DNA from: Muribaculaceae bacterium
GTDB taxonomy: Bacteria; Bacteroidota; Bacteroidia; Bacteroidales; Muribaculaceae
Length of the DNA: 64,000 nucleotides
Assembly: GCA_022509065.1 (NCBI GenBank)
Contig: JAFLTY010000002.1
Location: 1 to 64,000, forward strand
Direction: 5' to 3'
Below, one piece after another: positions 1 through 64,000 of the stretch. The position numbers were made by a program, and so were the translations under genes. The first letter of the stretch is position 1. Each line of letters starts with the position of its first letter. The notes beneath the pieces are model-generated. The model was not told the origin of the DNA and did no database searches. It saw only the letters and a list, made by a program, of their open reading frames with translations.

Positions 1-450
1 ATTATATCCTCGGTCAAGTTCAGTCTGGAGATTGGCAACTAATAACGGAGCAAAATTTTCAATTTTGGAACGTACCAATGCAAGACGTTCTCGGTTGCTG
101 AAAATCTCGCGCACGAGGAAACCCGGCAATTCCGAATTATCTGCAATGAAATCAATATGACGGTCTATGATATGTCGAAGCTTTTCCGCGAAAGGATAAT
201 CCCCGGAGATAATTGTATCTTTAATCAGGGAGGCAAGAAGTTCCAGTTTCTGTGAGATAATTTTTTCAAAAATTTTCTCTTTGGTTCTGAAATAATAATG
301 GAACATTGCATGAGTTACACCGGCTTTTGCAGCGATTTCAGTGGTACGTGCACCGGCAAAACCCTTCAGCATGAATTCCGCCTCAGCCGCTTCAATTATT
401 TTCTGTTCAGTGTTTTGCTCAATATTTTGGCTCGAGTTTTCTGGTATCAT
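1..450 (-). CDS. TetR/AcrR family transcriptional regulator (C-terminus truncated by window edge)
   Basis: Minus-strand translation from ATG at 450: MIPENSSQNIEQNTEQKIIEAAEAEFMLKGFAGARTTEIAAKAGVTHAMFHYYFRTKEKIFEKII..., a classic TetR HTH; frame stays open to base 1. Confidence 0.88.
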   Translation of the reverse strand, partial: MIPENSSQNIEQNTEQKIIEAAEAEFMLKGFAGARTTEIAAKAGVTHAMFHYYFRTKEKIFEKIISQKLELLASLIKDTIISGDYPFAEKLRHIIDRHIDFIADNSELPGFLVREIFSNRERLALVRSKIENFAPLLVANLQTELDRGYN

Positions 451-869
451 AAAATCTTTAATTTTTACCGCCTATATTGATTAACAATATTGTTAACGCA
501 AATTTATAAATAAATTCTAATTGAGCCAAAAATAATTTGACAGAGTTCGCGGATGCCACGAGAGTTGTAGAGTCCATTGGATCCATAGACAGTTTGTATA
601 TTACTATCAAGAAGAATTAGAGAGGTAGTCGGGAGCTCAGACTCGCTTGACTGGGCGCTGAAGTTTTGCACCTCGTTTTGGAACCTACATACAACCCAAT
701 CAAGAGGATGTGAAATAGTTTCTTAAAAATAAAGTTGTTATACAACCTTTTTTATAAAAATTTGTTATATTTTTGAACGAATTATTCAAAACTACTCTTT
801 GACCATTAAATATCAATAATTTCAACAATTAAATATCTGTAATTATAAACAATCTAAAATTTAAAGATT

Positions 870-1070
870 ATGAAAACACTTCCCGCAATCCTGGCTATAG
901 CCGGCGGCGTAGCAGCCGGAGCTGCTGTTGGTTTGTTGCTTGCACCTACATCAGGTAAAGAAACACGCAAATCAATTCGCGATTTTGTCAAGTCAAAATG
1001 TCCTGCCATGAAAGAACACAAACTTGAAGCTCTCGTAGAGAAAATAAAAGAAGAACTTGAAGAAGTATAA
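870..1070 (+). CDS. YtxH-like small membrane-associated protein
   Basis: MKTLPAILAIAGGVAAGAAVGLLLAPTSGKETRKSI: Gly/Ala TM segment plus LLLAP.SGKETR, typical of YtxH. Confidence 0.8.
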   Translation: MKTLPAILAIAGGVAAGAAVGLLLAPTSGKETRKSIRDFVKSKCPAMKEHKLEALVEKIKEELEEV

Positions 1071-1094
1071 ATTATCATATACACTTATATAGTC

Positions 1095-1343
1095 ATGAAA
1101 AGTTTAGGTATATTTTTAAGTGGTCTGGCAGCCGGTGCTGTAGCCGGTATATTGCTTGCTCCTGACAAGGGTACTGTAACTCGCGAAAAATTATGTGAAC
1201 GCGTTAGAGACGTTTTAAGGAGAAAAGGTTTGCTCACTGCAGAAGAGGTTGAAACGGTTGTCGAAGCCGTTGCGGCTCTCGAAGCTGAGGCAGAAGCAGA
1301 AGCCAAAGAAGCAAAAAAAGAACATCATTCAGCAAAGAAATAA
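1095..1343 (+). CDS. YtxH-like small protein, paralog of preceding gene
   Basis: MKSLGIFLSGLAAGAVAGILLAPDKGTVTREKL..., same TM+LLAP layout, Ala/Glu/Lys-rich tail. Confidence 0.75.
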   Translation: MKSLGIFLSGLAAGAVAGILLAPDKGTVTREKLCERVRDVLRRKGLLTAEEVETVVEAVAALEAEAEAEAKEAKKEHHSAKK

Positions 1344-1362
1344 ATATATCGTCTTTTTTACG

Positions 1363-1402
1363 CTCACAAAGCTTTGAAGCTAAGACTTTGAGGCTTTGTG
1401 AG
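1363..1402. terminator. Inverted repeat downstream of YtxH genes
   Basis: CTCACAAAGC...GCTTTGTGAG, 10-bp perfect stem. Confidence 0.55.
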
Positions 1403-1593
1403 GGAAAAAGGGATTCTTGAATTGCGGGATGATTGTTATAAAATATGCCCGTAATGGAATTATTTGATAACTTCCTATTATGGGATTTGTCGTCCAACGA
1501 AAAAAAGCTCTTTAAAGAGAACACTTGCCTTTAAAGAAGAAGAGATTGGTAGAGTCTGATTAATTTATTGTTCATTTCTTAATAGTTCACATT

Positions 1594-2103
1594 ATGCCGA
1601 TAAAAGCACGCCAAACCATTCGAGACTCGATAAACGGAATATCCGACGACGCGCGTCGGCTTGCAATGCTGTATATTGACAAAGCGAAACTGGTGACAAC
1701 TGAGAAACTTTCATTGACGTTGTCATCAATAGCCTTTTCAGCTGTTGCAATAGCCGTCGGCATTGTTTTTTTGGTTTTTGTCTCAATAGGTATAGGTCAC
1801 CTTCTTGCCTCAAGCATAGCTCCACATCTGGCTTACCTTATTGTGGCAGGGTTTTATCTGGTTCTTTTTATAGCTGTTTTTTGCCTGCGTAAGAGATTGT
1901 TCATCAATCCTGTGACACGTTTCATGTCGCGAATGATATTGAATGAGCCGGATTCTGTGGATGACGATCAGTTGGACGAGCTGGCGCGCCAAATCGCTCA
2001 GGTTATACGTCAAACAAAATCGACCAAGGCTATTCGTGGAGATATAGAAAAAGATAATATCCCGGGTATCGAAGATTTAGACCAGGAAGGAGGTGAATCA
2101 TGA
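1594..2103 (+). CDS. Phage holin family / DUF1469-like membrane protein
   Basis: Two hydrophobic TM segments after an amphipathic N-terminus; usual neighbour of YtxH genes in Bacteroidetes. Confidence 0.6.
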   Translation: MPIKARQTIRDSINGISDDARRLAMLYIDKAKLVTTEKLSLTLSSIAFSAVAIAVGIVFLVFVSIGIGHLLASSIAPHLAYLIVAGFYLVLFIAVFCLRKRLFINPVTRFMSRMILNEPDSVDDDQLDELARQIAQVIRQTKSTKAIRGDIEKDNIPGIEDLDQEGGES

Positions 2104-2363
2104 CTAAGATAAGTAGTGAGAACTCCCGGTGGAAAGGTTATACTTTGGAGGAGATACAACAGTTAAGGCTCGAAAATCAGGCAGACATCGATGCCCAAAA
2201 AAGAGTCTTGTTGTCGCGTTTCGACTTTATCAGTTCTTTCAGAGCCAAAAACAAAGAGATAGTGGGCAATGTTATGTCTTTTGTGGGCTATCTTGACTAT
2301 ATCAGTCTGGGTATAACGCTAATCAAGAAACTAAGACCATTGTTTTCACGAAAGAAGAAATAA
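2100..2363 (+). CDS. Hypothetical protein, translationally coupled to preceding gene
   Basis: ATGA overlap at 2100-2103; basic C-terminus. Confidence 0.6.
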   Translation: MTKISSENSRWKGYTLEEIQQLRLENQADIDAQKRVLLSRFDFISSFRAKNKEIVGNVMSFVGYLDYISLGITLIKKLRPLFSRKKK

Positions 2364-2440
2364 TAATAACAAGCAGTAAGAAAAGAAAACGAGTGACCGC
2401 CCTGCATTTAACAGTTCTTTGCTTATTGTTTATTTTTGGT

Positions 2441-3793
2441 TCAAAGCGTCTTTGACGATGAATTGTCGAGCCGGCTAAAGAAATGTGTAAAGGCCGAAAT
2501 TACATAATTGTGGTCTGCAATCGATGCTGTTTCTCGTGCTGAATGCATTGCCCAAATAGCTGCTCCCATATCGACGCCGCGCAAAGGTATCTGAGATGTA
2601 AGTATATTGCCAAGGGTAGATCCACCTGCCGTGTCACTGTGATTGACAAAATATTGTACTGGGACACCGGCTTCATGGCAAATGGATGCGAAGATTGCGG
2701 CTGAGACGGCGTCCGTCATGTACTTGCAATTGGCGTTGATTTTGATAACCGGTCCTTTGCCAAGCACCGGGTGGTTTGTGGGATCCTGTTTCTCGACATA
2801 GTTGGGATGGACTCCATGAGCATTATCAGCGCTTATCATGAAAGAATCGGCGATGGAGCGCATGTAGTTTTCCTCAGACTGTTTCATGGAGGCATTGATG
2901 CGCCGTAATACGTAATCGAGGATAGGCGAGCCTGCGCCCTGTTTAGTTCCGGAGCCGGTCTCTTCGTTGTCGAAGATGGCGACCACTCGGGTGAAATCGG
3001 CGTTTCTTTTTTGATTGACAGCATTTATGAGCGACGTTACGGCGGCGTGAACCATCGAGAGGTCATCCAGACGGCCGCATGTTATGAAGTCGTCGTATGC
3101 GCCAACTGTTTCGGGACCGGTGGTGTCGTACACTGACAGGTCGTAATCCAAAATATCTTCAATCCTCAATCCCAACTCCGCGGCCACAAGCCGAGTGAGC
3201 CATCCTTCAGGTTTCTCATTTTCCGGCAGACGTCCCACTATGGGTAACATGTCTTTTTGACGGGAAATAGCGTATCCGTCATTGACTTGACGGTTGTAAT
3301 GAATGGCCAAACTCGGAATAGTCATTAACGGAAGGTCAAATTTTACGAGTCTTATATAAGGATGCAAAGCGTCCTTACCCCGTACCACTACTCGACCTGC
3401 AAGTGACAAAGGACGGTCAAACCATGTGGAAAGAATGGGACCGCCATAGACTTCCGTATTGAGTTTCATCATCCGACCGTCGCTAAGTATTTCGGCGTTG
3501 GGTTTGACCCTGAAGCATGGCGAATCACTATGAGCTGATATTATGCGGAAAGGTACAACGCCGGCAACGGTATCTGCTGTTACAAAGGCAAATACTGCGC
3601 TGTCATTTTGTGTTATATAATATCCCTCACCGGGTCTAATATCCCAAGAATCAGTGGCGTGGAGACGGGTGAATCCAGCTTCGTCCAGCATGTGGCACAC
3701 AGTGTCAGCGGCCCAAAAATTAACGACTGAGCGTTTTAGAAAATCATTAATATCCATGGTTCTAAAACAAGGCGTGTCGGAAGGATGTGTCAT
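2441..3793 (-). CDS. M18 family aminopeptidase
   Basis: 450 aa; SAHSDSPCFRVKPN, DNEETGSGTKQGAGSP and NHSDTAGGSTLGNI motifs of M18 metallopeptidases. Confidence 0.93.
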   Translation of the reverse strand: MTHPSDTPCFRTMDINDFLKRSVVNFWAADTVCHMLDEAGFTRLHATDSWDIRPGEGYYITQNDSAVFAFVTADTVAGVVPFRIISAHSDSPCFRVKPNAEILSDGRMMKLNTEVYGGPILSTWFDRPLSLAGRVVVRGKDALHPYIRLVKFDLPLMTIPSLAIHYNRQVNDGYAISRQKDMLPIVGRLPENEKPEGWLTRLVAAELGLRIEDILDYDLSVYDTTGPETVGAYDDFITCGRLDDLSMVHAAVTSLINAVNQKRNADFTRVVAIFDNEETGSGTKQGAGSPILDYVLRRINASMKQSEENYMRSIADSFMISADNAHGVHPNYVEKQDPTNHPVLGKGPVIKINANCKYMTDAVSAAIFASICHEAGVPVQYFVNHSDTAGGSTLGNILTSQIPLRGVDMGAAIWAMHSARETASIADHNYVISAFTHFFSRLDNSSSKTL

Positions 3794-3800
3794 AGTTGAA

Positions 3801-4349
3801 TTATTCGAAATCCGAATTTAATGTGCCATTAAAAGCGATAGCGTTTATTGCGCGAAGTACATTTGTAAGTGTTTGGCTCCAAAAGTCGACAAACGATTCT
3901 TTAACAGCGGCCAACGCGTCATTTATAATGACCACAGGAGCTTCTCGACATGTTTCGAGGAGGTCGTAGTATACCTGAAAAAGATCTGCGAGACATTCGC
4001 TTATGGTAGCGGCTATAGGAGAATCAGAGTATTTCATGTCCTGCATGAAAACTTCGAGAAAAGTGTCTTCTTCACCAAGTAGAGAAGCTATTGAGTCGCG
4101 TGCAGTGTTATATGCGTCCTCATCGAGTGCGGGTGCTATATAACCGCCTTCGCCTTCAAACATATCCACTTTAAGATCTATTGCCGAGATATAAATACGC
4201 GGCAACAAACGCACCATACGATCCACAAAAGATTGAGGCTCATAGTCACCTATGTTTTCAATTGCCTCACAGTATTCGTTGCATAATGCGAGAAACGATA
4301 ACGCGTTAGGTGTCAATTGATCGGATTGATTATCGTTAAATGCATCCAT
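3801..4349 (-). CDS. DUF5063 domain-containing protein
   Basis: 182 aa acidic helical protein adjacent to nadD in Bacteroidales. Confidence 0.6.
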   Translation of the reverse strand: MDAFNDNQSDQLTPNALSFLALCNEYCEAIENIGDYEPQSFVDRMVRLLPRIYISAIDLKVDMFEGEGGYIAPALDEDAYNTARDSIASLLGEEDTFLEVFMQDMKYSDSPIAATISECLADLFQVYYDLLETCREAPVVIINDALAAVKESFVDFWSQTLTNVLRAINAIAFNGTLNSDFE

Positions 4350-4939
4350 TAGGATTTGTTTTGATAAAGTTTGTTGTCAATGATGTATTTATAAACTCCT
4401 GCAGGGAGAAAGAAGGACACATCTCGTCCCTGGGTTACGGCTTGTCTCACAAATGTGGATGAAATATCGATTATAGGCGCTTCTATAACTTCCATGCCAT
4501 CGACATTCTGATTTTCTATAGGATAGCCCAGACGCGGATAAACAAGAACTGAGTATTCATCCAGGATACGTTGCCACTCTTTCCATTTCTCAAAAACAGC
4601 CCAGTTATCGCTGCCGATAATCAGTTTGAATTTTTTAGAAGGATAACGTTTCGACAATGTATCGAGCGTGTTAATGGTAAATGAAGGGCGAGGCATTGAC
4701 AGTTCAATGTCGCATGTTTCGATACCTTTGATATCTTTAGTGGCACGATTCAGCATGTGGAGCCTTTTCATGTCTGGCATTAGCGAAGCCGAACTTTTCA
4801 GCGGATTCTGAGGTGAAAGCGTCAGCCATACTTTGTCGGCATATCCCCATTCGCGTACATACTGAGCGAGCATCAAATGGCCGATATGTACCGGATTAAA
4901 CGAGCCTCCAAGGATACCGATAGTTTCTTCCAAAGCCAT
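4349..4939 (-). CDS. nadD: Nicotinate-nucleotide adenylyltransferase
   Basis: GILGGSFNPVHIGHLMLAQ and ISSTFVR motifs. Confidence 0.95.
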   Translation of the reverse strand: MALEETIGILGGSFNPVHIGHLMLAQYVREWGYADKVWLTLSPQNPLKSSASLMPDMKRLHMLNRATKDIKGIETCDIELSMPRPSFTINTLDTLSKRYPSKKFKLIIGSDNWAVFEKWKEWQRILDEYSVLVYPRLGYPIENQNVDGMEVIEAPIIDISSTFVRQAVTQGRDVSFFLPAGVYKYIIDNKLYQNKS

Positions 4940-4951
4940 TCCGGGTGAGAA

Positions 4952-5536
4952 TCAAGAGTTAAGAAAATCAGTAATGACACGTCGCGTGTTTATGATGGCT
5001 CTTTCGAGATCGTCGTTGACAAGCTGTTTGTCTAATTTGTCAGCGAAAGAAATCTCGTACTGGGCTTTGGCTATGCGTTCATCGATGACAGACGGGTCTT
5101 CTGTGCCGCGACTTACCAGACGCTTGCGCAGTTCGTCAATGGAAGGAGGCAGTATGAAAAGGGTTAGGGCATCGTCGCCAAATATTTTTTTTACGTTCAT
5201 AGCCCCCTTCACGTCGATGTCAAGAACAATATTTTCGCCTCTATTCAGAGCGGTTCGCAATTCCGATTCGAGAGTGCCGTAATAACGGCCGGGATAAACT
5301 TCTTCCCACTCAATAAACTTATTCTCGGCAACTGCCTGTTTAAATTCAGGGGTTGTCATGAAATGATAATGAACGCCGTCAACCTCGCCATCGCGTGGGG
5401 CGCGGTTGGTAGCCGACACTGAAAACTGCAGCGGCATATCGCTGTCATCGAGTATGGAATTGATAATGGTTGACTTGCCGCATCCCGAGGGAGCAGCCAC
5501 AACAAACAGTTTTCCTTTCTTTTGCCCGTTATTCAT
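4952..5536 (-). CDS. gmk: Guanylate kinase
   Basis: VVAAPSGCGKSTI, SVSATNRAPRDGEVDGVHYHF, LDIDVKGA. Confidence 0.95.
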   Translation of the reverse strand: MNNGQKKGKLFVVAAPSGCGKSTIINSILDDSDMPLQFSVSATNRAPRDGEVDGVHYHFMTTPEFKQAVAENKFIEWEEVYPGRYYGTLESELRTALNRGENIVLDIDVKGAMNVKKIFGDDALTLFILPPSIDELRKRLVSRGTEDPSVIDERIAKAQYEISFADKLDKQLVNDDLERAIINTRRVITDFLNS

Positions 5537-5555
5537 ATCTTTTGGTTTTAATTGA

Positions 5556-6446
5556 TTACATAACGTTGAGCACCTGCTCTTTTATTTGCTCGAGTTCATC
5601 TTTCATTCTCACAACTATGTTTTGCATTTCGGCATGGTTGCTTTTAGAACCGAGAGTGTTGATTTCGCGGGTCATTTCCTGCGCGATAAAACCGAGCTTC
5701 TTTCCTTGTCCACCTTTGGGTTGGTTCATTGTCTCGATAAAATAATCGAGGTGTTGTCTTAAACGTTGCTTTTCCTCATTGACATCGAGTTTTTCGATGT
5801 AATATATCATTTCTTGCTCGAGTCGGTTTTTATCGTAATCAACTGCCGGTATCTTGGAAAGAGAGTCGGTAAGACGTTCTCGTATCTTTTCTACCCGTTC
5901 TGTTTCATATTTGTCGACCTGTGAAAGCAATTCGCGGATACGCTCAATGCGTAGGCTGAAAAATTCTTCCAATCGAAGCCCCTCGCTTCTACGGTAATCC
6001 ATCAATGCTTTCAGCGCGGATTTTGCTGTATTCATTACATCGACCAGCAGTGTGTTTGTGGTCTGTTCGGATTGATCGAATTCGTCGGTTGCCGTCACTA
6101 CGTCAGGTAACCTCAGTATTGTCGCATACCAATCCTCGGGCGCCGGAATACCGACAATTCTTGCTACTTCGGTCAGTTGATCCTTATATGCGGCAAAGAC
6201 ATCGGGATTGATGCGCGAAGAAGTACGAAAGTCCGTCCTTTCGATATTGATAATCAGATCTATTTTTCCTCTTTCGGCAATCGATGACACTAAACTACGC
6301 AACTCCGGTTCGATGGATCTGCAGCCGAAGGGCATACGACAAGTCAGGTCGAGTTGTTTGGAATTAAGAGACTTGACATCCGCGGTGATTTTACGGGTTG
6401 GAGTTTCTGTGATGTGGCTGCCGTATCCGGTCATTGAGTAAAGCAT
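5556..6446 (-). CDS. YicC family endoribonuclease-like protein
   Basis: MLYSMTGYG start and C-terminal REINTLGSKSNHAEMQNIVVRMKDELEQIKEQVLNV. Confidence 0.93.
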   Translation of the reverse strand: MLYSMTGYGSHITETPTRKITADVKSLNSKQLDLTCRMPFGCRSIEPELRSLVSSIAERGKIDLIINIERTDFRTSSRINPDVFAAYKDQLTEVARIVGIPAPEDWYATILRLPDVVTATDEFDQSEQTTNTLLVDVMNTAKSALKALMDYRRSEGLRLEEFFSLRIERIRELLSQVDKYETERVEKIRERLTDSLSKIPAVDYDKNRLEQEMIYYIEKLDVNEEKQRLRQHLDYFIETMNQPKGGQGKKLGFIAQEMTREINTLGSKSNHAEMQNIVVRMKDELEQIKEQVLNVM

Positions 6447-6540
6447 AATCTCTGATTGTGTTGAAAGATGCTTAGAGTTAAACGTAAGGAGATGATGTGA
6501 AAAGTAGTTGACGCAAATTTACAAAAAAATCTGATATATG

Positions 6541-6608
6541 AGAGCCGGGTTTGACAATTTATCTTCTTTGACTCTTCAGCGCTTAACAGTTATTGTCGAA
6601 CCGGCTCT
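6541..6608. repeat. Hairpin of repeated family (copy A)
   Basis: AGAGCCGG gttt GACAAT ... ATTGTC gaa CCGGCTCT; same arms as 29592-29623 and 37892-37926. Confidence 0.6.
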
Positions 6609-6942
6609 TAAGATACTGAAGATTGAGTTGTTGTACTTTCCAATATATAGAGGCAATAGATAAAAAATAAAAAAACTAAAAAGTGTTAACAAGGCATGGT
6701 AAAAATAAAAAGTAAGTTAAAAAATCATCTTTACTATAAAAAAAACCATTAAAAAAAGTTGTGTGAATTTGGAGTTATGTATATTTTTGTGCTTTGTAAG
6801 AAGATAGGCGATAAACGCATCGTTGTTTTTTCTTCAAAAATTCAAGTTATTTCATTGTTTTGTAACAAAATTGTTATTTTTATAAGCCAATCGTTTACAA
6901 ACCAAAAGAGACAAGGTTTAATCCGTCTGTCTTATAATAAAT

Positions 6943-7524
6943 ATGTGTTTAAAAAGATATTTACTAATATTGCTTACCATGGTTAGTCTTGCCGCAGTTA
7001 CAAAAGCGCAAGACGTTTCGGTAAAGACTAATTTGTTATATGACGCGCTCGCCAACGTCAATGCGGGAGCCGAAGTTAAGCTCGCTCCTCGATGGTCGGT
7101 TGATGTATCGGGCGATTTCAATTGCTGGACAATAAATGAACACAAGTGGAAGCACTGGTTTGCTCAACCCGAACTGCGTTATTGGTTTTGCGATGCCTTT
7201 GCGAAACACTTTGTGGGTGTCCATGCCATAGGCGGTCAATATAACGTAGGTAATATTAGTGGCCTCCCTAATTTTTTAGGTAATGATTTTTCTAAACTGG
7301 CTCATGAACGCTATCAAGGATGGGGCGTTGGCGGAGGTGTCGCTTATGGTTACGCTTTACCATTAAGCCATCATTGGAACATGGAGTTCGAAATAGGCTT
7401 CGGTTACGTTTTTCTTGATTACGACATATACGAATGCCACGATTGTGGTAAGAAAGTAGGCGATAAGAAACATCATTATGTTGGTCCGACAAAAGCCGCC
7501 ATTAATCTTGTTTACATATTTTGA
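6943..7524 (+). CDS. DUF3575 domain-containing protein (fimbrial-locus outer membrane protein)
   Basis: Signal peptide, then VKTNLLYDALANVNAGAEVKLAPRWSVDVSGDFNCW, beta-rich, C-terminal aromatic F. Confidence 0.85.
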   Translation: MCLKRYLLILLTMVSLAAVTKAQDVSVKTNLLYDALANVNAGAEVKLAPRWSVDVSGDFNCWTINEHKWKHWFAQPELRYWFCDAFAKHFVGVHAIGGQYNVGNISGLPNFLGNDFSKLAHERYQGWGVGGGVAYGYALPLSHHWNMEFEIGFGYVFLDYDIYECHDCGKKVGDKKHHYVGPTKAAINLVYIF

Positions 7525-7544
7525 CAGGAAAGGAGAACAGTAAG

Positions 7545-9020
7545 ATGAAAATAGGATATATTCTCAAAACAGGCATATTTGCCACGTTTTTCCTTTCAGC
7601 AAGCGTACTTTCGGCCAGCGAAACGCAACAACAGCTTGTACGTCAAATGACCACAGTCCATGACACCGTGGTTTGGAACATTCCGGTCAATGACATCACT
7701 ATGAAACGCAATGGCGATCTTTTGTCCGTAGGAATGGATATCGCTGTTGGGCAATACCCCATGCATGGAGACAAGGTGACTGTGCTTACACCAATGCTTG
7801 TCAACGGCAAAGACACTCTTTCGCTTAACAGCACCGGGCTTTACAGTCGCATACGATACATTCAATATCTGCGCGACGGGCGTGAACCGGTCAGCGGTCC
7901 CGACGAAACAGCCTATAAGTATTCCAAGCGTCCCGCAGTGCTTGATGTGAAAGAAGCTCTCAATTACGACGAATGGATGAACGGCGCAACTCTTTACCTT
8001 GAACGTTGCGATTATGGCTGTTGCCATACTTTGACCTATCGCGATCTGGTGCCTCTGGGACGTTGGCATCAGGCTATGTACACACCGGCATACCATTATG
8101 TCACACCTGAAGCTGAATTGGTTAAATTGCGTGAACTGAAGGGTAGGGCTTATATCGATTTCCCGGTCAATATGACCAACCTCTATCCCGACTATCGCAA
8201 AAACCCCATAGAACTTCAGAAAATCATTGCCACTATTGATTCAGTGCGCAATGACGAAGATGTAACAATCAAAGAAATCACCATCAAAGGTTACGCATCG
8301 CCCGAAAGCTCATGGAGCAACAACACACGCCTGGCTATGGGGCGCACGGCCACTTTGAAGAACTATGTCCAGAACTTGTATCGTTTTGACGAAAACCTGC
8401 TCAAAACAGACTTCACTCCCGAGGACTGGGAAGGTTTGCGCGAGTTTGTGGCTCAGTCCGGTCTCGAGCATCGTGACGAGATTCTGGCTCTCATAGACGA
8501 CCAATCCATCGAGCCCGATCCAAAAGAGGCGCTCCTGAAAAAAAGATATCCTCAGGAATACGATTTCCTGCTTAAGAATGTGTATCCGGCGCTACGTCAC
8601 TCCGACTACACCATCGAGTACACGATACGTCTATACACAACCCCCGACGATATTAAGCGTGTAATGGCGGAGGCTCCGCAAAAACTGTCACTCAACGAAT
8701 TTTTTGTTCTCGCTCAGTCTCTCCAGCCCGGTAGCGATGAGTATAACGAGGTTTTTGAGACTGCCGTGCGTATGTATCCCAACGATGAGGTTGCCAACCT
8801 CAATGCCGCCAACTCGGCCATGCAGCGTGGTGATATGACTAATGCCGCGCGATATCTCGAGAAAGCTGGCGACTCGGCCGATGCCGTTTATGCGCGTGGG
8901 GTTTATGCAGCTCAGACAGGCGATTATGACCGGGCGGCAAAACTTTTCCGCCAAGTAGCCGACACTATTCCCGAGGCTGCCGACGCTTTGACTTTTATAA
9001 ATGAATTAATTGTAAATTAA
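7545..9020 (+). CDS. DUF3868 / OmpA-like domain protein with C-terminal TPR-like region
   Basis: ATG at 7545 preceded by aaaggaga (ORF track begins upstream at TTG 7521); IKGYASPESSWSNNTRLAMGRTATLKNYV is OmpA-like; helical repeats at C-terminus. Confidence 0.8.
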   Translation: MKIGYILKTGIFATFFLSASVLSASETQQQLVRQMTTVHDTVVWNIPVNDITMKRNGDLLSVGMDIAVGQYPMHGDKVTVLTPMLVNGKDTLSLNSTGLYSRIRYIQYLRDGREPVSGPDETAYKYSKRPAVLDVKEALNYDEWMNGATLYLERCDYGCCHTLTYRDLVPLGRWHQAMYTPAYHYVTPEAELVKLRELKGRAYIDFPVNMTNLYPDYRKNPIELQKIIATIDSVRNDEDVTIKEITIKGYASPESSWSNNTRLAMGRTATLKNYVQNLYRFDENLLKTDFTPEDWEGLREFVAQSGLEHRDEILALIDDQSIEPDPKEALLKKRYPQEYDFLLKNVYPALRHSDYTIEYTIRLYTTPDDIKRVMAEAPQKLSLNEFFVLAQSLQPGSDEYNEVFETAVRMYPNDEVANLNAANSAMQRGDMTNAARYLEKAGDSADAVYARGVYAAQTGDYDRAAKLFRQVADTIPEAADALTFINELIVN

Positions 9021-9138
9021 TTATATCACCAATGAAATTTCCGGGTCTCTCATTCCGGTTTCCTGGAAAGTGATCCCAACAAATCTTTTAGAAATTAATT
9101 CGAAAAAAAAATAATAAAAACCATTCAATACTAACAAA

Positions 9139-10974
9139 ATGAAAAAGAGTCTCTTATTACTCTCGATGGCAGCCCTTCTTTGGAGCTGTTCGAACGATGA
9201 ACCGGCCTCGAAAAACCCAAGCGAAAACGAGGGCCGTGTTTCTAACTATCTTTCAGTTAAAATCCGTCCTGCAAGTGCCGGAGGCAGAGCTACCTATGAA
9301 CAGGGTGGCGGTACATATGAGGACGGCATAGGAGAAGAGAGTGCAGTCAACGCTATTCGTCTGTATTTCTTCGATGCTGCCGGTAATGCTGCCAAGGCCT
9401 TCCATCAGGGCGATACATACAGTAATTACTGGGATTGGAATAAAGATATAGAAACGGGCTCTGGTGACCATAATCAGACAGTCGAAGAAACTGTAATCGC
9501 CACCGTTGTGCCCTTGACTATGGATGAAATGTCTGAAAAACCGGCATATATCGTGGCTGTCATCAATCCCACTGCAAATATATTGCAAAATGTCGGAAGC
9601 ACTACTCCACAAGGAGTTGTTGGAATGAGTCTGAAAGACTTGAGGAGGGCTATTGCCAATTATATGCCTTCCGGCGAGGCCGGTAGCTTTGTGATGAGCA
9701 ATTCGGTATATGCTGATAACGATGTGGTTATCGATGCCACTCCTATCAATCCCAATTGTTTCCAGCCCACCGAAGACGCCGCCAAGGAAAATCCTGTAAT
9801 AATATATGTTGAACGTGTAATCGCGCGTGTGGATTTCGGCGTCAACATGGAGGGAGCTACCGATATGGATCCGGAAGCGCAGGGTACATTCTATAAAATC
9901 GGTTCTTACCTCGTTGAAGAATACGATGAAACTGCAAAGAAAAACGTTTCGCATGAAGAAGTTATTTATGTTAAATTCCTTGGATGGAACGTTACAACCA
10001 CCACCAATGTTTCGCGTCTTATCAAATCTATCGATACCGGCTGGTCTGACCAGGAGCTCATGGGAGATCTGACTCTTTGGAACTCTGATAATTACCATCG
10101 TTCTTTCTGGGCCATTAATCCTCCCGTAAACGGTAACCCCGGTCTTGAGTTCTCTTATGGAGACTTCGGCAGGGTAGATGATAGCACAGGTAAGTTCACA
10201 GGCACCGGCAATTTTGCAACTGCTTTAGACATTCCTGCTAAAGGTAATTATAAAACGGCCTACCTTCAGGAGAATGCCGCTCCCGATGAAGAAAAAACAG
10301 CCGGTCCCACCAATCCTTCACAGGTTATCGTTGGTGCTCAGCTCGTCGATAAAAGTGGTAACCCCTTTACTCTCTGCCAATGGGGTAGTTACAAATACAC
10401 TTTGAATGGTTTGAAAAATGCAGTTGCCGATGTCTGCAAACTGTATTATAAAGAAGGTGACGAATATATCAAAATCAAACCTTCTATGATTGACTTTGAG
10501 CAGATTAGCGCGAGCGAATCCAATCAAGACAATAATTATGCTGTTTTCCCCATCATTGCTGAGGGCGTTAACTATACTTGGTACATTCCCGATGCTACAA
10601 ATACCATGCAGCCTATTGCACAAGGTACTTACGAAAATCTCCTTGCAGCCGTTAACGCGGAACTCAAGAACGAAATCGGTAGCGTCATGATATGGAACAC
10701 CGGTTGGACATATTACTATTTTGACATCCGTCACCTTGGCTACAACACTGACTTAGACCCCGACAAGCAGCAGAACATCGCCGCTTTCGGTATTGTCCGT
10801 AATCACATCTATCGTACAACTGTCACCTCTGTAAAAGGTCTCGGGACCCCTGTATACAATCCCGATCAGGTTATCTATCCCGAACCCGTCGATCCTACCG
10901 TTACTTCGCTTGCCGCTCAGATCGACATCCTGTCGTGGCGCGTCGTAGCACAGGACTATGAGTTTGTCTGGTAA
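9139..10974 (+). CDS. Mfa1-like major fimbrillin (type V pilin)
   Basis: Lipobox LLWSC; NAIRLYFFDAAGNAAK; C-terminal IDILSWRVVAQDYEFVW; downstream of DUF3575/DUF3868. Confidence 0.85.
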   Translation: MKKSLLLLSMAALLWSCSNDEPASKNPSENEGRVSNYLSVKIRPASAGGRATYEQGGGTYEDGIGEESAVNAIRLYFFDAAGNAAKAFHQGDTYSNYWDWNKDIETGSGDHNQTVEETVIATVVPLTMDEMSEKPAYIVAVINPTANILQNVGSTTPQGVVGMSLKDLRRAIANYMPSGEAGSFVMSNSVYADNDVVIDATPINPNCFQPTEDAAKENPVIIYVERVIARVDFGVNMEGATDMDPEAQGTFYKIGSYLVEEYDETAKKNVSHEEVIYVKFLGWNVTTTTNVSRLIKSIDTGWSDQELMGDLTLWNSDNYHRSFWAINPPVNGNPGLEFSYGDFGRVDDSTGKFTGTGNFATALDIPAKGNYKTAYLQENAAPDEEKTAGPTNPSQVIVGAQLVDKSGNPFTLCQWGSYKYTLNGLKNAVADVCKLYYKEGDEYIKIKPSMIDFEQISASESNQDNNYAVFPIIAEGVNYTWYIPDATNTMQPIAQGTYENLLAAVNAELKNEIGSVMIWNTGWTYYYFDIRHLGYNTDLDPDKQQNIAAFGIVRNHIYRTTVTSVKGLGTPVYNPDQVIYPEPVDPTVTSLAAQIDILSWRVVAQDYEFVW

Positions 10975-11002
10975 GAAAATCGCCATGTCATAGGCAATTT
11001 TC
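10975..11002 (+). other. Stem-loop immediately after fimbrillin stop codon
   Basis: GAAAATCGCC atgtcata GGCAATTTTC, 10-bp arms with one C-A mismatch, no T-tract. Confidence 0.5.
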
Positions 11003-11068
11003 CGGATATCAAACCTACGCTCGTTCTATAAATTGCGTATAATCCCTTTCATTTTCAAGGATTAACCA

Positions 11069-12178
11069 ATGTCATTTTTTAAATCAGTAAAAAAAACGTT
11101 AACAGTCGCTATCGCCTCGATTGTCGGTCTGTCTTTCTCGTCGTGCGAGGATTTCTTCGATTACGAAGGCGATTGCGACGTTATCCACAAAGTCCGTTTT
11201 GTGTACGACCTGAACCTCAAATGGGCGGATGCTTTTCCGTCCGAGGTAAAATCGGTCAACCTTTACGTCTTTGATTCCAAAGGCATATTTGTCAGGGAGT
11301 ATTCCGAAAGCGGTGATGCTTTGTCACAACCCGGTTACGAAATAACACTCGACCTCCCAGCCGGCGACTACACTTTGCTTGCTTGGTGCGGTCTGCACAA
11401 CGAGGGTGTCGATAGTGAATCGTTCACTGTGCCTTCGCCTGTTGTCGGTGTCACTCATATCGAGGAGATGACCTGCGTCATGAATACTACGCCGACGCCC
11501 ACTAAGTCGCGCGCCGATGAGCCGATGGTTTATTCGGACCGTCGTCTGCAGTTTCTTTATCATGGGCTTCTCGATGTTACTCTCGAGGACAATCACGACG
11601 GTAAGGAGTACATACACACAGTCTCTCTAACAAAAGATACAAACCACATTCGCATCATTCTTCAGGAACTGTCCAGCGAGCAGGGACTCAACGAAGACGA
11701 TTACGAGATTTATATCGAGGATGCCGACGGTCGTATTGCCTATAACAACGACCTTATCGGCAGTCAGATTGTACATTTCTCGCCCTGGAGTCAGGTTACC
11801 GATGCGGTAGGCGTGGGTCGTGTCGAGGCTGGTGGTATCAAATATGTGAACGGACTTGTTGCCGATTTAAGCGTAGGTAGGATGATGGCTTCCCGACAGA
11901 ACGACATGATGCTTACAATCCGCAATGCCCATACGCATTCCGACATCATTGCGCGCGTTCCCCTTATCCAGTATGCTTTGCTCTCGCGTACTTATTATGA
12001 GATGGCATACGGACATACTATGACACCACAGGAATTTCTTGACCGTGAGGACGAGTATGTCTTGACGTTCTTCCTTTATAACCAGACATGGATGGGCGCT
12101 TACATCGACATCCTTTCATGGCGAATTGTCCTGGGTAATTACGACATGACATCTTATTCTTTTTGGGATAAAAATTAA
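11069..12178 (+). CDS. FimB/Mfa2 family fimbrial anchor protein
   Basis: Lipobox SFSSC; CDVIHKVRFVYDLNLKWADAF...VKSVNLYVFDSKGIFVREYSESG; LPAGDYTLLAWCGL. Confidence 0.87.
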   Translation: MSFFKSVKKTLTVAIASIVGLSFSSCEDFFDYEGDCDVIHKVRFVYDLNLKWADAFPSEVKSVNLYVFDSKGIFVREYSESGDALSQPGYEITLDLPAGDYTLLAWCGLHNEGVDSESFTVPSPVVGVTHIEEMTCVMNTTPTPTKSRADEPMVYSDRRLQFLYHGLLDVTLEDNHDGKEYIHTVSLTKDTNHIRIILQELSSEQGLNEDDYEIYIEDADGRIAYNNDLIGSQIVHFSPWSQVTDAVGVGRVEAGGIKYVNGLVADLSVGRMMASRQNDMMLTIRNAHTHSDIIARVPLIQYALLSRTYYEMAYGHTMTPQEFLDREDEYVLTFFLYNQTWMGAYIDILSWRIVLGNYDMTSYSFWDKN

Positions 12179-12222
12179 CATTCCCTTTATGGGCTGATTA
12201 TGTTGCTGGGTTACATTCTGAA

Positions 12223-13638
12223 GTGACAATGGTGAAAGCTTTTCAACATATCATCGTGATGCTCCTTATGTTAGGATGTCTCCCCGCTGTGACATCCTGC
12301 GTCATGGAGAAAGCCTTCGACGCGCCCGGTAGCGGTGATGACGATGACAAGCTGTATGTTTACCTTAACATCACTCCGCTCAATTCTGTCGTTAACACTA
12401 CAGCAACCGACAACGAGTATGTCAAGTCATTGCGTATCGTGTTGCTTTCCGACGGCATGATTGAACGCAACGAATATGTCCCTCTCGATCAGCTTGCAGT
12501 CACCCTGACTTATCGCTCGCGCATGGAAACTGTGGAGGGTAGGAAAGAATTCTATCTTATCGCCAATGAGGAAAGTGTCGGACCTGTCTCCTTTATGCCG
12601 TCTGACGGCGTCTCGCTGCCGAACCCTTTGCCCGAAGGCACTCTCCACCAGTTGCTTGAGAGCTATACACCCGAATTCTCGGTTGAGGATGTAAATGAAA
12701 ATACCGGGGGCACTTCCGATAACGCTCCAACTAAAGGCGAGGAACTCGCAGCTCTGTTAAACGCCGTGTATTTCTCACCTGAATACACTGCCGGTGATGA
12801 TGGGCGTATTTATCTGCCGTATGTCTCTTATTATGGCACGTACGACATAGAAAAGGGCGTCGATCATTCGCTTACGAATCCGGATGGTATTTTCGACCCT
12901 AATCCCAACCCCATCAACATGTATCTGGTGCCTGTTGCCACTAAATTCACTTTCAACTTCACCAACTATCGTGAGGATGCGGTGAATATTAACGAAATTA
13001 CCATCAATAGCGTTAACAGTCAGAACTATCTGCTCGCAAGAGTGGGGGAAAATGATATGACAAAAAGACTCCCAGGTTCTGACGACGACCTCTATTGGAT
13101 CGACTGGCTCGGTGAAGTGTCCCATCTTTCCCAGAGCAATGCCGGTTTCTATCCCAATATCAATTTTAATGGAAAGTATGGATGGATAACTGACTACGCG
13201 TTGCCTTTCGAAACCGAAACCAATACCGCCAATCAGTATACCTTTATTGGCGGCAACATTCAAGGTTTCAAAGTGCTTGGAGGAGCAAAGGACAATCCCT
13301 ATTTCTGCACCGTTGGTCCTTTTTATATCCCGGAAAGTAAAAACTTTTATAACCCGATTACTGAGCAGAATGAGGATGAACAGGCATATTACCTGACGTT
13401 CAATTTTGAGGATACCAAGGTAGGCGAGGATCCGCAGGAGTATCAATACGTCAACATTTCCAACCTTAAAGCGTTGTTCCGCAATACACATGTTATCATT
13501 AACATTAAGATGGAACCGGGTCCCATTAAAGTGTATGCCGAGATAGCTCCCTGGATTGTGAAATCTATTAACGGATGGGTTACCGAAGGCGGTGTGCCTA
13601 ACCCCAATCCCTTCAAGATCAAAGCCGCAGATAAATGA
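12223..13638 (+). CDS. Fimbrillin-like accessory lipoprotein
   Basis: Lipobox PAVTSC; fimbrillin-like strands; MEPGPIKVYAEIAPWIVKSINGW near C-terminus. Confidence 0.72.
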   Translation: MTMVKAFQHIIVMLLMLGCLPAVTSCVMEKAFDAPGSGDDDDKLYVYLNITPLNSVVNTTATDNEYVKSLRIVLLSDGMIERNEYVPLDQLAVTLTYRSRMETVEGRKEFYLIANEESVGPVSFMPSDGVSLPNPLPEGTLHQLLESYTPEFSVEDVNENTGGTSDNAPTKGEELAALLNAVYFSPEYTAGDDGRIYLPYVSYYGTYDIEKGVDHSLTNPDGIFDPNPNPINMYLVPVATKFTFNFTNYREDAVNINEITINSVNSQNYLLARVGENDMTKRLPGSDDDLYWIDWLGEVSHLSQSNAGFYPNINFNGKYGWITDYALPFETETNTANQYTFIGGNIQGFKVLGGAKDNPYFCTVGPFYIPESKNFYNPITEQNEDEQAYYLTFNFEDTKVGEDPQEYQYVNISNLKALFRNTHVIINIKMEPGPIKVYAEIAPWIVKSINGWVTEGGVPNPNPFKIKAADK

Positions 13639-14954
13639 AAGGTAGGATGAAACAATTCTTTTACATATTTGCTTTATTGCTTTTTTCGGCTTGTTCTAAT
13701 CATATTATTGATGACGAACCGGAAAATATCGACAGTGATGAAGTAAAGACTATCTCGGTAATGTCTCATTTGCCCAAATCGGCAGGTGGCGTTGACACTT
13801 ACGCCGACGATGCGGAATCGGGAGACAACTCCCAATCGAGTGGTGCGTCTGACAATATTATCATCGACAAGTTCGAGGAGGGTAGCCTGCTTTATATTTC
13901 GCAAATGGGTCCGAGCATTAATCCCAATTTCAGCGATTTCTCTACGGATGCAGAATCTTACTGCTACGTCTATCAGTACTCCGAAAACCCTTCTGCCAAC
14001 TGGAATTACGATTATAATTTCATCCTTCCTGAAAATGATGATTTTGAGATTCCGGGTGTTGTCGGAGAGGGAAGCTCTGGTGTAAGAAACCCCATCAAAT
14101 GGAATGTCATCAAGCAAATGGGTTCGGTCGGTAATTCTTTTAATTTCTATGCATTCTTTTTCCCGGTCGAAAACGAGGTGAGATGGAGTGTAGAGGAAGA
14201 CCAGAGGGGGCCGGAAACAAATCGTTACGATCAGACTAATTTTAGGAAATCAGACATACTCGGTGCATACCACACTACCTCCTCCCTATACAGCCGTCTG
14301 CGCTTCAACCTTTTCCACCTGATGGTTTACCTGAAGGTGACTCTTTATGTGCCTGATGTCCAAGATGTGGCAGACGATACATCTAATTTCAAGTATTCGG
14401 GATTTGACGAAACCGCGCTTCAAGGAGCATATGTGCTGAACGCGGCTAAAGATTTTGAAATAGAGTGGCGCGCCAGCCGAAGTTCTGACACGGATCCGCC
14501 TCTGACACAGGCAAAATCTAACAAAACCAATATCCGGATGTATTTGCACGAACCCGATTATAAGGTTTTTGAATTAGAGAATATTAAAAGTTCATTCAAT
14601 CCCAGTTATCAAGGTGAGGATACAGAACAAGTTCGCGAATACAATTTCAGCGTTCTATTCCCCAACCAGTCTTTCAATGGCAACTTTTTGTGCTTTGCAC
14701 TGAAGGATAAGGAGGGTAACATGCGTTACTTCTATTTTGCCAGCAATCAGATTAACGGCTCAAGCGGTAACTATGGTTTTGCACCGGGAACACTGCAGGA
14801 GCTAAAGTTATTCCTTCCGCGCGAAACCAACCAGACTATTCTCATAAGCGCCAACGTTCTCCCATGGTCGAGTGCCGTAACCGACATGACGGTGTCTCAA
14901 CAGGGTGCGACTGACAAGAATGATGATAATCCGACAGGAAGCGACAACAACTGA
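13635..14954 (+). CDS. Fimbrillin-like accessory lipoprotein
   Basis: ATGA overlap with upstream gene (alternative start 13647); lipobox LLFSAC; terminal ISANVLPWSSAVTDMTVSQQG. Confidence 0.7.
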   Translation: MKGRMKQFFYIFALLLFSACSNHIIDDEPENIDSDEVKTISVMSHLPKSAGGVDTYADDAESGDNSQSSGASDNIIIDKFEEGSLLYISQMGPSINPNFSDFSTDAESYCYVYQYSENPSANWNYDYNFILPENDDFEIPGVVGEGSSGVRNPIKWNVIKQMGSVGNSFNFYAFFFPVENEVRWSVEEDQRGPETNRYDQTNFRKSDILGAYHTTSSLYSRLRFNLFHLMVYLKVTLYVPDVQDVADDTSNFKYSGFDETALQGAYVLNAAKDFEIEWRASRSSDTDPPLTQAKSNKTNIRMYLHEPDYKVFELENIKSSFNPSYQGEDTEQVREYNFSVLFPNQSFNGNFLCFALKDKEGNMRYFYFASNQINGSSGNYGFAPGTLQELKLFLPRETNQTILISANVLPWSSAVTDMTVSQQGATDKNDDNPTGSDNN

Positions 14955-14979
14955 GAATGACGATAAATCTTATAGACGA

Positions 14980-16458
14980 ATGAATAGCTATTTATATCGA
15001 TACATATCTTGCCTCAAGGTGGCGTTGGGATGTCTGCTCGCCCTGCCGGCCGTCGTGTCGTGTACCAATGAGGTACCCGAGATTGTCGACCCCGAAACTG
15101 GTGCCTCGATAACAGTAAGTGCCGATATAGCCAATACGCTGTTTTCAAGAACCTATATCGAAAAAGGACAGGTAGATAAAGGTACTCTATATATCTCTTA
15201 CCCCACAACTTCTAACAATGTTTATGCGACTTTGCCGGTCCAATTCGGAGTGGAGGGAGTTTCCCCTCAGATTGGTATGGTGCAAACGGGCGATCCCGAC
15301 AAGAAATTCGCCTGGACCATGGTCAGTGACTTCGCCACGCCGACTTTTTACCTTGACAACGTCAGTATCGATGGTTATACAGTAGATCGTGAAGCACCCA
15401 ATATAGTTATTTTCGACGATACGAATAATCCTTTCCGTGCCGGTAAATTTGATGATGAAAATGGAACAAACGACTTGCTATGGGGTGAAAAACAGGTCAG
15501 CAGGCAGTCTACCAATACTTTGGTTTTCGACCTGCACCACAACATGTCACGAATTCGTCTCGAGATTACTGTAGATAAGACCAATGTTGCTGATGACAAT
15601 TTTGACCTTGAGACAGGTGCTAAAGTCTCTATTTCGTCCATAAATCAGACTCCGGTTTCGTACAATCGTCTTGACGGTACATTGGCACTTGACTCCGAAC
15701 CCAAAGACGGAGTAAGTCCTTACTCCGATCTGACTTTTGTCAACATAGGATCTGAAATTGAAGCAAAGGATGTAATCGGTTGGGCTAAGGAACCGCAGCA
15801 AGACCCTGCAAATGAAAAAGTATGGGTTTATACTACTTACGATTTTGTTGTTCCTCCGCAGGGTCTTCTTGATGATGAAAACCGTCCCCGTCTCACCATC
15901 GAGACTAAAAACGGAAAGACCTATTCGGGTATCCTCCCTCACGCTATGCTGATTACCGACCCAAACAAACCAGGCGATACCGAATTGACATATCCGGTAA
16001 CAATGTATTTCCTCAAGGAGCATATTCTGACCATCCGTACCCGCATAACCGAAGAACCTCCGACACTGTCGTTCATGCCTGTTCAGGTTGTTCAATGGGT
16101 TGACAAGGGCACTTTCTCGCTCGAAGGTCATCAGGCAGGTCTATATTTCGCCCAAGAATTCTACAAGCTTATAGGTTACTATACTAACTATAACGAATAT
16201 CAGTTGACACGTTACGGCACAAAATCACCGGTAGAACAAGGTTCGAGTGTCTATAAGTGGACGTTCCCGGTATTCCGTTCTTTCACTGTTAAATACGAAG
16301 ATGTTTATGGAAAAATGGTTCCCGGAGGCGAAAAGCTTGATTTCGAATTTGTCTTTAACGGTTATTCGGTGTTCGTCACTAAAGATGGTGAAACCAAATC
16401 GGTCACTCCTAACCAGTTATCCGGTATTGTAAAAGGTACCTCTTCGGCACCTTTCTAA
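14980..16458 (+). CDS. Fimbrillin-like accessory lipoprotein with C-terminal extension
   Basis: Likely start at 14980 (MNSYLYRYISCLKVALG); lipobox PAVVSC; VQVVQWVDKG followed by ~105-aa extension. Confidence 0.7.
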   Translation: MNSYLYRYISCLKVALGCLLALPAVVSCTNEVPEIVDPETGASITVSADIANTLFSRTYIEKGQVDKGTLYISYPTTSNNVYATLPVQFGVEGVSPQIGMVQTGDPDKKFAWTMVSDFATPTFYLDNVSIDGYTVDREAPNIVIFDDTNNPFRAGKFDDENGTNDLLWGEKQVSRQSTNTLVFDLHHNMSRIRLEITVDKTNVADDNFDLETGAKVSISSINQTPVSYNRLDGTLALDSEPKDGVSPYSDLTFVNIGSEIEAKDVIGWAKEPQQDPANEKVWVYTTYDFVVPPQGLLDDENRPRLTIETKNGKTYSGILPHAMLITDPNKPGDTELTYPVTMYFLKEHILTIRTRITEEPPTLSFMPVQVVQWVDKGTFSLEGHQAGLYFAQEFYKLIGYYTNYNEYQLTRYGTKSPVEQGSSVYKWTFPVFRSFTVKYEDVYGKMVPGGEKLDFEFVFNGYSVFVTKDGETKSVTPNQLSGIVKGTSSAPF

Positions 16459-16519
16459 ACGTGTCATTAAATCGGACAAGGATGAAAGTCCCTTCGATAA
16501 AGTTGAATAAAGGAAATAA

Positions 16520-18292
16520 ATGAATATAAACCAATCAATAAAAGCTGTTATATCGTCTGTCATAATGCTGACGGCGGTGTCGTGTAACGAGGCGTGGGAT
16601 AACCCATCCGAAGATGGTGTGTCATATCCTCTCGTTGTATATGCTGAAATTGTCGGACAGGTTAAGTCTGAGAGCCGGGCTAACCGTACCGAAATCAACG
16701 ACATGTGGTCAATTACGGCATTCACCGAGAATGACAAAATCGGCATCTTTGCCTCCGCCGGTAACTTCGCTGATGATAACGGCCCCTTTAATAACTATGA
16801 ACTGACCTATTTGGTCTCCGCTGACGGTGAAATGTTTAAAGGTGAGGACGGTGCCACGTTCAGTCCAACGGCTATGAACGGAAACGAAGCGGTCATATAT
16901 TATCCTTACAGTAAAGATGTTACGAATCCCGGCATGTGGTTGCGTACCACTGCCGAGGGAGAAACATCACCGTTGCGCTGCGTTGATATGCTCGTCTCGA
17001 CTGAGTTGGTAATTGCTGGGGAAAATAGCGCTCTTTACGGTAAAATGGGACATCTGTTTGCCGAGCTGATAATTATGCGTGGCCCCGGTTTTGATGATCC
17101 TCCCCAGGGTTTGGATCGAATTACGGCCGTGCTGTCCGACCCTGTCACACGGGTAAAAATCGAAATGACGACCGATCCCTGGAATTGCGTTCCTGAAATG
17201 GTTTATATCGAAAATGACGGAAACATGACAAAGGATGATGCACGAAAATGGGACGCATGGAAAGGTGGCGAATTCCAACCTACCGAACAAGATGAAGGTA
17301 AACCGGCATGGTATGTTATTGTTCCTACCGTCGGCAGTAACGAAGGTATAACAAGACCCGGCAATCGCTCGATAGTCGACTATATAGAACTGTATGACAA
17401 TCAAGGTCACTTGCAAAGGGTTTCCGGACTGCAGTTAAGCGGACACAATTCGAAATATGTGGATGCTGGATGGCGCTATCCTTTAGAGATAACCATGAAC
17501 GAGCTTGTGCCTACCGTCAGTGTCTTTCCAATTCTGCCTTGGGGTGAGGATATCAACCTCACTGACGAAAGGAAAAGAGGTATCAACAACTTAGCCGAGT
17601 TTGCTAACTGGATACATGACTACAATTTGTATGTGCTCACTCCCGAGAATGAAGAAAAAGTCCAGGCGTTGTTGAAATACGGTGACAAATATCAGGATCC
17701 GGAAGGCAAAATTTCGTGGCACTTCTATTTGCTGACCGACATCGATCTTACCAATTATAACCCGTTGCCGTATGAAGACTTGAACGGTTCAACCATAACC
17801 GAATCGGAATTTATACTGCCTAAACTGCAGGATATCCTTGATGGCAAAAGTACAACATTGGTTAACGGTAAGTTTTTGAACCATAAGATAATTGGTCTTA
17901 ACAAAACTTTTGTCGGTGAAATGACCACCAACTCTTCGAATCAGAACAACGGTTCTATCCAGAATGTAGACTTCGTTAATCCCGATGTCAAAAAAGAAGA
18001 AACCTCGGATACTCCTACCGGAATTATCGCCAATTCGATGAACGGTGCGTCGGTTATTAATTGTCGGATTCTTCAGGGTAGCCTATACAATCCCGGAGGC
18101 CCTGCCGGAATGATAACAGGTACCATCAACGACGGTACGATCAGAGATTGTTCCGTTTCCAATTTCATGGTATGTAAATCCACCGCCACCGGCGATGCTT
18201 CAAGAATTGTAGGGGTGAACCCCACAGGTGAATGTACCTTTGTAAACAATAATGTTGATGTCGCGATGAATAATGAAACAGAGCAACCATGA
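16520..18292 (+). CDS. Fimbrillin-like accessory lipoprotein with beta-helix-like C-terminal domain
   Basis: Lipobox LTAVSC; FPILPWGED then LAEFANWIHDYN; C-terminal GTIRDCSVSNFMV/GASVINCRILQG repeats. Confidence 0.7.
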   Translation: MNINQSIKAVISSVIMLTAVSCNEAWDNPSEDGVSYPLVVYAEIVGQVKSESRANRTEINDMWSITAFTENDKIGIFASAGNFADDNGPFNNYELTYLVSADGEMFKGEDGATFSPTAMNGNEAVIYYPYSKDVTNPGMWLRTTAEGETSPLRCVDMLVSTELVIAGENSALYGKMGHLFAELIIMRGPGFDDPPQGLDRITAVLSDPVTRVKIEMTTDPWNCVPEMVYIENDGNMTKDDARKWDAWKGGEFQPTEQDEGKPAWYVIVPTVGSNEGITRPGNRSIVDYIELYDNQGHLQRVSGLQLSGHNSKYVDAGWRYPLEITMNELVPTVSVFPILPWGEDINLTDERKRGINNLAEFANWIHDYNLYVLTPENEEKVQALLKYGDKYQDPEGKISWHFYLLTDIDLTNYNPLPYEDLNGSTITESEFILPKLQDILDGKSTTLVNGKFLNHKIIGLNKTFVGEMTTNSSNQNNGSIQNVDFVNPDVKKEETSDTPTGIIANSMNGASVINCRILQGSLYNPGGPAGMITGTINDGTIRDCSVSNFMVCKSTATGDASRIVGVNPTGECTFVNNNVDVAMNNETEQP

Positions 18293-20679
18293 CGGAAATA
18301 TTTAAACGACATATTGCGTGGTGTTTGATAACACTGTTGGTAATGCCTTTCATGCTGACGGCATGTAGCGATGATTTCGAAATTCCGACAAACGGTTATG
18401 AAACAAGCGACGAACTCCCCGTAGAATTCGAGTTTCTTCTACCCGAAGACTTGGGGTCAAGAGGTTTTGCTCCTGACGAAACCGTAAAAACGAAATTTGA
18501 GGATGGCGATGTCATTCATTTGTTTGGCACTTTCAAGACCCGTATCCTCCAGGAAAACGGTAATTATATAGATGGTCCCATAGTTAAGCGATATGGTGCT
18601 TTGAAATATAACGGTAAGCTGTGGAGACCGGTCGAAGGCTCGACCCTAACATGGCCGTCGATATCGGTGTCTGGTACCTTCGTAGCTTATTACATCAAAG
18701 AAAGTAACGGTGTGCTTAACAGTGAAAAATCGAGTGAAACCTACAACCTGTCGTCCGTCACACCCTCGTCTGACCCGCTTAAGGCTGAGTCGGAACCGGA
18801 TGTTCCTTACGGAAACGGTCTTAGGATGAGGTTCGGTCACCTTTGTGCGTATCTTGCGCTAATCGACCTCGAACCTATGGTAGCCGAACGGTATTGGTTC
18901 CTGACAGACAATGTTAAGGAATCGGCCGATGGTCCCAACAAGATTTTTAACAATGCTTTCAAGATATCCCTGAACGAAACTACTGAAGGGCCCGAAGTCA
19001 TTTTCGAATTCTGTCAGGTTGGGGGCGAAAAAGGTTATGAAAACTTGACATATATAGCCGGTAATGTGACAAATATCGAGGGTTCCGACCAGGATAACAA
19101 CCTGCAGGTTACCGCACGAGCCGGTTTCTTCCTTGAGCCCGGATTTTATGAGTCGTTCGAGCTCGTTTATCCTTCGGGTCAAGGCAAGACCTACAGCTAC
19201 CTTGAATACAATTACAAAAACGTTCCTGATAATTCGGGTGGTGTCGGAGTAACAAACACTCCCCCCGATTTGAAAGCAAACAAGTCTTATACTCTCACTA
19301 TTACCAAATCGCCAGGTATTACTGTGAACACCCCTCCGGTGGCAGGTGGCTGGGATGAAAGCGAAACCTATTTTGATATAGATGTCGAGGAGTTCCTGAA
19401 AGCCATTAATGATGAGAAAGAATATAAAGTTAAAGATGAGTACGGTAATGATGTAACCATTCTCGAGGAGACTCCAAACGGAACCAAGCTTCTTCATAAT
19501 GTAGATTTTAAAAATTTTGATTACTCAAAGTTTAATGATCAGACGTTCCGTGCTAATAATATGGAAGGATCGGTGTTCGACGGTGATTATCACTATATTA
19601 GAAATCTGGGCAGTCCTCTTTTCAGATATAACTTCGGAACGATTCAGAATCTTGGAATCAAAGGTGCCAAAATTGAGCGCGTGTCCTATGAGGATAAGGA
19701 CCTGAACAATGATATGAGCCGAAACGGAGCGCTGTGCATGTGGAACCGAAGCAATGCAACCATATCGAATGTGCGCCTATCGGACGTCGAGATAACTATT
19801 TATATAAAATCGGTAGATTCGGAAGGTCAGGAAGCACACAATATCGGCGGTATAGTAGGTGCCAATACAGGTGTCATAAACGGAGCTGCCATATCGGGTA
19901 CATACAATATTACGGTTACCGGACTTGCCGCTGATAATGAGTTAAATAAAGACAAAAAGAATTACCCCGTAAACGCATCTGTACTTATAGGTGGCATCGC
20001 GGGGCAGAATGCCGGTGAAGGCGATATATACGACGTGTCACCGCTTGAAGGTTCCCCGGTCATCAACATTTACAACAATTGTGTGGGACCATTGGGCGCC
20101 TATTCTGTTGGAGGCGTTATCGGTGAATCTCAAGGTTATATTACCGGAGTCATTCTGCCTTACATCAAGGTAGACGCTACAAAGAGCAGTGGTCTGACAT
20201 CTTATATCGGAGGTATTGTCGGTCAGTTGGCAGTTTCGACAGACTCAGACAATGCCGTGCTCAACGAATGCGTGGTGAGCGGAACGGTAAGGGCCGGTGT
20301 GTCACAAGGATTGAATGCAAGCGGCCTGTCCAGTGTGTCGTTCATCGGCGGAGTGGCTGGCACTGTTTTGAGCGTTCCGGTTTTGGATTGCAGTTCAGCT
20401 GTATCGGTCTATGCCACGACAGAACCGAAAGCCGGAGTACTTTACGGAACCGGTGGCGCTTTCGGTCGTATCCGCAAGTCGGAAAGTTACAACATAAAAG
20501 ACATCACTGCATACGGCAATGAGTTGATTGCTCCGGCTGGAATTACAACCAACAATTATTACGGAAGCTTTGCCGGGATAGTTCCTGCCGGTCAGACGTG
20601 GATTGATGATTACAGCAAAAGCAACATCACCATCCACAGATTCCCCAACATGAGTGAAATCGGAGGTGATATCGATTGA
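18289..20679 (+). CDS. Large fimbrillin-like lipoprotein with GLUG-like repeats
   Basis: ATGA overlap with upstream gene; lipobox LTAC; repeats NIGGIVGANTGVINGAAISG, LIGGIAGQNAGEGDIYDV, SVGGVIGESQGYITGV, YIGGIVGQLAV, FIGGVAGTV. Confidence 0.75.
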   Translation: MTEIFKRHIAWCLITLLVMPFMLTACSDDFEIPTNGYETSDELPVEFEFLLPEDLGSRGFAPDETVKTKFEDGDVIHLFGTFKTRILQENGNYIDGPIVKRYGALKYNGKLWRPVEGSTLTWPSISVSGTFVAYYIKESNGVLNSEKSSETYNLSSVTPSSDPLKAESEPDVPYGNGLRMRFGHLCAYLALIDLEPMVAERYWFLTDNVKESADGPNKIFNNAFKISLNETTEGPEVIFEFCQVGGEKGYENLTYIAGNVTNIEGSDQDNNLQVTARAGFFLEPGFYESFELVYPSGQGKTYSYLEYNYKNVPDNSGGVGVTNTPPDLKANKSYTLTITKSPGITVNTPPVAGGWDESETYFDIDVEEFLKAINDEKEYKVKDEYGNDVTILEETPNGTKLLHNVDFKNFDYSKFNDQTFRANNMEGSVFDGDYHYIRNLGSPLFRYNFGTIQNLGIKGAKIERVSYEDKDLNNDMSRNGALCMWNRSNATISNVRLSDVEITIYIKSVDSEGQEAHNIGGIVGANTGVINGAAISGTYNITVTGLAADNELNKDKKNYPVNASVLIGGIAGQNAGEGDIYDVSPLEGSPVINIYNNCVGPLGAYSVGGVIGESQGYITGVILPYIKVDATKSSGLTSYIGGIVGQLAVSTDSDNAVLNECVVSGTVRAGVSQGLNASGLSSVSFIGGVAGTVLSVPVLDCSSAVSVYATTEPKAGVLYGTGGAFGRIRKSESYNIKDITAYGNELIAPAGITTNNYYGSFAGIVPAGQTWIDDYSKSNITIHRFPNMSEIGGDID

Positions 20680-20701
20680 TAAACCATCTATGGTATCTAT
20701 A

Positions 20702-22330
20702 ATGAATATAAAAAAATTAATATATAGCAGTAAAATAAACGTCATCGGGTTGCTGCTTGTCATGGCGGTTATATCATCCTGTCAGTCGCAATTACGCGAA
20801 CCCGATATGTCGGATGAAAAAGTAACGTTCATCGGCTATTTAAAAGAAGATGCCGAAGTCAGGTCACGCACACTCGACTCGGTTTATATCAACTCAACCT
20901 ATCAGGATCTTGACTTTTTTGTTCAGCTCGAATGGGGTACGCAAAAAGAATTCGGAATCTATGAGGTATCATCGGCCTACGAAGGTCGTTTAAATGCCAA
21001 AGGAACTCAAGATGAGCTTAACTGGAAAGATCTTACAACTCCACACACCTTTTATTCTTGGACACTTCCCTGGAATCCCGAATGGGATCAGACACAAGGA
21101 GTGCCTGAGTCTTTCGAGATTGAATTTAAAAATTCATCGGAAGGTGACGATTATAACGATGCGTTGAACAACAAGGTTTTGGAACGTTTTATAGGAGCGA
21201 TGTCGGGACCGTATTCCTATGCAAACCGCGGCAAATATGTCGACCTTACATTTTTCCATCTTGTGTCAAAGATAAAGATAGCCGATCTTTCACTGATTGA
21301 GACGGACGGCTCAATTCAGAGACACCTTAAGGCAGACGTGACGTTTATCAACATGCCGACGAAGGCCACATTCTATCCGTGTCCGACAGAAGATCAACTT
21401 GCAAACAATCAATATGCTCCCAAAATCAGGCGACCCTTTGTTGTGCCAGGCGAGGCTAATCTCGACGACGGTATCACGTACTTTATAGATAATGATGCCA
21501 GGGATCAAACCGATGTATTCTATATCTGTCCGGAAATAGACTTCCGAGAGCTCGATTATAAAATAGTGCTGAACAATACGGAATATGCAAACTACAAAAC
21601 ATATTATGGCACATTCGCAAATGTAGAGTTTATCAGAGAAGCCGGGAACGATTATGATTTGGGTGATGAGGACAAATACATACTCCATGCGGGAGAGATG
21701 ATGACTCTTTACATATCTCTTATACCCGGTATCGGACCCGGTTTGAGACTGATTATAAGCGACTGGAGTACTGACAGACCTACCGAAGCTGAATATCACA
21801 GCCAGCCGGGTATATACTCGGATGCAGAATTTAACGCGTTTTTAGATTCGTTCCTCAACCAAACGGATTATAGCCAACCGCCAGCTAATATTGAGAGCTT
21901 ATTCGAAATGTATGGCAAAGAAGGTGAAGATGGTAACAATTATTTCCAGCTTTTTGACGATGTTTTCAGTAACAGCAATATCTTTCCGGTCTATAAAGGT
22001 TATACAATCGACGGACAAGGACATACCGTCTTTATGAAGACAAATCGCGGTAATTATTTCCCGGATAGACCCGGCGACCATTACTATTTTAATATAGGTC
22101 AGTGTGAGGATATTTATCTTAAAAGCGAAAGCGATAATCCCCAGTATGGAATTTATATAGATAAAAACCACTGTGTATGGGTGCTAAACGCTGATACAGG
22201 AGAGTATGAACAGACAGAGTATAAACTTGATCCGTTCCCGCTGAAAGACCCTTATAAAGGTTATGATATCAGTGCTGAAACAGGGCAGGTGCGTCCGACG
22301 GATTATTACAACAATAATATTACAAGATAA
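20702..22330 (+). CDS. Fimbrillin-like accessory lipoprotein with C-terminal extension
   Basis: Likely start at 20702 (MNIKKLIYSSKIN); lipobox VISSC; LIISDWSTDR then SDAEFNAFLDSFLN; YKGYTIDGQGHTVFMKTN. Confidence 0.7.
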   Translation: MNIKKLIYSSKINVIGLLLVMAVISSCQSQLREPDMSDEKVTFIGYLKEDAEVRSRTLDSVYINSTYQDLDFFVQLEWGTQKEFGIYEVSSAYEGRLNAKGTQDELNWKDLTTPHTFYSWTLPWNPEWDQTQGVPESFEIEFKNSSEGDDYNDALNNKVLERFIGAMSGPYSYANRGKYVDLTFFHLVSKIKIADLSLIETDGSIQRHLKADVTFINMPTKATFYPCPTEDQLANNQYAPKIRRPFVVPGEANLDDGITYFIDNDARDQTDVFYICPEIDFRELDYKIVLNNTEYANYKTYYGTFANVEFIREAGNDYDLGDEDKYILHAGEMMTLYISLIPGIGPGLRLIISDWSTDRPTEAEYHSQPGIYSDAEFNAFLDSFLNQTDYSQPPANIESLFEMYGKEGEDGNNYFQLFDDVFSNSNIFPVYKGYTIDGQGHTVFMKTNRGNYFPDRPGDHYYFNIGQCEDIYLKSESDNPQYGIYIDKNHCVWVLNADTGEYEQTEYKLDPFPLKDPYKGYDISAETGQVRPTDYYNNNITR

Positions 22331-22332
22331 GA

Positions 22333-22374
22333 GCAAGAGGCTGCCTAACTTTTTATCGTTAGGCAGCCTCTTGC
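22333..22374 (+). terminator. Strong hairpin ending the fimbrial locus
   Basis: GCAAGAGGCTGCCTAAC tttttatc GTTAGGCAGCCTCTTGC, perfect 17-bp stem directly after the last stop codon. Confidence 0.8.
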
Positions 22375-22459
22375 ATATAGAGCACGTCGCACATAGCGTT
22401 ATGCGTGTATAAGAGAACGCACACCTTCATTAAGTGCTCGCTGCTAAAGAGGTTTGTTA

Positions 22460-23809
22460 TCAGGCTCCTTTTTCAAGATGGTGATGACGCCCGCGAGTTG
22501 CGTATTCCATTACACGGTTTATAGTGGCGTTGTCACGGTGTACGCGCATGGAAAGATGACGGGCATACTGACCGTAATCCTGTATTGGCTCCTTGGCGAC
22601 GCCTGAATCGGCAGCAGCCTTTGCGACGGCAGGAGCCACAGTGCTGATAAGGCGCGGATCGAAAGGAGTGGGGATGATGTATTCTTTACCGAAGCTGAGT
22701 TCACGACCACCTACGGCACGCCGTACTGAATCGGGTACAGGCAGATGGGCGAGGTCGGCAATGGCATGGACAGCCGCTATCTTCATGTCTTCATTGATGA
22801 CGGAAGCGCGACAGTCGAGAGCTCCTCGGAAAATGTATGGGAAGCCGAGGACATTGTTGACCTGATTGGGATAATCGCTACGTCCCGTGGCAAAGATAAG
22901 GTCATCGCGAGTCTTTTTCGCAACATCATAAGCAATTTCGGGGTCAGGATTCGCCAAAGCGAAGACAATTGGTCGGGGTGCCATGGACTTAATCATATCC
23001 GGAGTGACAACATCGGCTACGGACAGACCTAAAAAGACATCGGCACCCTTCATTGCGTTGGCGAGGGTCTCATAGGGTACATCACGGGCAAAGGCAGCTT
23101 TCTGAAAAGACAGACTGGAGCGTCGCGTGGTGATTACACCTTTCGAATCGCACACCACTATATTGTCTGGGTTTACACCTAACTCAATAAATAGTTTTAT
23201 GCAAGACGTTGACGCGGCACCGGCACCGTTTACGACAACGCGCACTTCACCTATGCTTTTTCCCTGCAATTCGAGAGCGTTAAGCAAAGCCGCCCCGCTT
23301 ATGATGGCAGTTCCGTGCTGGTCGTCGTGCATGACAGGGATGTCGAGTCGATTTTTGAGACCATCCTCGATAACGAAACAGTCAGGAGCCTTGATATCCT
23401 CGAGATTGATGCCACCGAAAGTGCCTGCGATAGCACGGACCACCTCAATGACTTTCTGCGGGTCTTTCTCGTCAACTTCGATGTCGAAGCTGTCGATATC
23501 AGCGAAAATCTTGAAAAGAAGCGCCTTCCCCTCCATGACCGGCTTGGATGCCTCGGAACCGATATCTCCAAGCCCAAGGACGGCAGTACCGTTTGAGATG
23601 ACTGCGACGAGATTACCCTTGTCCGTATATCGATAGGCGTTAGCAGGTGATTCCTCGATTGCTTTGGATGGATATGCCACACCTGGCGAATAGGCAAGAC
23701 CTAAATCGTATTGCGTGCGATATGGCTTGGTTGGTGTTATCTCGATTTTACCGGGACGTGGATATTCATGATAGCGCAGAGCTTCTTCTTTGAGTGTGTC
23801 TTTTTTCAT
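22460..23809 (-). CDS. Malic enzyme (malate dehydrogenase, decarboxylating), short form
   Basis: [66 protein letters not shown]. Confidence 0.93.
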
Positions 23810-23887
23810 AGCAGCAGTATCGTATAAATGTTTATATTAAATCGGTATCTTATAGATAATCATTTATAATATAACATACACCGTTCT

Positions 23888-23965
23888 GATTAGTTTATCG
23901 ATGTACGAGATAGGGTTAGTTTATCTATGTGCGCGACAAGATTAGTTTATTGATATACGCGACAT
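23888..23965. repeat. Three tandem 26-bp degenerate direct repeats upstream of malic enzyme gene
   Basis: gattagtttatcgatgtacgagatag / ggttagtttatctatgtgcgcgacaa / gattagtttattgatatacgcgacat. Confidence 0.8.
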
Positions 23966-23992
23966 GCTTTTATTATAGCAAATAAAAACATA

Positions 23993-24081
23993 CACAAAAA
24001 GAGGAGCTCCATCACGGAGATCCTCTCTATGGGTTTCCAATAGGTACAATTTCTAAGGTAAAAAAGATTGAATGTCTGTTA
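23993..24081 (-). ncRNA. Candidate small RNA or leader RNA between lpxH and malic enzyme gene
   Basis: Minus-strand promoter TTTG-N20-TATCTTTG at 24119-24088, then ~88 nt ending in AGAGGAtCTCC gtgat GGAGcTCCTCT + TTTTT. Confidence 0.4.
23996..24026 (-). terminator. Intrinsic terminator (minus strand)
   Basis: Stem AGAGGA.CTCC/GGAG.TCCTCT with one mismatch followed on minus by TTTTT. Confidence 0.65.
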
Positions 24082-24087
24082 ACAGTG

Positions 24088-24119
24088 CAAAGATAAGCCT
24101 GAAATTACGTTATGTCAAA
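24088..24119 (-). promoter_or_regulatory. Bacteroidetes-type promoter (-33 TTTG, -7 TAnnTTTG)
   Basis: Minus strand TTTGacataacgtaatttcaggctTATCTTTG, 20-nt spacer. Confidence 0.6.
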
Positions 24120-24251
24120 CTTTTTTATATGTTATAAAGCATACTTTTTGAGCACCTTTTGTGTAATTGTTAAAATTGTAAGTTTTTTATTATTGAAAAT
24201 CAGTGTGATATCTAAAAATTAAGAATAGATAACAGCGATTTTTAGTATTTG

Positions 24252-25040
24252 TTAATTAGTGTGAAAATTAAGATTGTTGCTATCAAATTGCTCTAATGTT
24301 AGGTTTCGGCCATTCCACACAGCATAACTGAACAAATCGAAACAATCACCAAGTATGACAAAATCGCATGTGTCGGTCAGTTTTTTTTCTACAAGAAGGT
24401 GACGGTGACCAAAAATAAAACATTCTATCGAAGGGTCTATATTTTCAATATAGTTTTTAGCGAAAAGCCACGAGGGTTCTATCTCATCGCCCAACCACAT
24501 TCCATATTTTTCGGAATTTTTATGACGGCTGTTTGCGCTCCATTTATGAGCGAAAGGAACCGTCCACCGAGGGTGAATGGCCGAATAAAGCTTCTGACAT
24601 ACCTTGTTGCGAAACACGGAACGAATAAATCTGAAATTAGATTTGAGTAAATCGCCTAAATCGTCGCCATGTGCGAGATAGAACTTGCGTCCGTCTATCT
24701 GTCGGATAATGGCACCGTCAATAACCTCGATTCCTATTTCATCACGCAGATAATCAAAGAGCCATATATCGTGATTGCCTAAAATCCAGGTAATCTTGAT
24801 GCCGCTGTCTGCCATCTTAGCGAGAGTTCCGAAAAAACGTATGAAGCCGCGCGGTACAACAGTGCGATATTCGAACCAGTAGTCAAGTACATCACCCAAC
24901 AAATATATTTGTGCGGCATCTTCGCTCATTCTTTCGAGCATCGAGACTACAGTGTGTTCGTGCTTGCGTTTGTCAGGCACATGTGGTGTTCCCAGGTGAA
25001 TGTCGCTAAGAAAATATGTTTTCTTGTGTTGGTTGTTCAC
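24252..25040 (-). CDS. lpxH: UDP-2,3-diacylglucosamine diphosphatase
   Basis: FLSDIHLGTPH, GDVLDYWFEYR, LGNHDIW, AHGDDLGD, FGHRH metallophosphatase signature. Confidence 0.9.
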   Translation of the reverse strand: MNNQHKKTYFLSDIHLGTPHVPDKRKHEHTVVSMLERMSEDAAQIYLLGDVLDYWFEYRTVVPRGFIRFFGTLAKMADSGIKITWILGNHDIWLFDYLRDEIGIEVIDGAIIRQIDGRKFYLAHGDDLGDLLKSNFRFIRSVFRNKVCQKLYSAIHPRWTVPFAHKWSANSRHKNSEKYGMWLGDEIEPSWLFAKNYIENIDPSIECFIFGHRHLLVEKKLTDTCDFVILGDCFDLFSYAVWNGRNLTLEQFDSNNLNFHTN

Positions 25041-25130
25041 TTTGCAGTTATTAGGTGATGGTTTACAGATATTGGCAGATATTAAAGTGTAGTAAACGTG
25101 GAAGCAATCAGGTATATAAGATTTGAAACA

Positions 25131-25475
25131 TCAAAGAAGTCCTAATTCAAGCTTGGCTTCTTCGGACATCATATCCTTATTCCATTCCGGTTCGAAAACA
25201 ATATTGATGGTCACAGATTTTATCCCCTCGATGCTTTCAAGCTTGATGCGGGCATCTTCGACTATAAAATCGGCCATCGGACAGTTCGGAGCTGTCATTG
25301 TCATATCAACCTGAAGATTCCCCTCATCATCAATGTCGACGCGGTATATCAGCCCCAAGCTGTAGATATCCACCGGAATCTCGGGGTCAAATACAGTTCG
25401 CAACATCTCGACTACTTTTGTCTCGAGCTCCAGACGGTGTTCGGGCGTCATGATGTCTTTTTCTGATTCGCTCAT
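25131..25475 (-). CDS. Metal-sulfur cluster assembly factor (DUF59/MIP18 family)
   Basis: VVEMLRTVFDPEIPVDIYSLGLIYRVDIDDEGNLQVDMTMTAPNCPMADFI. Confidence 0.92.
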   Translation of the reverse strand: MSESEKDIMTPEHRLELETKVVEMLRTVFDPEIPVDIYSLGLIYRVDIDDEGNLQVDMTMTAPNCPMADFIVEDARIKLESIEGIKSVTINIVFEPEWNKDMMSEEAKLELGLL

Positions 25476-26638
25476 ACCATAAGTTTATATATTGCCATTG
25501 AGACTTTCGCATCTATTGGATAATATCCGCCAAATACCTCGCCCATGTTTTCGTGAAGTTTTTTTACGAGCAAGTCAAAATCCGGGTTTTCAATTCCAAG
25601 TTCGGCAAGCGTAGTGGGCATGCCTATTGAACGATAAAAGTTTCTGAGTCGGCTAATACCCTCTTTAGCTACTGCGGGGTCATTATCGCCGGTGATATCG
25701 AAAACGCGACGTGCCATCTGAGCCACACGTTCAACGCGATGGTCAACCATATATGTCATCCAAGCCGGGTTAACGACTGCCAAGCCGGCTCCGTGTGTCA
25801 CACCATAGACAGCGCTAAGTTCATGTTCCATACGATGAGATACCCAGTCTTCAGCTCTTCCACAACCGCATGTTCCGTTATGAGCCAAGGTGCCTGCCCA
25901 CATTATGTTGGCACGGGCATCATAATCGTCAGGACGCGCCAGAACCTTGGGAGCTTCGTTCATGATGGCTTTCAACAACCCTTCACAAAGGCGGTCAGTG
26001 ACCTCGGTGCCTTCGGTGGGAGAAAAATAACGTTCAAAGATATGTGCCATCATGTCTACAATCCCGGCTGCTGTCTGGTAGGGGGGGAGTGTAAAAGTCA
26101 ACTCAGGGTTGAGAAGTGCAAATTTTGGACGTAGTACATGTTCGGTTCTAATACTTATTTTATGAAGACCGTCACGCTTGGTGATTACGGCGTTGCCGGA
26201 ACCTTCACTGCCTGCTGCCGGTATTGTGAGTACAACACCGACTGGTAAAGCGCGCTCTATGGTCTTACCGGAAAAGAAATCCCAAAAATCGCCATCATAG
26301 ACAGCTCCGGCGGCTATGGCTTTTGCAGTATCGATGACAGATCCGCCTCCGACGGCGATGATACCTTCACAACATGTCTGTTTCGCGAGCTCTATGCCTC
26401 GGTAAACCATATCGTCTGTCGGATTGGGGCATACTCCGGACAAAATTTCATATCTAACACCAGCTTGGTCTAACGATGCAGATACTCTGTCCAACAATCC
26501 TGAACGAACCACCGAGCCTTGGCCGCAGATTATTAACACTTTAGATGCCGGTAATGCAAGTGTCAACTCTCCTACTCGGTTTTCAACACCTCGGCCGAAC
26601 TCATATCGTGTCGGAGCATAGAAATTGAAATTGTTCAT
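25472..26638 (-). CDS. Iron-containing alcohol dehydrogenase
   Basis: NFYAPTRYEFGRGVENRVGE, GGGSVIDTAKAIA, YGVTHGAGLAVVNPAWM. Confidence 0.92.
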   Translation of the reverse strand: MNNFNFYAPTRYEFGRGVENRVGELTLALPASKVLIICGQGSVVRSGLLDRVSASLDQAGVRYEILSGVCPNPTDDMVYRGIELAKQTCCEGIIAVGGGSVIDTAKAIAAGAVYDGDFWDFFSGKTIERALPVGVVLTIPAAGSEGSGNAVITKRDGLHKISIRTEHVLRPKFALLNPELTFTLPPYQTAAGIVDMMAHIFERYFSPTEGTEVTDRLCEGLLKAIMNEAPKVLARPDDYDARANIMWAGTLAHNGTCGCGRAEDWVSHRMEHELSAVYGVTHGAGLAVVNPAWMTYMVDHRVERVAQMARRVFDITGDNDPAVAKEGISRLRNFYRSIGMPTTLAELGIENPDFDLLVKKLHENMGEVFGGYYPIDAKVSMAIYKLMV

Positions 26639-26810
26639 CTATATTAGATTTATGTTTTTTATAATAAGTTATACCCATCAAGGAATCGGTCTATTATGCA
26701 AAATATTGGTTTGTAGTTTCTTGCATATCTGGCACGGAGGATATGATATTCTCGAAATGTTATGAAAAAACATCGCGTCATACTGACAACAAAGTTAGTA
26801 AAATATTTTG

Positions 26811-26843
26811 CAAAAAAAAATTACTCGTCGTCACGACGAATAA
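26811..26843 (-). terminator. Intrinsic terminator in leader region upstream of alcohol dehydrogenase gene
   Basis: Minus strand TTATTCGTCG tga CGACGAGTAA followed by a T9 run. Confidence 0.6.
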
Positions 26844-26881
26844 TCTTCTTACCTTAAATCTAATACCATGAAAAACTGTTG

Positions 26882-26911
26882 CAAAGATATACGTTTTATG
26901 TTATATAACAT
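26882..26911 (-). promoter_or_regulatory. -7 box TATCTTTG with adjacent 14-bp palindrome ATGTTATATAACAT
   Basis: TATCTTTG on minus at 26889-26882; palindrome at 26898-26911 in place of a recognisable -33 box. Confidence 0.45.
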
Positions 26912-27117
26912 AATTTTCAAGCATAAAAATACGAATATTTAATATTAATTAACAAAAACTAATAATGACATCTCTAAATTAACAAATATTTGCAAAATAA
27001 GATAATGTTCAAACCTCCCAATTTAGGTAAATCAGAAGTGGCCTATTGAACGGCCTATAAATCCTGTCATATCCTGTCATATGAAGTAACATTTTTTAGG
27101 TTTAAGTATGAAATATG

Positions 27118-27135
27118 TATCTTTGTACAAAGATA
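27118..27135. promoter_or_regulatory. Perfect 18-bp palindrome containing two opposed -7 boxes
   Basis: TATCTTTGTACAAAGATA: TATCTTTG reads in both directions. Confidence 0.5.
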
Positions 27136-27187
27136 GAAAGCATATTTACGGCACCTTGTGTGCTCCCTGAAAGACAGTTTAAATAAT

Positions 27188-27928
27188 ATGATAGCGAAAC
27201 AAATAGAAGAGGCTTTAAAGGACTTGCGTAACGATGAGCAAGCCACGCAGTTATCACGGTATTTTAAAACGGCTCCGGGTGAATACGGTTACGGTGATAG
27301 TTTTCTCGGAATCCGTGTGCCAAGTGTACGCGCTATAGTCAAACAATATCGAACAAATGCTGAGGTAGAAGACTTCAAATATTTGGTACAGTCGCCATGG
27401 CATGAGATAAGGCTTGCCGCTTTTTTGTTATTATTAGAAATTTATAATCATCAAAAAAAGAAAAAACTCCGCGATGCTGAATCTGTAGTACAACTGTATA
27501 TTGAAAACCTGCGCTATGGAAACAATTGGGACTTGGTTGACCTTGTGGCTCCTAATATTTTGGGTGATTGGTTGGTCTCGCATCCGCATGAACGCTATAT
27601 ACTTTTGTCGTTATCCGATAGTGATATCCTGTGGGAGCAACGTGTCGCCATTGTCAGCACATTGGCTCTTGTACGGAAAGGTATTTTTGATCCGACACTT
27701 GAGCTGGCAGGACGTTTTCTCGCTCACCCCCATGACTTAATGCACAAAGCCACGGGTTGGCTACTGCGAGAAGTTGGCAAGTATGGAGGTCGTGACCGGT
27801 TGGAAGATTTTCTTGAAAGATATGCTGATGTCATGCCACGCACGTCACTGCGCTATGCGCTTGAGCACTTCGAGCCGGAAGAGAAATTGTATTATATGAG
27901 TCTGAAAAAGAAGAATATAAAGCAATAG
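27188..27928 (+). CDS. DNA alkylation repair protein (AlkD-like HEAT repeat)
   Basis: SFLGIRVPSVRAIVKQYR, SPWHEIRLAAFLLL, NNWDLVDLVAPNILGDWL, KATGWLLREVGK; start 27188 or 27158. Confidence 0.9.
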   Translation: MIAKQIEEALKDLRNDEQATQLSRYFKTAPGEYGYGDSFLGIRVPSVRAIVKQYRTNAEVEDFKYLVQSPWHEIRLAAFLLLLEIYNHQKKKKLRDAESVVQLYIENLRYGNNWDLVDLVAPNILGDWLVSHPHERYILLSLSDSDILWEQRVAIVSTLALVRKGIFDPTLELAGRFLAHPHDLMHKATGWLLREVGKYGGRDRLEDFLERYADVMPRTSLRYALEHFEPEEKLYYMSLKKKNIKQ

Positions 27929-27971
27929 TGGGAGTGAAATGTCAAAACGGGGGATTGAGACGAATCAAATG

Positions 27972-28622
27972 TTAGTCAAGAATGATATCTCCGAAGAACT
28001 CCGGACGATGGAAGTCGGGGCGGTCAGTAACGATGGGTGCCCAACTAAGATAATGAGGAGAGGAGGTCTTGGCTCCGCATTTATAGAAATTTCCTTTCAT
28101 AGCCAAGGGGAACGTAGGGTTAGGCAATCCGAGTAAGGACAAAGGAATAGAGACAAGAAGCGACCAGGAGTGCCAGCCCGACTTTTCCGCAAAAGGAGTT
28201 AAGCCCTCTGATGGCAACACGGCAATTTGCGCAAGCTCGTCCGCGTTAAGACGTCTGGGTTCGGGGCGTAAAATGCGAGTGGAAACGTTTTTACGTCCTA
28301 TGGCATTGAATTCGAAGTTCCAATACCGTCCTGTATCCGGAACAGGTGATATAAAGAATTCGACGCACGAATCGTTAGCTACCGGTCCGAGGTCGTCTGT
28401 TACCTCAGCCTTAAGGTCAGATCCTTCGCATTCGAATAAAAGGAACAGGTTGTTATTCGAGTGAGCGGCGTACACAGTTGTGTCTCGTGAGTCGGGGTAA
28501 GTCTCAGGCCAATTGACACAATCAATCGATATAGGCGTTCCACGTTTAATCAATGAGTCGCGTATTTCAGTCAAATCGATATTGTCGATATTGTCAATAT
28601 AAGGTATGTGTACTGACTTCAC
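27972..28622 (-). CDS. Carbohydrate-binding family 9-like protein
   Basis: FECEGSDLKAEVTDDLGPVANDSCVEFFISPVPDTGRYWNFEFNAIG; GNFYKCGAKTSSPHYLSWAPI. Confidence 0.8.
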   Translation of the reverse strand: MKSVHIPYIDNIDNIDLTEIRDSLIKRGTPISIDCVNWPETYPDSRDTTVYAAHSNNNLFLLFECEGSDLKAEVTDDLGPVANDSCVEFFISPVPDTGRYWNFEFNAIGRKNVSTRILRPEPRRLNADELAQIAVLPSEGLTPFAEKSGWHSWSLLVSIPLSLLGLPNPTFPLAMKGNFYKCGAKTSSPHYLSWAPIVTDRPDFHRPEFFGDIILD

Positions 28623-28647
28623 GGCGGCAAAGGTTATAGAAGGGATG

Positions 28648-29319
28648 TTATAGAATTTCTATTTTTAAGTTGGGGAAGAACTCAGTCTGTATAGCCATTG
28701 CAACACCTACGAGAGCCATACTAAGCAAGATTAGACCGATGATGCGGTTAATAATCCACAATGAGCGCACGTTAAAGCGCTTCCGTAACTTGTTGACCAA
28801 AAATGTCACAAGATACCACCAAATCAGTGCCCCTGCAAGAATAAGGCTGTAGGCAATGACGAAATGATGTACCTCATATTCAGGCAGGATGAAATTGAAG
28901 CGGGCAAAAAGACCGATAATGAAGAAAAGAATGAGAGGATTGGAGAATGTCAGTAAGAAACCTGAAACCACATCACCCCAGTAGTTATTGGAGGAGTGTT
29001 TGGTTGGTTGAAGCGCTCGCGTAGGATTCTTGCTAAACAGATATACACCGAAGGCTGCAAGGACAATGCCACCAATGAGCTGTATCATGAACTGGTGTGC
29101 CTCGATAAAAGGAGTTACAAAACTGAGTCCAAAGCCCGTGAGAAGACAATACATAAGATCACTAATACCGGCTCCAATACCAGTGAAGAAAGCCGGCCAA
29201 CGGCCTTTTGACAGTGTGCGCTGGATGATAAGCATCCCTATTGGCCCCATAGGAGCCGATACAAGAATGCCAATAGCGATTGCCCGCGGAATAAGATATA
29301 TATAGCTGTCTATTTGCAT
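28648..29319 (-). CDS. LysE family translocator
   Basis: GPIGMLIIQRTLSKGRWPAFFTGIGAGISDLMY; multiple TM segments; FSNPLILFFIIGLFA. Confidence 0.87.
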   Translation of the reverse strand: MQIDSYIYLIPRAIAIGILVSAPMGPIGMLIIQRTLSKGRWPAFFTGIGAGISDLMYCLLTGFGLSFVTPFIEAHQFMIQLIGGIVLAAFGVYLFSKNPTRALQPTKHSSNNYWGDVVSGFLLTFSNPLILFFIIGLFARFNFILPEYEVHHFVIAYSLILAGALIWWYLVTFLVNKLRKRFNVRSLWIINRIIGLILLSMALVGVAMAIQTEFFPNLKIEIL

Positions 29320-29500
29320 TAATTAAAGATGCCTTAACACTATGGTCAAGGCATAGCAGATGCAAAAATAATAAACTAAACGCTCGCAACCAAAAATTTG
29401 CCTCAAAAACAGCCTCAATGCAACAGAAATACCAAAAAAGTCAAGAAGCCGGTTGAAATTTTGCAAATTAAAAAAAATGGCGTAATTTTGCAAACGCATT

Positions 29501-29574
29501 CGGGGCGTAGCGCAGTCCGGTAGCGCTCCTGGTTTGGGACCAGGCGGTCGCAGGTTCGAATCCTGTCACCCCGA
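29501..29574 (+). tRNA. tRNA-Pro (anticodon TGG)
   Basis: Cloverleaf: CGGGGCG...CCTGG TTTGGGA CCAGG...GCAGGTTCGAATCCTGT...CACCCCGA; one acceptor-stem mismatch; CCA not encoded. Confidence 0.93.
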
Positions 29575-29591
29575 CTTAGCCCTTGTGTTAA

Positions 29592-29623
29592 AGAGCCGTT
29601 CAATATTTATTGTTGACGGCTCT
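29592..29623. repeat. Hairpin of repeated family (copy B)
   Basis: AGAGCCG ttcaatatttattgttga CGGCTCT. Confidence 0.65.
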
Positions 29624-29657
29624 AAGTTTTTAACCGATGCAATTATGAAAGCAAATC

Positions 29658-29693
29658 AAAACGGACACCTTGTTTAAGTGGGGTGTCCGTTTT
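29658..29693. terminator. Bidirectional terminator between tRNA-Pro and groEL
   Basis: AAAACGGACACC ttgtttaagtgg GGTGTCCGTTTT, 12-bp perfect stem. Confidence 0.75.
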
Positions 29694-29757
29694 AAAATAA
29701 TTGTATGATAAGAGTCGGTGGGAATCTTTTAAAAAGATTCAGACATGAGCTTGTTAT

Positions 29758-31697
<1,940 letters not shown>

Positions 31698-31776
31698 AAC
31701 TTTACTTTGGTTAAATGTAATTATATTAGTTAATGTAAATTCACACAAAAGTTTTCAAGTAACTACGATACTATTT

Positions 31777-31793
31777 AACAAACATCGTGCCAA
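31777..31793 (-). promoter_or_regulatory. Sigma54-like promoter upstream of groES
   Basis: Minus strand TTGGCACGATGTTTGTT versus YTGGCACGN4TTGCW; single deviation GC to GT at -12. Confidence 0.4.
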
Positions 31794-31884
31794 ATTTGTT
31801 GAGTGTGTCGGCAGACAACTTCCATCTTCGTTTTGATGTTATCTTTGTTTTGGCTACAAAATCTTGTAGCGTGTGCGTAAAAAA

Positions 31885-31919
31885 TGAGATAGACCTCAGT
31901 AATAACGAAGTCTATCTCA
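31885..31919. terminator. Hairpin downstream of membrane protein gene
   Basis: TGAGATAGAC ctcagtaataacgaa GTCTATCTCA, 10-bp stem. Confidence 0.65.
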
Positions 31920-31989
31920 AAAAGTTTATTTCGAACAGACCGGCTGTATCGAAAATCTATCTTTAAAGAGTAATAAAATTACCGAGGTA

Positions 31990-32544
31990 TTACCAAAGAA
32001 GGGTAATGGCCATCATAACACCGTAGGCGACGGTGCTTAATGTCATCACGCCGACAAAAATCTCACCTGCTTTTGCATGACTGCGATGAGCTGAAGGCAG
32101 GTCGGCTTCGACAGCGGGCGATGTCACCATATATCCATACCAGCATATTGACCATACAAACATGGCAATGGCATTGATGGCTGCTGTATCTTGCTGATAG
32201 AAGAAAAGAAGTACCAGTGATATTGCCTGTAGCATGAGAAGATACATTGATGTACCACCCCAGAAAATAAGTGATGTGCATTTGTTAAGTATGCAGACAG
32301 TGGCATAGCAGGCTGTAACCCCGATAATACCCATGTTTACAAGATACCACACATTCAGATATTTCATGTTCTGCGGAAGATCCACGTCACCGCAGAGACC
32401 AAGAATAAAAGTGATAATCACCCACGCTGCTGTAAGACCGGTAATCCAAGCGAGCCATTTGTGACCGTTCTTGAAATATGAGTTTTCAGTTGGTTTAAGG
32501 TCTCTTTTTACTTCAGGGTTAGAAGTTTCTTTGTCTTTCTTCAT
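31990..32544 (-). CDS. Hypothetical multi-pass membrane protein
   Basis: 184 aa with five or so hydrophobic segments; no family recognised. Confidence 0.65.
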   Translation of the reverse strand: MKKDKETSNPEVKRDLKPTENSYFKNGHKWLAWITGLTAAWVIITFILGLCGDVDLPQNMKYLNVWYLVNMGIIGVTACYATVCILNKCTSLIFWGGTSMYLLMLQAISLVLLFFYQQDTAAINAIAMFVWSICWYGYMVTSPAVEADLPSAHRSHAKAGEIFVGVMTLSTVAYGVMMAITLLW

Positions 32545-32650
32545 ATTCTAATTTGTTTTTTGTTATCTATTATTAAGAATGTGGCGTATAAGACTGCGCT
32601 ACGTGTGTGCAAAGGTAATATTAATTTTGGAATCTTCAATAAAAATCGCT

Positions 32651-34600
32651 TTATTTTTCGCGGTTGTGGAGCGTTATGAGCCATTCAGAAACAGAAGCGT
32701 CACTGGGCATGCGCCAATCGCCTCGGGGGGACAGGCAAACAGAGCCTACTTTGGGAGCGTCGGGCATGCATGAGCGTTTAAACTGTTGGGAGAAGAAGCG
32801 TCTAATAAATGTGTGCAACCAATGCAAAATGTCCTCGTGCACATACTTGCCTTTGAATGCATGACAAGCGCGGTCAAGTATGTCGTCGGGCGTGAGACCG
32901 TATCTTATAGTGTAATACAGGAAAAAGTCATGGAGTATGTAAGGTCCCACAAGGTCTTCGGTCTTTTGGACGATATTGCCTTTATCGTCAGCGGGTATCA
33001 GTTCGGGACTTATGGGTGTGGCAGCAATGTCGGTCAGTATCGTATGTACTGCGGAATTCTCGGGAATATTGATGAGTTTGGCGGTACCTTGTGCAAAATG
33101 CTCGACCAGATATCTCACCAAGGTTTTGGGTACACCCGCGTTAATATTGTACATGGACATGTGGTCACCGTTGTATGTTGCCCAACCGAGTGCCAGTTCG
33201 CTTAGGTCTCCCGTGCCCAAAACCATTCCTCCGACTTGGTTGGCAATGTCCATAAGAATCATTGTACGTTGACGCGCCTGACTATTTTCGTAAGTGACGT
33301 TCTTTACTGCCGCATCATGGCCGATGTCGTTGAAATGCTGAGTAACAGACTGCGAGATGTTTATCTCGCGGAATGACGTTTCAAGAGCCTCAATTAAATT
33401 GACGGCGTTGTTGTAAGTTCGGTCGGTGGTGCCGAAACCGGGCATAGTGACGGCATGAATTCCTTTTCGATTCAATCCGAGTGTGTCAAAGGTACGTACG
33501 GCAACAAGTAAAGCCAGCGTGGAATCAAGGCCACCGGATACACCCACCACCAAATTTCGTGTGCGAGTTGCAGATAACCGTTGAGCCAAACCCGCCGTCT
33601 GGATATTGATTATCTCCTCACAACGCGATGCTATATCGACAGTCGAGGTCGGTACAAAAGGAGTAGGGGAGATAAGACGTGCGAACTTACCTTGCGATTT
33701 AACGGGAAAAGCGTCTGTCACAGAGTATTTTTCTTTTATGGTGGCTATAGCGCAATCGTTGAATGATGACAATGACATTCTGTCATGACGGATGGCGGCT
33801 ATATCAATATCTGCTGTGGTATAAAATTTGCCTTTATGCCACCGTTCGCCCTGAGAAATCATATTGCCGTTTTCAGCGATAAACGTTATTCCGTCAAAAA
33901 CCAAATCAGTAGACGATTCGCCGTAACCGGCCGAAGCATAGACATAACCCACGGTACAACGGCCTGATTGCGCGAGGACAAGGTTACGGAGATAATCGTA
34001 TTTGCCTATGACTGTATTGCTTGCTGAGAGGTTAAAGATTATCTCGGCGCCTGCAAGCGCGGCTTGTGAGCTCGGGGGAACAGCCGTCCACAGATCCTCG
34101 CAGATCTCAATGCCGAATGTTACGCCGTTCACCCTGAAAAGCGATTCAACGGACATAGGTACCTCTCCATAGCCGGCTATATCCACGTCTATAGGATGCG
34201 AAGGGGCTGATGCCCACCAGCGCTTTTCGTAAAACTCGTTATAATTAGGTATATATGTCTTGGGAACCAAACCTAATATTTTGCCGCGTTGTACGACAGC
34301 CGCAACGTTATACAAAATGTTGTTTACAGCAATAGGTAATCCTACTATACATACCAACGACCAGTCGGTGGATTTGCGAGCGAAATCAACAAGGGCAGCA
34401 CGTGCACTTTCGAGCAAAGTGTTGTTATGAAAAAGATCTCCGCATGTATAGCCGGTGATGCAAAGTTCGGGGAATACTGCGACAACAACTCCGTCCGAAT
34501 CCAATTTCTGACATATTTCGGTTATGGACGCGATGTTTATTTTTGTGTCCGCTACTGCAACACGGGGCACAGCAGCCGCTACCTTGATAAATCCTCTCAT
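32651..34600 (-). CDS. nadE: NAD+ synthase (glutamine-hydrolysing)
   Basis: N-terminal nitrilase domain (FPELCITGYTCGDLF, GIEICEDLW) and synthetase VVGVSGGLDSTLALLVA, GTGDLSELALGWATYNGDHMSMYN. Confidence 0.96.
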   Translation of the reverse strand: MRGFIKVAAAVPRVAVADTKINIASITEICQKLDSDGVVVAVFPELCITGYTCGDLFHNNTLLESARAALVDFARKSTDWSLVCIVGLPIAVNNILYNVAAVVQRGKILGLVPKTYIPNYNEFYEKRWWASAPSHPIDVDIAGYGEVPMSVESLFRVNGVTFGIEICEDLWTAVPPSSQAALAGAEIIFNLSASNTVIGKYDYLRNLVLAQSGRCTVGYVYASAGYGESSTDLVFDGITFIAENGNMISQGERWHKGKFYTTADIDIAAIRHDRMSLSSFNDCAIATIKEKYSVTDAFPVKSQGKFARLISPTPFVPTSTVDIASRCEEIINIQTAGLAQRLSATRTRNLVVGVSGGLDSTLALLVAVRTFDTLGLNRKGIHAVTMPGFGTTDRTYNNAVNLIEALETSFREINISQSVTQHFNDIGHDAAVKNVTYENSQARQRTMILMDIANQVGGMVLGTGDLSELALGWATYNGDHMSMYNINAGVPKTLVRYLVEHFAQGTAKLINIPENSAVHTILTDIAATPISPELIPADDKGNIVQKTEDLVGPYILHDFFLYYTIRYGLTPDDILDRACHAFKGKYVHEDILHWLHTFIRRFFSQQFKRSCMPDAPKVGSVCLSPRGDWRMPSDASVSEWLITLHNREK

Positions 34601-34620
34601 ACTGGATATGTTTTATTGGG

Positions 34621-35517
34621 TTATGCTAAGTTTTTACGATGGAAAATAAATTCCTTTCCGAGGTATTTGTTTCTAACGACTGGGTTTTCGGCCAATTCCT
34701 CCGAAGTGCCCTGAAAAAGTATTCTCCCCTCGAACAATAGATACGCTCGGTCAGTGATGGATAATGTCTCATTAGCGTTGTGGTCTGTTATCAAGATGCC
34801 AATGTTGCGCTGTTTAAGACGGTAAATGACTCTCTGAATATCCTCAACAGCAAGGGGGTCAACCCCGGCAAAGGGCTCGTCAAGCATTATGAACTTGGGA
34901 TCGATGGCAAGACAACGGGCAATTTCAGTGCGCCGGCGCTCGCCGCCCGACAGACGGTCGCCATAGTTTTTGCGACGGTCGGCGAGGTTGAAATCTTCGA
35001 GTAGCTCTTCGAGTTTCTGTTTCTGATATTCCTTGGGTTTGCCGGTCATCTGCAAGACTGAACGTATATTGTCCTCGACAGTCATTTTACGGAAAACTGA
35101 TGCTTCCTGGGGTAGATATCCTATCCCGCATTTGGCGCGTTTATACACCGGATACTTGGTAATCTCCATGTCGTTTAAGAAGATGCGTCCTTCGTTAGGA
35201 GTCACCAATCCTGTCGTCATATAGAATGTAGTCGTCTTGCCGGCACCGTTTGGACCGAGCAAACCGACTATTTCTCCCTGAGTGACGTTTATGGAGACAT
35301 GGTCGGCGACAGTGCGGTGACCGTATATCTTGACGAGATTATCCGTTCGCAGAATCATCTTTTGTTCAGGCTGTTCCTCGGCTTGCTCGTTGCCTACAAC
35401 TTCAAAAGGCTCGGAAGGTGCAGACTCTTCGGAAACCTGATCTTCGGGCAGCTCGATATTGATCACCTCGATATCTTCGGCGTTGCTTTCGGGCTTATAT
35501 GGTCTGAAAAGTCCCAT
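34621..35517 (-). CDS. lptB: LPS export ABC transporter ATP-binding protein LptB with acidic N-terminal extension
   Basis: [73 protein letters not shown]. Confidence 0.93.
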
Positions 35518-35521
35518 CAGA

Positions 35522-36133
35522 TTATTTTTTTAAACGGCTTTCAATATAATCAGTCAACAGTTTTATAGCCACTGTGTTACTACCACCTTGAGGAAGGATA
35601 AGGTCTGCAAAACGCTTTGATGGCTCGATATATCGATCGTGCATAGGCTTGAGAACTTCCTGATAACGGTCTATGACCATCTGTGGAGTACGGCCTCGTT
35701 GCACACAATCGCGCGATATGACACGTATAAGTCGGTCGTCGGCATCAGCATCTACATACACCTTGACATCCATCTTTTTGCGCAGTCCGGGTTGTCCCAA
35801 AACCAGAATACCTTCTATAATTATAACTTCGCGAGGTTCAACATGTACCGTTTCCGGCTGCCGGGTACATGTCAGATAGGAATAAGTTGGCATCTCGATA
35901 GCTTTTCCCGAACGTAGTTCGTCAAGGTGCTTTTCGAGAAGAGACCATTCGATAGCTGCCGGTTCGTCAAAATTTATTTTGCTGCGCTCTTCCGGAGGTA
36001 TATGGCTGGAGTCTTTATAATATGAGTCTTGTGGAATGACAGTAACTTCACCGGCAGCAAAACTGTTAATAATTTTATTGACAACGGTGGTTTTGCCTGA
36101 ACCGGTTCCACCGGCTATACCTATAATTACCAT
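35522..36133 (-). CDS. udk: Uridine kinase
   Basis: [46 protein letters not shown]. Confidence 0.95.
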
Positions 36134-36389
36134 ATTGTAAAGCGATTTATGAGTGGCTCTGGTTATTACTGTTTTAATTTTTGCGAAATTACAACATTTT
36201 TTTGTGATAATAAAACCGAGCCAGAAAAAATCCTTACCTGGAGAGTAACGGGAGAGACAAACTGAATAGAATGGCAGTCAAGGATTCGTAGAAACCGGAG
36301 ATTGAAATCACTTTATAAATGGTTGTATTCGACCCAACATGAAGCTGTGATACACATATTTTTTAACTGCAGATGACTATAAAAAGCAA

Positions 36390-36420
36390 AGAAAGGGCAT
36401 GATAAATGCCCTTTCTTTAC
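36390..36420. terminator. Intrinsic terminator (bidirectional shape)
   Basis: AAAGAAAGGGCAT gataa ATGCCCTTTCTTT, 13-bp perfect stem. Confidence 0.8.
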
Positions 36421-36444
36421 GGTTATTAATTGACTTATATATGG

Positions 36445-37770
36445 TTAGCGTACAATTAGTTTCGATACATTGTTACCCTGTTTTTTGATAACCAGTTGTC
36501 CCGATTCGGGGTTTTCCAAACGGACTCCCTGCATGTTGTAATATTCGACCTTTGATGTAATGTCGTTATTTGCGACAATGCTTTGAATGCCATCTTGTTG
36601 AGCGTAAGGGATAATTAACTCACTGTCGTAATCGCTACCGAACGAAGCATCGCCAGCTACTTCATCGACCATAGCAACACTATAAGCCGGTATTACAATA
36701 GTCACCGTACCGTCGGCATCTGTTGTCAAGACACCGCAGTCTGAGGGGTCGTAGCCCTTGCTGAGGTCGGTATTGGCATAGTAATGCCACCACCATCCGT
36801 AGTTGTAATAAGTAAAGGTGGTTTCGTAGTATCCGTCATAGTATATTTGGGTAAGTATTCCGATTGGTTGACGCTCAAGCAAAACGTTTTTGGGGTTAGA
36901 AGCATCAATAATCATATCAGGGGAAGGACCGTCGGGAATGCCACTCATCCCTTTTTCACGACCATCTTGATAAGTACATTTAAATGCATCTATGACCTTG
37001 TATACATGTTCGAATTTAGGATGACGATATATTTCTACGTCAACAAATTTCTGATTATCTACGCCAAAGTAGAAGTTATAAGCGATATTCTCGCGGAATT
37101 GGCCTATGTTGTAATATTGCCAATCAATGGGACGTGTCAGATTGGCGCCATATATCCTATAACCGGCAGCGTAACCAAGAGCTTGGGTTTCACCGGCTTC
37201 GTCATCATACACCCCCCATACGAGTCCTTGGCCACCGTTTATATTGACGCCTTGACGAACTTCGTAGTACGGCAGCGAGAAAGGTACTTCATCACTCCCA
37301 ACCAGAGTTTCCATAAAAACATAATGATCGCCGTCAGAGAAAGTGTACTTGCCTAAACCGATGCGGTTAAATTCGAATGCATTAGTCGTCGGATTATATT
37401 TGGCTATCATAGGAAACATTTCGCCTGTTGGGTCTTCAAAAACAACTGTGTTGTCTTCTTTGAAAGTGGCATTAAAATAATACAAATCGGAGAGACCTGT
37501 TGCATTAGTAAGAATACGGTCGGAAAGAGTAAATACCCATTCACCTTCAAATTCGGATTTATCGAATGCCATAGTATTGACGGGTGCGCCCATTAAAGCG
37601 GGATTTTTGGTATCATTCTTGAAATCCACTGTTTTGGCTCCTTCCGGAAGCTGTACTACGGTACTTTGCGTACCATTAGTAACCGAAGGATTGATTTGAT
37701 GAATTACAGGTAAAGCAAAGCCGGATAAGGCTGCCAAAGCAGCGATAGGTAGAGTGTAAAATTTTTTCAT
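36445..37770 (-). CDS. Secreted hypothetical protein with C-terminal sorting-like module
   Basis: Signal peptide; C-terminal SKVEYYNMQGVRLENPESGQLVIKKQGNNVSKLIVR resembles the Bacteroidales YYnlqG.rv..P..G.yi....G.....v.V tail. Confidence 0.7.
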   Translation of the reverse strand: MKKFYTLPIAALAALSGFALPVIHQINPSVTNGTQSTVVQLPEGAKTVDFKNDTKNPALMGAPVNTMAFDKSEFEGEWVFTLSDRILTNATGLSDLYYFNATFKEDNTVVFEDPTGEMFPMIAKYNPTTNAFEFNRIGLGKYTFSDGDHYVFMETLVGSDEVPFSLPYYEVRQGVNINGGQGLVWGVYDDEAGETQALGYAAGYRIYGANLTRPIDWQYYNIGQFRENIAYNFYFGVDNQKFVDVEIYRHPKFEHVYKVIDAFKCTYQDGREKGMSGIPDGPSPDMIIDASNPKNVLLERQPIGILTQIYYDGYYETTFTYYNYGWWWHYYANTDLSKGYDPSDCGVLTTDADGTVTIVIPAYSVAMVDEVAGDASFGSDYDSELIIPYAQQDGIQSIVANNDITSKVEYYNMQGVRLENPESGQLVIKKQGNNVSKLIVR

Positions 37771-37891
37771 AAAAATAAATTAATTGATGTCGTTTTAAAT
37801 ATCCATTACAAAATTAAACATTATTTTCAAAAAAACAAACCATAGTTGTAATAGGATACCTTTTACTCGACTCTGTTGAGCAAATAAACTT

Positions 37892-37926
37892 AGAGCCGAT
37901 TCAACATTTATTGTCGAACCGGCTCT
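37892..37926. repeat. Hairpin of repeated family (copy C)
   Basis: AGAGCCGATTC aacatttattgtc GAACCGGCTCT. Confidence 0.65.
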
Positions 37927-38037
37927 TAAATGTGCATATGACATCTTTCAAGTTTGAGTCACTTGCAAAGACTATTTCTTAGACGTTGTAAAAGCTTTTG
38001 CTAGAAGTTAAAGACGAAGAATTATATGAATAACGCT

Positions 38038-39213
38038 CTAAAGCTCGAAGCGGTTAAGAGAGGCGTTCAATAAGGCATATTTCTCTTCAATGTCTGTAAT
38101 GCTGAGGAATATATTTATATAATAGGATTTCTCGCGTATATAATCCAACAGACTGAGTTCACCACCTTCCAATGCGTCTTTCAGAAAATTCCAGTATCTG
38201 TTTACTACGCCTTCGGCTTGATGCTGGCCTATATTGTCGCGAAGTATAGTTGCAGCCTTGTATTCATTGTCAATGCGAGCCATGGACACGCGTTTACTCA
38301 ACAAAGAGCTTATTTCTGCTGTCTCCAGGTTGAATTGGGCTGCTTGACGATAAGTCTTCAGCCCATAGGTCGGTAAACTGATAGAAATGCCGAAACCGTT
38401 GAAATGGTCGTTTTCTTCTTTCTCGTGCCGATAACCTATACCGAAAGAAGGCAAATTTGCCATTTTAGACTGTTCAATTTCAAGTAAAGCTGCATTACGG
38501 GTCGCTTCCATCGCAAGCAGGGTGGGATCTTCCTCCAATTGGGCGATGTAGTATTCGCGTTGATGTAATGCCGGTAATACGGGGAGTTCGAATTTTTCTT
38601 CAGCGAAGTCCAATTCTCCACCGGCAAGTTCGGTCAGTTTTGCGATGTCTTCGTTTAGATTATTGACATAATCGGTCAATTGTATTCTGAGTTGAATCAA
38701 TTCGATTTCAACCTTAGTTTCGTCCAGAATAGTGACATTTCCGGCTTCAAGGGCTTCTTTCATCTGCTCGTGAAGTTGGGTATAGTCGTCTAACATGTTT
38801 TGGACAAAGTCAATGCGTTTTTGGTCATACGCGATACTGATAGTCAGTTGGAATGCTTGAAGTTTAAGTTCGTTGATCGTGGACAACAGCCGCAGGTCAT
38901 TGCTTAAGTTTTTGGCGTCATTCACTTTTTTTCTTGCCGAATACAATCCGGGCCAGTCAAAATTCTGTGTCACGCTAAGTGACCATTTCGTCATTCCATC
39001 GTGACTCCACAAATGATCGAAATCTATTTCGGGTCCGGGGAGCCAGTTTTGGGAACGATTAGCGTAGTGTTCTGCGAGGTTTTGGTTTTTATATACCTTT
39101 ATAAGAGCACCGTTGACAACTTTGTCTATTATTTGTTCGGTTGTCAGGGCGTTGGCCGGCAAACCAATACTGATGCATGTCGCTATTATCGTTATTATTT
39201 TATTTAAAGTCAT
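38038..39213 (-). CDS. TolC family outer membrane efflux protein
   Basis: 391 aa, signal peptide, long coiled-coil helices, downstream of RND pump and overlapping it by 4 bp. Confidence 0.87.
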   Translation of the reverse strand: MTLNKIITIIATCISIGLPANALTTEQIIDKVVNGALIKVYKNQNLAEHYANRSQNWLPGPEIDFDHLWSHDGMTKWSLSVTQNFDWPGLYSARKKVNDAKNLSNDLRLLSTINELKLQAFQLTISIAYDQKRIDFVQNMLDDYTQLHEQMKEALEAGNVTILDETKVEIELIQLRIQLTDYVNNLNEDIAKLTELAGGELDFAEEKFELPVLPALHQREYYIAQLEEDPTLLAMEATRNAALLEIEQSKMANLPSFGIGYRHEKEENDHFNGFGISISLPTYGLKTYRQAAQFNLETAEISSLLSKRVSMARIDNEYKAATILRDNIGQHQAEGVVNRYWNFLKDALEGGELSLLDYIREKSYYINIFLSITDIEEKYALLNASLNRFEL

Positions 39214-42200
39214 TGGTTGTTGGAGTCTTCTTTTCGATTCATTAAAAAATAGATGGTCGGAACGACAAATACATTGAGTAGTGTGGATGAGATAAGGCCT
39301 CCTAAGATTACGACTGCAAGCGGAGACTGGATCTCGTTACCCGGTTTGTTGCCGGCCACAGCCAGTGGTATGAGAGCCAACGCCGAGGTAAGAGCTGTCA
39401 TAACAATAGGCAAGAGGCGGTCTACAGAACCCGTGTAAATACGTTGCATCAACGGAATGCCTTCCTCTTTCAGCCCGTTGAACCTCGACATTAATAACAT
39501 TCCGTTGCGTGTCGAGATGCCAAGCAAAGATATGAAACCGATAATCGCCGGTATATTAAGTTCGGCTCCGGTAAACACGAGGATGAGAACTCCACCTATC
39601 ATTGCCAGCGGCATATTTATAAGGATAAGTAAAGACTGTGAGGCGCTTTTGAAATCATGATACAGTAGCATGAATATTACAAGCAAAGCACCCAACGAAG
39701 CCCATGCCAATGTACGCGTGGCGGCAGCTTCGCTTTCAAACTGTCCTCCATAGCTAACATAATAGCCTTCGGGCAATTTTATCTCTTCCTCTATTTTGGT
39801 GCGTATTTCGTTGACTGTGCTTCGCAGGTCTCTTTCCTGCACATTAGCCGATATTACTATTCTTCGTTTTATATTTTCGCGATTGACAGTATTAGGTCCA
39901 GTCGTCGAGGATATTGTGGCCAACTGCTCGAGAGGAACTGCTCCGCTGTTAGTGTCTATGAGTATGTCTTTTAGTGCATCGATAGTGCTTCTGGTGTCGG
40001 GCTTGTAGATTACTACGACGTCAAAAGGAATACCACCCTCATAAACCTGCGACACTTCTACCCCAGACAGAGCGGTTTCGAGTGCTTGGTGGAAAGTAGG
40101 CAGTGTAACACCATACCTTGCAAGCATCTCACGGCGTGGTTTAATGGAAATTTCGGGTCGCATAATCTGCTGTTCAATGTTGACATCGACTACACCGTCA
40201 ACCTCCTGCGCTACTTGTTTTATATTGTTGCCTATCGTGTACAACCGGGTCAAGTCATCTCCGAAGAGTTTGATGGCTATTTGAGCCTCAGTACCGGAAA
40301 GCATGGCATCTATACGATGCGATATAGGTTGTCCTATCTCTATATTCGTTCCCGGTATTTCACTAAGCTTGTCTCGCAAATCGCGTACCATCTCGTTGCG
40401 TGTGCGTCCTGCGTCGAGGGTGTAAGGCGCTTCTATCTCGCTGACATTCGATCCGAAAGAGTGCTCTGCCAGTTCGGCGCGTCCTGTCTTGCGTGCTGTC
40501 GTTTTTATCTCAGGCATAGACAGGAGTATTTCTTCAGCAAGACGACCAACTTTGTCGCTTTCTTCAAGCGAAATGCCGGGCAATGTCGAAACATTGACTG
40601 TAAGAGACCCTTCGTTGAAAGGAGGCAGGAACGACCTTCCAAGCATGGCGAAAAGTACGCAACATATTACAAATATCGCTCCGACAGTTATGAGCATAGC
40701 TCGTCGATAACGGATAGCAACGCGCAGAAGTTTCTCATAACAGCCCTTCATCTTGCGAGTCAGATAAGGTTCGCGGCTCAATTCCTTATTTTCTTTGCCG
40801 GTGCCCAAAAGCAATGAACAAAGAACCGGGGTAAGTGTAAGTGCAACTATTGTCGAAGCAATGAGTGCTACGATAAACGATACTCCGAGTGGTATTAACA
40901 TCCGACCTTCAACGCCGCTGAGAAAGAATAGCGGAACAAAAGCAGCTATGATAATCAAAGAAGAGTTAAAAATTGGCATACGCACTTCGGCGGACGCTTG
41001 GTACACAACTCTCAAAACGGGCTGTCTTTCGTCGGGTGGGAGCAAGCGGTTTTGACGCAAACGTTTATATACATTCTCCACATCGACAATGGCGTCGTCC
41101 ACAAGGCTGCCAATGGCTATCGCTATGCCACCCAGACTCATAGTGTTTAGCGTATAACCCATCAGATGAAGAATGATGACAGTGACGATGATTGACAAAG
41201 GCAGAACAACTGCCGATATTACAGTGGTACGCACGTTCATCAAGAAGACGAAAAGGACGAGTATCACGAACAACGCCCCTTCTAAAAGCGACTCTTGTAG
41301 GTTCGATATCGAATTCTCAATAAAATCAGCTTGCCGGAAAATTTCTGTATTGACATTCACATCGGGAGGTAACGTTGTTTTTATGTCATCAAGTTGCGCC
41401 AGTATATCGTCAGTAAGTTGAGTAGTGGCAGTCCCCGGCTGCTTAGTGACCGTAACGAGTACGGCAGGCCTGCCGTTTACTGACCCTTTGCCTAAAGTGG
41501 GACTTTCAGGAGCCACAGTTATAGTGGCGATATCGCCTAAAGTTACCTGTCCGCTTTGGTCGCTTCGCACTACCGCGAGTGACAAATCGTCCAATGACGA
41601 CGTATTGACATCACCTTTTATAACATATTCGTTACCCCAGTCATAGATAAGGGATCCACGAGCGTTGTCATTCAGCCCGGATGTCGCACCTATAACTTCG
41701 TCAACGGTCACTCCATAGGCTTTCATCAATTCTGGGTCGAGTTGTATCTGATATTGTTTGACATCACCTCCAAGTACACTCACTTGCGCCACGCCGCCAA
41801 GTCCAAGCAGACGTGGAGATATGACTTTGTCAGCAATTGTACGAAGTTCCATCAAGTCGGTAGAGTCAGCGCTTAGACCAATAATAAGCATCTCACCCAA
41901 AATAGACGATTGCGGTCCCATAACAGGTGTCTCAACTCCCGGCGGCAATTTCTCCGAAACTGCACCAAGACGCTCAGAAACTATCTGGCGAGCTTCCATA
42001 ACATCGGTAATCCAGTCAAATTCGATGTCGACGATAGAAAAGCCGGTATTAGATGTCGAGCGCACCCTACGTACTCCAGAGGCTCCGTTTACAGCAGTTT
42101 CAATAGGGTAAGTTACAAGTTTTTCAACTTCCTCGGGCGCCATCCCGGGAGCTTCCGTCATGACAACCACTGTAGGTGCGTTGAGGTCCGGAAAAATATC

Positions 42201-42308
42201 TATTTCGCTATGAACGAGGGTCACCGTGCCGGCGATAAGCACCAAAGCGGTGACTATAAGAATCGTCAACCGATTGTTAAGCGAAAAGTTTATTATCTTG
42301 TTAAGCAT
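39210..42308 (-). CDS. CusA/CzcA family heavy-metal efflux RND transporter
   Basis: 1032 aa; LNKIINFSLNNRLTILIVTALVLIAG, IDIFPDLNAPTVVVMTEAPGMAPEEVEKLVTYPIE; GGIAIAIGSLVDDAIVDVENVYKRL. Confidence 0.95.
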   Translation of the reverse strand: MLNKIINFSLNNRLTILIVTALVLIAGTVTLVHSEIDIFPDLNAPTVVVMTEAPGMAPEEVEKLVTYPIETAVNGASGVRRVRSTSNTGFSIVDIEFDWITDVMEARQIVSERLGAVSEKLPPGVETPVMGPQSSILGEMLIIGLSADSTDLMELRTIADKVISPRLLGLGGVAQVSVLGGDVKQYQIQLDPELMKAYGVTVDEVIGATSGLNDNARGSLIYDWGNEYVIKGDVNTSSLDDLSLAVVRSDQSGQVTLGDIATITVAPESPTLGKGSVNGRPAVLVTVTKQPGTATTQLTDDILAQLDDIKTTLPPDVNVNTEIFRQADFIENSISNLQESLLEGALFVILVLFVFLMNVRTTVISAVVLPLSIIVTVIILHLMGYTLNTMSLGGIAIAIGSLVDDAIVDVENVYKRLRQNRLLPPDERQPVLRVVYQASAEVRMPIFNSSLIIIAAFVPLFFLSGVEGRMLIPLGVSFIVALIASTIVALTLTPVLCSLLLGTGKENKELSREPYLTRKMKGCYEKLLRVAIRYRRAMLITVGAIFVICCVLFAMLGRSFLPPFNEGSLTVNVSTLPGISLEESDKVGRLAEEILLSMPEIKTTARKTGRAELAEHSFGSNVSEIEAPYTLDAGRTRNEMVRDLRDKLSEIPGTNIEIGQPISHRIDAMLSGTEAQIAIKLFGDDLTRLYTIGNNIKQVAQEVDGVVDVNIEQQIMRPEISIKPRREMLARYGVTLPTFHQALETALSGVEVSQVYEGGIPFDVVVIYKPDTRSTIDALKDILIDTNSGAVPLEQLATISSTTGPNTVNRENIKRRIVISANVQERDLRSTVNEIRTKIEEEIKLPEGYYVSYGGQFESEAAATRTLAWASLGALLVIFMLLYHDFKSASQSLLILINMPLAMIGGVLILVFTGAELNIPAIIGFISLLGISTRNGMLLMSRFNGLKEEGIPLMQRIYTGSVDRLLPIVMTALTSALALIPLAVAGNKPGNEIQSPLAVVILGGLISSTLLNVFVVPTIYFLMNRKEDSNNQ

Positions 42309-42333
42309 CTTTTAAGACCTTGCAGAATGTGGG

Positions 42334-43542
42334 TTAATGCGAATGAGTGTGTCCCTCGGGTACTGCGCCCGATGTCTCGGCCAATCTAAGAGCCGAAACT
42401 CCCTCGGTAACTATGACGTCACCCTCGTGTAGTCCTTTCTTTATCTCGACAGTAGATCCATTACGTACCCCCAAAGTGACCGGTGATTTGATATAACCTT
42501 CTTCATCGACTTTAACGAATACGAAGTGCTTGCCTTGCTGTTCAGTAATAGCAGTCAACGGTATTGAAATAACGTTTGAACGCTCAGCGCCAATCAAATA
42601 AGCTTCCACAACCGAGCCTGCAATCAAGCTGCCATCGTTGTTGAAAGTGAAAGAAACGGGTACATACCCCGGTTTGGTACTAATCGGGGTTGCTGATGAC
42701 ACTTTTCGAGCTCCAAGTGTCGCAAGATCTGTAATTGTTTGACCATTATCTGTAACAATACGTGCCGAGTTGAAAGTGGGAATAAGCCGAGCGTGACGCT
42801 GAGGAACGTCTGCTGTCAATGAAAGTGTTTCTCCATCTGTGATGTCTGCAATGACATTTCCTACATCTACATACTGTCCTTCTGTAACGGTCAATGCAGT
42901 TATTATTCCACTTATCGGAGCTGTGACTGCGCCGCTGGAAGCTGCCGGGCTGTAACGTGCTTTGGCGAGCTCATAAGCGGTGACAGCCGCGTTGTATTTA
43001 TCAGCGGTGATTAGTCTTTTCTCATATAGGGGGGTCAGACGGTCAAGTTCACGTTTGGCACTGTTGAGTTCTGCTAAAGCCGCAGCATTACTGTCACCGC
43101 CGCTTACTGTCCGGGTATCTATATGTCCTAATGTCTGGCCGCGTTTCACATGGCTTCCTACATTGATGCCTTTCGAGAAAACAAATATACCAGAAGTCGA
43201 AGCTGAAGCCGATGCCGTAGATGATGGTGAGGGATTAATCCGGGCACTTACTCTCAGAGCGTCGGCAAAAGGTCCGGTGTGAACTTCGGATGTAACAACG
43301 CCCATGCGAGAGGCTTGTTCCGGCTCAAGAATTATCTCGTTGCCGTTGCCATGGTCATGACCTTCGTGATCTTTATGGCTGTGTTCTCCATCGTGATTAT
43401 GAACATGATTGGTAGTGTTATGGTTGTGTTCATGCGAATGATCGTGAGCAAGTTCGTTTTTTTCTTGACTACAACCGGAAACTGTCACATTCATCATGAA
43501 CAAATAAAAACCCGCAAATGCTAAATGCCAAAATTTTTGCAT
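42334..43542 (-). CDS. CusB/CzcB family periplasmic adaptor (HlyD family), His-rich N-terminus
   Basis: Lipobox VSGC; HDHSHEHNHNTTNHVHNHDGEHSHKDHEGHDHGNG; adaptor core; C-terminal PEGHTHSH. Confidence 0.92.
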   Translation of the reverse strand: MQKFWHLAFAGFYLFMMNVTVSGCSQEKNELAHDHSHEHNHNTTNHVHNHDGEHSHKDHEGHDHGNGNEIILEPEQASRMGVVTSEVHTGPFADALRVSARINPSPSSTASASASTSGIFVFSKGINVGSHVKRGQTLGHIDTRTVSGGDSNAAALAELNSAKRELDRLTPLYEKRLITADKYNAAVTAYELAKARYSPAASSGAVTAPISGIITALTVTEGQYVDVGNVIADITDGETLSLTADVPQRHARLIPTFNSARIVTDNGQTITDLATLGARKVSSATPISTKPGYVPVSFTFNNDGSLIAGSVVEAYLIGAERSNVISIPLTAITEQQGKHFVFVKVDEEGYIKSPVTLGVRNGSTVEIKKGLHEGDVIVTEGVSALRLAETSGAVPEGHTHSH

Positions 43543-43590
43543 AAAATAATTGAAAGTTGTGAATTCGATTATCTACCAAAACCATCTTTA

Positions 43591-43617
43591 AAACAATTGC
43601 CTACCTATCAATTGTTT
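43591..43617. promoter_or_regulatory. Inverted repeat upstream of cusB-like gene (candidate operator)
   Basis: AAACAATTG-N9-CAATTGTTT, 49-75 bp upstream of the start codon. Confidence 0.4.
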
Positions 43618-43705
43618 ACCATGAAAAGTAGGAGTTGGGGATAATGTAGATAGTCGTTAAGGTTAGTTATGCCACAAATTTAAGCATTATTATTGACATT
43701 TCCTC

Positions 43706-46700
43706 TTAGACAGGAGGCAAAAGTATGGCTGTATCAAGTACACTATATGCTTCTTCCATAGTATGTACGTCCGAAATAACAAAAGAGGGTCGGCCATTCT
43801 GCTCGCGTATCTTTGACCGGCGACTGTTGAGCTGAAGGTAATGCAACAATCGTCCGAACATGGGTGATTGATAATAAGCTTTGTTCGAGGTGTCAACAAA
43901 GTAGATATACATCAGGCCGTTCTTTAGGTTTATTTTCTCTATGCCGAAACGTCGAGCCAGTCTTCGTAACCTGGGAACATACAATAACTGGCGCGTAACT
44001 TCCGGAATTGGACCGAAACGGTCTACAAGCCGCTGTTCGAAAGCTTTTAGATCTTCGCTCTGCTCAATGGAGTCTAACTCACGGTATAGGTTGATACGCT
44101 CACTTTCCTGTGGAACATAATCAGCTGGTAAAAGAACTTCCATGTCAGACTCTATAACAGTATCTGCCACATATTCAGCATCACCTTCTTCGTTTAACAA
44201 TCCGGCACCACCTTTCGCCGTCTCAGTGTCGGCAAATTCCTGGGTGTTAAGTTCAAGCATCGCTTCGCGTAGTATTTTCTGATATGTCTCGTAACCTAAA
44301 TCGGCTATAAAACCGCTCTGTTCGGCTCCAAGCAGGTTGCCGGCACCACGAATGTCAAGGTCTTGCATGGCGATGTGGATTCCGCTTCCCAAGTCGCTGA
44401 AGGCTTCTATAGCCTGTAACCGGCGTCTCGCAACGGGTGTCATTGCCTCGTCGGGTGGCACCATAAGATATGCGAAGGCTTTGCGTGACGAGCGTCCCAC
44501 ACGGCCTCTAAGTTGATGAAGTTCGCTCAATCCGAAGTGATGCGCGTTATTGACAATTATGGTATTGACATTAGGCATATCGATGCCACTTTCGACTATC
44601 GTGGTGGCAAGCAGTATGTCGTAGTCATGGTTGGTAAAGTCCAGTATAGCCTTCTCAAGGTCTTCAGGTGGCATCTGTCCGTGAGCGACAACTATGCGTG
44701 CATCGGGTACAAGCTGTTGCACCTTGTCTTTCAGCCTGTATAAACCTTCTATACGGTCGTTGACGATGAATATTTGGCCATTACGGGACAACTCGAAGTT
44801 GGTTGCCTCCAAAAGTATTTCGTCACTGAGAGTCGATACAGTTGTCAGTATTGGATAGCGGTTAGCCGGCGGAGTGTTTAACGAAGACAAGTCGCGTGCG
44901 CCCATTAATGAGAACTGAAGTGTGCGGGGTATGGGCGTTGCGCTCATCGTCAGGGTATCGACGTTGGTTTTAAGTTGTTTCAGCTTTTCTTTGACAGCCA
45001 CTCCGAATTTTTGTTCCTCGTCCACGACAAGAAGACCGAGGTCTTTAAATTTGACCGATTTTGAAATGAGCTTGTGAGTGCCTATTATGATGTCTATCTT
45101 ACCTTCCTGTAGGTCAGCGAGGATCTGGCGTGTCTGAGATGGCGTGCGTGCTCGCGACAGATATTCTACTCTGACCGGGAAATTAGCAAGGCGTTCTTTG
45201 AAAGTGTTGAAATGTTGATATGCCAGTACTGTTGTGGGAACAAGGACTGCTGTCTGTTTCCCATCCGTAGCAGCTTTGAACGCGGCGCGTATTGCGATTT
45301 CAGTCTTACCGAAACCCACATCGCCGCATATCAAACGATCCATGGGTTTATCAGATTCCATGTCAGCTTTCACTGCTCGCGTTGCGGTGAGCTGGTCGGG
45401 AGTGTCTTCATATATGAACGAAGCTTCGAGTTCGTGCTGAAGATAAGAATCAGGTGAAAATGCAAACCCTTTTTGTTCCTTGCGAGTGGCATATAATCGA
45501 ATAAGATCGCGAGCAATGTCCTTGAGCTTGCTCTTGGTGCGATCTTTCAGTTTGTTCCACGCTCCTGAACCGAGTTTATTGATTCGTGGTGGTACGCCTT
45601 CCTTCCCTCGGTACTTCGATAGTTTATGAAGTGCATGGATTGACACGAACACTATATCATCGTTCTGATAGATAAGCTTAATCATTTCCTGAGTGTGCCC
45701 GTTGACATTAGTCCGCAACAAACCGCCGAACTTACCAACGCCATGATCAATGTGCACTACATAGTCGCCTACCTCAATAGCGGCGAGTTCCTTCAGCGAC
45801 AAAGCAAGTTTACCGGTACGAGCCCGGTCACTCCGAAGGGTATATTTATGGAATCGATCGAAAATCTGGTGGTCGGTAAAAACGCAGCATTTGGTGGCGT
45901 GATTGACAAACCCTTCATGAAGAGTCGAATGTATCGGAATGAAAGAAATGTTGTCGCCGCGGTCTTCGAATATAGCGCGAAGTCTGTCGAACTGTTTGGG
46001 CTGGTCGCTTAAAATATACAGTTTATAGCCTTCCGAAAGCAAGCGTTTGAAGTTGTCAGCGATAAGTTCGAAGTTCTTGTGATAGATGCCTTGTGGCGAA
46101 CAGGCAAGATTCAAAGAGTTTTTAATTTTAGAGGAAATCTCGGCTCCCGAAAATGTAAGGCGCCTCATGCGGGCATATACGTCTGCGAAGGCTTCCGTGT
46201 CTACTATGTCCTTCACAGCATCCGCAGAACCTCCGTCCGTACCTTCGGAGGCGTGGACTGCATTAACAGCAAAGCCTTCGGCTGCAACATTGCGTACACG
46301 AGCCACGGGATCTGTTCCTGACGAAACGATTAACAACGTCTTTTCAGACACGAAATCCAAAAGCGAAAGGCCTTTATCACTGTCGTTCTTGACATCGGCA
46401 ATAATGGAGACATTATCGAGACGAGTTTCAGACAGTTGAGTCTCTATATTAAAGGTGCGGATTGATTCTACTTCATCACCAAAAAGGTCTATTCGGCAAG
46501 GTAATTCAGAAGCATATCCGAAAATGTCGAGAATAGAACCTCGAATCGCAAATTGCCCCGGTTCGTAAACATAATCGACACGCACAAAACCGTTGTCTAT
46601 CAGCCATTTTTCGGTTTGCGTCAAATCGAGCGTGCAATTGACGGCAACATTAAGAGTATGTGTCTGTAGATCATCGCGGCTGGCAACTCTTTCGGCTAAT

Positions 46701-47077
46701 GCTTCCGGATAAGTTACAACAAACCGCAGCCCGGAATGAGGGTCGCTGAGTGCGTTCAATGTTTCGGTACGCAGAATGCGTGCCGGAGGGTCTGCTTGCC
46801 CGTATTTAAGGGCGCGTCGGTAACCGGAAGGCATAAAGGCTACCTTCTCTTCACCAAGAAGACGGGTCAAATCGTGATACATGTACCCAGCGCTGTCAGC
46901 ATCTGATGAGATGACAATGGAAGCTACACTCCGAACCTTCATAGCCGCCAACATGACAGCAGATGCAGAGCCTGCAACTCCTCCGACATAACTCTCACGA
47001 GACAGCAATAACTTATGAAAATCTTTGCTTTGCTCTTCGGTAAAGAAGGATGCAGTTATATCGCTCGGTGCTTCCAC
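43706..47077 (-). CDS. mfd: Transcription-repair coupling factor
   Basis: GDYVVHIDHGVGKFGGL, DRLICGDVGFGKTEIAIRAAFKA, LLVVDEEQKFGV, GRVGRSSRKAFAYL. Confidence 0.97.
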   Translation of the reverse strand: MEAPSDITASFFTEEQSKDFHKLLLSRESYVGGVAGSASAVMLAAMKVRSVASIVISSDADSAGYMYHDLTRLLGEEKVAFMPSGYRRALKYGQADPPARILRTETLNALSDPHSGLRFVVTYPEALAERVASRDDLQTHTLNVAVNCTLDLTQTEKWLIDNGFVRVDYVYEPGQFAIRGSILDIFGYASELPCRIDLFGDEVESIRTFNIETQLSETRLDNVSIIADVKNDSDKGLSLLDFVSEKTLLIVSSGTDPVARVRNVAAEGFAVNAVHASEGTDGGSADAVKDIVDTEAFADVYARMRRLTFSGAEISSKIKNSLNLACSPQGIYHKNFELIADNFKRLLSEGYKLYILSDQPKQFDRLRAIFEDRGDNISFIPIHSTLHEGFVNHATKCCVFTDHQIFDRFHKYTLRSDRARTGKLALSLKELAAIEVGDYVVHIDHGVGKFGGLLRTNVNGHTQEMIKLIYQNDDIVFVSIHALHKLSKYRGKEGVPPRINKLGSGAWNKLKDRTKSKLKDIARDLIRLYATRKEQKGFAFSPDSYLQHELEASFIYEDTPDQLTATRAVKADMESDKPMDRLICGDVGFGKTEIAIRAAFKAATDGKQTAVLVPTTVLAYQHFNTFKERLANFPVRVEYLSRARTPSQTRQILADLQEGKIDIIIGTHKLISKSVKFKDLGLLVVDEEQKFGVAVKEKLKQLKTNVDTLTMSATPIPRTLQFSLMGARDLSSLNTPPANRYPILTTVSTLSDEILLEATNFELSRNGQIFIVNDRIEGLYRLKDKVQQLVPDARIVVAHGQMPPEDLEKAILDFTNHDYDILLATTIVESGIDMPNVNTIIVNNAHHFGLSELHQLRGRVGRSSRKAFAYLMVPPDEAMTPVARRRLQAIEAFSDLGSGIHIAMQDLDIRGAGNLLGAEQSGFIADLGYETYQKILREAMLELNTQEFADTETAKGGAGLLNEEGDAEYVADTVIESDMEVLLPADYVPQESERINLYRELDSIEQSEDLKAFEQRLVDRFGPIPEVTRQLLYVPRLRRLARRFGIEKINLKNGLMYIYFVDTSNKAYYQSPMFGRLLHYLQLNSRRSKIREQNGRPSFVISDVHTMEEAYSVLDTAILLPPV

Positions 47078-47089
47078 GTTTTCTGAATT

Positions 47090-48781
47090 TTATTTGTTAC
47101 CGGACTCCGGCGAGAGATAACTTTTGTAACGAGCTGGGTCGAGAAGGAGTTTGCGGGCTTCAAATACTTCATCGTCCGATGCTATTACCACGGCCTCTAT
47201 TTCATCCGGCGCGAAATAGCGTTCCATTAACGAGTATTTAAGTTGATCGACTATTACATCTCTGTTGGCATCTATTTCTGTTACCATGTCGTGAGTAAGA
47301 AGTTTTTCCACTTCATCAATAGCAGATTTTATATTCTCAGAATCGAGTCCCTCATAGTCAACAGCCAACCGAAGGTATTCTATGCCTTTCTTACTGGCTT
47401 CGCCCCATTTTATTTTCTCAGGATTTAGAGTAGCGACAAACTCCTTGTATAACGTGTTGTTGATCAGGCTGTCAATATTGTCGATGTTGTCATGATTGTT
47501 ACGATAACGATTGCTGAAATCGTCAAAAGCTGTTCCTTCGCTTATTTGCCAAAAAATTGTTCCAGGTTGGCGAGCAGAATACTCATAGTCCGGTTTTATA
47601 CCTCGACCGTCACGAACCATACGACCGTTGGCGGTATGGAATTCGTGTGTCAGAGAGTCCGGAATGAGCGTTTCTTCGCCGTTGGCATCACGATAATCTC
47701 GCGCCTGAATAAGTCGTCCGGACGGGAGATAATATTTACCTGTGGTGTATTTAATGACACTGTTATAACCGACAGGTGCAGAAGTTTGCACAAGACCTTT
47801 TCCGTAGGTTCGGCGACCCATGATGACAGCGCGGTCAAGATCCTGCAAAGCACCTGCCACTACTTCGGCAGCACTTGCTGTGTAACCGTTGACAAGGACG
47901 ACTATGGGAATGGAAACATCAACCGGAGTTTTTTTTGTCTTACTTTCTTCAGTTTCGCCGTTACGATAACGAGTCTCAAGTACTTTTGTACCCTTGTTGA
48001 TAAATACCGACAGTAAATCCACTGCGCTTGACATAACTCCCCCTCCGTTGGCTCTTAAATCCAACACAATGCCTTTCAGAGTATCGCCATAGTTGTTCTT
48101 CATCTCGGCAACCGTCTTACGTACATCTTCTCCTGTATTTACATCAAATGTGGTAACATCGATATATCCTGTCCCATCCTCAAAAACAGTGTTGTATGGA
48201 ATGGGGTCAAGAGATATGTTTTTGCGTTCTATATCAAAAACAAAAATTGAGTCGGAGGTGTCTTCAAGCCAGGGACGAAGCACTTTCAGCCGTACCGACG
48301 TGCCAGGGTTACCCTTGAGTTTGTTGCCTATTTCGGAAATATTGGCGTGTGGAGGTACGATGTAATTGTCTATCTGCAACAATATGTCACCGTGTCGTAA
48401 TCCAGCTTCGCGAGCCGGTTTGCCGTAATATGGGTTCTCAACAACCACAAGCGAATCGCGAGCAGAGATCTGACAACCTATTCCACCGTATTTGCCTGAC
48501 GCTACTACAGTGAGTTGCTCTATGTTGTCGGCATTATAATATTCGGTATAAGGATCAACGGTCGCAAGCATGGCATCTATTCCGGCTTTAATAACAGCCT
48601 CCATGTCGAGTGTGTCAACATATTGGTTCTGAAGTACACTCAGTATTTGTCTGTACTGCTGCGCCCTTTCGTTAAGTGTGGCTTGATTGAGTATTTTGAC
48701 CGGTGTCCCGTGAATAGAATTCACGCAATAACAGACTGTCAAGACTGTTAATAGTACCCGACAAAGAAAATTTGTTTTCAT
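47090..48781 (-). CDS. S41 family C-terminal processing peptidase
   Basis: PDZ region, GIVLDLRANGGGVMSSAVDL, VVLVNGYTASAAEVVAGALQDLDRAVIMGRRTYGKGLVQ. Confidence 0.94.
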   Translation of the reverse strand: MKTNFLCRVLLTVLTVCYCVNSIHGTPVKILNQATLNERAQQYRQILSVLQNQYVDTLDMEAVIKAGIDAMLATVDPYTEYYNADNIEQLTVVASGKYGGIGCQISARDSLVVVENPYYGKPAREAGLRHGDILLQIDNYIVPPHANISEIGNKLKGNPGTSVRLKVLRPWLEDTSDSIFVFDIERKNISLDPIPYNTVFEDGTGYIDVTTFDVNTGEDVRKTVAEMKNNYGDTLKGIVLDLRANGGGVMSSAVDLLSVFINKGTKVLETRYRNGETEESKTKKTPVDVSIPIVVLVNGYTASAAEVVAGALQDLDRAVIMGRRTYGKGLVQTSAPVGYNSVIKYTTGKYYLPSGRLIQARDYRDANGEETLIPDSLTHEFHTANGRMVRDGRGIKPDYEYSARQPGTIFWQISEGTAFDDFSNRYRNNHDNIDNIDSLINNTLYKEFVATLNPEKIKWGEASKKGIEYLRLAVDYEGLDSENIKSAIDEVEKLLTHDMVTEIDANRDVIVDQLKYSLMERYFAPDEIEAVVIASDDEVFEARKLLLDPARYKSYLSPESGNK

Positions 48782-48984
48782 TATATAGTTTAAGAAGAGA
48801 GATTAACTAATTCAGAGGGGAGAAAAAGTCAGAGTGGTAGTCAAGGTTGAGAGGAAGTTAGAGGGGAATACGTGGGACAATTCAGGTCGATACGCTTTGT
48901 CTGCGCCATTCTCCAACCCGAAACAACGGTGAGGCGAATGCCTAAGTGTGCTTCGGCGAATTGAATGAGGTTTTACCCTTAGTC

Positions 48985-50118
48985 TTAATAAAGACCTTCA
49001 ATCACTTTTTGCAGGTTGGCGGGGTCGTCTATGCGAGCGATTAGTTCGCCATTGCGGTCAAAAACAAAGCTTATGGGATTGCCGTTTATGGGATCCGCAT
49101 TATATGCCACCAATATGTCTATGGCATCGGTTGGACGATTATAAACCGTGATCCAGGGTAATGTTGAGGCTGTTTGACGCCAATGACCCTCATTGGGTTC
49201 GAAACTGATTTGATAGATTTCAAGACCTTTAGGCTCATACTTTTGGTAAATTTCACCCAATGCAACGGTATTAGCTGCCGAAAGGGGATGGTCATAGCGT
49301 GTCAGACTCAGTACAGTCACGCCGCCGCGATCAAGCACGGCATCCAGATTCTGTTCTTTGCCATTGTCGTCAGTGCGGACATATTCAACAACAGGGCGGC
49401 CGGCGACTTGAGCGGCAACAGCCTGATTGTCATCGACTCCGCGCAGTCGTTTTTTTGCGTTGAAATGCATTGCTGCAAGCTCTTGACCGCGTACGTCGTT
49501 TGGTCGAAGAGTGGCATAGCGAGTAGCAGCAGCTCCTGCAAGTCCAATCTTTCGAGGTTCGTCAAAAGTGAATATAGGCGTACCTTCAACGGGTTTCTTT
49601 ATGGTATAATAGCTGACGATGCAGGTAGTGTCGTTAAGTATTACATCTCCAAGTTGTGTAATCAGTTGATTGTCATTGATAGCGGCTTTCGCTCCGACTC
49701 TCGTAATAGCGTCAGAAATAAGTGAATCTACAGTATTGAAACCTTGAGCGGCAGGACTACCGGCAAGTTTATGGTTGACATCCATGTCTGTATTCGCCGC
49801 TGTCAGAGAAAGGGCGTCCGCACCTTCGATGGGGAAGTACACTGCTTTGTCGTTGAGGCGCAGACGATAAATAGCCTGGTTCGCGCCATGCAACGGTTCT
49901 AATGCTGTATAAGTGAATTGCCCGTCTTGGTTAGCCTTAACAGAATCGATGATGATCCATGCCGGACCACTGGGCTCTTCTATATATAATGTGGAATCGG
50001 ATGCACCTTCAATAACACCACTGATGGACCATCCATGATGACCCGATCCGCATGATGTGATTAATAAAAGCGCTGATGCCATGCTGCTTAGAGCAACTGT
50101 TTTAAATATGTTTTTCAT
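48985..50118 (-). CDS. DUF4369 + thioredoxin-like domain lipoprotein lacking CxxC
   Basis: Lipobox ITSC; N-terminal SGVIEGASDSTLYIEEP; C-terminal thioredoxin-like VTVLSLTRYDHPLSAANTVALGEIYQKYEPKGLEIYQISFEPNEGHW. Confidence 0.8.
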   Translation of the reverse strand: MKNIFKTVALSSMASALLLITSCGSGHHGWSISGVIEGASDSTLYIEEPSGPAWIIIDSVKANQDGQFTYTALEPLHGANQAIYRLRLNDKAVYFPIEGADALSLTAANTDMDVNHKLAGSPAAQGFNTVDSLISDAITRVGAKAAINDNQLITQLGDVILNDTTCIVSYYTIKKPVEGTPIFTFDEPRKIGLAGAAATRYATLRPNDVRGQELAAMHFNAKKRLRGVDDNQAVAAQVAGRPVVEYVRTDDNGKEQNLDAVLDRGGVTVLSLTRYDHPLSAANTVALGEIYQKYEPKGLEIYQISFEPNEGHWRQTASTLPWITVYNRPTDAIDILVAYNADPINGNPISFVFDRNGELIARIDDPANLQKVIEGLY

Positions 50119-50160
50119 TTGACGAATGATATTATATATCTGACTTATTGATTCCTTGGA

Positions 50161-50568
50161 CTATCGTATGTCTTTGGGCAATGTTGCGTTGATTGCTTCG
50201 GCAATACGTTTCATCTCCTGTTCTGGAAGTGTCTTTTTTGGAGCGCGGAAGTCCATATCGGCTTCGCTGTTCAGAGGTATTAGGTGTATATGGGCATGAG
50301 GTACCTCGAGACCGATTGCGGCCGTACCTATGCGTTTGCACGGCATGGCTTTCTTCATGCCTTCGGCTATGCGTTTTGCAAAAAGTTCGAGAGCAGCGAA
50401 TTCTTCGTCGTCAAGGTCGAATAGATAATCAACCTCGCGTTTGGGTATGACGAGAACATGACCCGGAGCAACAGGATTAATGTCAAGAAAAGCATAGAAC
50501 CGATCATTCTCGGCAACGCGATAGGAAGGAATTTCTCCTTTAGCTATGCGTGAAAATATGGTAGCCAC
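50161..50568 (-). CDS. HIT family protein
   Basis: IFSRIAKGEIPSYRVAENDRFYAFLDINPVAPGHVLVIPK and HAHIHLIPL. Confidence 0.95.
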   Translation of the reverse strand: MATIFSRIAKGEIPSYRVAENDRFYAFLDINPVAPGHVLVIPKREVDYLFDLDDEEFAALELFAKRIAEGMKKAMPCKRIGTAAIGLEVPHAHIHLIPLNSEADMDFRAPKKTLPEQEMKRIAEAINATLPKDIR

Positions 50569-50706
50569 AGATTTTATAATGATATTAGTTAATTAACAAT
50601 GAAAAAGCTAATGTTTTGAATTAGCGTTAGAGAGCAATTGTTAGACGATTTGTCTGATCGCGTTCGGGCAAACGGTTGTGTCCACTCTTGCGTCCGAAAT
50701 ATCCGA

Positions 50707-51177
50707 TTAGATGGAAATTTCAAGAATCTCAAACTTAACAAGACCAGAGGGTACTTTGACCTCAACGATATCTCCTACCTTATGGCCGAGCAGTCCCTGG
50801 GCAATGGGAGTCGACGAAGCAATCTTCTTTTCTTTGAGATTGGCCTCAGAATCAGCCACAATAGTATATTCCATAGTCATACCATTACCGACATTCTTTA
50901 TCTTTACACGATTGAGAATTTGTACTTCGTCGGTGTTAAGATTACTCTCGTCAAGAATACGTGCGTTGGCCACGAGTTCTTTTAGTTGAGCAATGCGCAT
51001 TTCCAGCATACCTTGGGCTTCTTTGGCCGCATCATATTCGGCGTTCTCCGACAGGTCGCCTTTGTCACGGGCTTCTGCTATGGCATGCGATATTTTGGGG
51101 CGTTCTACCGATTCAAGATATGCTATTTCTTCCATTTTCTTTTTATAACCTTCTTTGGTCATATATGTGATAGCCAT
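50707..51177 (-). CDS. greA: Transcription elongation factor GreA
   Basis: YMTKEGYKKKMEEIAYLESVERPKISHAIAEARDKGDLSENAEYDAAKEAQGMLEMRI. Confidence 0.97.
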   Translation of the reverse strand: MAITYMTKEGYKKKMEEIAYLESVERPKISHAIAEARDKGDLSENAEYDAAKEAQGMLEMRIAQLKELVANARILDESNLNTDEVQILNRVKIKNVGNGMTMEYTIVADSEANLKEKKIASSTPIAQGLLGHKVGDIVEVKVPSGLVKFEILEISI

Positions 51178-51767
51178 AATGAAAAGTGAGTTTAATGGTT
51201 TTACTTTATTTCGTTTAAATGTCTATTGTATTACATAAACTGTGATACATCGATCAACATACAATGTTTATCAAAAGACACGGTAGTTTTATAAAAGATA
51301 AATTACACTATATCAAAAAATACGATACATAAAAATAAAGGTTCTCGATTCGCATAATACGAACGAGACACCAAATAGTTTAGGTTTGTATTTTATTTCA
51401 CCGCAAAGTTACGATTTTCTTGTAAAATACCAAATACCTAAACTTAATAAAAACAAAAAATGATATTCAAAAATTCTAAAGCAGTTTGAATGTTGTATGC
51501 ATTCAAAGGTCTTTCCCTCAAATTTAGTTATATTATAATCGGATATAAAGAAGCGAGAACTCAATGAGAGAATTTTTAACAAGAAGAGCATTTATGAAAA
51601 ATTACGTATCTTTGTCAACAATTTATTATAATTGTAAAACGCTCCAAGATTGGTTGTTTGATGCATGATAAGTAAACCGCTTTGCTATGTAAAGGACAAA
51701 CTTATTATTCTTAGATAGGTCTCTTTTTTCGAGGAGTGTTGTAATTGTCATTTATTTATTTTGAGAT

Positions 51768-52565
51768 ATGGGAATAGAGAAAGCTGTTCTGAATCGTACA
51801 CGACTCTTACTTGGCGATGAAGCTATGGATAAATTGGCTTCAGCCCGTATCATAATATTTGGCGTTGGAGGTGTAGGCTCATGGTGCGCAGAATCACTTG
51901 TTCGTTCTGGAGTCGTCAATCTTACGATAGTGGATAGTGACCGCGTATGTATCACGAATATCAATCGTCAACTGATGGCGAATACTTCGACAGTAGGACA
52001 AGTGAAAGTGGAGGCGTTGCGAAATCATCTGCTACTTATAAATCCATCGGCAAACATAGAAGCGCGCCAGCAGATTTTTTGTGCCGAGACTGTCAATGAT
52101 TTTAAGTTGGAAGAGTATGATTATATAATAGATTGTATCGACTCTCTAAAAGACAAAGCGTTGTTGATTGAGGTAGCTACTCGTACTAAAGCCCGGTTTT
52201 ACTCATCGATGGGAGCGGCTCTTAAGATGGATCCTACAAGAGTGCGAGTTGCCGAGTTTTGGCAGGTTAAAGGTTGCCCTTTAGCCCGCGCATTACGAAA
52301 CCGGTTCAAGCGTTCTAAAATATTTCCCGCTAAAAAGTTTCTTTGCGTTTATAGCGATGAGTTGTTGGAGAATAAAGGCAAGAACAGTTCTTGCGGCACT
52401 GATAGATGCATGTGTCCGAAGGCAGCTGATGGGCCTGGAGATGCATCCTTATTAAACCATGAATGGTGTAGCGCAAAAGCGCAGATAAATGGATCGTTAA
52501 TGCATATCACATCGTTGTTTGGGATAATCTTGGGGGGATTGGTAATACAGAATATAACACGATAG
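51768..52565 (+). CDS. tcdA: tRNA threonylcarbamoyladenosine dehydratase (ThiF/MoeB-type)
   Basis: RIIIFGVGGVGSWCAESLVRSGV, IVDSDRVCITNINRQL, YIIDCIDSLKDKALLI. Confidence 0.9.
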   Translation: MGIEKAVLNRTRLLLGDEAMDKLASARIIIFGVGGVGSWCAESLVRSGVVNLTIVDSDRVCITNINRQLMANTSTVGQVKVEALRNHLLLINPSANIEARQQIFCAETVNDFKLEEYDYIIDCIDSLKDKALLIEVATRTKARFYSSMGAALKMDPTRVRVAEFWQVKGCPLARALRNRFKRSKIFPAKKFLCVYSDELLENKGKNSSCGTDRCMCPKAADGPGDASLLNHEWCSAKAQINGSLMHITSLFGIILGGLVIQNITR

Positions 52566-52942
52566 AAATGTCAGTGCTATGAATTGAACTTGTTTATTAG
52601 AATGTGCAAGACACCTATTTTCAATATTTCGGGCAATGATATGTTACCGGCTTATCTCACCTTTGCTAAATTGCTGTATTTTAGTTGTTTACAGTGAAAG
52701 TGATGCGTTTTGCGTATATTTTTTAGGCGCATTTTCAGAAATTATTAGTATCTTTGCGCAGTTTTGTGGTCTATTGTAATAGACTCGATATATTAAAGCC
52801 TCTCCCCATAGTGGTCAACAATAAAGCTTTATGACCATCTATCTAACTTAACCTGGCTCGCAAAACGCTGGAAAACAATATACAGTTAGTTGTAAAGCTG
52901 TAATTGAAGCGCATAACGAGTTTATTATTAAAAAACTAACCC

Positions 52943-54316
52943 ATGAAAATAACCATCAAAAAGGGTCTAGATTTGCGTTTACAGGGGGCTGTAGACAAAC
53001 AACACCAACCGATTGACATCAGTGTCGACCGTGTAGCTGTTAGCCCGGATGATTTTGAGGGTTTTGTTCCTAAAACCGATGTGCGTCCCGGTGACAAAGT
53101 GTTGATTGGCGACGTACTTATGCATGATAAACGAGACATTGGCTTATCCTTGGTTAGTCCTCTTGCCGGTACGGTGAAAGAGGTGAATCGAGGTGCTCGA
53201 AGACACATAGAAAATATAGTGATCCAGGCTGATGACTACGATTCGGCCTCACAGCCTCGTAATCAAAAGGACAGTCAATATTATCGTACATTCGAAATCC
53301 CTGAAAATGCCTCTCCGCGGCAGCTTATTGACTTACTGGCGCGTTCAGGATTGCTTGCCTTTATACGTCGTCGGCCGTTTGCAGATGTCCCTTCAACTGA
53401 TGTTATACCCAGAGATATTTTTATAAGCGCTTTTGATAGCGCTCCTCTTGCTGTGGATCGACAATGGAGTGAGGAGGAAGCAAATGTAATTCAAGCAGGT
53501 CTTGAGTTGCTTGCGCAAATAACGTCCGGATCAGTTTTTTTGTCGTTGCGTGAAGGACAACACTTACCTGAATTCAAGGACGTAACGGTAGTCAGGGTCA
53601 AGGGCCCTCACCCGGCAGGATTGCCTGGGATACAAACGGCGAATATTGCACCGGTTAACGCAGGCGACACAGTGTGGACTCTTTCTCTCGATACGGCATG
53701 GAGAATAGGGGTTCTTGCAACGAAAGGGATTTACGAGCCTTCTACGTTGGTCGCTGTGTGTGGAAGCTGTGTCCAAGAGCCGTTCGTAGCCCATACCATT
53801 TTGGGTGCCTCTGTGAAAGAATTATTGCAAAACCGACTGAATGGAGATTGCGGCAACGTACGGGTGATAGCCGGTAATGTCTTAACAGGTATTAAAGTAG
53901 AAATGGACAAAGGTTATTTGCATTTTCCCTACACTCAATTGACTATAATCCCCGAAGGAGATGACCGTTCCGAGTTTATGGGCTGGGCTTCCCTCTCGCC
54001 CACAAAGATGAGTGTTAACCCTTCTTTTCCGGGAGCTTTGACTCATAGACGATTCCGTCCCGATGCAAGAGTGTTGGGTGGCAAACGTGCAATGATAATG
54101 TCAGGCCAATATGACAGATATTTGCCAATGGATATATATGCCGAATATCTTCTGAAAGCTATCATTAGCCGAAACATCGAAAACATGGAAAAACTCGGCA
54201 TATATGAAGTGGCTCCGGAGGATTTCGCTCTCGCCGAATGTCTTGATTCTTCCAAGCAACCGTTACAGAGGATTGTTCGAGAAGGACTCGATTTCCTCAG
54301 GAACGAATTGGGTTGA
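52943..54316 (+). CDS. nqrA: Na+-translocating NADH:quinone reductase subunit A
   Basis: MKITIKKGLDLRLQGAVDKQ; KGPHPAGLPG; first gene of complete nqr operon. Confidence 0.96.
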   Translation: MKITIKKGLDLRLQGAVDKQHQPIDISVDRVAVSPDDFEGFVPKTDVRPGDKVLIGDVLMHDKRDIGLSLVSPLAGTVKEVNRGARRHIENIVIQADDYDSASQPRNQKDSQYYRTFEIPENASPRQLIDLLARSGLLAFIRRRPFADVPSTDVIPRDIFISAFDSAPLAVDRQWSEEEANVIQAGLELLAQITSGSVFLSLREGQHLPEFKDVTVVRVKGPHPAGLPGIQTANIAPVNAGDTVWTLSLDTAWRIGVLATKGIYEPSTLVAVCGSCVQEPFVAHTILGASVKELLQNRLNGDCGNVRVIAGNVLTGIKVEMDKGYLHFPYTQLTIIPEGDDRSEFMGWASLSPTKMSVNPSFPGALTHRRFRPDARVLGGKRAMIMSGQYDRYLPMDIYAEYLLKAIISRNIENMEKLGIYEVAPEDFALAECLDSSKQPLQRIVREGLDFLRNELG

Positions 54317-54361
54317 ATCTTTCGAAATTAACTTATTAATCAGACAATCTATACCTGAGAT

Positions 54362-55579
54362 ATGATATTTTTAAGAAAACTGATGGATAATGCCCGTCCC
54401 CATTTTGAAAAGGGAGGACGTTTGGAGATGTTCCACTCGGTTTATGAGGGCATGGACACTTTCTTGTTCACGCCACGCGAGACAGGGGGTATCGGTACTG
54501 TACATATCCACGATGCGATGGATTCGAAGCGCACCATGATATTGGTTGTCCTGGCCTTGATGCCCTGTTTCTTTTTCGGAATGTATAACACCGGATATCA
54601 GCACTGGCTTGCATGCGGTTTATCGGAATTTCCTTTCTGGTCCCTTATGTGGTACGGATTCCTTGCTGTTTTGCCCCTTGTGCTGACTACTTACATTACC
54701 GGATTGACGATTGAATTTGCATCCGCACAAATAAAAGGGGAGGAAATTCAGGAAGGTTTTCTTGTGAGCGGCCTCCTTATACCGATGATACTTCCGGTTG
54801 ACACCCCGTTGTGGATGGCAGCAGTAGCCACCGCATTTGCGGTGATATTTGCTAAAGAAGTTTTCGGAGGAACCGGATACAACATATTTAATGTAGCTCT
54901 TGTGGCACGAGCATTCTTGTTTTTTGCCTATCCTGCCAATATGTCGGGCGATAATGCTTTTGTTCCCGTCGGAAAAGCTCTCGGTTATGGACCTGTGGCT
55001 CCTGACGCTTATTCATGTGCCACTCCTCTGGGACAGATAGCGACTTCTACAGATCCGGCAACTACGTTAGTAGGTGCTGACGGAACCCCCATATCGGCTT
55101 GGGACGCTTTCTTGGGACTGATACCGGGCTCGTTTGGGGAAACATCGTTGTTATGTATCCTGATTGGAGGCGCTTTCCTCCTGCTGATGCGCATTATTGA
55201 TTGGCGCATAGTGATATCGGTATTTTTAGGCGCAGTCATTATGGGAAGTGTGACACATCACTTCGCAACGCCTCTTTATCCTAATTCCTATCTTACTCCC
55301 TTGGATCAATTTCTTTATGGTGGATTGGCATTTGCTGCAGTCTTTATGGCCACAGATCCTGTGACGGCTGCGCGGACAAATACCGGTAAATGGATTTATG
55401 GCGCGTTGATAGGCGTAATAGCTATCTTGATCCGCACGTACAATAACGGTTATCCCGAAGGTGCGATGTTGGCCGTCCTTCTTATGAATGCTTTCGCTCC
55501 GTTAATCGACTGGTGCGTGGTGCAAGCGAACATACGTAGGCGATTAAGACGCAAAGCTCAAAGTAAAATTTCGTGCTGA
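54362..55579 (+). CDS. nqrB: Na+-translocating NADH:quinone reductase subunit B
   Basis: LRKLMDNARPHFEKGGRLEMFHSVYEGMDTFLFTP; YSCATPLGQ (FMN-site region). Confidence 0.96.
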   Translation: MIFLRKLMDNARPHFEKGGRLEMFHSVYEGMDTFLFTPRETGGIGTVHIHDAMDSKRTMILVVLALMPCFFFGMYNTGYQHWLACGLSEFPFWSLMWYGFLAVLPLVLTTYITGLTIEFASAQIKGEEIQEGFLVSGLLIPMILPVDTPLWMAAVATAFAVIFAKEVFGGTGYNIFNVALVARAFLFFAYPANMSGDNAFVPVGKALGYGPVAPDAYSCATPLGQIATSTDPATTLVGADGTPISAWDAFLGLIPGSFGETSLLCILIGGAFLLLMRIIDWRIVISVFLGAVIMGSVTHHFATPLYPNSYLTPLDQFLYGGLAFAAVFMATDPVTAARTNTGKWIYGALIGVIAILIRTYNNGYPEGAMLAVLLMNAFAPLIDWCVVQANIRRRLRRKAQSKISC

Positions 55580-55595
55580 TGAAATTCTGAATTGT

Positions 55596-56321
55596 ATGAA
55601 GATTAACAGACAAAGCAATATATATACGCTTGTTTACATCATAATCATTGTGGTTATTGTTGGAACCGTTCTTGCTGTGACCTCAATGTCACTGAAGGAC
55701 AAGCAAGAGGTCAATGCCGATGCAGACAAGATGAAACAAATACTGGCGTCGGTTCATGTAGTCACTGATGACACCAACGTCCACGAAAAGTACAATGAAT
55801 TGATAGTGTCAACACCTGTTGTTGACTATCAAGGTAATGTAATAGGTGAGGATGCTTTTGAAATCGACGTTCAGAAGGAGTCTAAAATAAAGGATATAAC
55901 CCAAAGAAAATTGCCGGTCTATGTCTGTAATCTGGGTGTCAAAGGTGTGAAGTATATCTTACCTGTGTACGGAAACGGCCTCTGGGGTCCCATTTGGGGC
56001 TATATAGCTGTTGACAGCGACGGATCAAATATATATGGAGCTTTTTTCGCGCACCAAGGAGAAACTCCAGGCCTGGGAGCCGAAATTGAAAAGCCGGCTT
56101 TCAGCAATCAGTTTGATGGTAAGCAGTTGTTCAAGAACGGACGTTTTTTGCCCGTAGCCGTCATCAAAAAAGGACAGAAGGTGACGAACGGCGAGGATTA
56201 TGTCGACGCTGTGTCGGGTGGCACTATCACCAGTAAAGGTGTAAGTGCAATGCTTGACGACTGTCTTAAGCCTTACGAGGCTTATCTTGAAAGGATAGCT
56301 GTCGAATCACAAAACAGTTGA
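55596..56321 (+). CDS. nqrC: Na+-translocating NADH:quinone reductase subunit C
   Basis: HQGETPGLGAEIEKPAFSNQFDGKQLF; VDAVSGGTITSKGVSAML flavinylation motif. Confidence 0.96.
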   Translation: MKINRQSNIYTLVYIIIIVVIVGTVLAVTSMSLKDKQEVNADADKMKQILASVHVVTDDTNVHEKYNELIVSTPVVDYQGNVIGEDAFEIDVQKESKIKDITQRKLPVYVCNLGVKGVKYILPVYGNGLWGPIWGYIAVDSDGSNIYGAFFAHQGETPGLGAEIEKPAFSNQFDGKQLFKNGRFLPVAVIKKGQKVTNGEDYVDAVSGGTITSKGVSAMLDDCLKPYEAYLERIAVESQNS

Positions 56322-56328
56322 GAAGATT

Positions 56329-56952
56329 ATGGCAGAAAAAATAAATTACAAAAAAGTATTTTTAAATCCATTGTCAAAAGACAATCCTGTCATTGTCCAG
56401 ATTCTGGGTATATGCTCGGCTTTAGCGGTGACCGCACAGCTCGAACCCGCTATGGTGATGGGATTGTCTGTGATTGCCATTCTGGCTTTTTCGAATGTGA
56501 TTATCAGTGTGATACGAAAGACTATTCCCGCCAACGTTCGCATTATCGTGCAACTGGTTGTGGTGGCGGCTCTTGTAGTCGTAGTCAATCAACTGTTATT
56601 GGCTTATGCATACGATGTGAGCAAAGAGTTGTCAGTATTCATAGGCCTAATCATTACCAACTGCATTTTGATGGGTCGTTTGGAGGCATTTGCCATGAGT
56701 AATAAGCCGTGGCCATCATTTCTTGACGGTATAGGCAACGGCATAGGCTACACAATAATCCTTATAATAGTCGCTTTTTTCCGCGAACTTTTTGGCTCGG
56801 GCACACTTTTTGGATGTCAGATAGTTCCACAGTCGTGGTACGATGCGGGATATGTCAACAACGGTCTGATGATACTGCCGCCCATGGCTCTCATTGTCGT
56901 TGCATGTGTCATTTGGGTACACCGCTCGTATCACAAGGAGTTAAACGAATAA
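56329..56952 (+). CDS. nqrD: Na+-translocating NADH:quinone reductase subunit D
   Basis: NPLSKDNPVIVQILGICSALAVTAQLEPAMVMGLSVIAI; ITNCILMGRLEAFAM. Confidence 0.96.
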   Translation: MAEKINYKKVFLNPLSKDNPVIVQILGICSALAVTAQLEPAMVMGLSVIAILAFSNVIISVIRKTIPANVRIIVQLVVVAALVVVVNQLLLAYAYDVSKELSVFIGLIITNCILMGRLEAFAMSNKPWPSFLDGIGNGIGYTIILIIVAFFRELFGSGTLFGCQIVPQSWYDAGYVNNGLMILPPMALIVVACVIWVHRSYHKELNE

Positions 56953-56956
56953 CGTT

Positions 56957-57574
56957 ATGGAAGAATTCAATGTCTTTATACGGTCGATATTTGTCGACAA
57001 TATGATATTTGCCTATTTTCTGGGCATGTGTTCTTTTCTTGCGGTGAGTAAGAATGTGCGTACCGCCTTCGGGCTTGGTATAGCCGTCACATTCATGTTG
57101 ACCATCACGTTGCCCATCAACTATTTGTTAGACACCTATGTACTTAAAGCCGGAGCTCTTTCATGGCTTGGCGCTGAGTTCGCCGGCATCGACCTGTCAT
57201 TTTTGTCTTTGATAATGTTCATCGCTGTTATCGCTTCGATGACCCAATTGGTCGAAATGGCGGTAGAGAAATATTCGCCGTCGTTATATGCCTCCTTGGG
57301 AATATTTCTCCCGCTTATTGCTGTTAACTGTGCCATCCTGGGAGGATCGCTTTTTATGGAACAACGCGATTTTCCGAATATAGGAACAGCGATATTCGCC
57401 GGAGCAGGGTGGGGCATCGGTTGGTTGCTCGCTATCGTGGCTATTGCCGCCATACGGGAACGACTCCAGTCTCATTCAAATATACCAAAGCCCTTGCGCG
57501 GAGTGGGTATCACTTTTATCATCACCGCGTTGATGGGGATAGCTTTCATGAGTTTTCTCGGTATCAAAATTTGA
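56957..57574 (+). CDS. nqrE: Na+-translocating NADH:quinone reductase subunit E
   Basis: IRSIFVDNMIFAYFLGMCSFLAVSKNVRTAFGLGIAV; PLIAVNCAILGGSLFM. Confidence 0.96.
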   Translation: MEEFNVFIRSIFVDNMIFAYFLGMCSFLAVSKNVRTAFGLGIAVTFMLTITLPINYLLDTYVLKAGALSWLGAEFAGIDLSFLSLIMFIAVIASMTQLVEMAVEKYSPSLYASLGIFLPLIAVNCAILGGSLFMEQRDFPNIGTAIFAGAGWGIGWLLAIVAIAAIRERLQSHSNIPKPLRGVGITFIITALMGIAFMSFLGIKI

Positions 57575-57580
57575 GTCTCT

Positions 57581-58885
57581 ATGTTACCCAATATATTATT
57601 ATCCGCTGAGAGCATGTCGTCGCTGACAGTCTATACGTCGGTAGCGATATTTCTTGTTATCACCATTTTGCTTGTGGCCATTTTGCTTGTGGCCAAACGC
57701 TTTCTTGTACGAACCGGCGATGTTACGGTGACTATTAACCATGACGATAAACTGCAGGTGCCTTCAGGCGAATCGCTTCTTTCAGCGTTAAGCGAGAAAG
57801 ACATACATCTGCCGTCGGCGTGCGGTGGCAAAGGAAGTTGCGCTCAGTGTAAAGTACAGGTCGAAAGCGGCGCTGGAGATATTTTGCCAACCGAGGTTGT
57901 TCATTTCTCTCGCCGTCAGATAAACGAAGGATGGCGATTGGGATGTCAAGTAAAGGTAAAAGAGGATCTCGAAATCACTTTGCCGCCATCGATAATGAAT
58001 ATTAAAGAATGGGACTGCGAGGTCATCTCGAATCGCAACGTTGCTACCTTCATGAAAGAGTTCATAGTGGCGCTTCCCCCCGGCGAACACATGGACTTTG
58101 TGCCCGGTTCGTATGCCCAGATACGTATTCCGGCATACGATATCGATTATGACAGAGACATCGATAAAAGCCTGATTGGCGAGGCCTATCTGCCTGCATG
58201 GGAAAAGTTCGGGCTCTTCGGCCTTAAGTGCCATAACAGCGAACCCACAGTCCGCGCCTATTCGATGGCCAACTATCCGGCCGAAGGCGACCGCATCATG
58301 CTGACCGTGCGCATCGCCACCCCTCCCTTTAAACCCAAGCCACAGGTCGGCTTCATGGACGTGCCTCCCGGCATAGCATCGACATATATCTTCTCGCTAC
58401 GCCCCGGCGACCATGTGCTGATGAGCGGCCCCTACGGAGATTTCCACCCCATTTTCGATTCGAAAGCCGAGATGATGTGGATAGGCGGCGGCGCAGGCAT
58501 GGCACCACTGCGCGCTCAAATCATGCACATGACACGCACCCTCGACACTCGCGACCGCGATATGCATTATTTCTACGGAGCTCGCGCGCTCAACGAAGTT
58601 TTCTATCTGGAAGATTTCCTGCAGCTTGAAAAAGACTTTGATAACTTCCATTTCCATCTGGCGCTCGACCGCCCCGATCCTGCTGCCGACGAAGCCGGTG
58701 TCAAGTACACCCCGGGCTTTGTCCACCAAGTCATCTATGACACCTATCTCAAGAACCACGAGAGCCCCGAGGACATCGAGTATTACATGTGCGGCCCCGG
58801 TCCGATGAGCAACGCCGTCAACAACATGCTGTACGACCTTGGCGTCGAACCCACATCGATACACTACGACAACTTCGGCGCCTAA
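57581..58885 (+). CDS. nqrF: Na+-translocating NADH:quinone reductase subunit F
   Basis: 2Fe-2S motif LPSACGGKGSCAQCKVQV; FAD/NADH reductase RAYSMANYPAEG, MWIGGGAGMAPLRAQIMH, C-terminal IHYDNFGA. Confidence 0.96.
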   Translation: MLPNILLSAESMSSLTVYTSVAIFLVITILLVAILLVAKRFLVRTGDVTVTINHDDKLQVPSGESLLSALSEKDIHLPSACGGKGSCAQCKVQVESGAGDILPTEVVHFSRRQINEGWRLGCQVKVKEDLEITLPPSIMNIKEWDCEVISNRNVATFMKEFIVALPPGEHMDFVPGSYAQIRIPAYDIDYDRDIDKSLIGEAYLPAWEKFGLFGLKCHNSEPTVRAYSMANYPAEGDRIMLTVRIATPPFKPKPQVGFMDVPPGIASTYIFSLRPGDHVLMSGPYGDFHPIFDSKAEMMWIGGGAGMAPLRAQIMHMTRTLDTRDRDMHYFYGARALNEVFYLEDFLQLEKDFDNFHFHLALDRPDPAADEAGVKYTPGFVHQVIYDTYLKNHESPEDIEYYMCGPGPMSNAVNNMLYDLGVEPTSIHYDNFGA

Positions 58886-58967
58886 CCCCTCACCTTTGGC
58901 TTCCTGTCCGTTCCTAAGAATCCCACCCTTCAGTTCAACATCCTCAAACAACATCCTCAGACACCAC

Positions 58968-59076
58968 TCTCTGAGACACTACTTTGAGGCACTTACCCAC
59001 ATTCTCTGAGACACTACCTCACATTCTCTGAGACACTACCTCTGAGACACTTACCCACATTCTCTGAGACACAATC
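58968..59076. repeat. Irregular tandem repeats of CTCTGAGACACTACC / TTACCCACATT units
   Basis: CTCTGAGACACTAC-TTTGAGGCACTTACCCACATT-CTCTGAGACACTACCTCACATT-CTCTGAGACACTACCTCTGAGACACTTACCCACATT-CTCTGAGACACAATC. Confidence 0.8.
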
Positions 59077-59115
59077 AGTTCGGTCAGCTACAACACCAGA
59101 CTTCCCCAAAAAGAA

Positions 59116-59150
59116 AGCGCTTGCGCAGCCCATAAGCCTACACAAGCGCT
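59116..59150. terminator. Inverted repeat between convergent nqrF and sugar transferase gene
   Basis: AGCGCTTG ... CAAGCGCT, 8-bp arms in convergent intergenic space. Confidence 0.45.
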
Positions 59151-59198
59151 CCACTTTCTATATCTTCTATATCTATTATTTATCTAGGGGTCACTGAC

Positions 59199-59786
59199 CT
59201 ATTTTCTGATAGCATTGAATGTGCTGAAAATAAGTTTGATATCATACCAAAAGCCGGCTTTTTTAACGTATTCGAGATCCAATTTCAACTTATCTTGCAT
59301 AACTTGTTCGATATAAGCCTGTTCTGGATCGGAGGCTGCTGCCAAGACATCGTTTTCGTTACGATATCTGATTGAAGCAAGAGATGTTATTCCCGGTCGA
59401 ACCTTGAGAACCTCCATTTGTTCTTGTGTATACATATTGACGTATTTACGCACCTCGGGTCGTGGCCCTACAAGGCTCATGTCGCCTTTGAATACATTAA
59501 TGAGTTGAGGCAGTTCGTCCAGTTTGTATTTACGAATATAATAACCTGAACGAGTTACTCTCGGGTCACGTCCCCCGATCGTTATAAGGCTTCCCTTGTC
59601 CGAATCGGGACGCATTGAACGAAATTTAAACAGTCGGAAATCTTTGTTTCCACGACCCACTCTGGTTTGTCGATAAAAGACCGGACCTTTTGAATCAGTT
59701 TTTATCCAAACAGCTAAAATCAAGAAGACTGGGCTCAAAGCGACAAGACCCAAACCGCTTGCTGTAATGTCGAAAATACGTTTCAA
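59199..59786 (-). CDS. Sugar transferase (bacterial undecaprenyl-phosphate sugar-1-phosphate transferase type)
   Basis: MKRIFDITASGLGLVALSPVFLILAVWIKTDSKGPVFYRQTRVGR; KFRSMRPDS; DELPQLINVFKGDMSLVGPRPE. Confidence 0.94.
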   Translation of the reverse strand: MKRIFDITASGLGLVALSPVFLILAVWIKTDSKGPVFYRQTRVGRGNKDFRLFKFRSMRPDSDKGSLITIGGRDPRVTRSGYYIRKYKLDELPQLINVFKGDMSLVGPRPEVRKYVNMYTQEQMEVLKVRPGITSLASIRYRNENDVLAAASDPEQAYIEQVMQDKLKLDLEYVKKAGFWYDIKLIFSTFNAIRK

Positions 59787-61024
59787 AGTTTCGATATAAT
59801 ATCAATGAAGTTGTCAAGAATATACTGCACCTCATCGTCCGTGAGACGGGTATGTAGAGGTAAAGTCATCTCATTGTGGTATTGATTGAATGCATTCGGG
59901 AAATCCTTTATATCATATCCCATTGCCTTATAAGCCGTCATCATAGGCAACGGTTTATAATGCACATTGGTTGCAATGCCTCGCTCGGCCATTTTTACTA
60001 TCACATCGTTACGTTGCTCAGTTGTCGCATCAAGCAGCCGGACTAGATAAAGGTGACCGCTTGAGCTGTGTTCGTTACTATAGTGATTGAGCACTTGTAC
60101 ATTATAAGGTTCCAATGCTACGTTATAACGTTCAATTAGTTGTCGGCGCCGACGCATCATCTCGGGGTAACGTTTCAATTGGGCAAGACCGATTCCTGCC
60201 ATAATATCGGTCATGTTACATTTGTACCAGGTTCCGATGATGTCATACTCCCAACCTCCGAGTTTAGATTTGGCCAAGGCATCCTTGTTTTGACCGTGCA
60301 GAGATAACAATTGCAAGTGTTTGTATATGTCCATATCTGACACGCCATTAATTTTACGCCATGTCAAAGCGCCACCCTCTGCCGTTGTCAAGTTCTTGAC
60401 AGCGTGAAACGAGAAAGATGTGAAGTCAGCAATCTCGCCGCACATCAACCCATGACGCATGGCTCCGAAAGCATGTGCAGCATCGGCAATGACGATACAG
60501 CGACCGAATGCTTTCTGAATGTCATTTGATGGGTGGAATAGATGTTTTTTAGCTTCGACAGCAGCAAATACCTTATCGTAATCGGCCACTATACCGGCAA
60601 GATCGACAGGCATAATAGCCTTGGTTCGCTCGGTAATTGCGTCAGACAATCTATCATAATCCATCTCGAAAGACTCTGGAGCACAATCAACCATGACAGG
60701 GAAAGCGCCAACGTGACACACTGCACTTGCCGTTGCTGTATATGTATAAGCCGGTACTATCACCTCATCGCCTTCGCCGATGCCCAACACGCGTAACGCC
60801 AACTCCATGCATGCCGTAGCCGAGTTGAGACACACTGTCGTGGGGAGCGACATTCCGTTTTCATCATTGCGAGCCGTCTGGCAACATATCGAAATAAGAT
60901 GCTCAAACTCTTTTGTCTTAGGACCGGTTGTGATCCATCCCGACTTCATGGCTTCGATGACCTCGTTCACTTCACCCTCCGACATATCTGGAGGTGAAAA
61001 CGGTATATTCCTCTTATTTGTCAT
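59783..61024 (-). CDS. DegT/DnrJ/EryC1/StrS family aminotransferase
   Basis: IPFSPPDMSEGEVNEVIEAMKSGWITTGPKTKEFE; SATACMELALRVLGIGEGDEVIVPAYTYTATASAV; FSFHAVKNLTTAEGG. Confidence 0.94.
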   Translation of the reverse strand: MTNKRNIPFSPPDMSEGEVNEVIEAMKSGWITTGPKTKEFEHLISICCQTARNDENGMSLPTTVCLNSATACMELALRVLGIGEGDEVIVPAYTYTATASAVCHVGAFPVMVDCAPESFEMDYDRLSDAITERTKAIMPVDLAGIVADYDKVFAAVEAKKHLFHPSNDIQKAFGRCIVIADAAHAFGAMRHGLMCGEIADFTSFSFHAVKNLTTAEGGALTWRKINGVSDMDIYKHLQLLSLHGQNKDALAKSKLGGWEYDIIGTWYKCNMTDIMAGIGLAQLKRYPEMMRRRRQLIERYNVALEPYNVQVLNHYSNEHSSSGHLYLVRLLDATTEQRNDVIVKMAERGIATNVHYKPLPMMTAYKAMGYDIKDFPNAFNQYHNEMTLPLHTRLTDDEVQYILDNFIDIISKL

Positions 61025-61029
61025 AATGA

Positions 61030-62229
61030 TTAATTTAAATTCGCTTCTAAGAACTTGTTCAATTGAACAATCTGTTTTGGTCTGTTAAAATTATTATTTG
61101 CTGCTTGACGACAGTTGTTACTCATTTTTTGTAACATCTCTCTGTCCATTGACGCATTTTTTATTATATTTCTTAGCGATGTAAAATCTTTGGAGTGTAT
61201 TATAAAACCTAATTTATGGTCTTTGATTATTTTAGCTCCTTCACCTTCGCCAATGAAGAGTATTGGTAAACCCGCAGCCATCGCTTCATAAATTTTAGAT
61301 GGAACGGCTCCAAATATATTTTTAACCAATGGCACAAGAGCCATATCAGCTCCCATTAATATTAAAGGAAGTTCTTCTCTTGTTACTACTCCATGATAAA
61401 AGATCCCGTTTTCGGGATTTGCTTCTATCAAATTCATAATCTCCTTCTGTTCACCGCCATTTCCATAAATATGAAATTCCGCGCCTAATTCTTTAAAATT
61501 GATAGATCGACAAATATCTGCTATGCCCTGAGCATAACCTAATAAACCAGCATATATAATTTTAATGTTGCTATTTTTGTCATTTGGTTTTTTTAATGAC
61601 AAATCAAATCTTGTAGGATCTACTCCGTTCCTGAATAAATACGTTAATTTTCCTCCATGTTTCGAAATATAATCAACAATTTCTTCAGATTGACCCATTG
61701 CAATATCTGAATGGGTATAAATGTTTCTTTCAAGTTTTTCAAGAAGTCGGTATATGCGACCTTCCGATATCGCTCCGAGTTCTTTAGCCGATAACGGCCA
61801 CAAATCTGAAATGTTGGCTATAAATTTTGCCCCAATAAATTTTGACAACCATCTTCCCGTCCATGCTAAAGTTAAGGGCGGACTTTCTACAATTAAATAG
61901 TCAAGTTTCTTTCTTCTAAGATATGATAAACTGAAAAAAGATGTTATTGAAAACGAAAGCATGTTCCATATTCTAGGAATGGTTTTTCTAGAATTTGAGG
62001 CATAGAGCCAATATCGCTTAATTTCGGTACCCTCAATATCTTCTTTATATGTGAATTTCTTTTTGTATTTATCAAAGATTTTTCCGGAAGGATAATTGGG
62101 CATTCCTGTAACTACGTAAATTTCATTTCCCAGATTTTGTAATCCTTGCACCAATTCATATAAGCGGTTTTGAGCTGCCCCCATTTCCGGTTTAAAATAT
62201 TGTGTAAGTATTCCGATTCGCATAATCAA
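61030..62229 (-). CDS. Glycosyltransferase family 4 protein
   Basis: [75 protein letters not shown]. Confidence 0.93.
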
Positions 62230-63377
62230 CCTAATTTTGACACTATTCTTTCGCAGGCCTGACCGTCCCCGTATGGGTTGATGGCTTGCGACATTTGGTT
62301 GTAATGATCAGGGTTGTCAATTAGCGAAGATACTTCGTTGACAATACGGTCGTAGTCGGTGCCAACAAGACGTACTGTCCCGGCTTCGAGAGCTTCGGGG
62401 CGTTCTGTCGTGTCTCGCATCACTAATACCGGTTTGCCAAGGCCTGGCGCTTCCTCTTGAATACCTCCGCTGTCTGTCAAGACAATATGAGCCTTTTCCA
62501 TCAGAAAGACAAAAGATAGGTATTCAAGTGGTTCGATAAAGAACATATTACCTAAGTTGGATAGATCTTCCCCGAACACATCGTGTATGGGTCGGCGCAC
62601 GTTGGGATTGAGGTGCATCGGATAGACAAAATCAGTGTCAGGATACTTCTCGGTAAGCGTTTTTATAGCCTTACACATGGAGATAAATCCATCGCCGAAG
62701 TTTTCGCGACGGTGTCCTGTGATTAACACCAGTTTACGTCCTTTAGATAGTCGGTCAGTGTCGTATCCTGCCTTTCGTAGTTCGGCTTTCAGTTCATCAG
62801 CCAGCCTAGGGGTATTTTTAATTTTATCAACTACCCAATATAAGGCATCAATGACAGTGTTGCCGGTTACTGTTATTCTTTCCTTCGCGACTCCTTCATC
62901 AAGGAGGTTTTGACGACTTAACGGTGTCGGTGCAAAATGGTGTGAGGCTATGCGACCGGTCAGTTGACGGTTCATCTCCTCAGGCCACGGGCTGTATATG
63001 TTATGAGTTCGCAATCCGGCCTCGACATGTCCTACGGGAATCTGTCGGTAGAAAGCGGCCAGGGCGGCGGCTGTCGATGTTGTTGTGTCGCCGTGAACCA
63101 GGACGATATCGGGTTTCGCTTCGTCGAGGACATCACGCATGCCGATGATGACACGTGCCGTTACATCAAACAGGTCTTGTCCGGCTTGCATTATGTTGAG
63201 GTCGTAATCAGGCTTTATATCGAAAATGTCCAGCACCTGGTCAAGCATCTGTCGATGTTGTCCGGTCACGCAGACGACTGTATCGAAAGTCTCAGGGTGC
63301 TTTTGGAACTCCTTGACCAGTGGAGCCATTTTGATAGCTTCCGGACGAGTCCCGAAAACAAGCATTATCTTTTTCAT
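62226..63377 (-). CDS. wecB: UDP-N-acetylglucosamine 2-epimerase (non-hydrolysing)
   Basis: Start at 63377: [78 protein letters not shown]. Confidence 0.96.
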
Positions 63378-63381
63378 AGAA

Positions 63382-64000
63382 TTATTTTTTGAATATACCG
63401 CAGAAATCGAGTATAACTTTGTCATCCCTCCACGACAGCGTCTTAAACGGCGTATGAGCTGTTAAAAAGACTACAATGTCAGCTTTCTCGTATGCCTCTT
63501 TATAGTCAGTCAATTTGAATACATTATGCGATTTGACATTGGGTTCAACAACCAAAATGTCGGCATTATTGCAGTTTTGCATTACTGCCGAGACAATTTG
63601 TTTGGCGGGTGATTCGCGTAGATCGTCGATATCTGGTTTGAAGGCCAGTCCCATCATAGCTACAACAGGCTTACGATTGTTCTCAAGCTCGAATCTAAGC
63701 ATAGCATTTTTGACCTTTTCGGCACACCACAGAGCCTTGTAATTGTTGATTTCGCGCGCTTGTGCAATTATTTTTGCCTGTTCAGGAAATTCAGCTGTAA
63801 TGAAATACGGGTCGACAGCTATGCAATGACCCCCCACGCCACATCCGGGTTGCAAAATGTTGACTCGAGGATGTTTATTAGCTAAATTTATCAGATCCCA
63901 CACGTTAATACCCGCTTTGTCGCAGATAAGACTGAGTTCGTTAGCGAAAGCTATCTGCACGTCACGACTCGAGTTCTCGGTCAACTTACACATTTCTGCT
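63382..64000 (-). CDS. wecC: UDP-N-acetyl-D-mannosamine dehydrogenase (N-terminus beyond window)
   Basis: [64 protein letters not shown]; frame continues past window end. Confidence 0.9.

Follow-up and report, generated by a model that had tools for sequence, protein, structure and literature searches.

An ordered six-gene accessory cassette in a probable type V pilus locus of Muribaculaceae and other Bacteroidales

Among the commonest Gram-negative bacteria of the gut, type V pili serve as adhesion fibres. In a Muribaculaceae genome, six accessory pilin genes, here named A5 to A10, follow the stalk and anchor genes (M1 and M2) of such a locus and constitute a conserved cassette of fixed order, which is described here as new. 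The order A6-A7-A8-A9-A10, on one strand, recurs in 26 other loci, with A5 likewise in place wherever the sequence stretch reached it, so that the cassette locus looks like a real variant, undescribed until now, and not an isolated case. We consider, with a probability of roughly 0.7, that its genes specify a single type V pilus whose tip has six subunits, and the six accessory genes form an old, ordered and apparently exchangeable cassette.

Gene content and transcription signals of the locus

The window, the whole 64,000-nucleotide stretch of DNA analysed here, comprises bases 1-64000 of a contig of 110,030 bp, so that the locus is interior to the contig, and the source genome (2.28 Mb in 91 contigs) is 95% complete. 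Ten plus-strand genes (6943-22330) are flanked by two minus-strand genes that we take, from recognition of their sequences by eye, to be yicC and a malic enzyme gene (Table 1). An assembly chimera was ruled out, as the same gene order is found in many independent contigs. All ten open reading frames (ORFs) of the initial annotation were recovered in one direction with unchanged coordinates, its eight consecutive lipobox-cysteine ORFs all matched a simple lipobox pattern (matched by only 4 of the 39 other ORFs of the window), and the two gene overlaps it reported, at 13635 and 18289, are both real, the 4-bp overlap of A8 and A9 being present also in loci L033, L084, L086 and L087. Across relatives, each accessory family retains the lipobox Cys in 92-100% of its aligned rows, and all eight pilins are predicted to be made as lipoproteins.

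Table 1. Positions in the window of the pilus genes, their neighbours and the candidate transcription signals
Feature	Position	Strand	Basis
yicC	5556-6446	minus	named by reading of sequence
Candidate promoter, TTG-N20-TATTTTTG	6759-6789	plus	motif match
o1, DUF3575 outer-membrane-barrel-like	6943-7524	plus	Pfam DUF3575
o2, OmpA/TPR-type protein	7545-9020	plus	TPR matches
M1, stalk pilin, Mfa1 family	9139-10974	plus	NF038041, Fimbrillin_C
M2, anchor pilin, Mfa2/FimB family	11069-12178	plus	Pfam Mfa2
A5, accessory pilin	12223-13638	plus	AF2 model and Foldseek
A6, accessory pilin	13635-14954	plus	AF2 model and Foldseek; Mfa_like_1 in relatives
A7, accessory pilin, C-terminal domain repeated in relatives	14980-16458	plus	Mfa_like_1
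A8, accessory pilin with extra C-terminal region	16520-18292	plus	Mfa_like_1
A9, fimbrillin-like N-half and GLUG/M26-type repeat-rich C-half	18289-20679	plus	Mfa_like_1, Peptidase_M26_N
A10, accessory pilin	20690-22330	plus	Mfa_like_1 in relatives
17-bp perfect hairpin, A10/malic enzyme gene interval	22333-22374	.	inverted-repeat match
Malic enzyme gene	22460-23809	minus, convergent	named by reading of sequence

The first two genes, o1 and o2, head most of the related loci. The o1 product matches DUF3575 with 248 bits in Pfam, and that of o2, previously labelled DUF3868, gave no Pfam DUF3868 match at E-values up to 0.1, TPR repeats being its sole Pfam matches; its start is more likely the ATG at 7545 than the TTG at 7521, and it is likely a periplasmic or outer-membrane partner. 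The proposed stalk and anchor are both borne out: M1 scores 145.6 bits against the NCBIfam Mfa1 family NF038041 (cut-off 130), has a Pfam Fimbrillin_C match and hits PDB entry 4jrf (4e-4), and M2, beginning 94 bp past the stalk gene, matches Pfam Mfa2 with 180.8 bits. A second type V pilus locus is present in the same genome (G000:C46, L053, 3090-10167), in the order o1, o2, a protein of 601 aa, an Mfa2 anchor and a 743-aa protein with Fimbrillin_C, followed by the contig end.

Within 6400-22400, the only match to the Bacteroidota-type promoter motif TTG-N19-21-TANNTTTG is the candidate promoter ahead of o1; the motif also starts 92 and 93 bp upstream of o1 in L084 and L033, respectively, and is absent at that place in L087, L092 and L093. 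A single 15-kb transcript is plausible from this one promoter motif and the short gaps between genes, while those before M1 and M2 (118 bp and 94 bp) leave room for internal signals. The strong hairpin that had been placed only after the last gene is indeed the sole perfect strong one, with 17 bp, and lies 3 bases past the A10 stop codon; its T-tail is on the minus-strand side, and it may therefore act for the malic enzyme gene, which converges on the locus, no less than for the pilus genes. This hairpin after A10 is not conserved in relatives. An invertible promoter, as in phase variation, found no support: the inverted repeats upstream are short, AT-rich for the most part, and do not include a clean pair on the two sides of the promoter.

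Accessory subunits and their putative processing sites

Each of the six accessory lipoproteins looks like a fimbrillin. The Pfam cut-off for Mfa_like_1, 27 bits, is exceeded by A7 (34.3 bits) and A8 (32.7 bits), and the window proteins A9 (22.7 bits) and A10 (16.0 bits) fall under it; A5 and A6 of the window, taken alone, gave no Pfam match. When relatives of these four proteins were scanned singly against Pfam, Mfa_like_1 was found in 6 of 23 A6 relatives (best 1.1e-9), 6 of 12 A9 relatives (best 6e-10) and 14 of 23 A10 relatives (best 6.5e-9), and a weak FimA match in 5 of 22 A5 relatives (best 3.8e-4). The C-half of A9 resembles GLUG/M26-type repeats, Peptidase_M26_N being matched in 8 of 12 family members, at best with 3e-4. 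When solved sequences were searched with profiles, A8 hit 4eps (1.3e-7) and 4k4k (5e-5), and weaker links joined A7 to 3ufi (0.008) and A5 to 3up6 (0.05).

AlphaFold (AF2) models of A5 (pLDDT 79, pTM 0.76) and A6 (pLDDT 77, pTM 0.76) match solved type V pilins in Foldseek, among them Mfa3, Mfa4, FimA, Mfa2 and Bacteroides pilins, the best matches being 3up6 (BACOVA_04078, 4e-11) and the Mfa3 tip 5nf4 (1e-9) for A5, and 4h40 and 4k4k (1e-8) for A6. The E-values are significant, but the best hits reach TM-scores of only 0.30-0.39 when normalised to the query and 0.40-0.61 when normalised to the target, so that these matches indicate kinship of domains, not the role of a subunit. Models and profiles thus support the fimbrillin fold for A5-A8, with Mfa_like_1 in the relatives of A6 as a further line, and for A9 and A10 in their N-halves only, by profile. 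Checked for accessory ORFs devoid of a fimbrillin-like fold, the locus gave nothing that speaks against the earlier assignment of these genes as pilus subunits.

A7 varies in length among relatives. Its C-terminal domain (profile positions about 369-470) is present in one copy in the 492-aa window protein, in two to three more copies in relatives of 837-890 aa, and in about eight tandem copies in the proteins of two Alistipes MAGs, of 2136 aa (L116, 1529-7939) and 1652 aa (L119, 3067-8025). Since the copy number varies in this way, A7 may determine length at a single point of an otherwise constant cassette.

A further pattern concerns arginines at about 30 residues past the lipid Cys. Maturation of Mfa1, Mfa3 and Mfa4 of P. 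gingivalis takes place immediately after Arg49, Arg43 and Arg54, respectively, and the anchor Mfa2 is uncut (PMC5789003). In the present families, M1 has an Arg at about +27 to +39 after the lipid Cys in every row with a readable N-terminus (33 residues past it in the window protein), and in A7-A10 each row whose Cys can be read has one between about +27 and +35, Arg57 of A7, Arg58 of A9 and Arg60 of A10 being invariant in the family alignments and Arg53 of A8 present in 92% of rows. No column with a conserved Arg near +30 exists in the A5, A6 or M2 alignments; A5 of the window has no Arg before +45 and A6 has a Lys at +28 in place of Arg, and many A5 and A6 relatives have an Arg within that stretch at no fixed position. 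The protease that cuts Bacteroides pilins is a surface clostripain (PMC12632263), and a candidate maturation protease, a clostripain-type Peptidase_C11, is encoded in the same genome (G000:C24:11159-12181). Read from sequence, the Arg pattern is the best mechanistic hint that M1 and A7-A10 are assembled by strand exchange and that A5 and A6 may occupy other places.

Conservation, history and distribution of the cassette

Loci with the cassette were collected by an A5 search and an A9 profile search. A8 of L104, masked by a longer antisense ORF, was recovered by tblastn, and the L116 sequence starts at A6; A7 of L089, the HAN066 locus that is also recorded as L110, is split over two overlapping ORFs (frameshift or sequencing error). 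By depositors' names, the carriers belong to Muribaculaceae, Paramuribaculum, Prevotellaceae, Bacteroidales, Alistipes and Bacteroidaceae, in addition to a family coded f68. The cassette spans Muribaculaceae and at least one other family, with identities to the window proteins from 65% down to about 25%. Neighbouring cassette genes overlap or lie from a few to a few tens of bases apart, and in the loci read each member is present in one copy, with no loss of a single member. The synteny check proposed in the initial annotation succeeded beyond the original claim. The accessory set had also been called unusually large, which holds with six genes here versus usually two in congeners and three in P. 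gingivalis (PMC5789003). An anchor match occurs in 35 of the 49 genomes of the genus, where the usual order in the loci read is o1-o2-M1-M2 followed by a gene of about 370-600 aa and a gene of about 950-1200 aa, and the ten-gene form was found within the genus only in the window's own genome and in G016. No description of a six-gene accessory cassette was found in the literature searched, an earlier mention elsewhere being conceivable.

The o1-o2-M1-M2 half does not share its history with the A5-A10 half. The M2 tree puts the window together with HAN066 and HAN050 (SH-aLRT 99), and for M2 the AU test rejects a clade uniting the window with HAN067 and HAN018 (p 8e-9). The A9 tree recovers that very clade (99), and for A9 the grouping of the window with HAN066 is rejected (AU p 8e-8). 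These were quick trees of one gene per half, with groups named after the identities had been seen, which makes the p-values optimistic. The HAN066 locus (2635-17900) has its A5-A10 block upstream of o1, not downstream of M2, and its o1, o2 and M2 are 70-77% identical to those of the window, as opposed to only 32-37% for A5-A10. Moreover, M2 is missing between M1 and A5 in four loci (L086, also L100; L090; L107; L112), so the ten-gene set is not obligatory. Two of the genomes with such anchor-less loci carry another cassette that keeps its anchor, namely HAN057 (L093) and HAN061 (L114 and L115), in which the anchor could be shared in trans.

Recent import by a mobile element was rejected, there being no sign of recent transfer: cassette identity to G016 (about 60% for A6-A10) resembles that of the housekeeping protein YicC (56%), A9 has no plasmid match, and the single tRNA of the window lies elsewhere. 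An empty insertion site could not be defined in congeners, where yicC and the malic enzyme gene are apart or on different contigs.

A strong A9 match was found in 14 of the 397 genomes of the family sample, the other 13 Muribaculaceae carriers all being MAGs of one series, HAN0xx; the carriers G636 and G478 fall outside the family. In a collection of 84,980 species, searched with a pattern step that limits sensitivity, 21 of the 22 loci found were again of the HAN0xx series, and the remaining one was IMSAGC_004. The GTDB genus named for the accession stem of HAN052 (JAFLTL01) has been reported from the plateau pika gut (PMC12530534). As nearly all carriers come from one MAG series, across several families, the distribution suggests a possibly narrow habitat and a habitat-restricted adhesin.

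A proposed type V pilus with a multi-subunit tip

According to a recent review, type V pili have three kinds of pilin, namely tip, stalk and anchor (PMC12632263). In the proposed pilus, all subunits would be exported to the cell surface as lipoproteins, and a clostripain-type protease would cut M1 and A7-A10 after the Arg some 30 residues from the lipid, thereby exposing a groove into which the neighbouring subunit would insert a strand. Lacking a conserved cut site, A5 and A6 could be adaptors or stay held by their lipid; against an uncut A5, however, P. gingivalis Mfa3, its structural match, is itself cut at Arg. A7 would be a length-variable spacer, and A8, A9 and A10, with their extra C-terminal regions, could form the distal binding part. 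A5-A10 would thereby replace the usual accessory pair with a multi-subunit tip, their positions in the fibre being drawn from architecture only.

Much of this arrangement resembles mfa1-mfa5 of P. gingivalis, where an Mfa1-family stalk and an Mfa2-family anchor are likewise followed by fimbrillin-fold lipoproteins, the Arg about 30 residues past the lipid Cys is shared by the stalk and several accessory proteins, and mfa3 takes the place that A5 has here. In contrast to mfa1-mfa5, the present locus has six accessory genes instead of three and no vWA domain of the Mfa5 kind in Pfam, its relatives show tandem-repeat growth of A7, and the DUF3575 and OmpA/TPR genes in the lead are possibly a further difference. 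Ordinary type V loci of the same genus and family (such as L036, L037, L042 and L096) also start with o1-o2-M1-M2, some of them continuing with an A5-like first accessory gene, and then have one protein of some 1000-1200 aa, with DUF4906/FimA matches, in place of A6-A10. The solved Bacteroides pilins 3up6 (BACOVA_04078), 4k4k (BACUNI_00621), 4eps (BACOVA_04982) and 3ufi (BACOVA_04980) are like A5, A6, A7 or A8 in fold or sequence profile, with only about 6-13% sequence identity in the fold alignments.

The separate histories of the two halves, the HAN066 cassette upstream of o1 and the four loci that keep M1 and the cassette without M2 would all agree with A5-A10 forming a surface-lipoprotein complex of their own, such as a second adhesin, merely beside a minimal M1-M2 pilus and outside its fibre. 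We regard this as unlikely, because the cassette adjoins M2 or M1 in almost every locus, with a gap of a few tens of bases or an overlap, its members are fimbrillin-like, four of them carry the Arg site at which pilins are processed in strand-exchange assembly, and ordinary loci (L095, L096 and L097) have a homologue of A5 as their first accessory gene. The accessory proteins might instead be alternative tips that compete for one position and yield mixed pili of different binding specificities, as several of them bear extra C-terminal regions of differing kinds; their fixed order, single copies and lack of single-member loss rather suggest a stoichiometric complex, which makes such competition quite improbable. 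In P. gingivalis, when any one of Mfa3, Mfa4 and Mfa5 is lost, the fimbria lacks the remaining two as well (PMC5789003), a mutual dependence that argues against competing tips and provides a precedent for an interdependent tip.

Beyond the single pilus with a six-subunit tip, which we prefer, it is plausible, though somewhat less likely than not, that the locus represents a distinct type V sub-type, with a six-protein heteromeric tip encoded by a cassette that has recombined between stalk/anchor backbones, is common to several Bacteroidales families within one gut habitat, and has its tip length tuned by the A7 repeats. The six-gene accessory cassette is a natural system in which to test the order and assembly of a heteromeric type V tip, and a possibly host- or diet-specific ligand is suggested by the concentration of the cassette in one MAG series.
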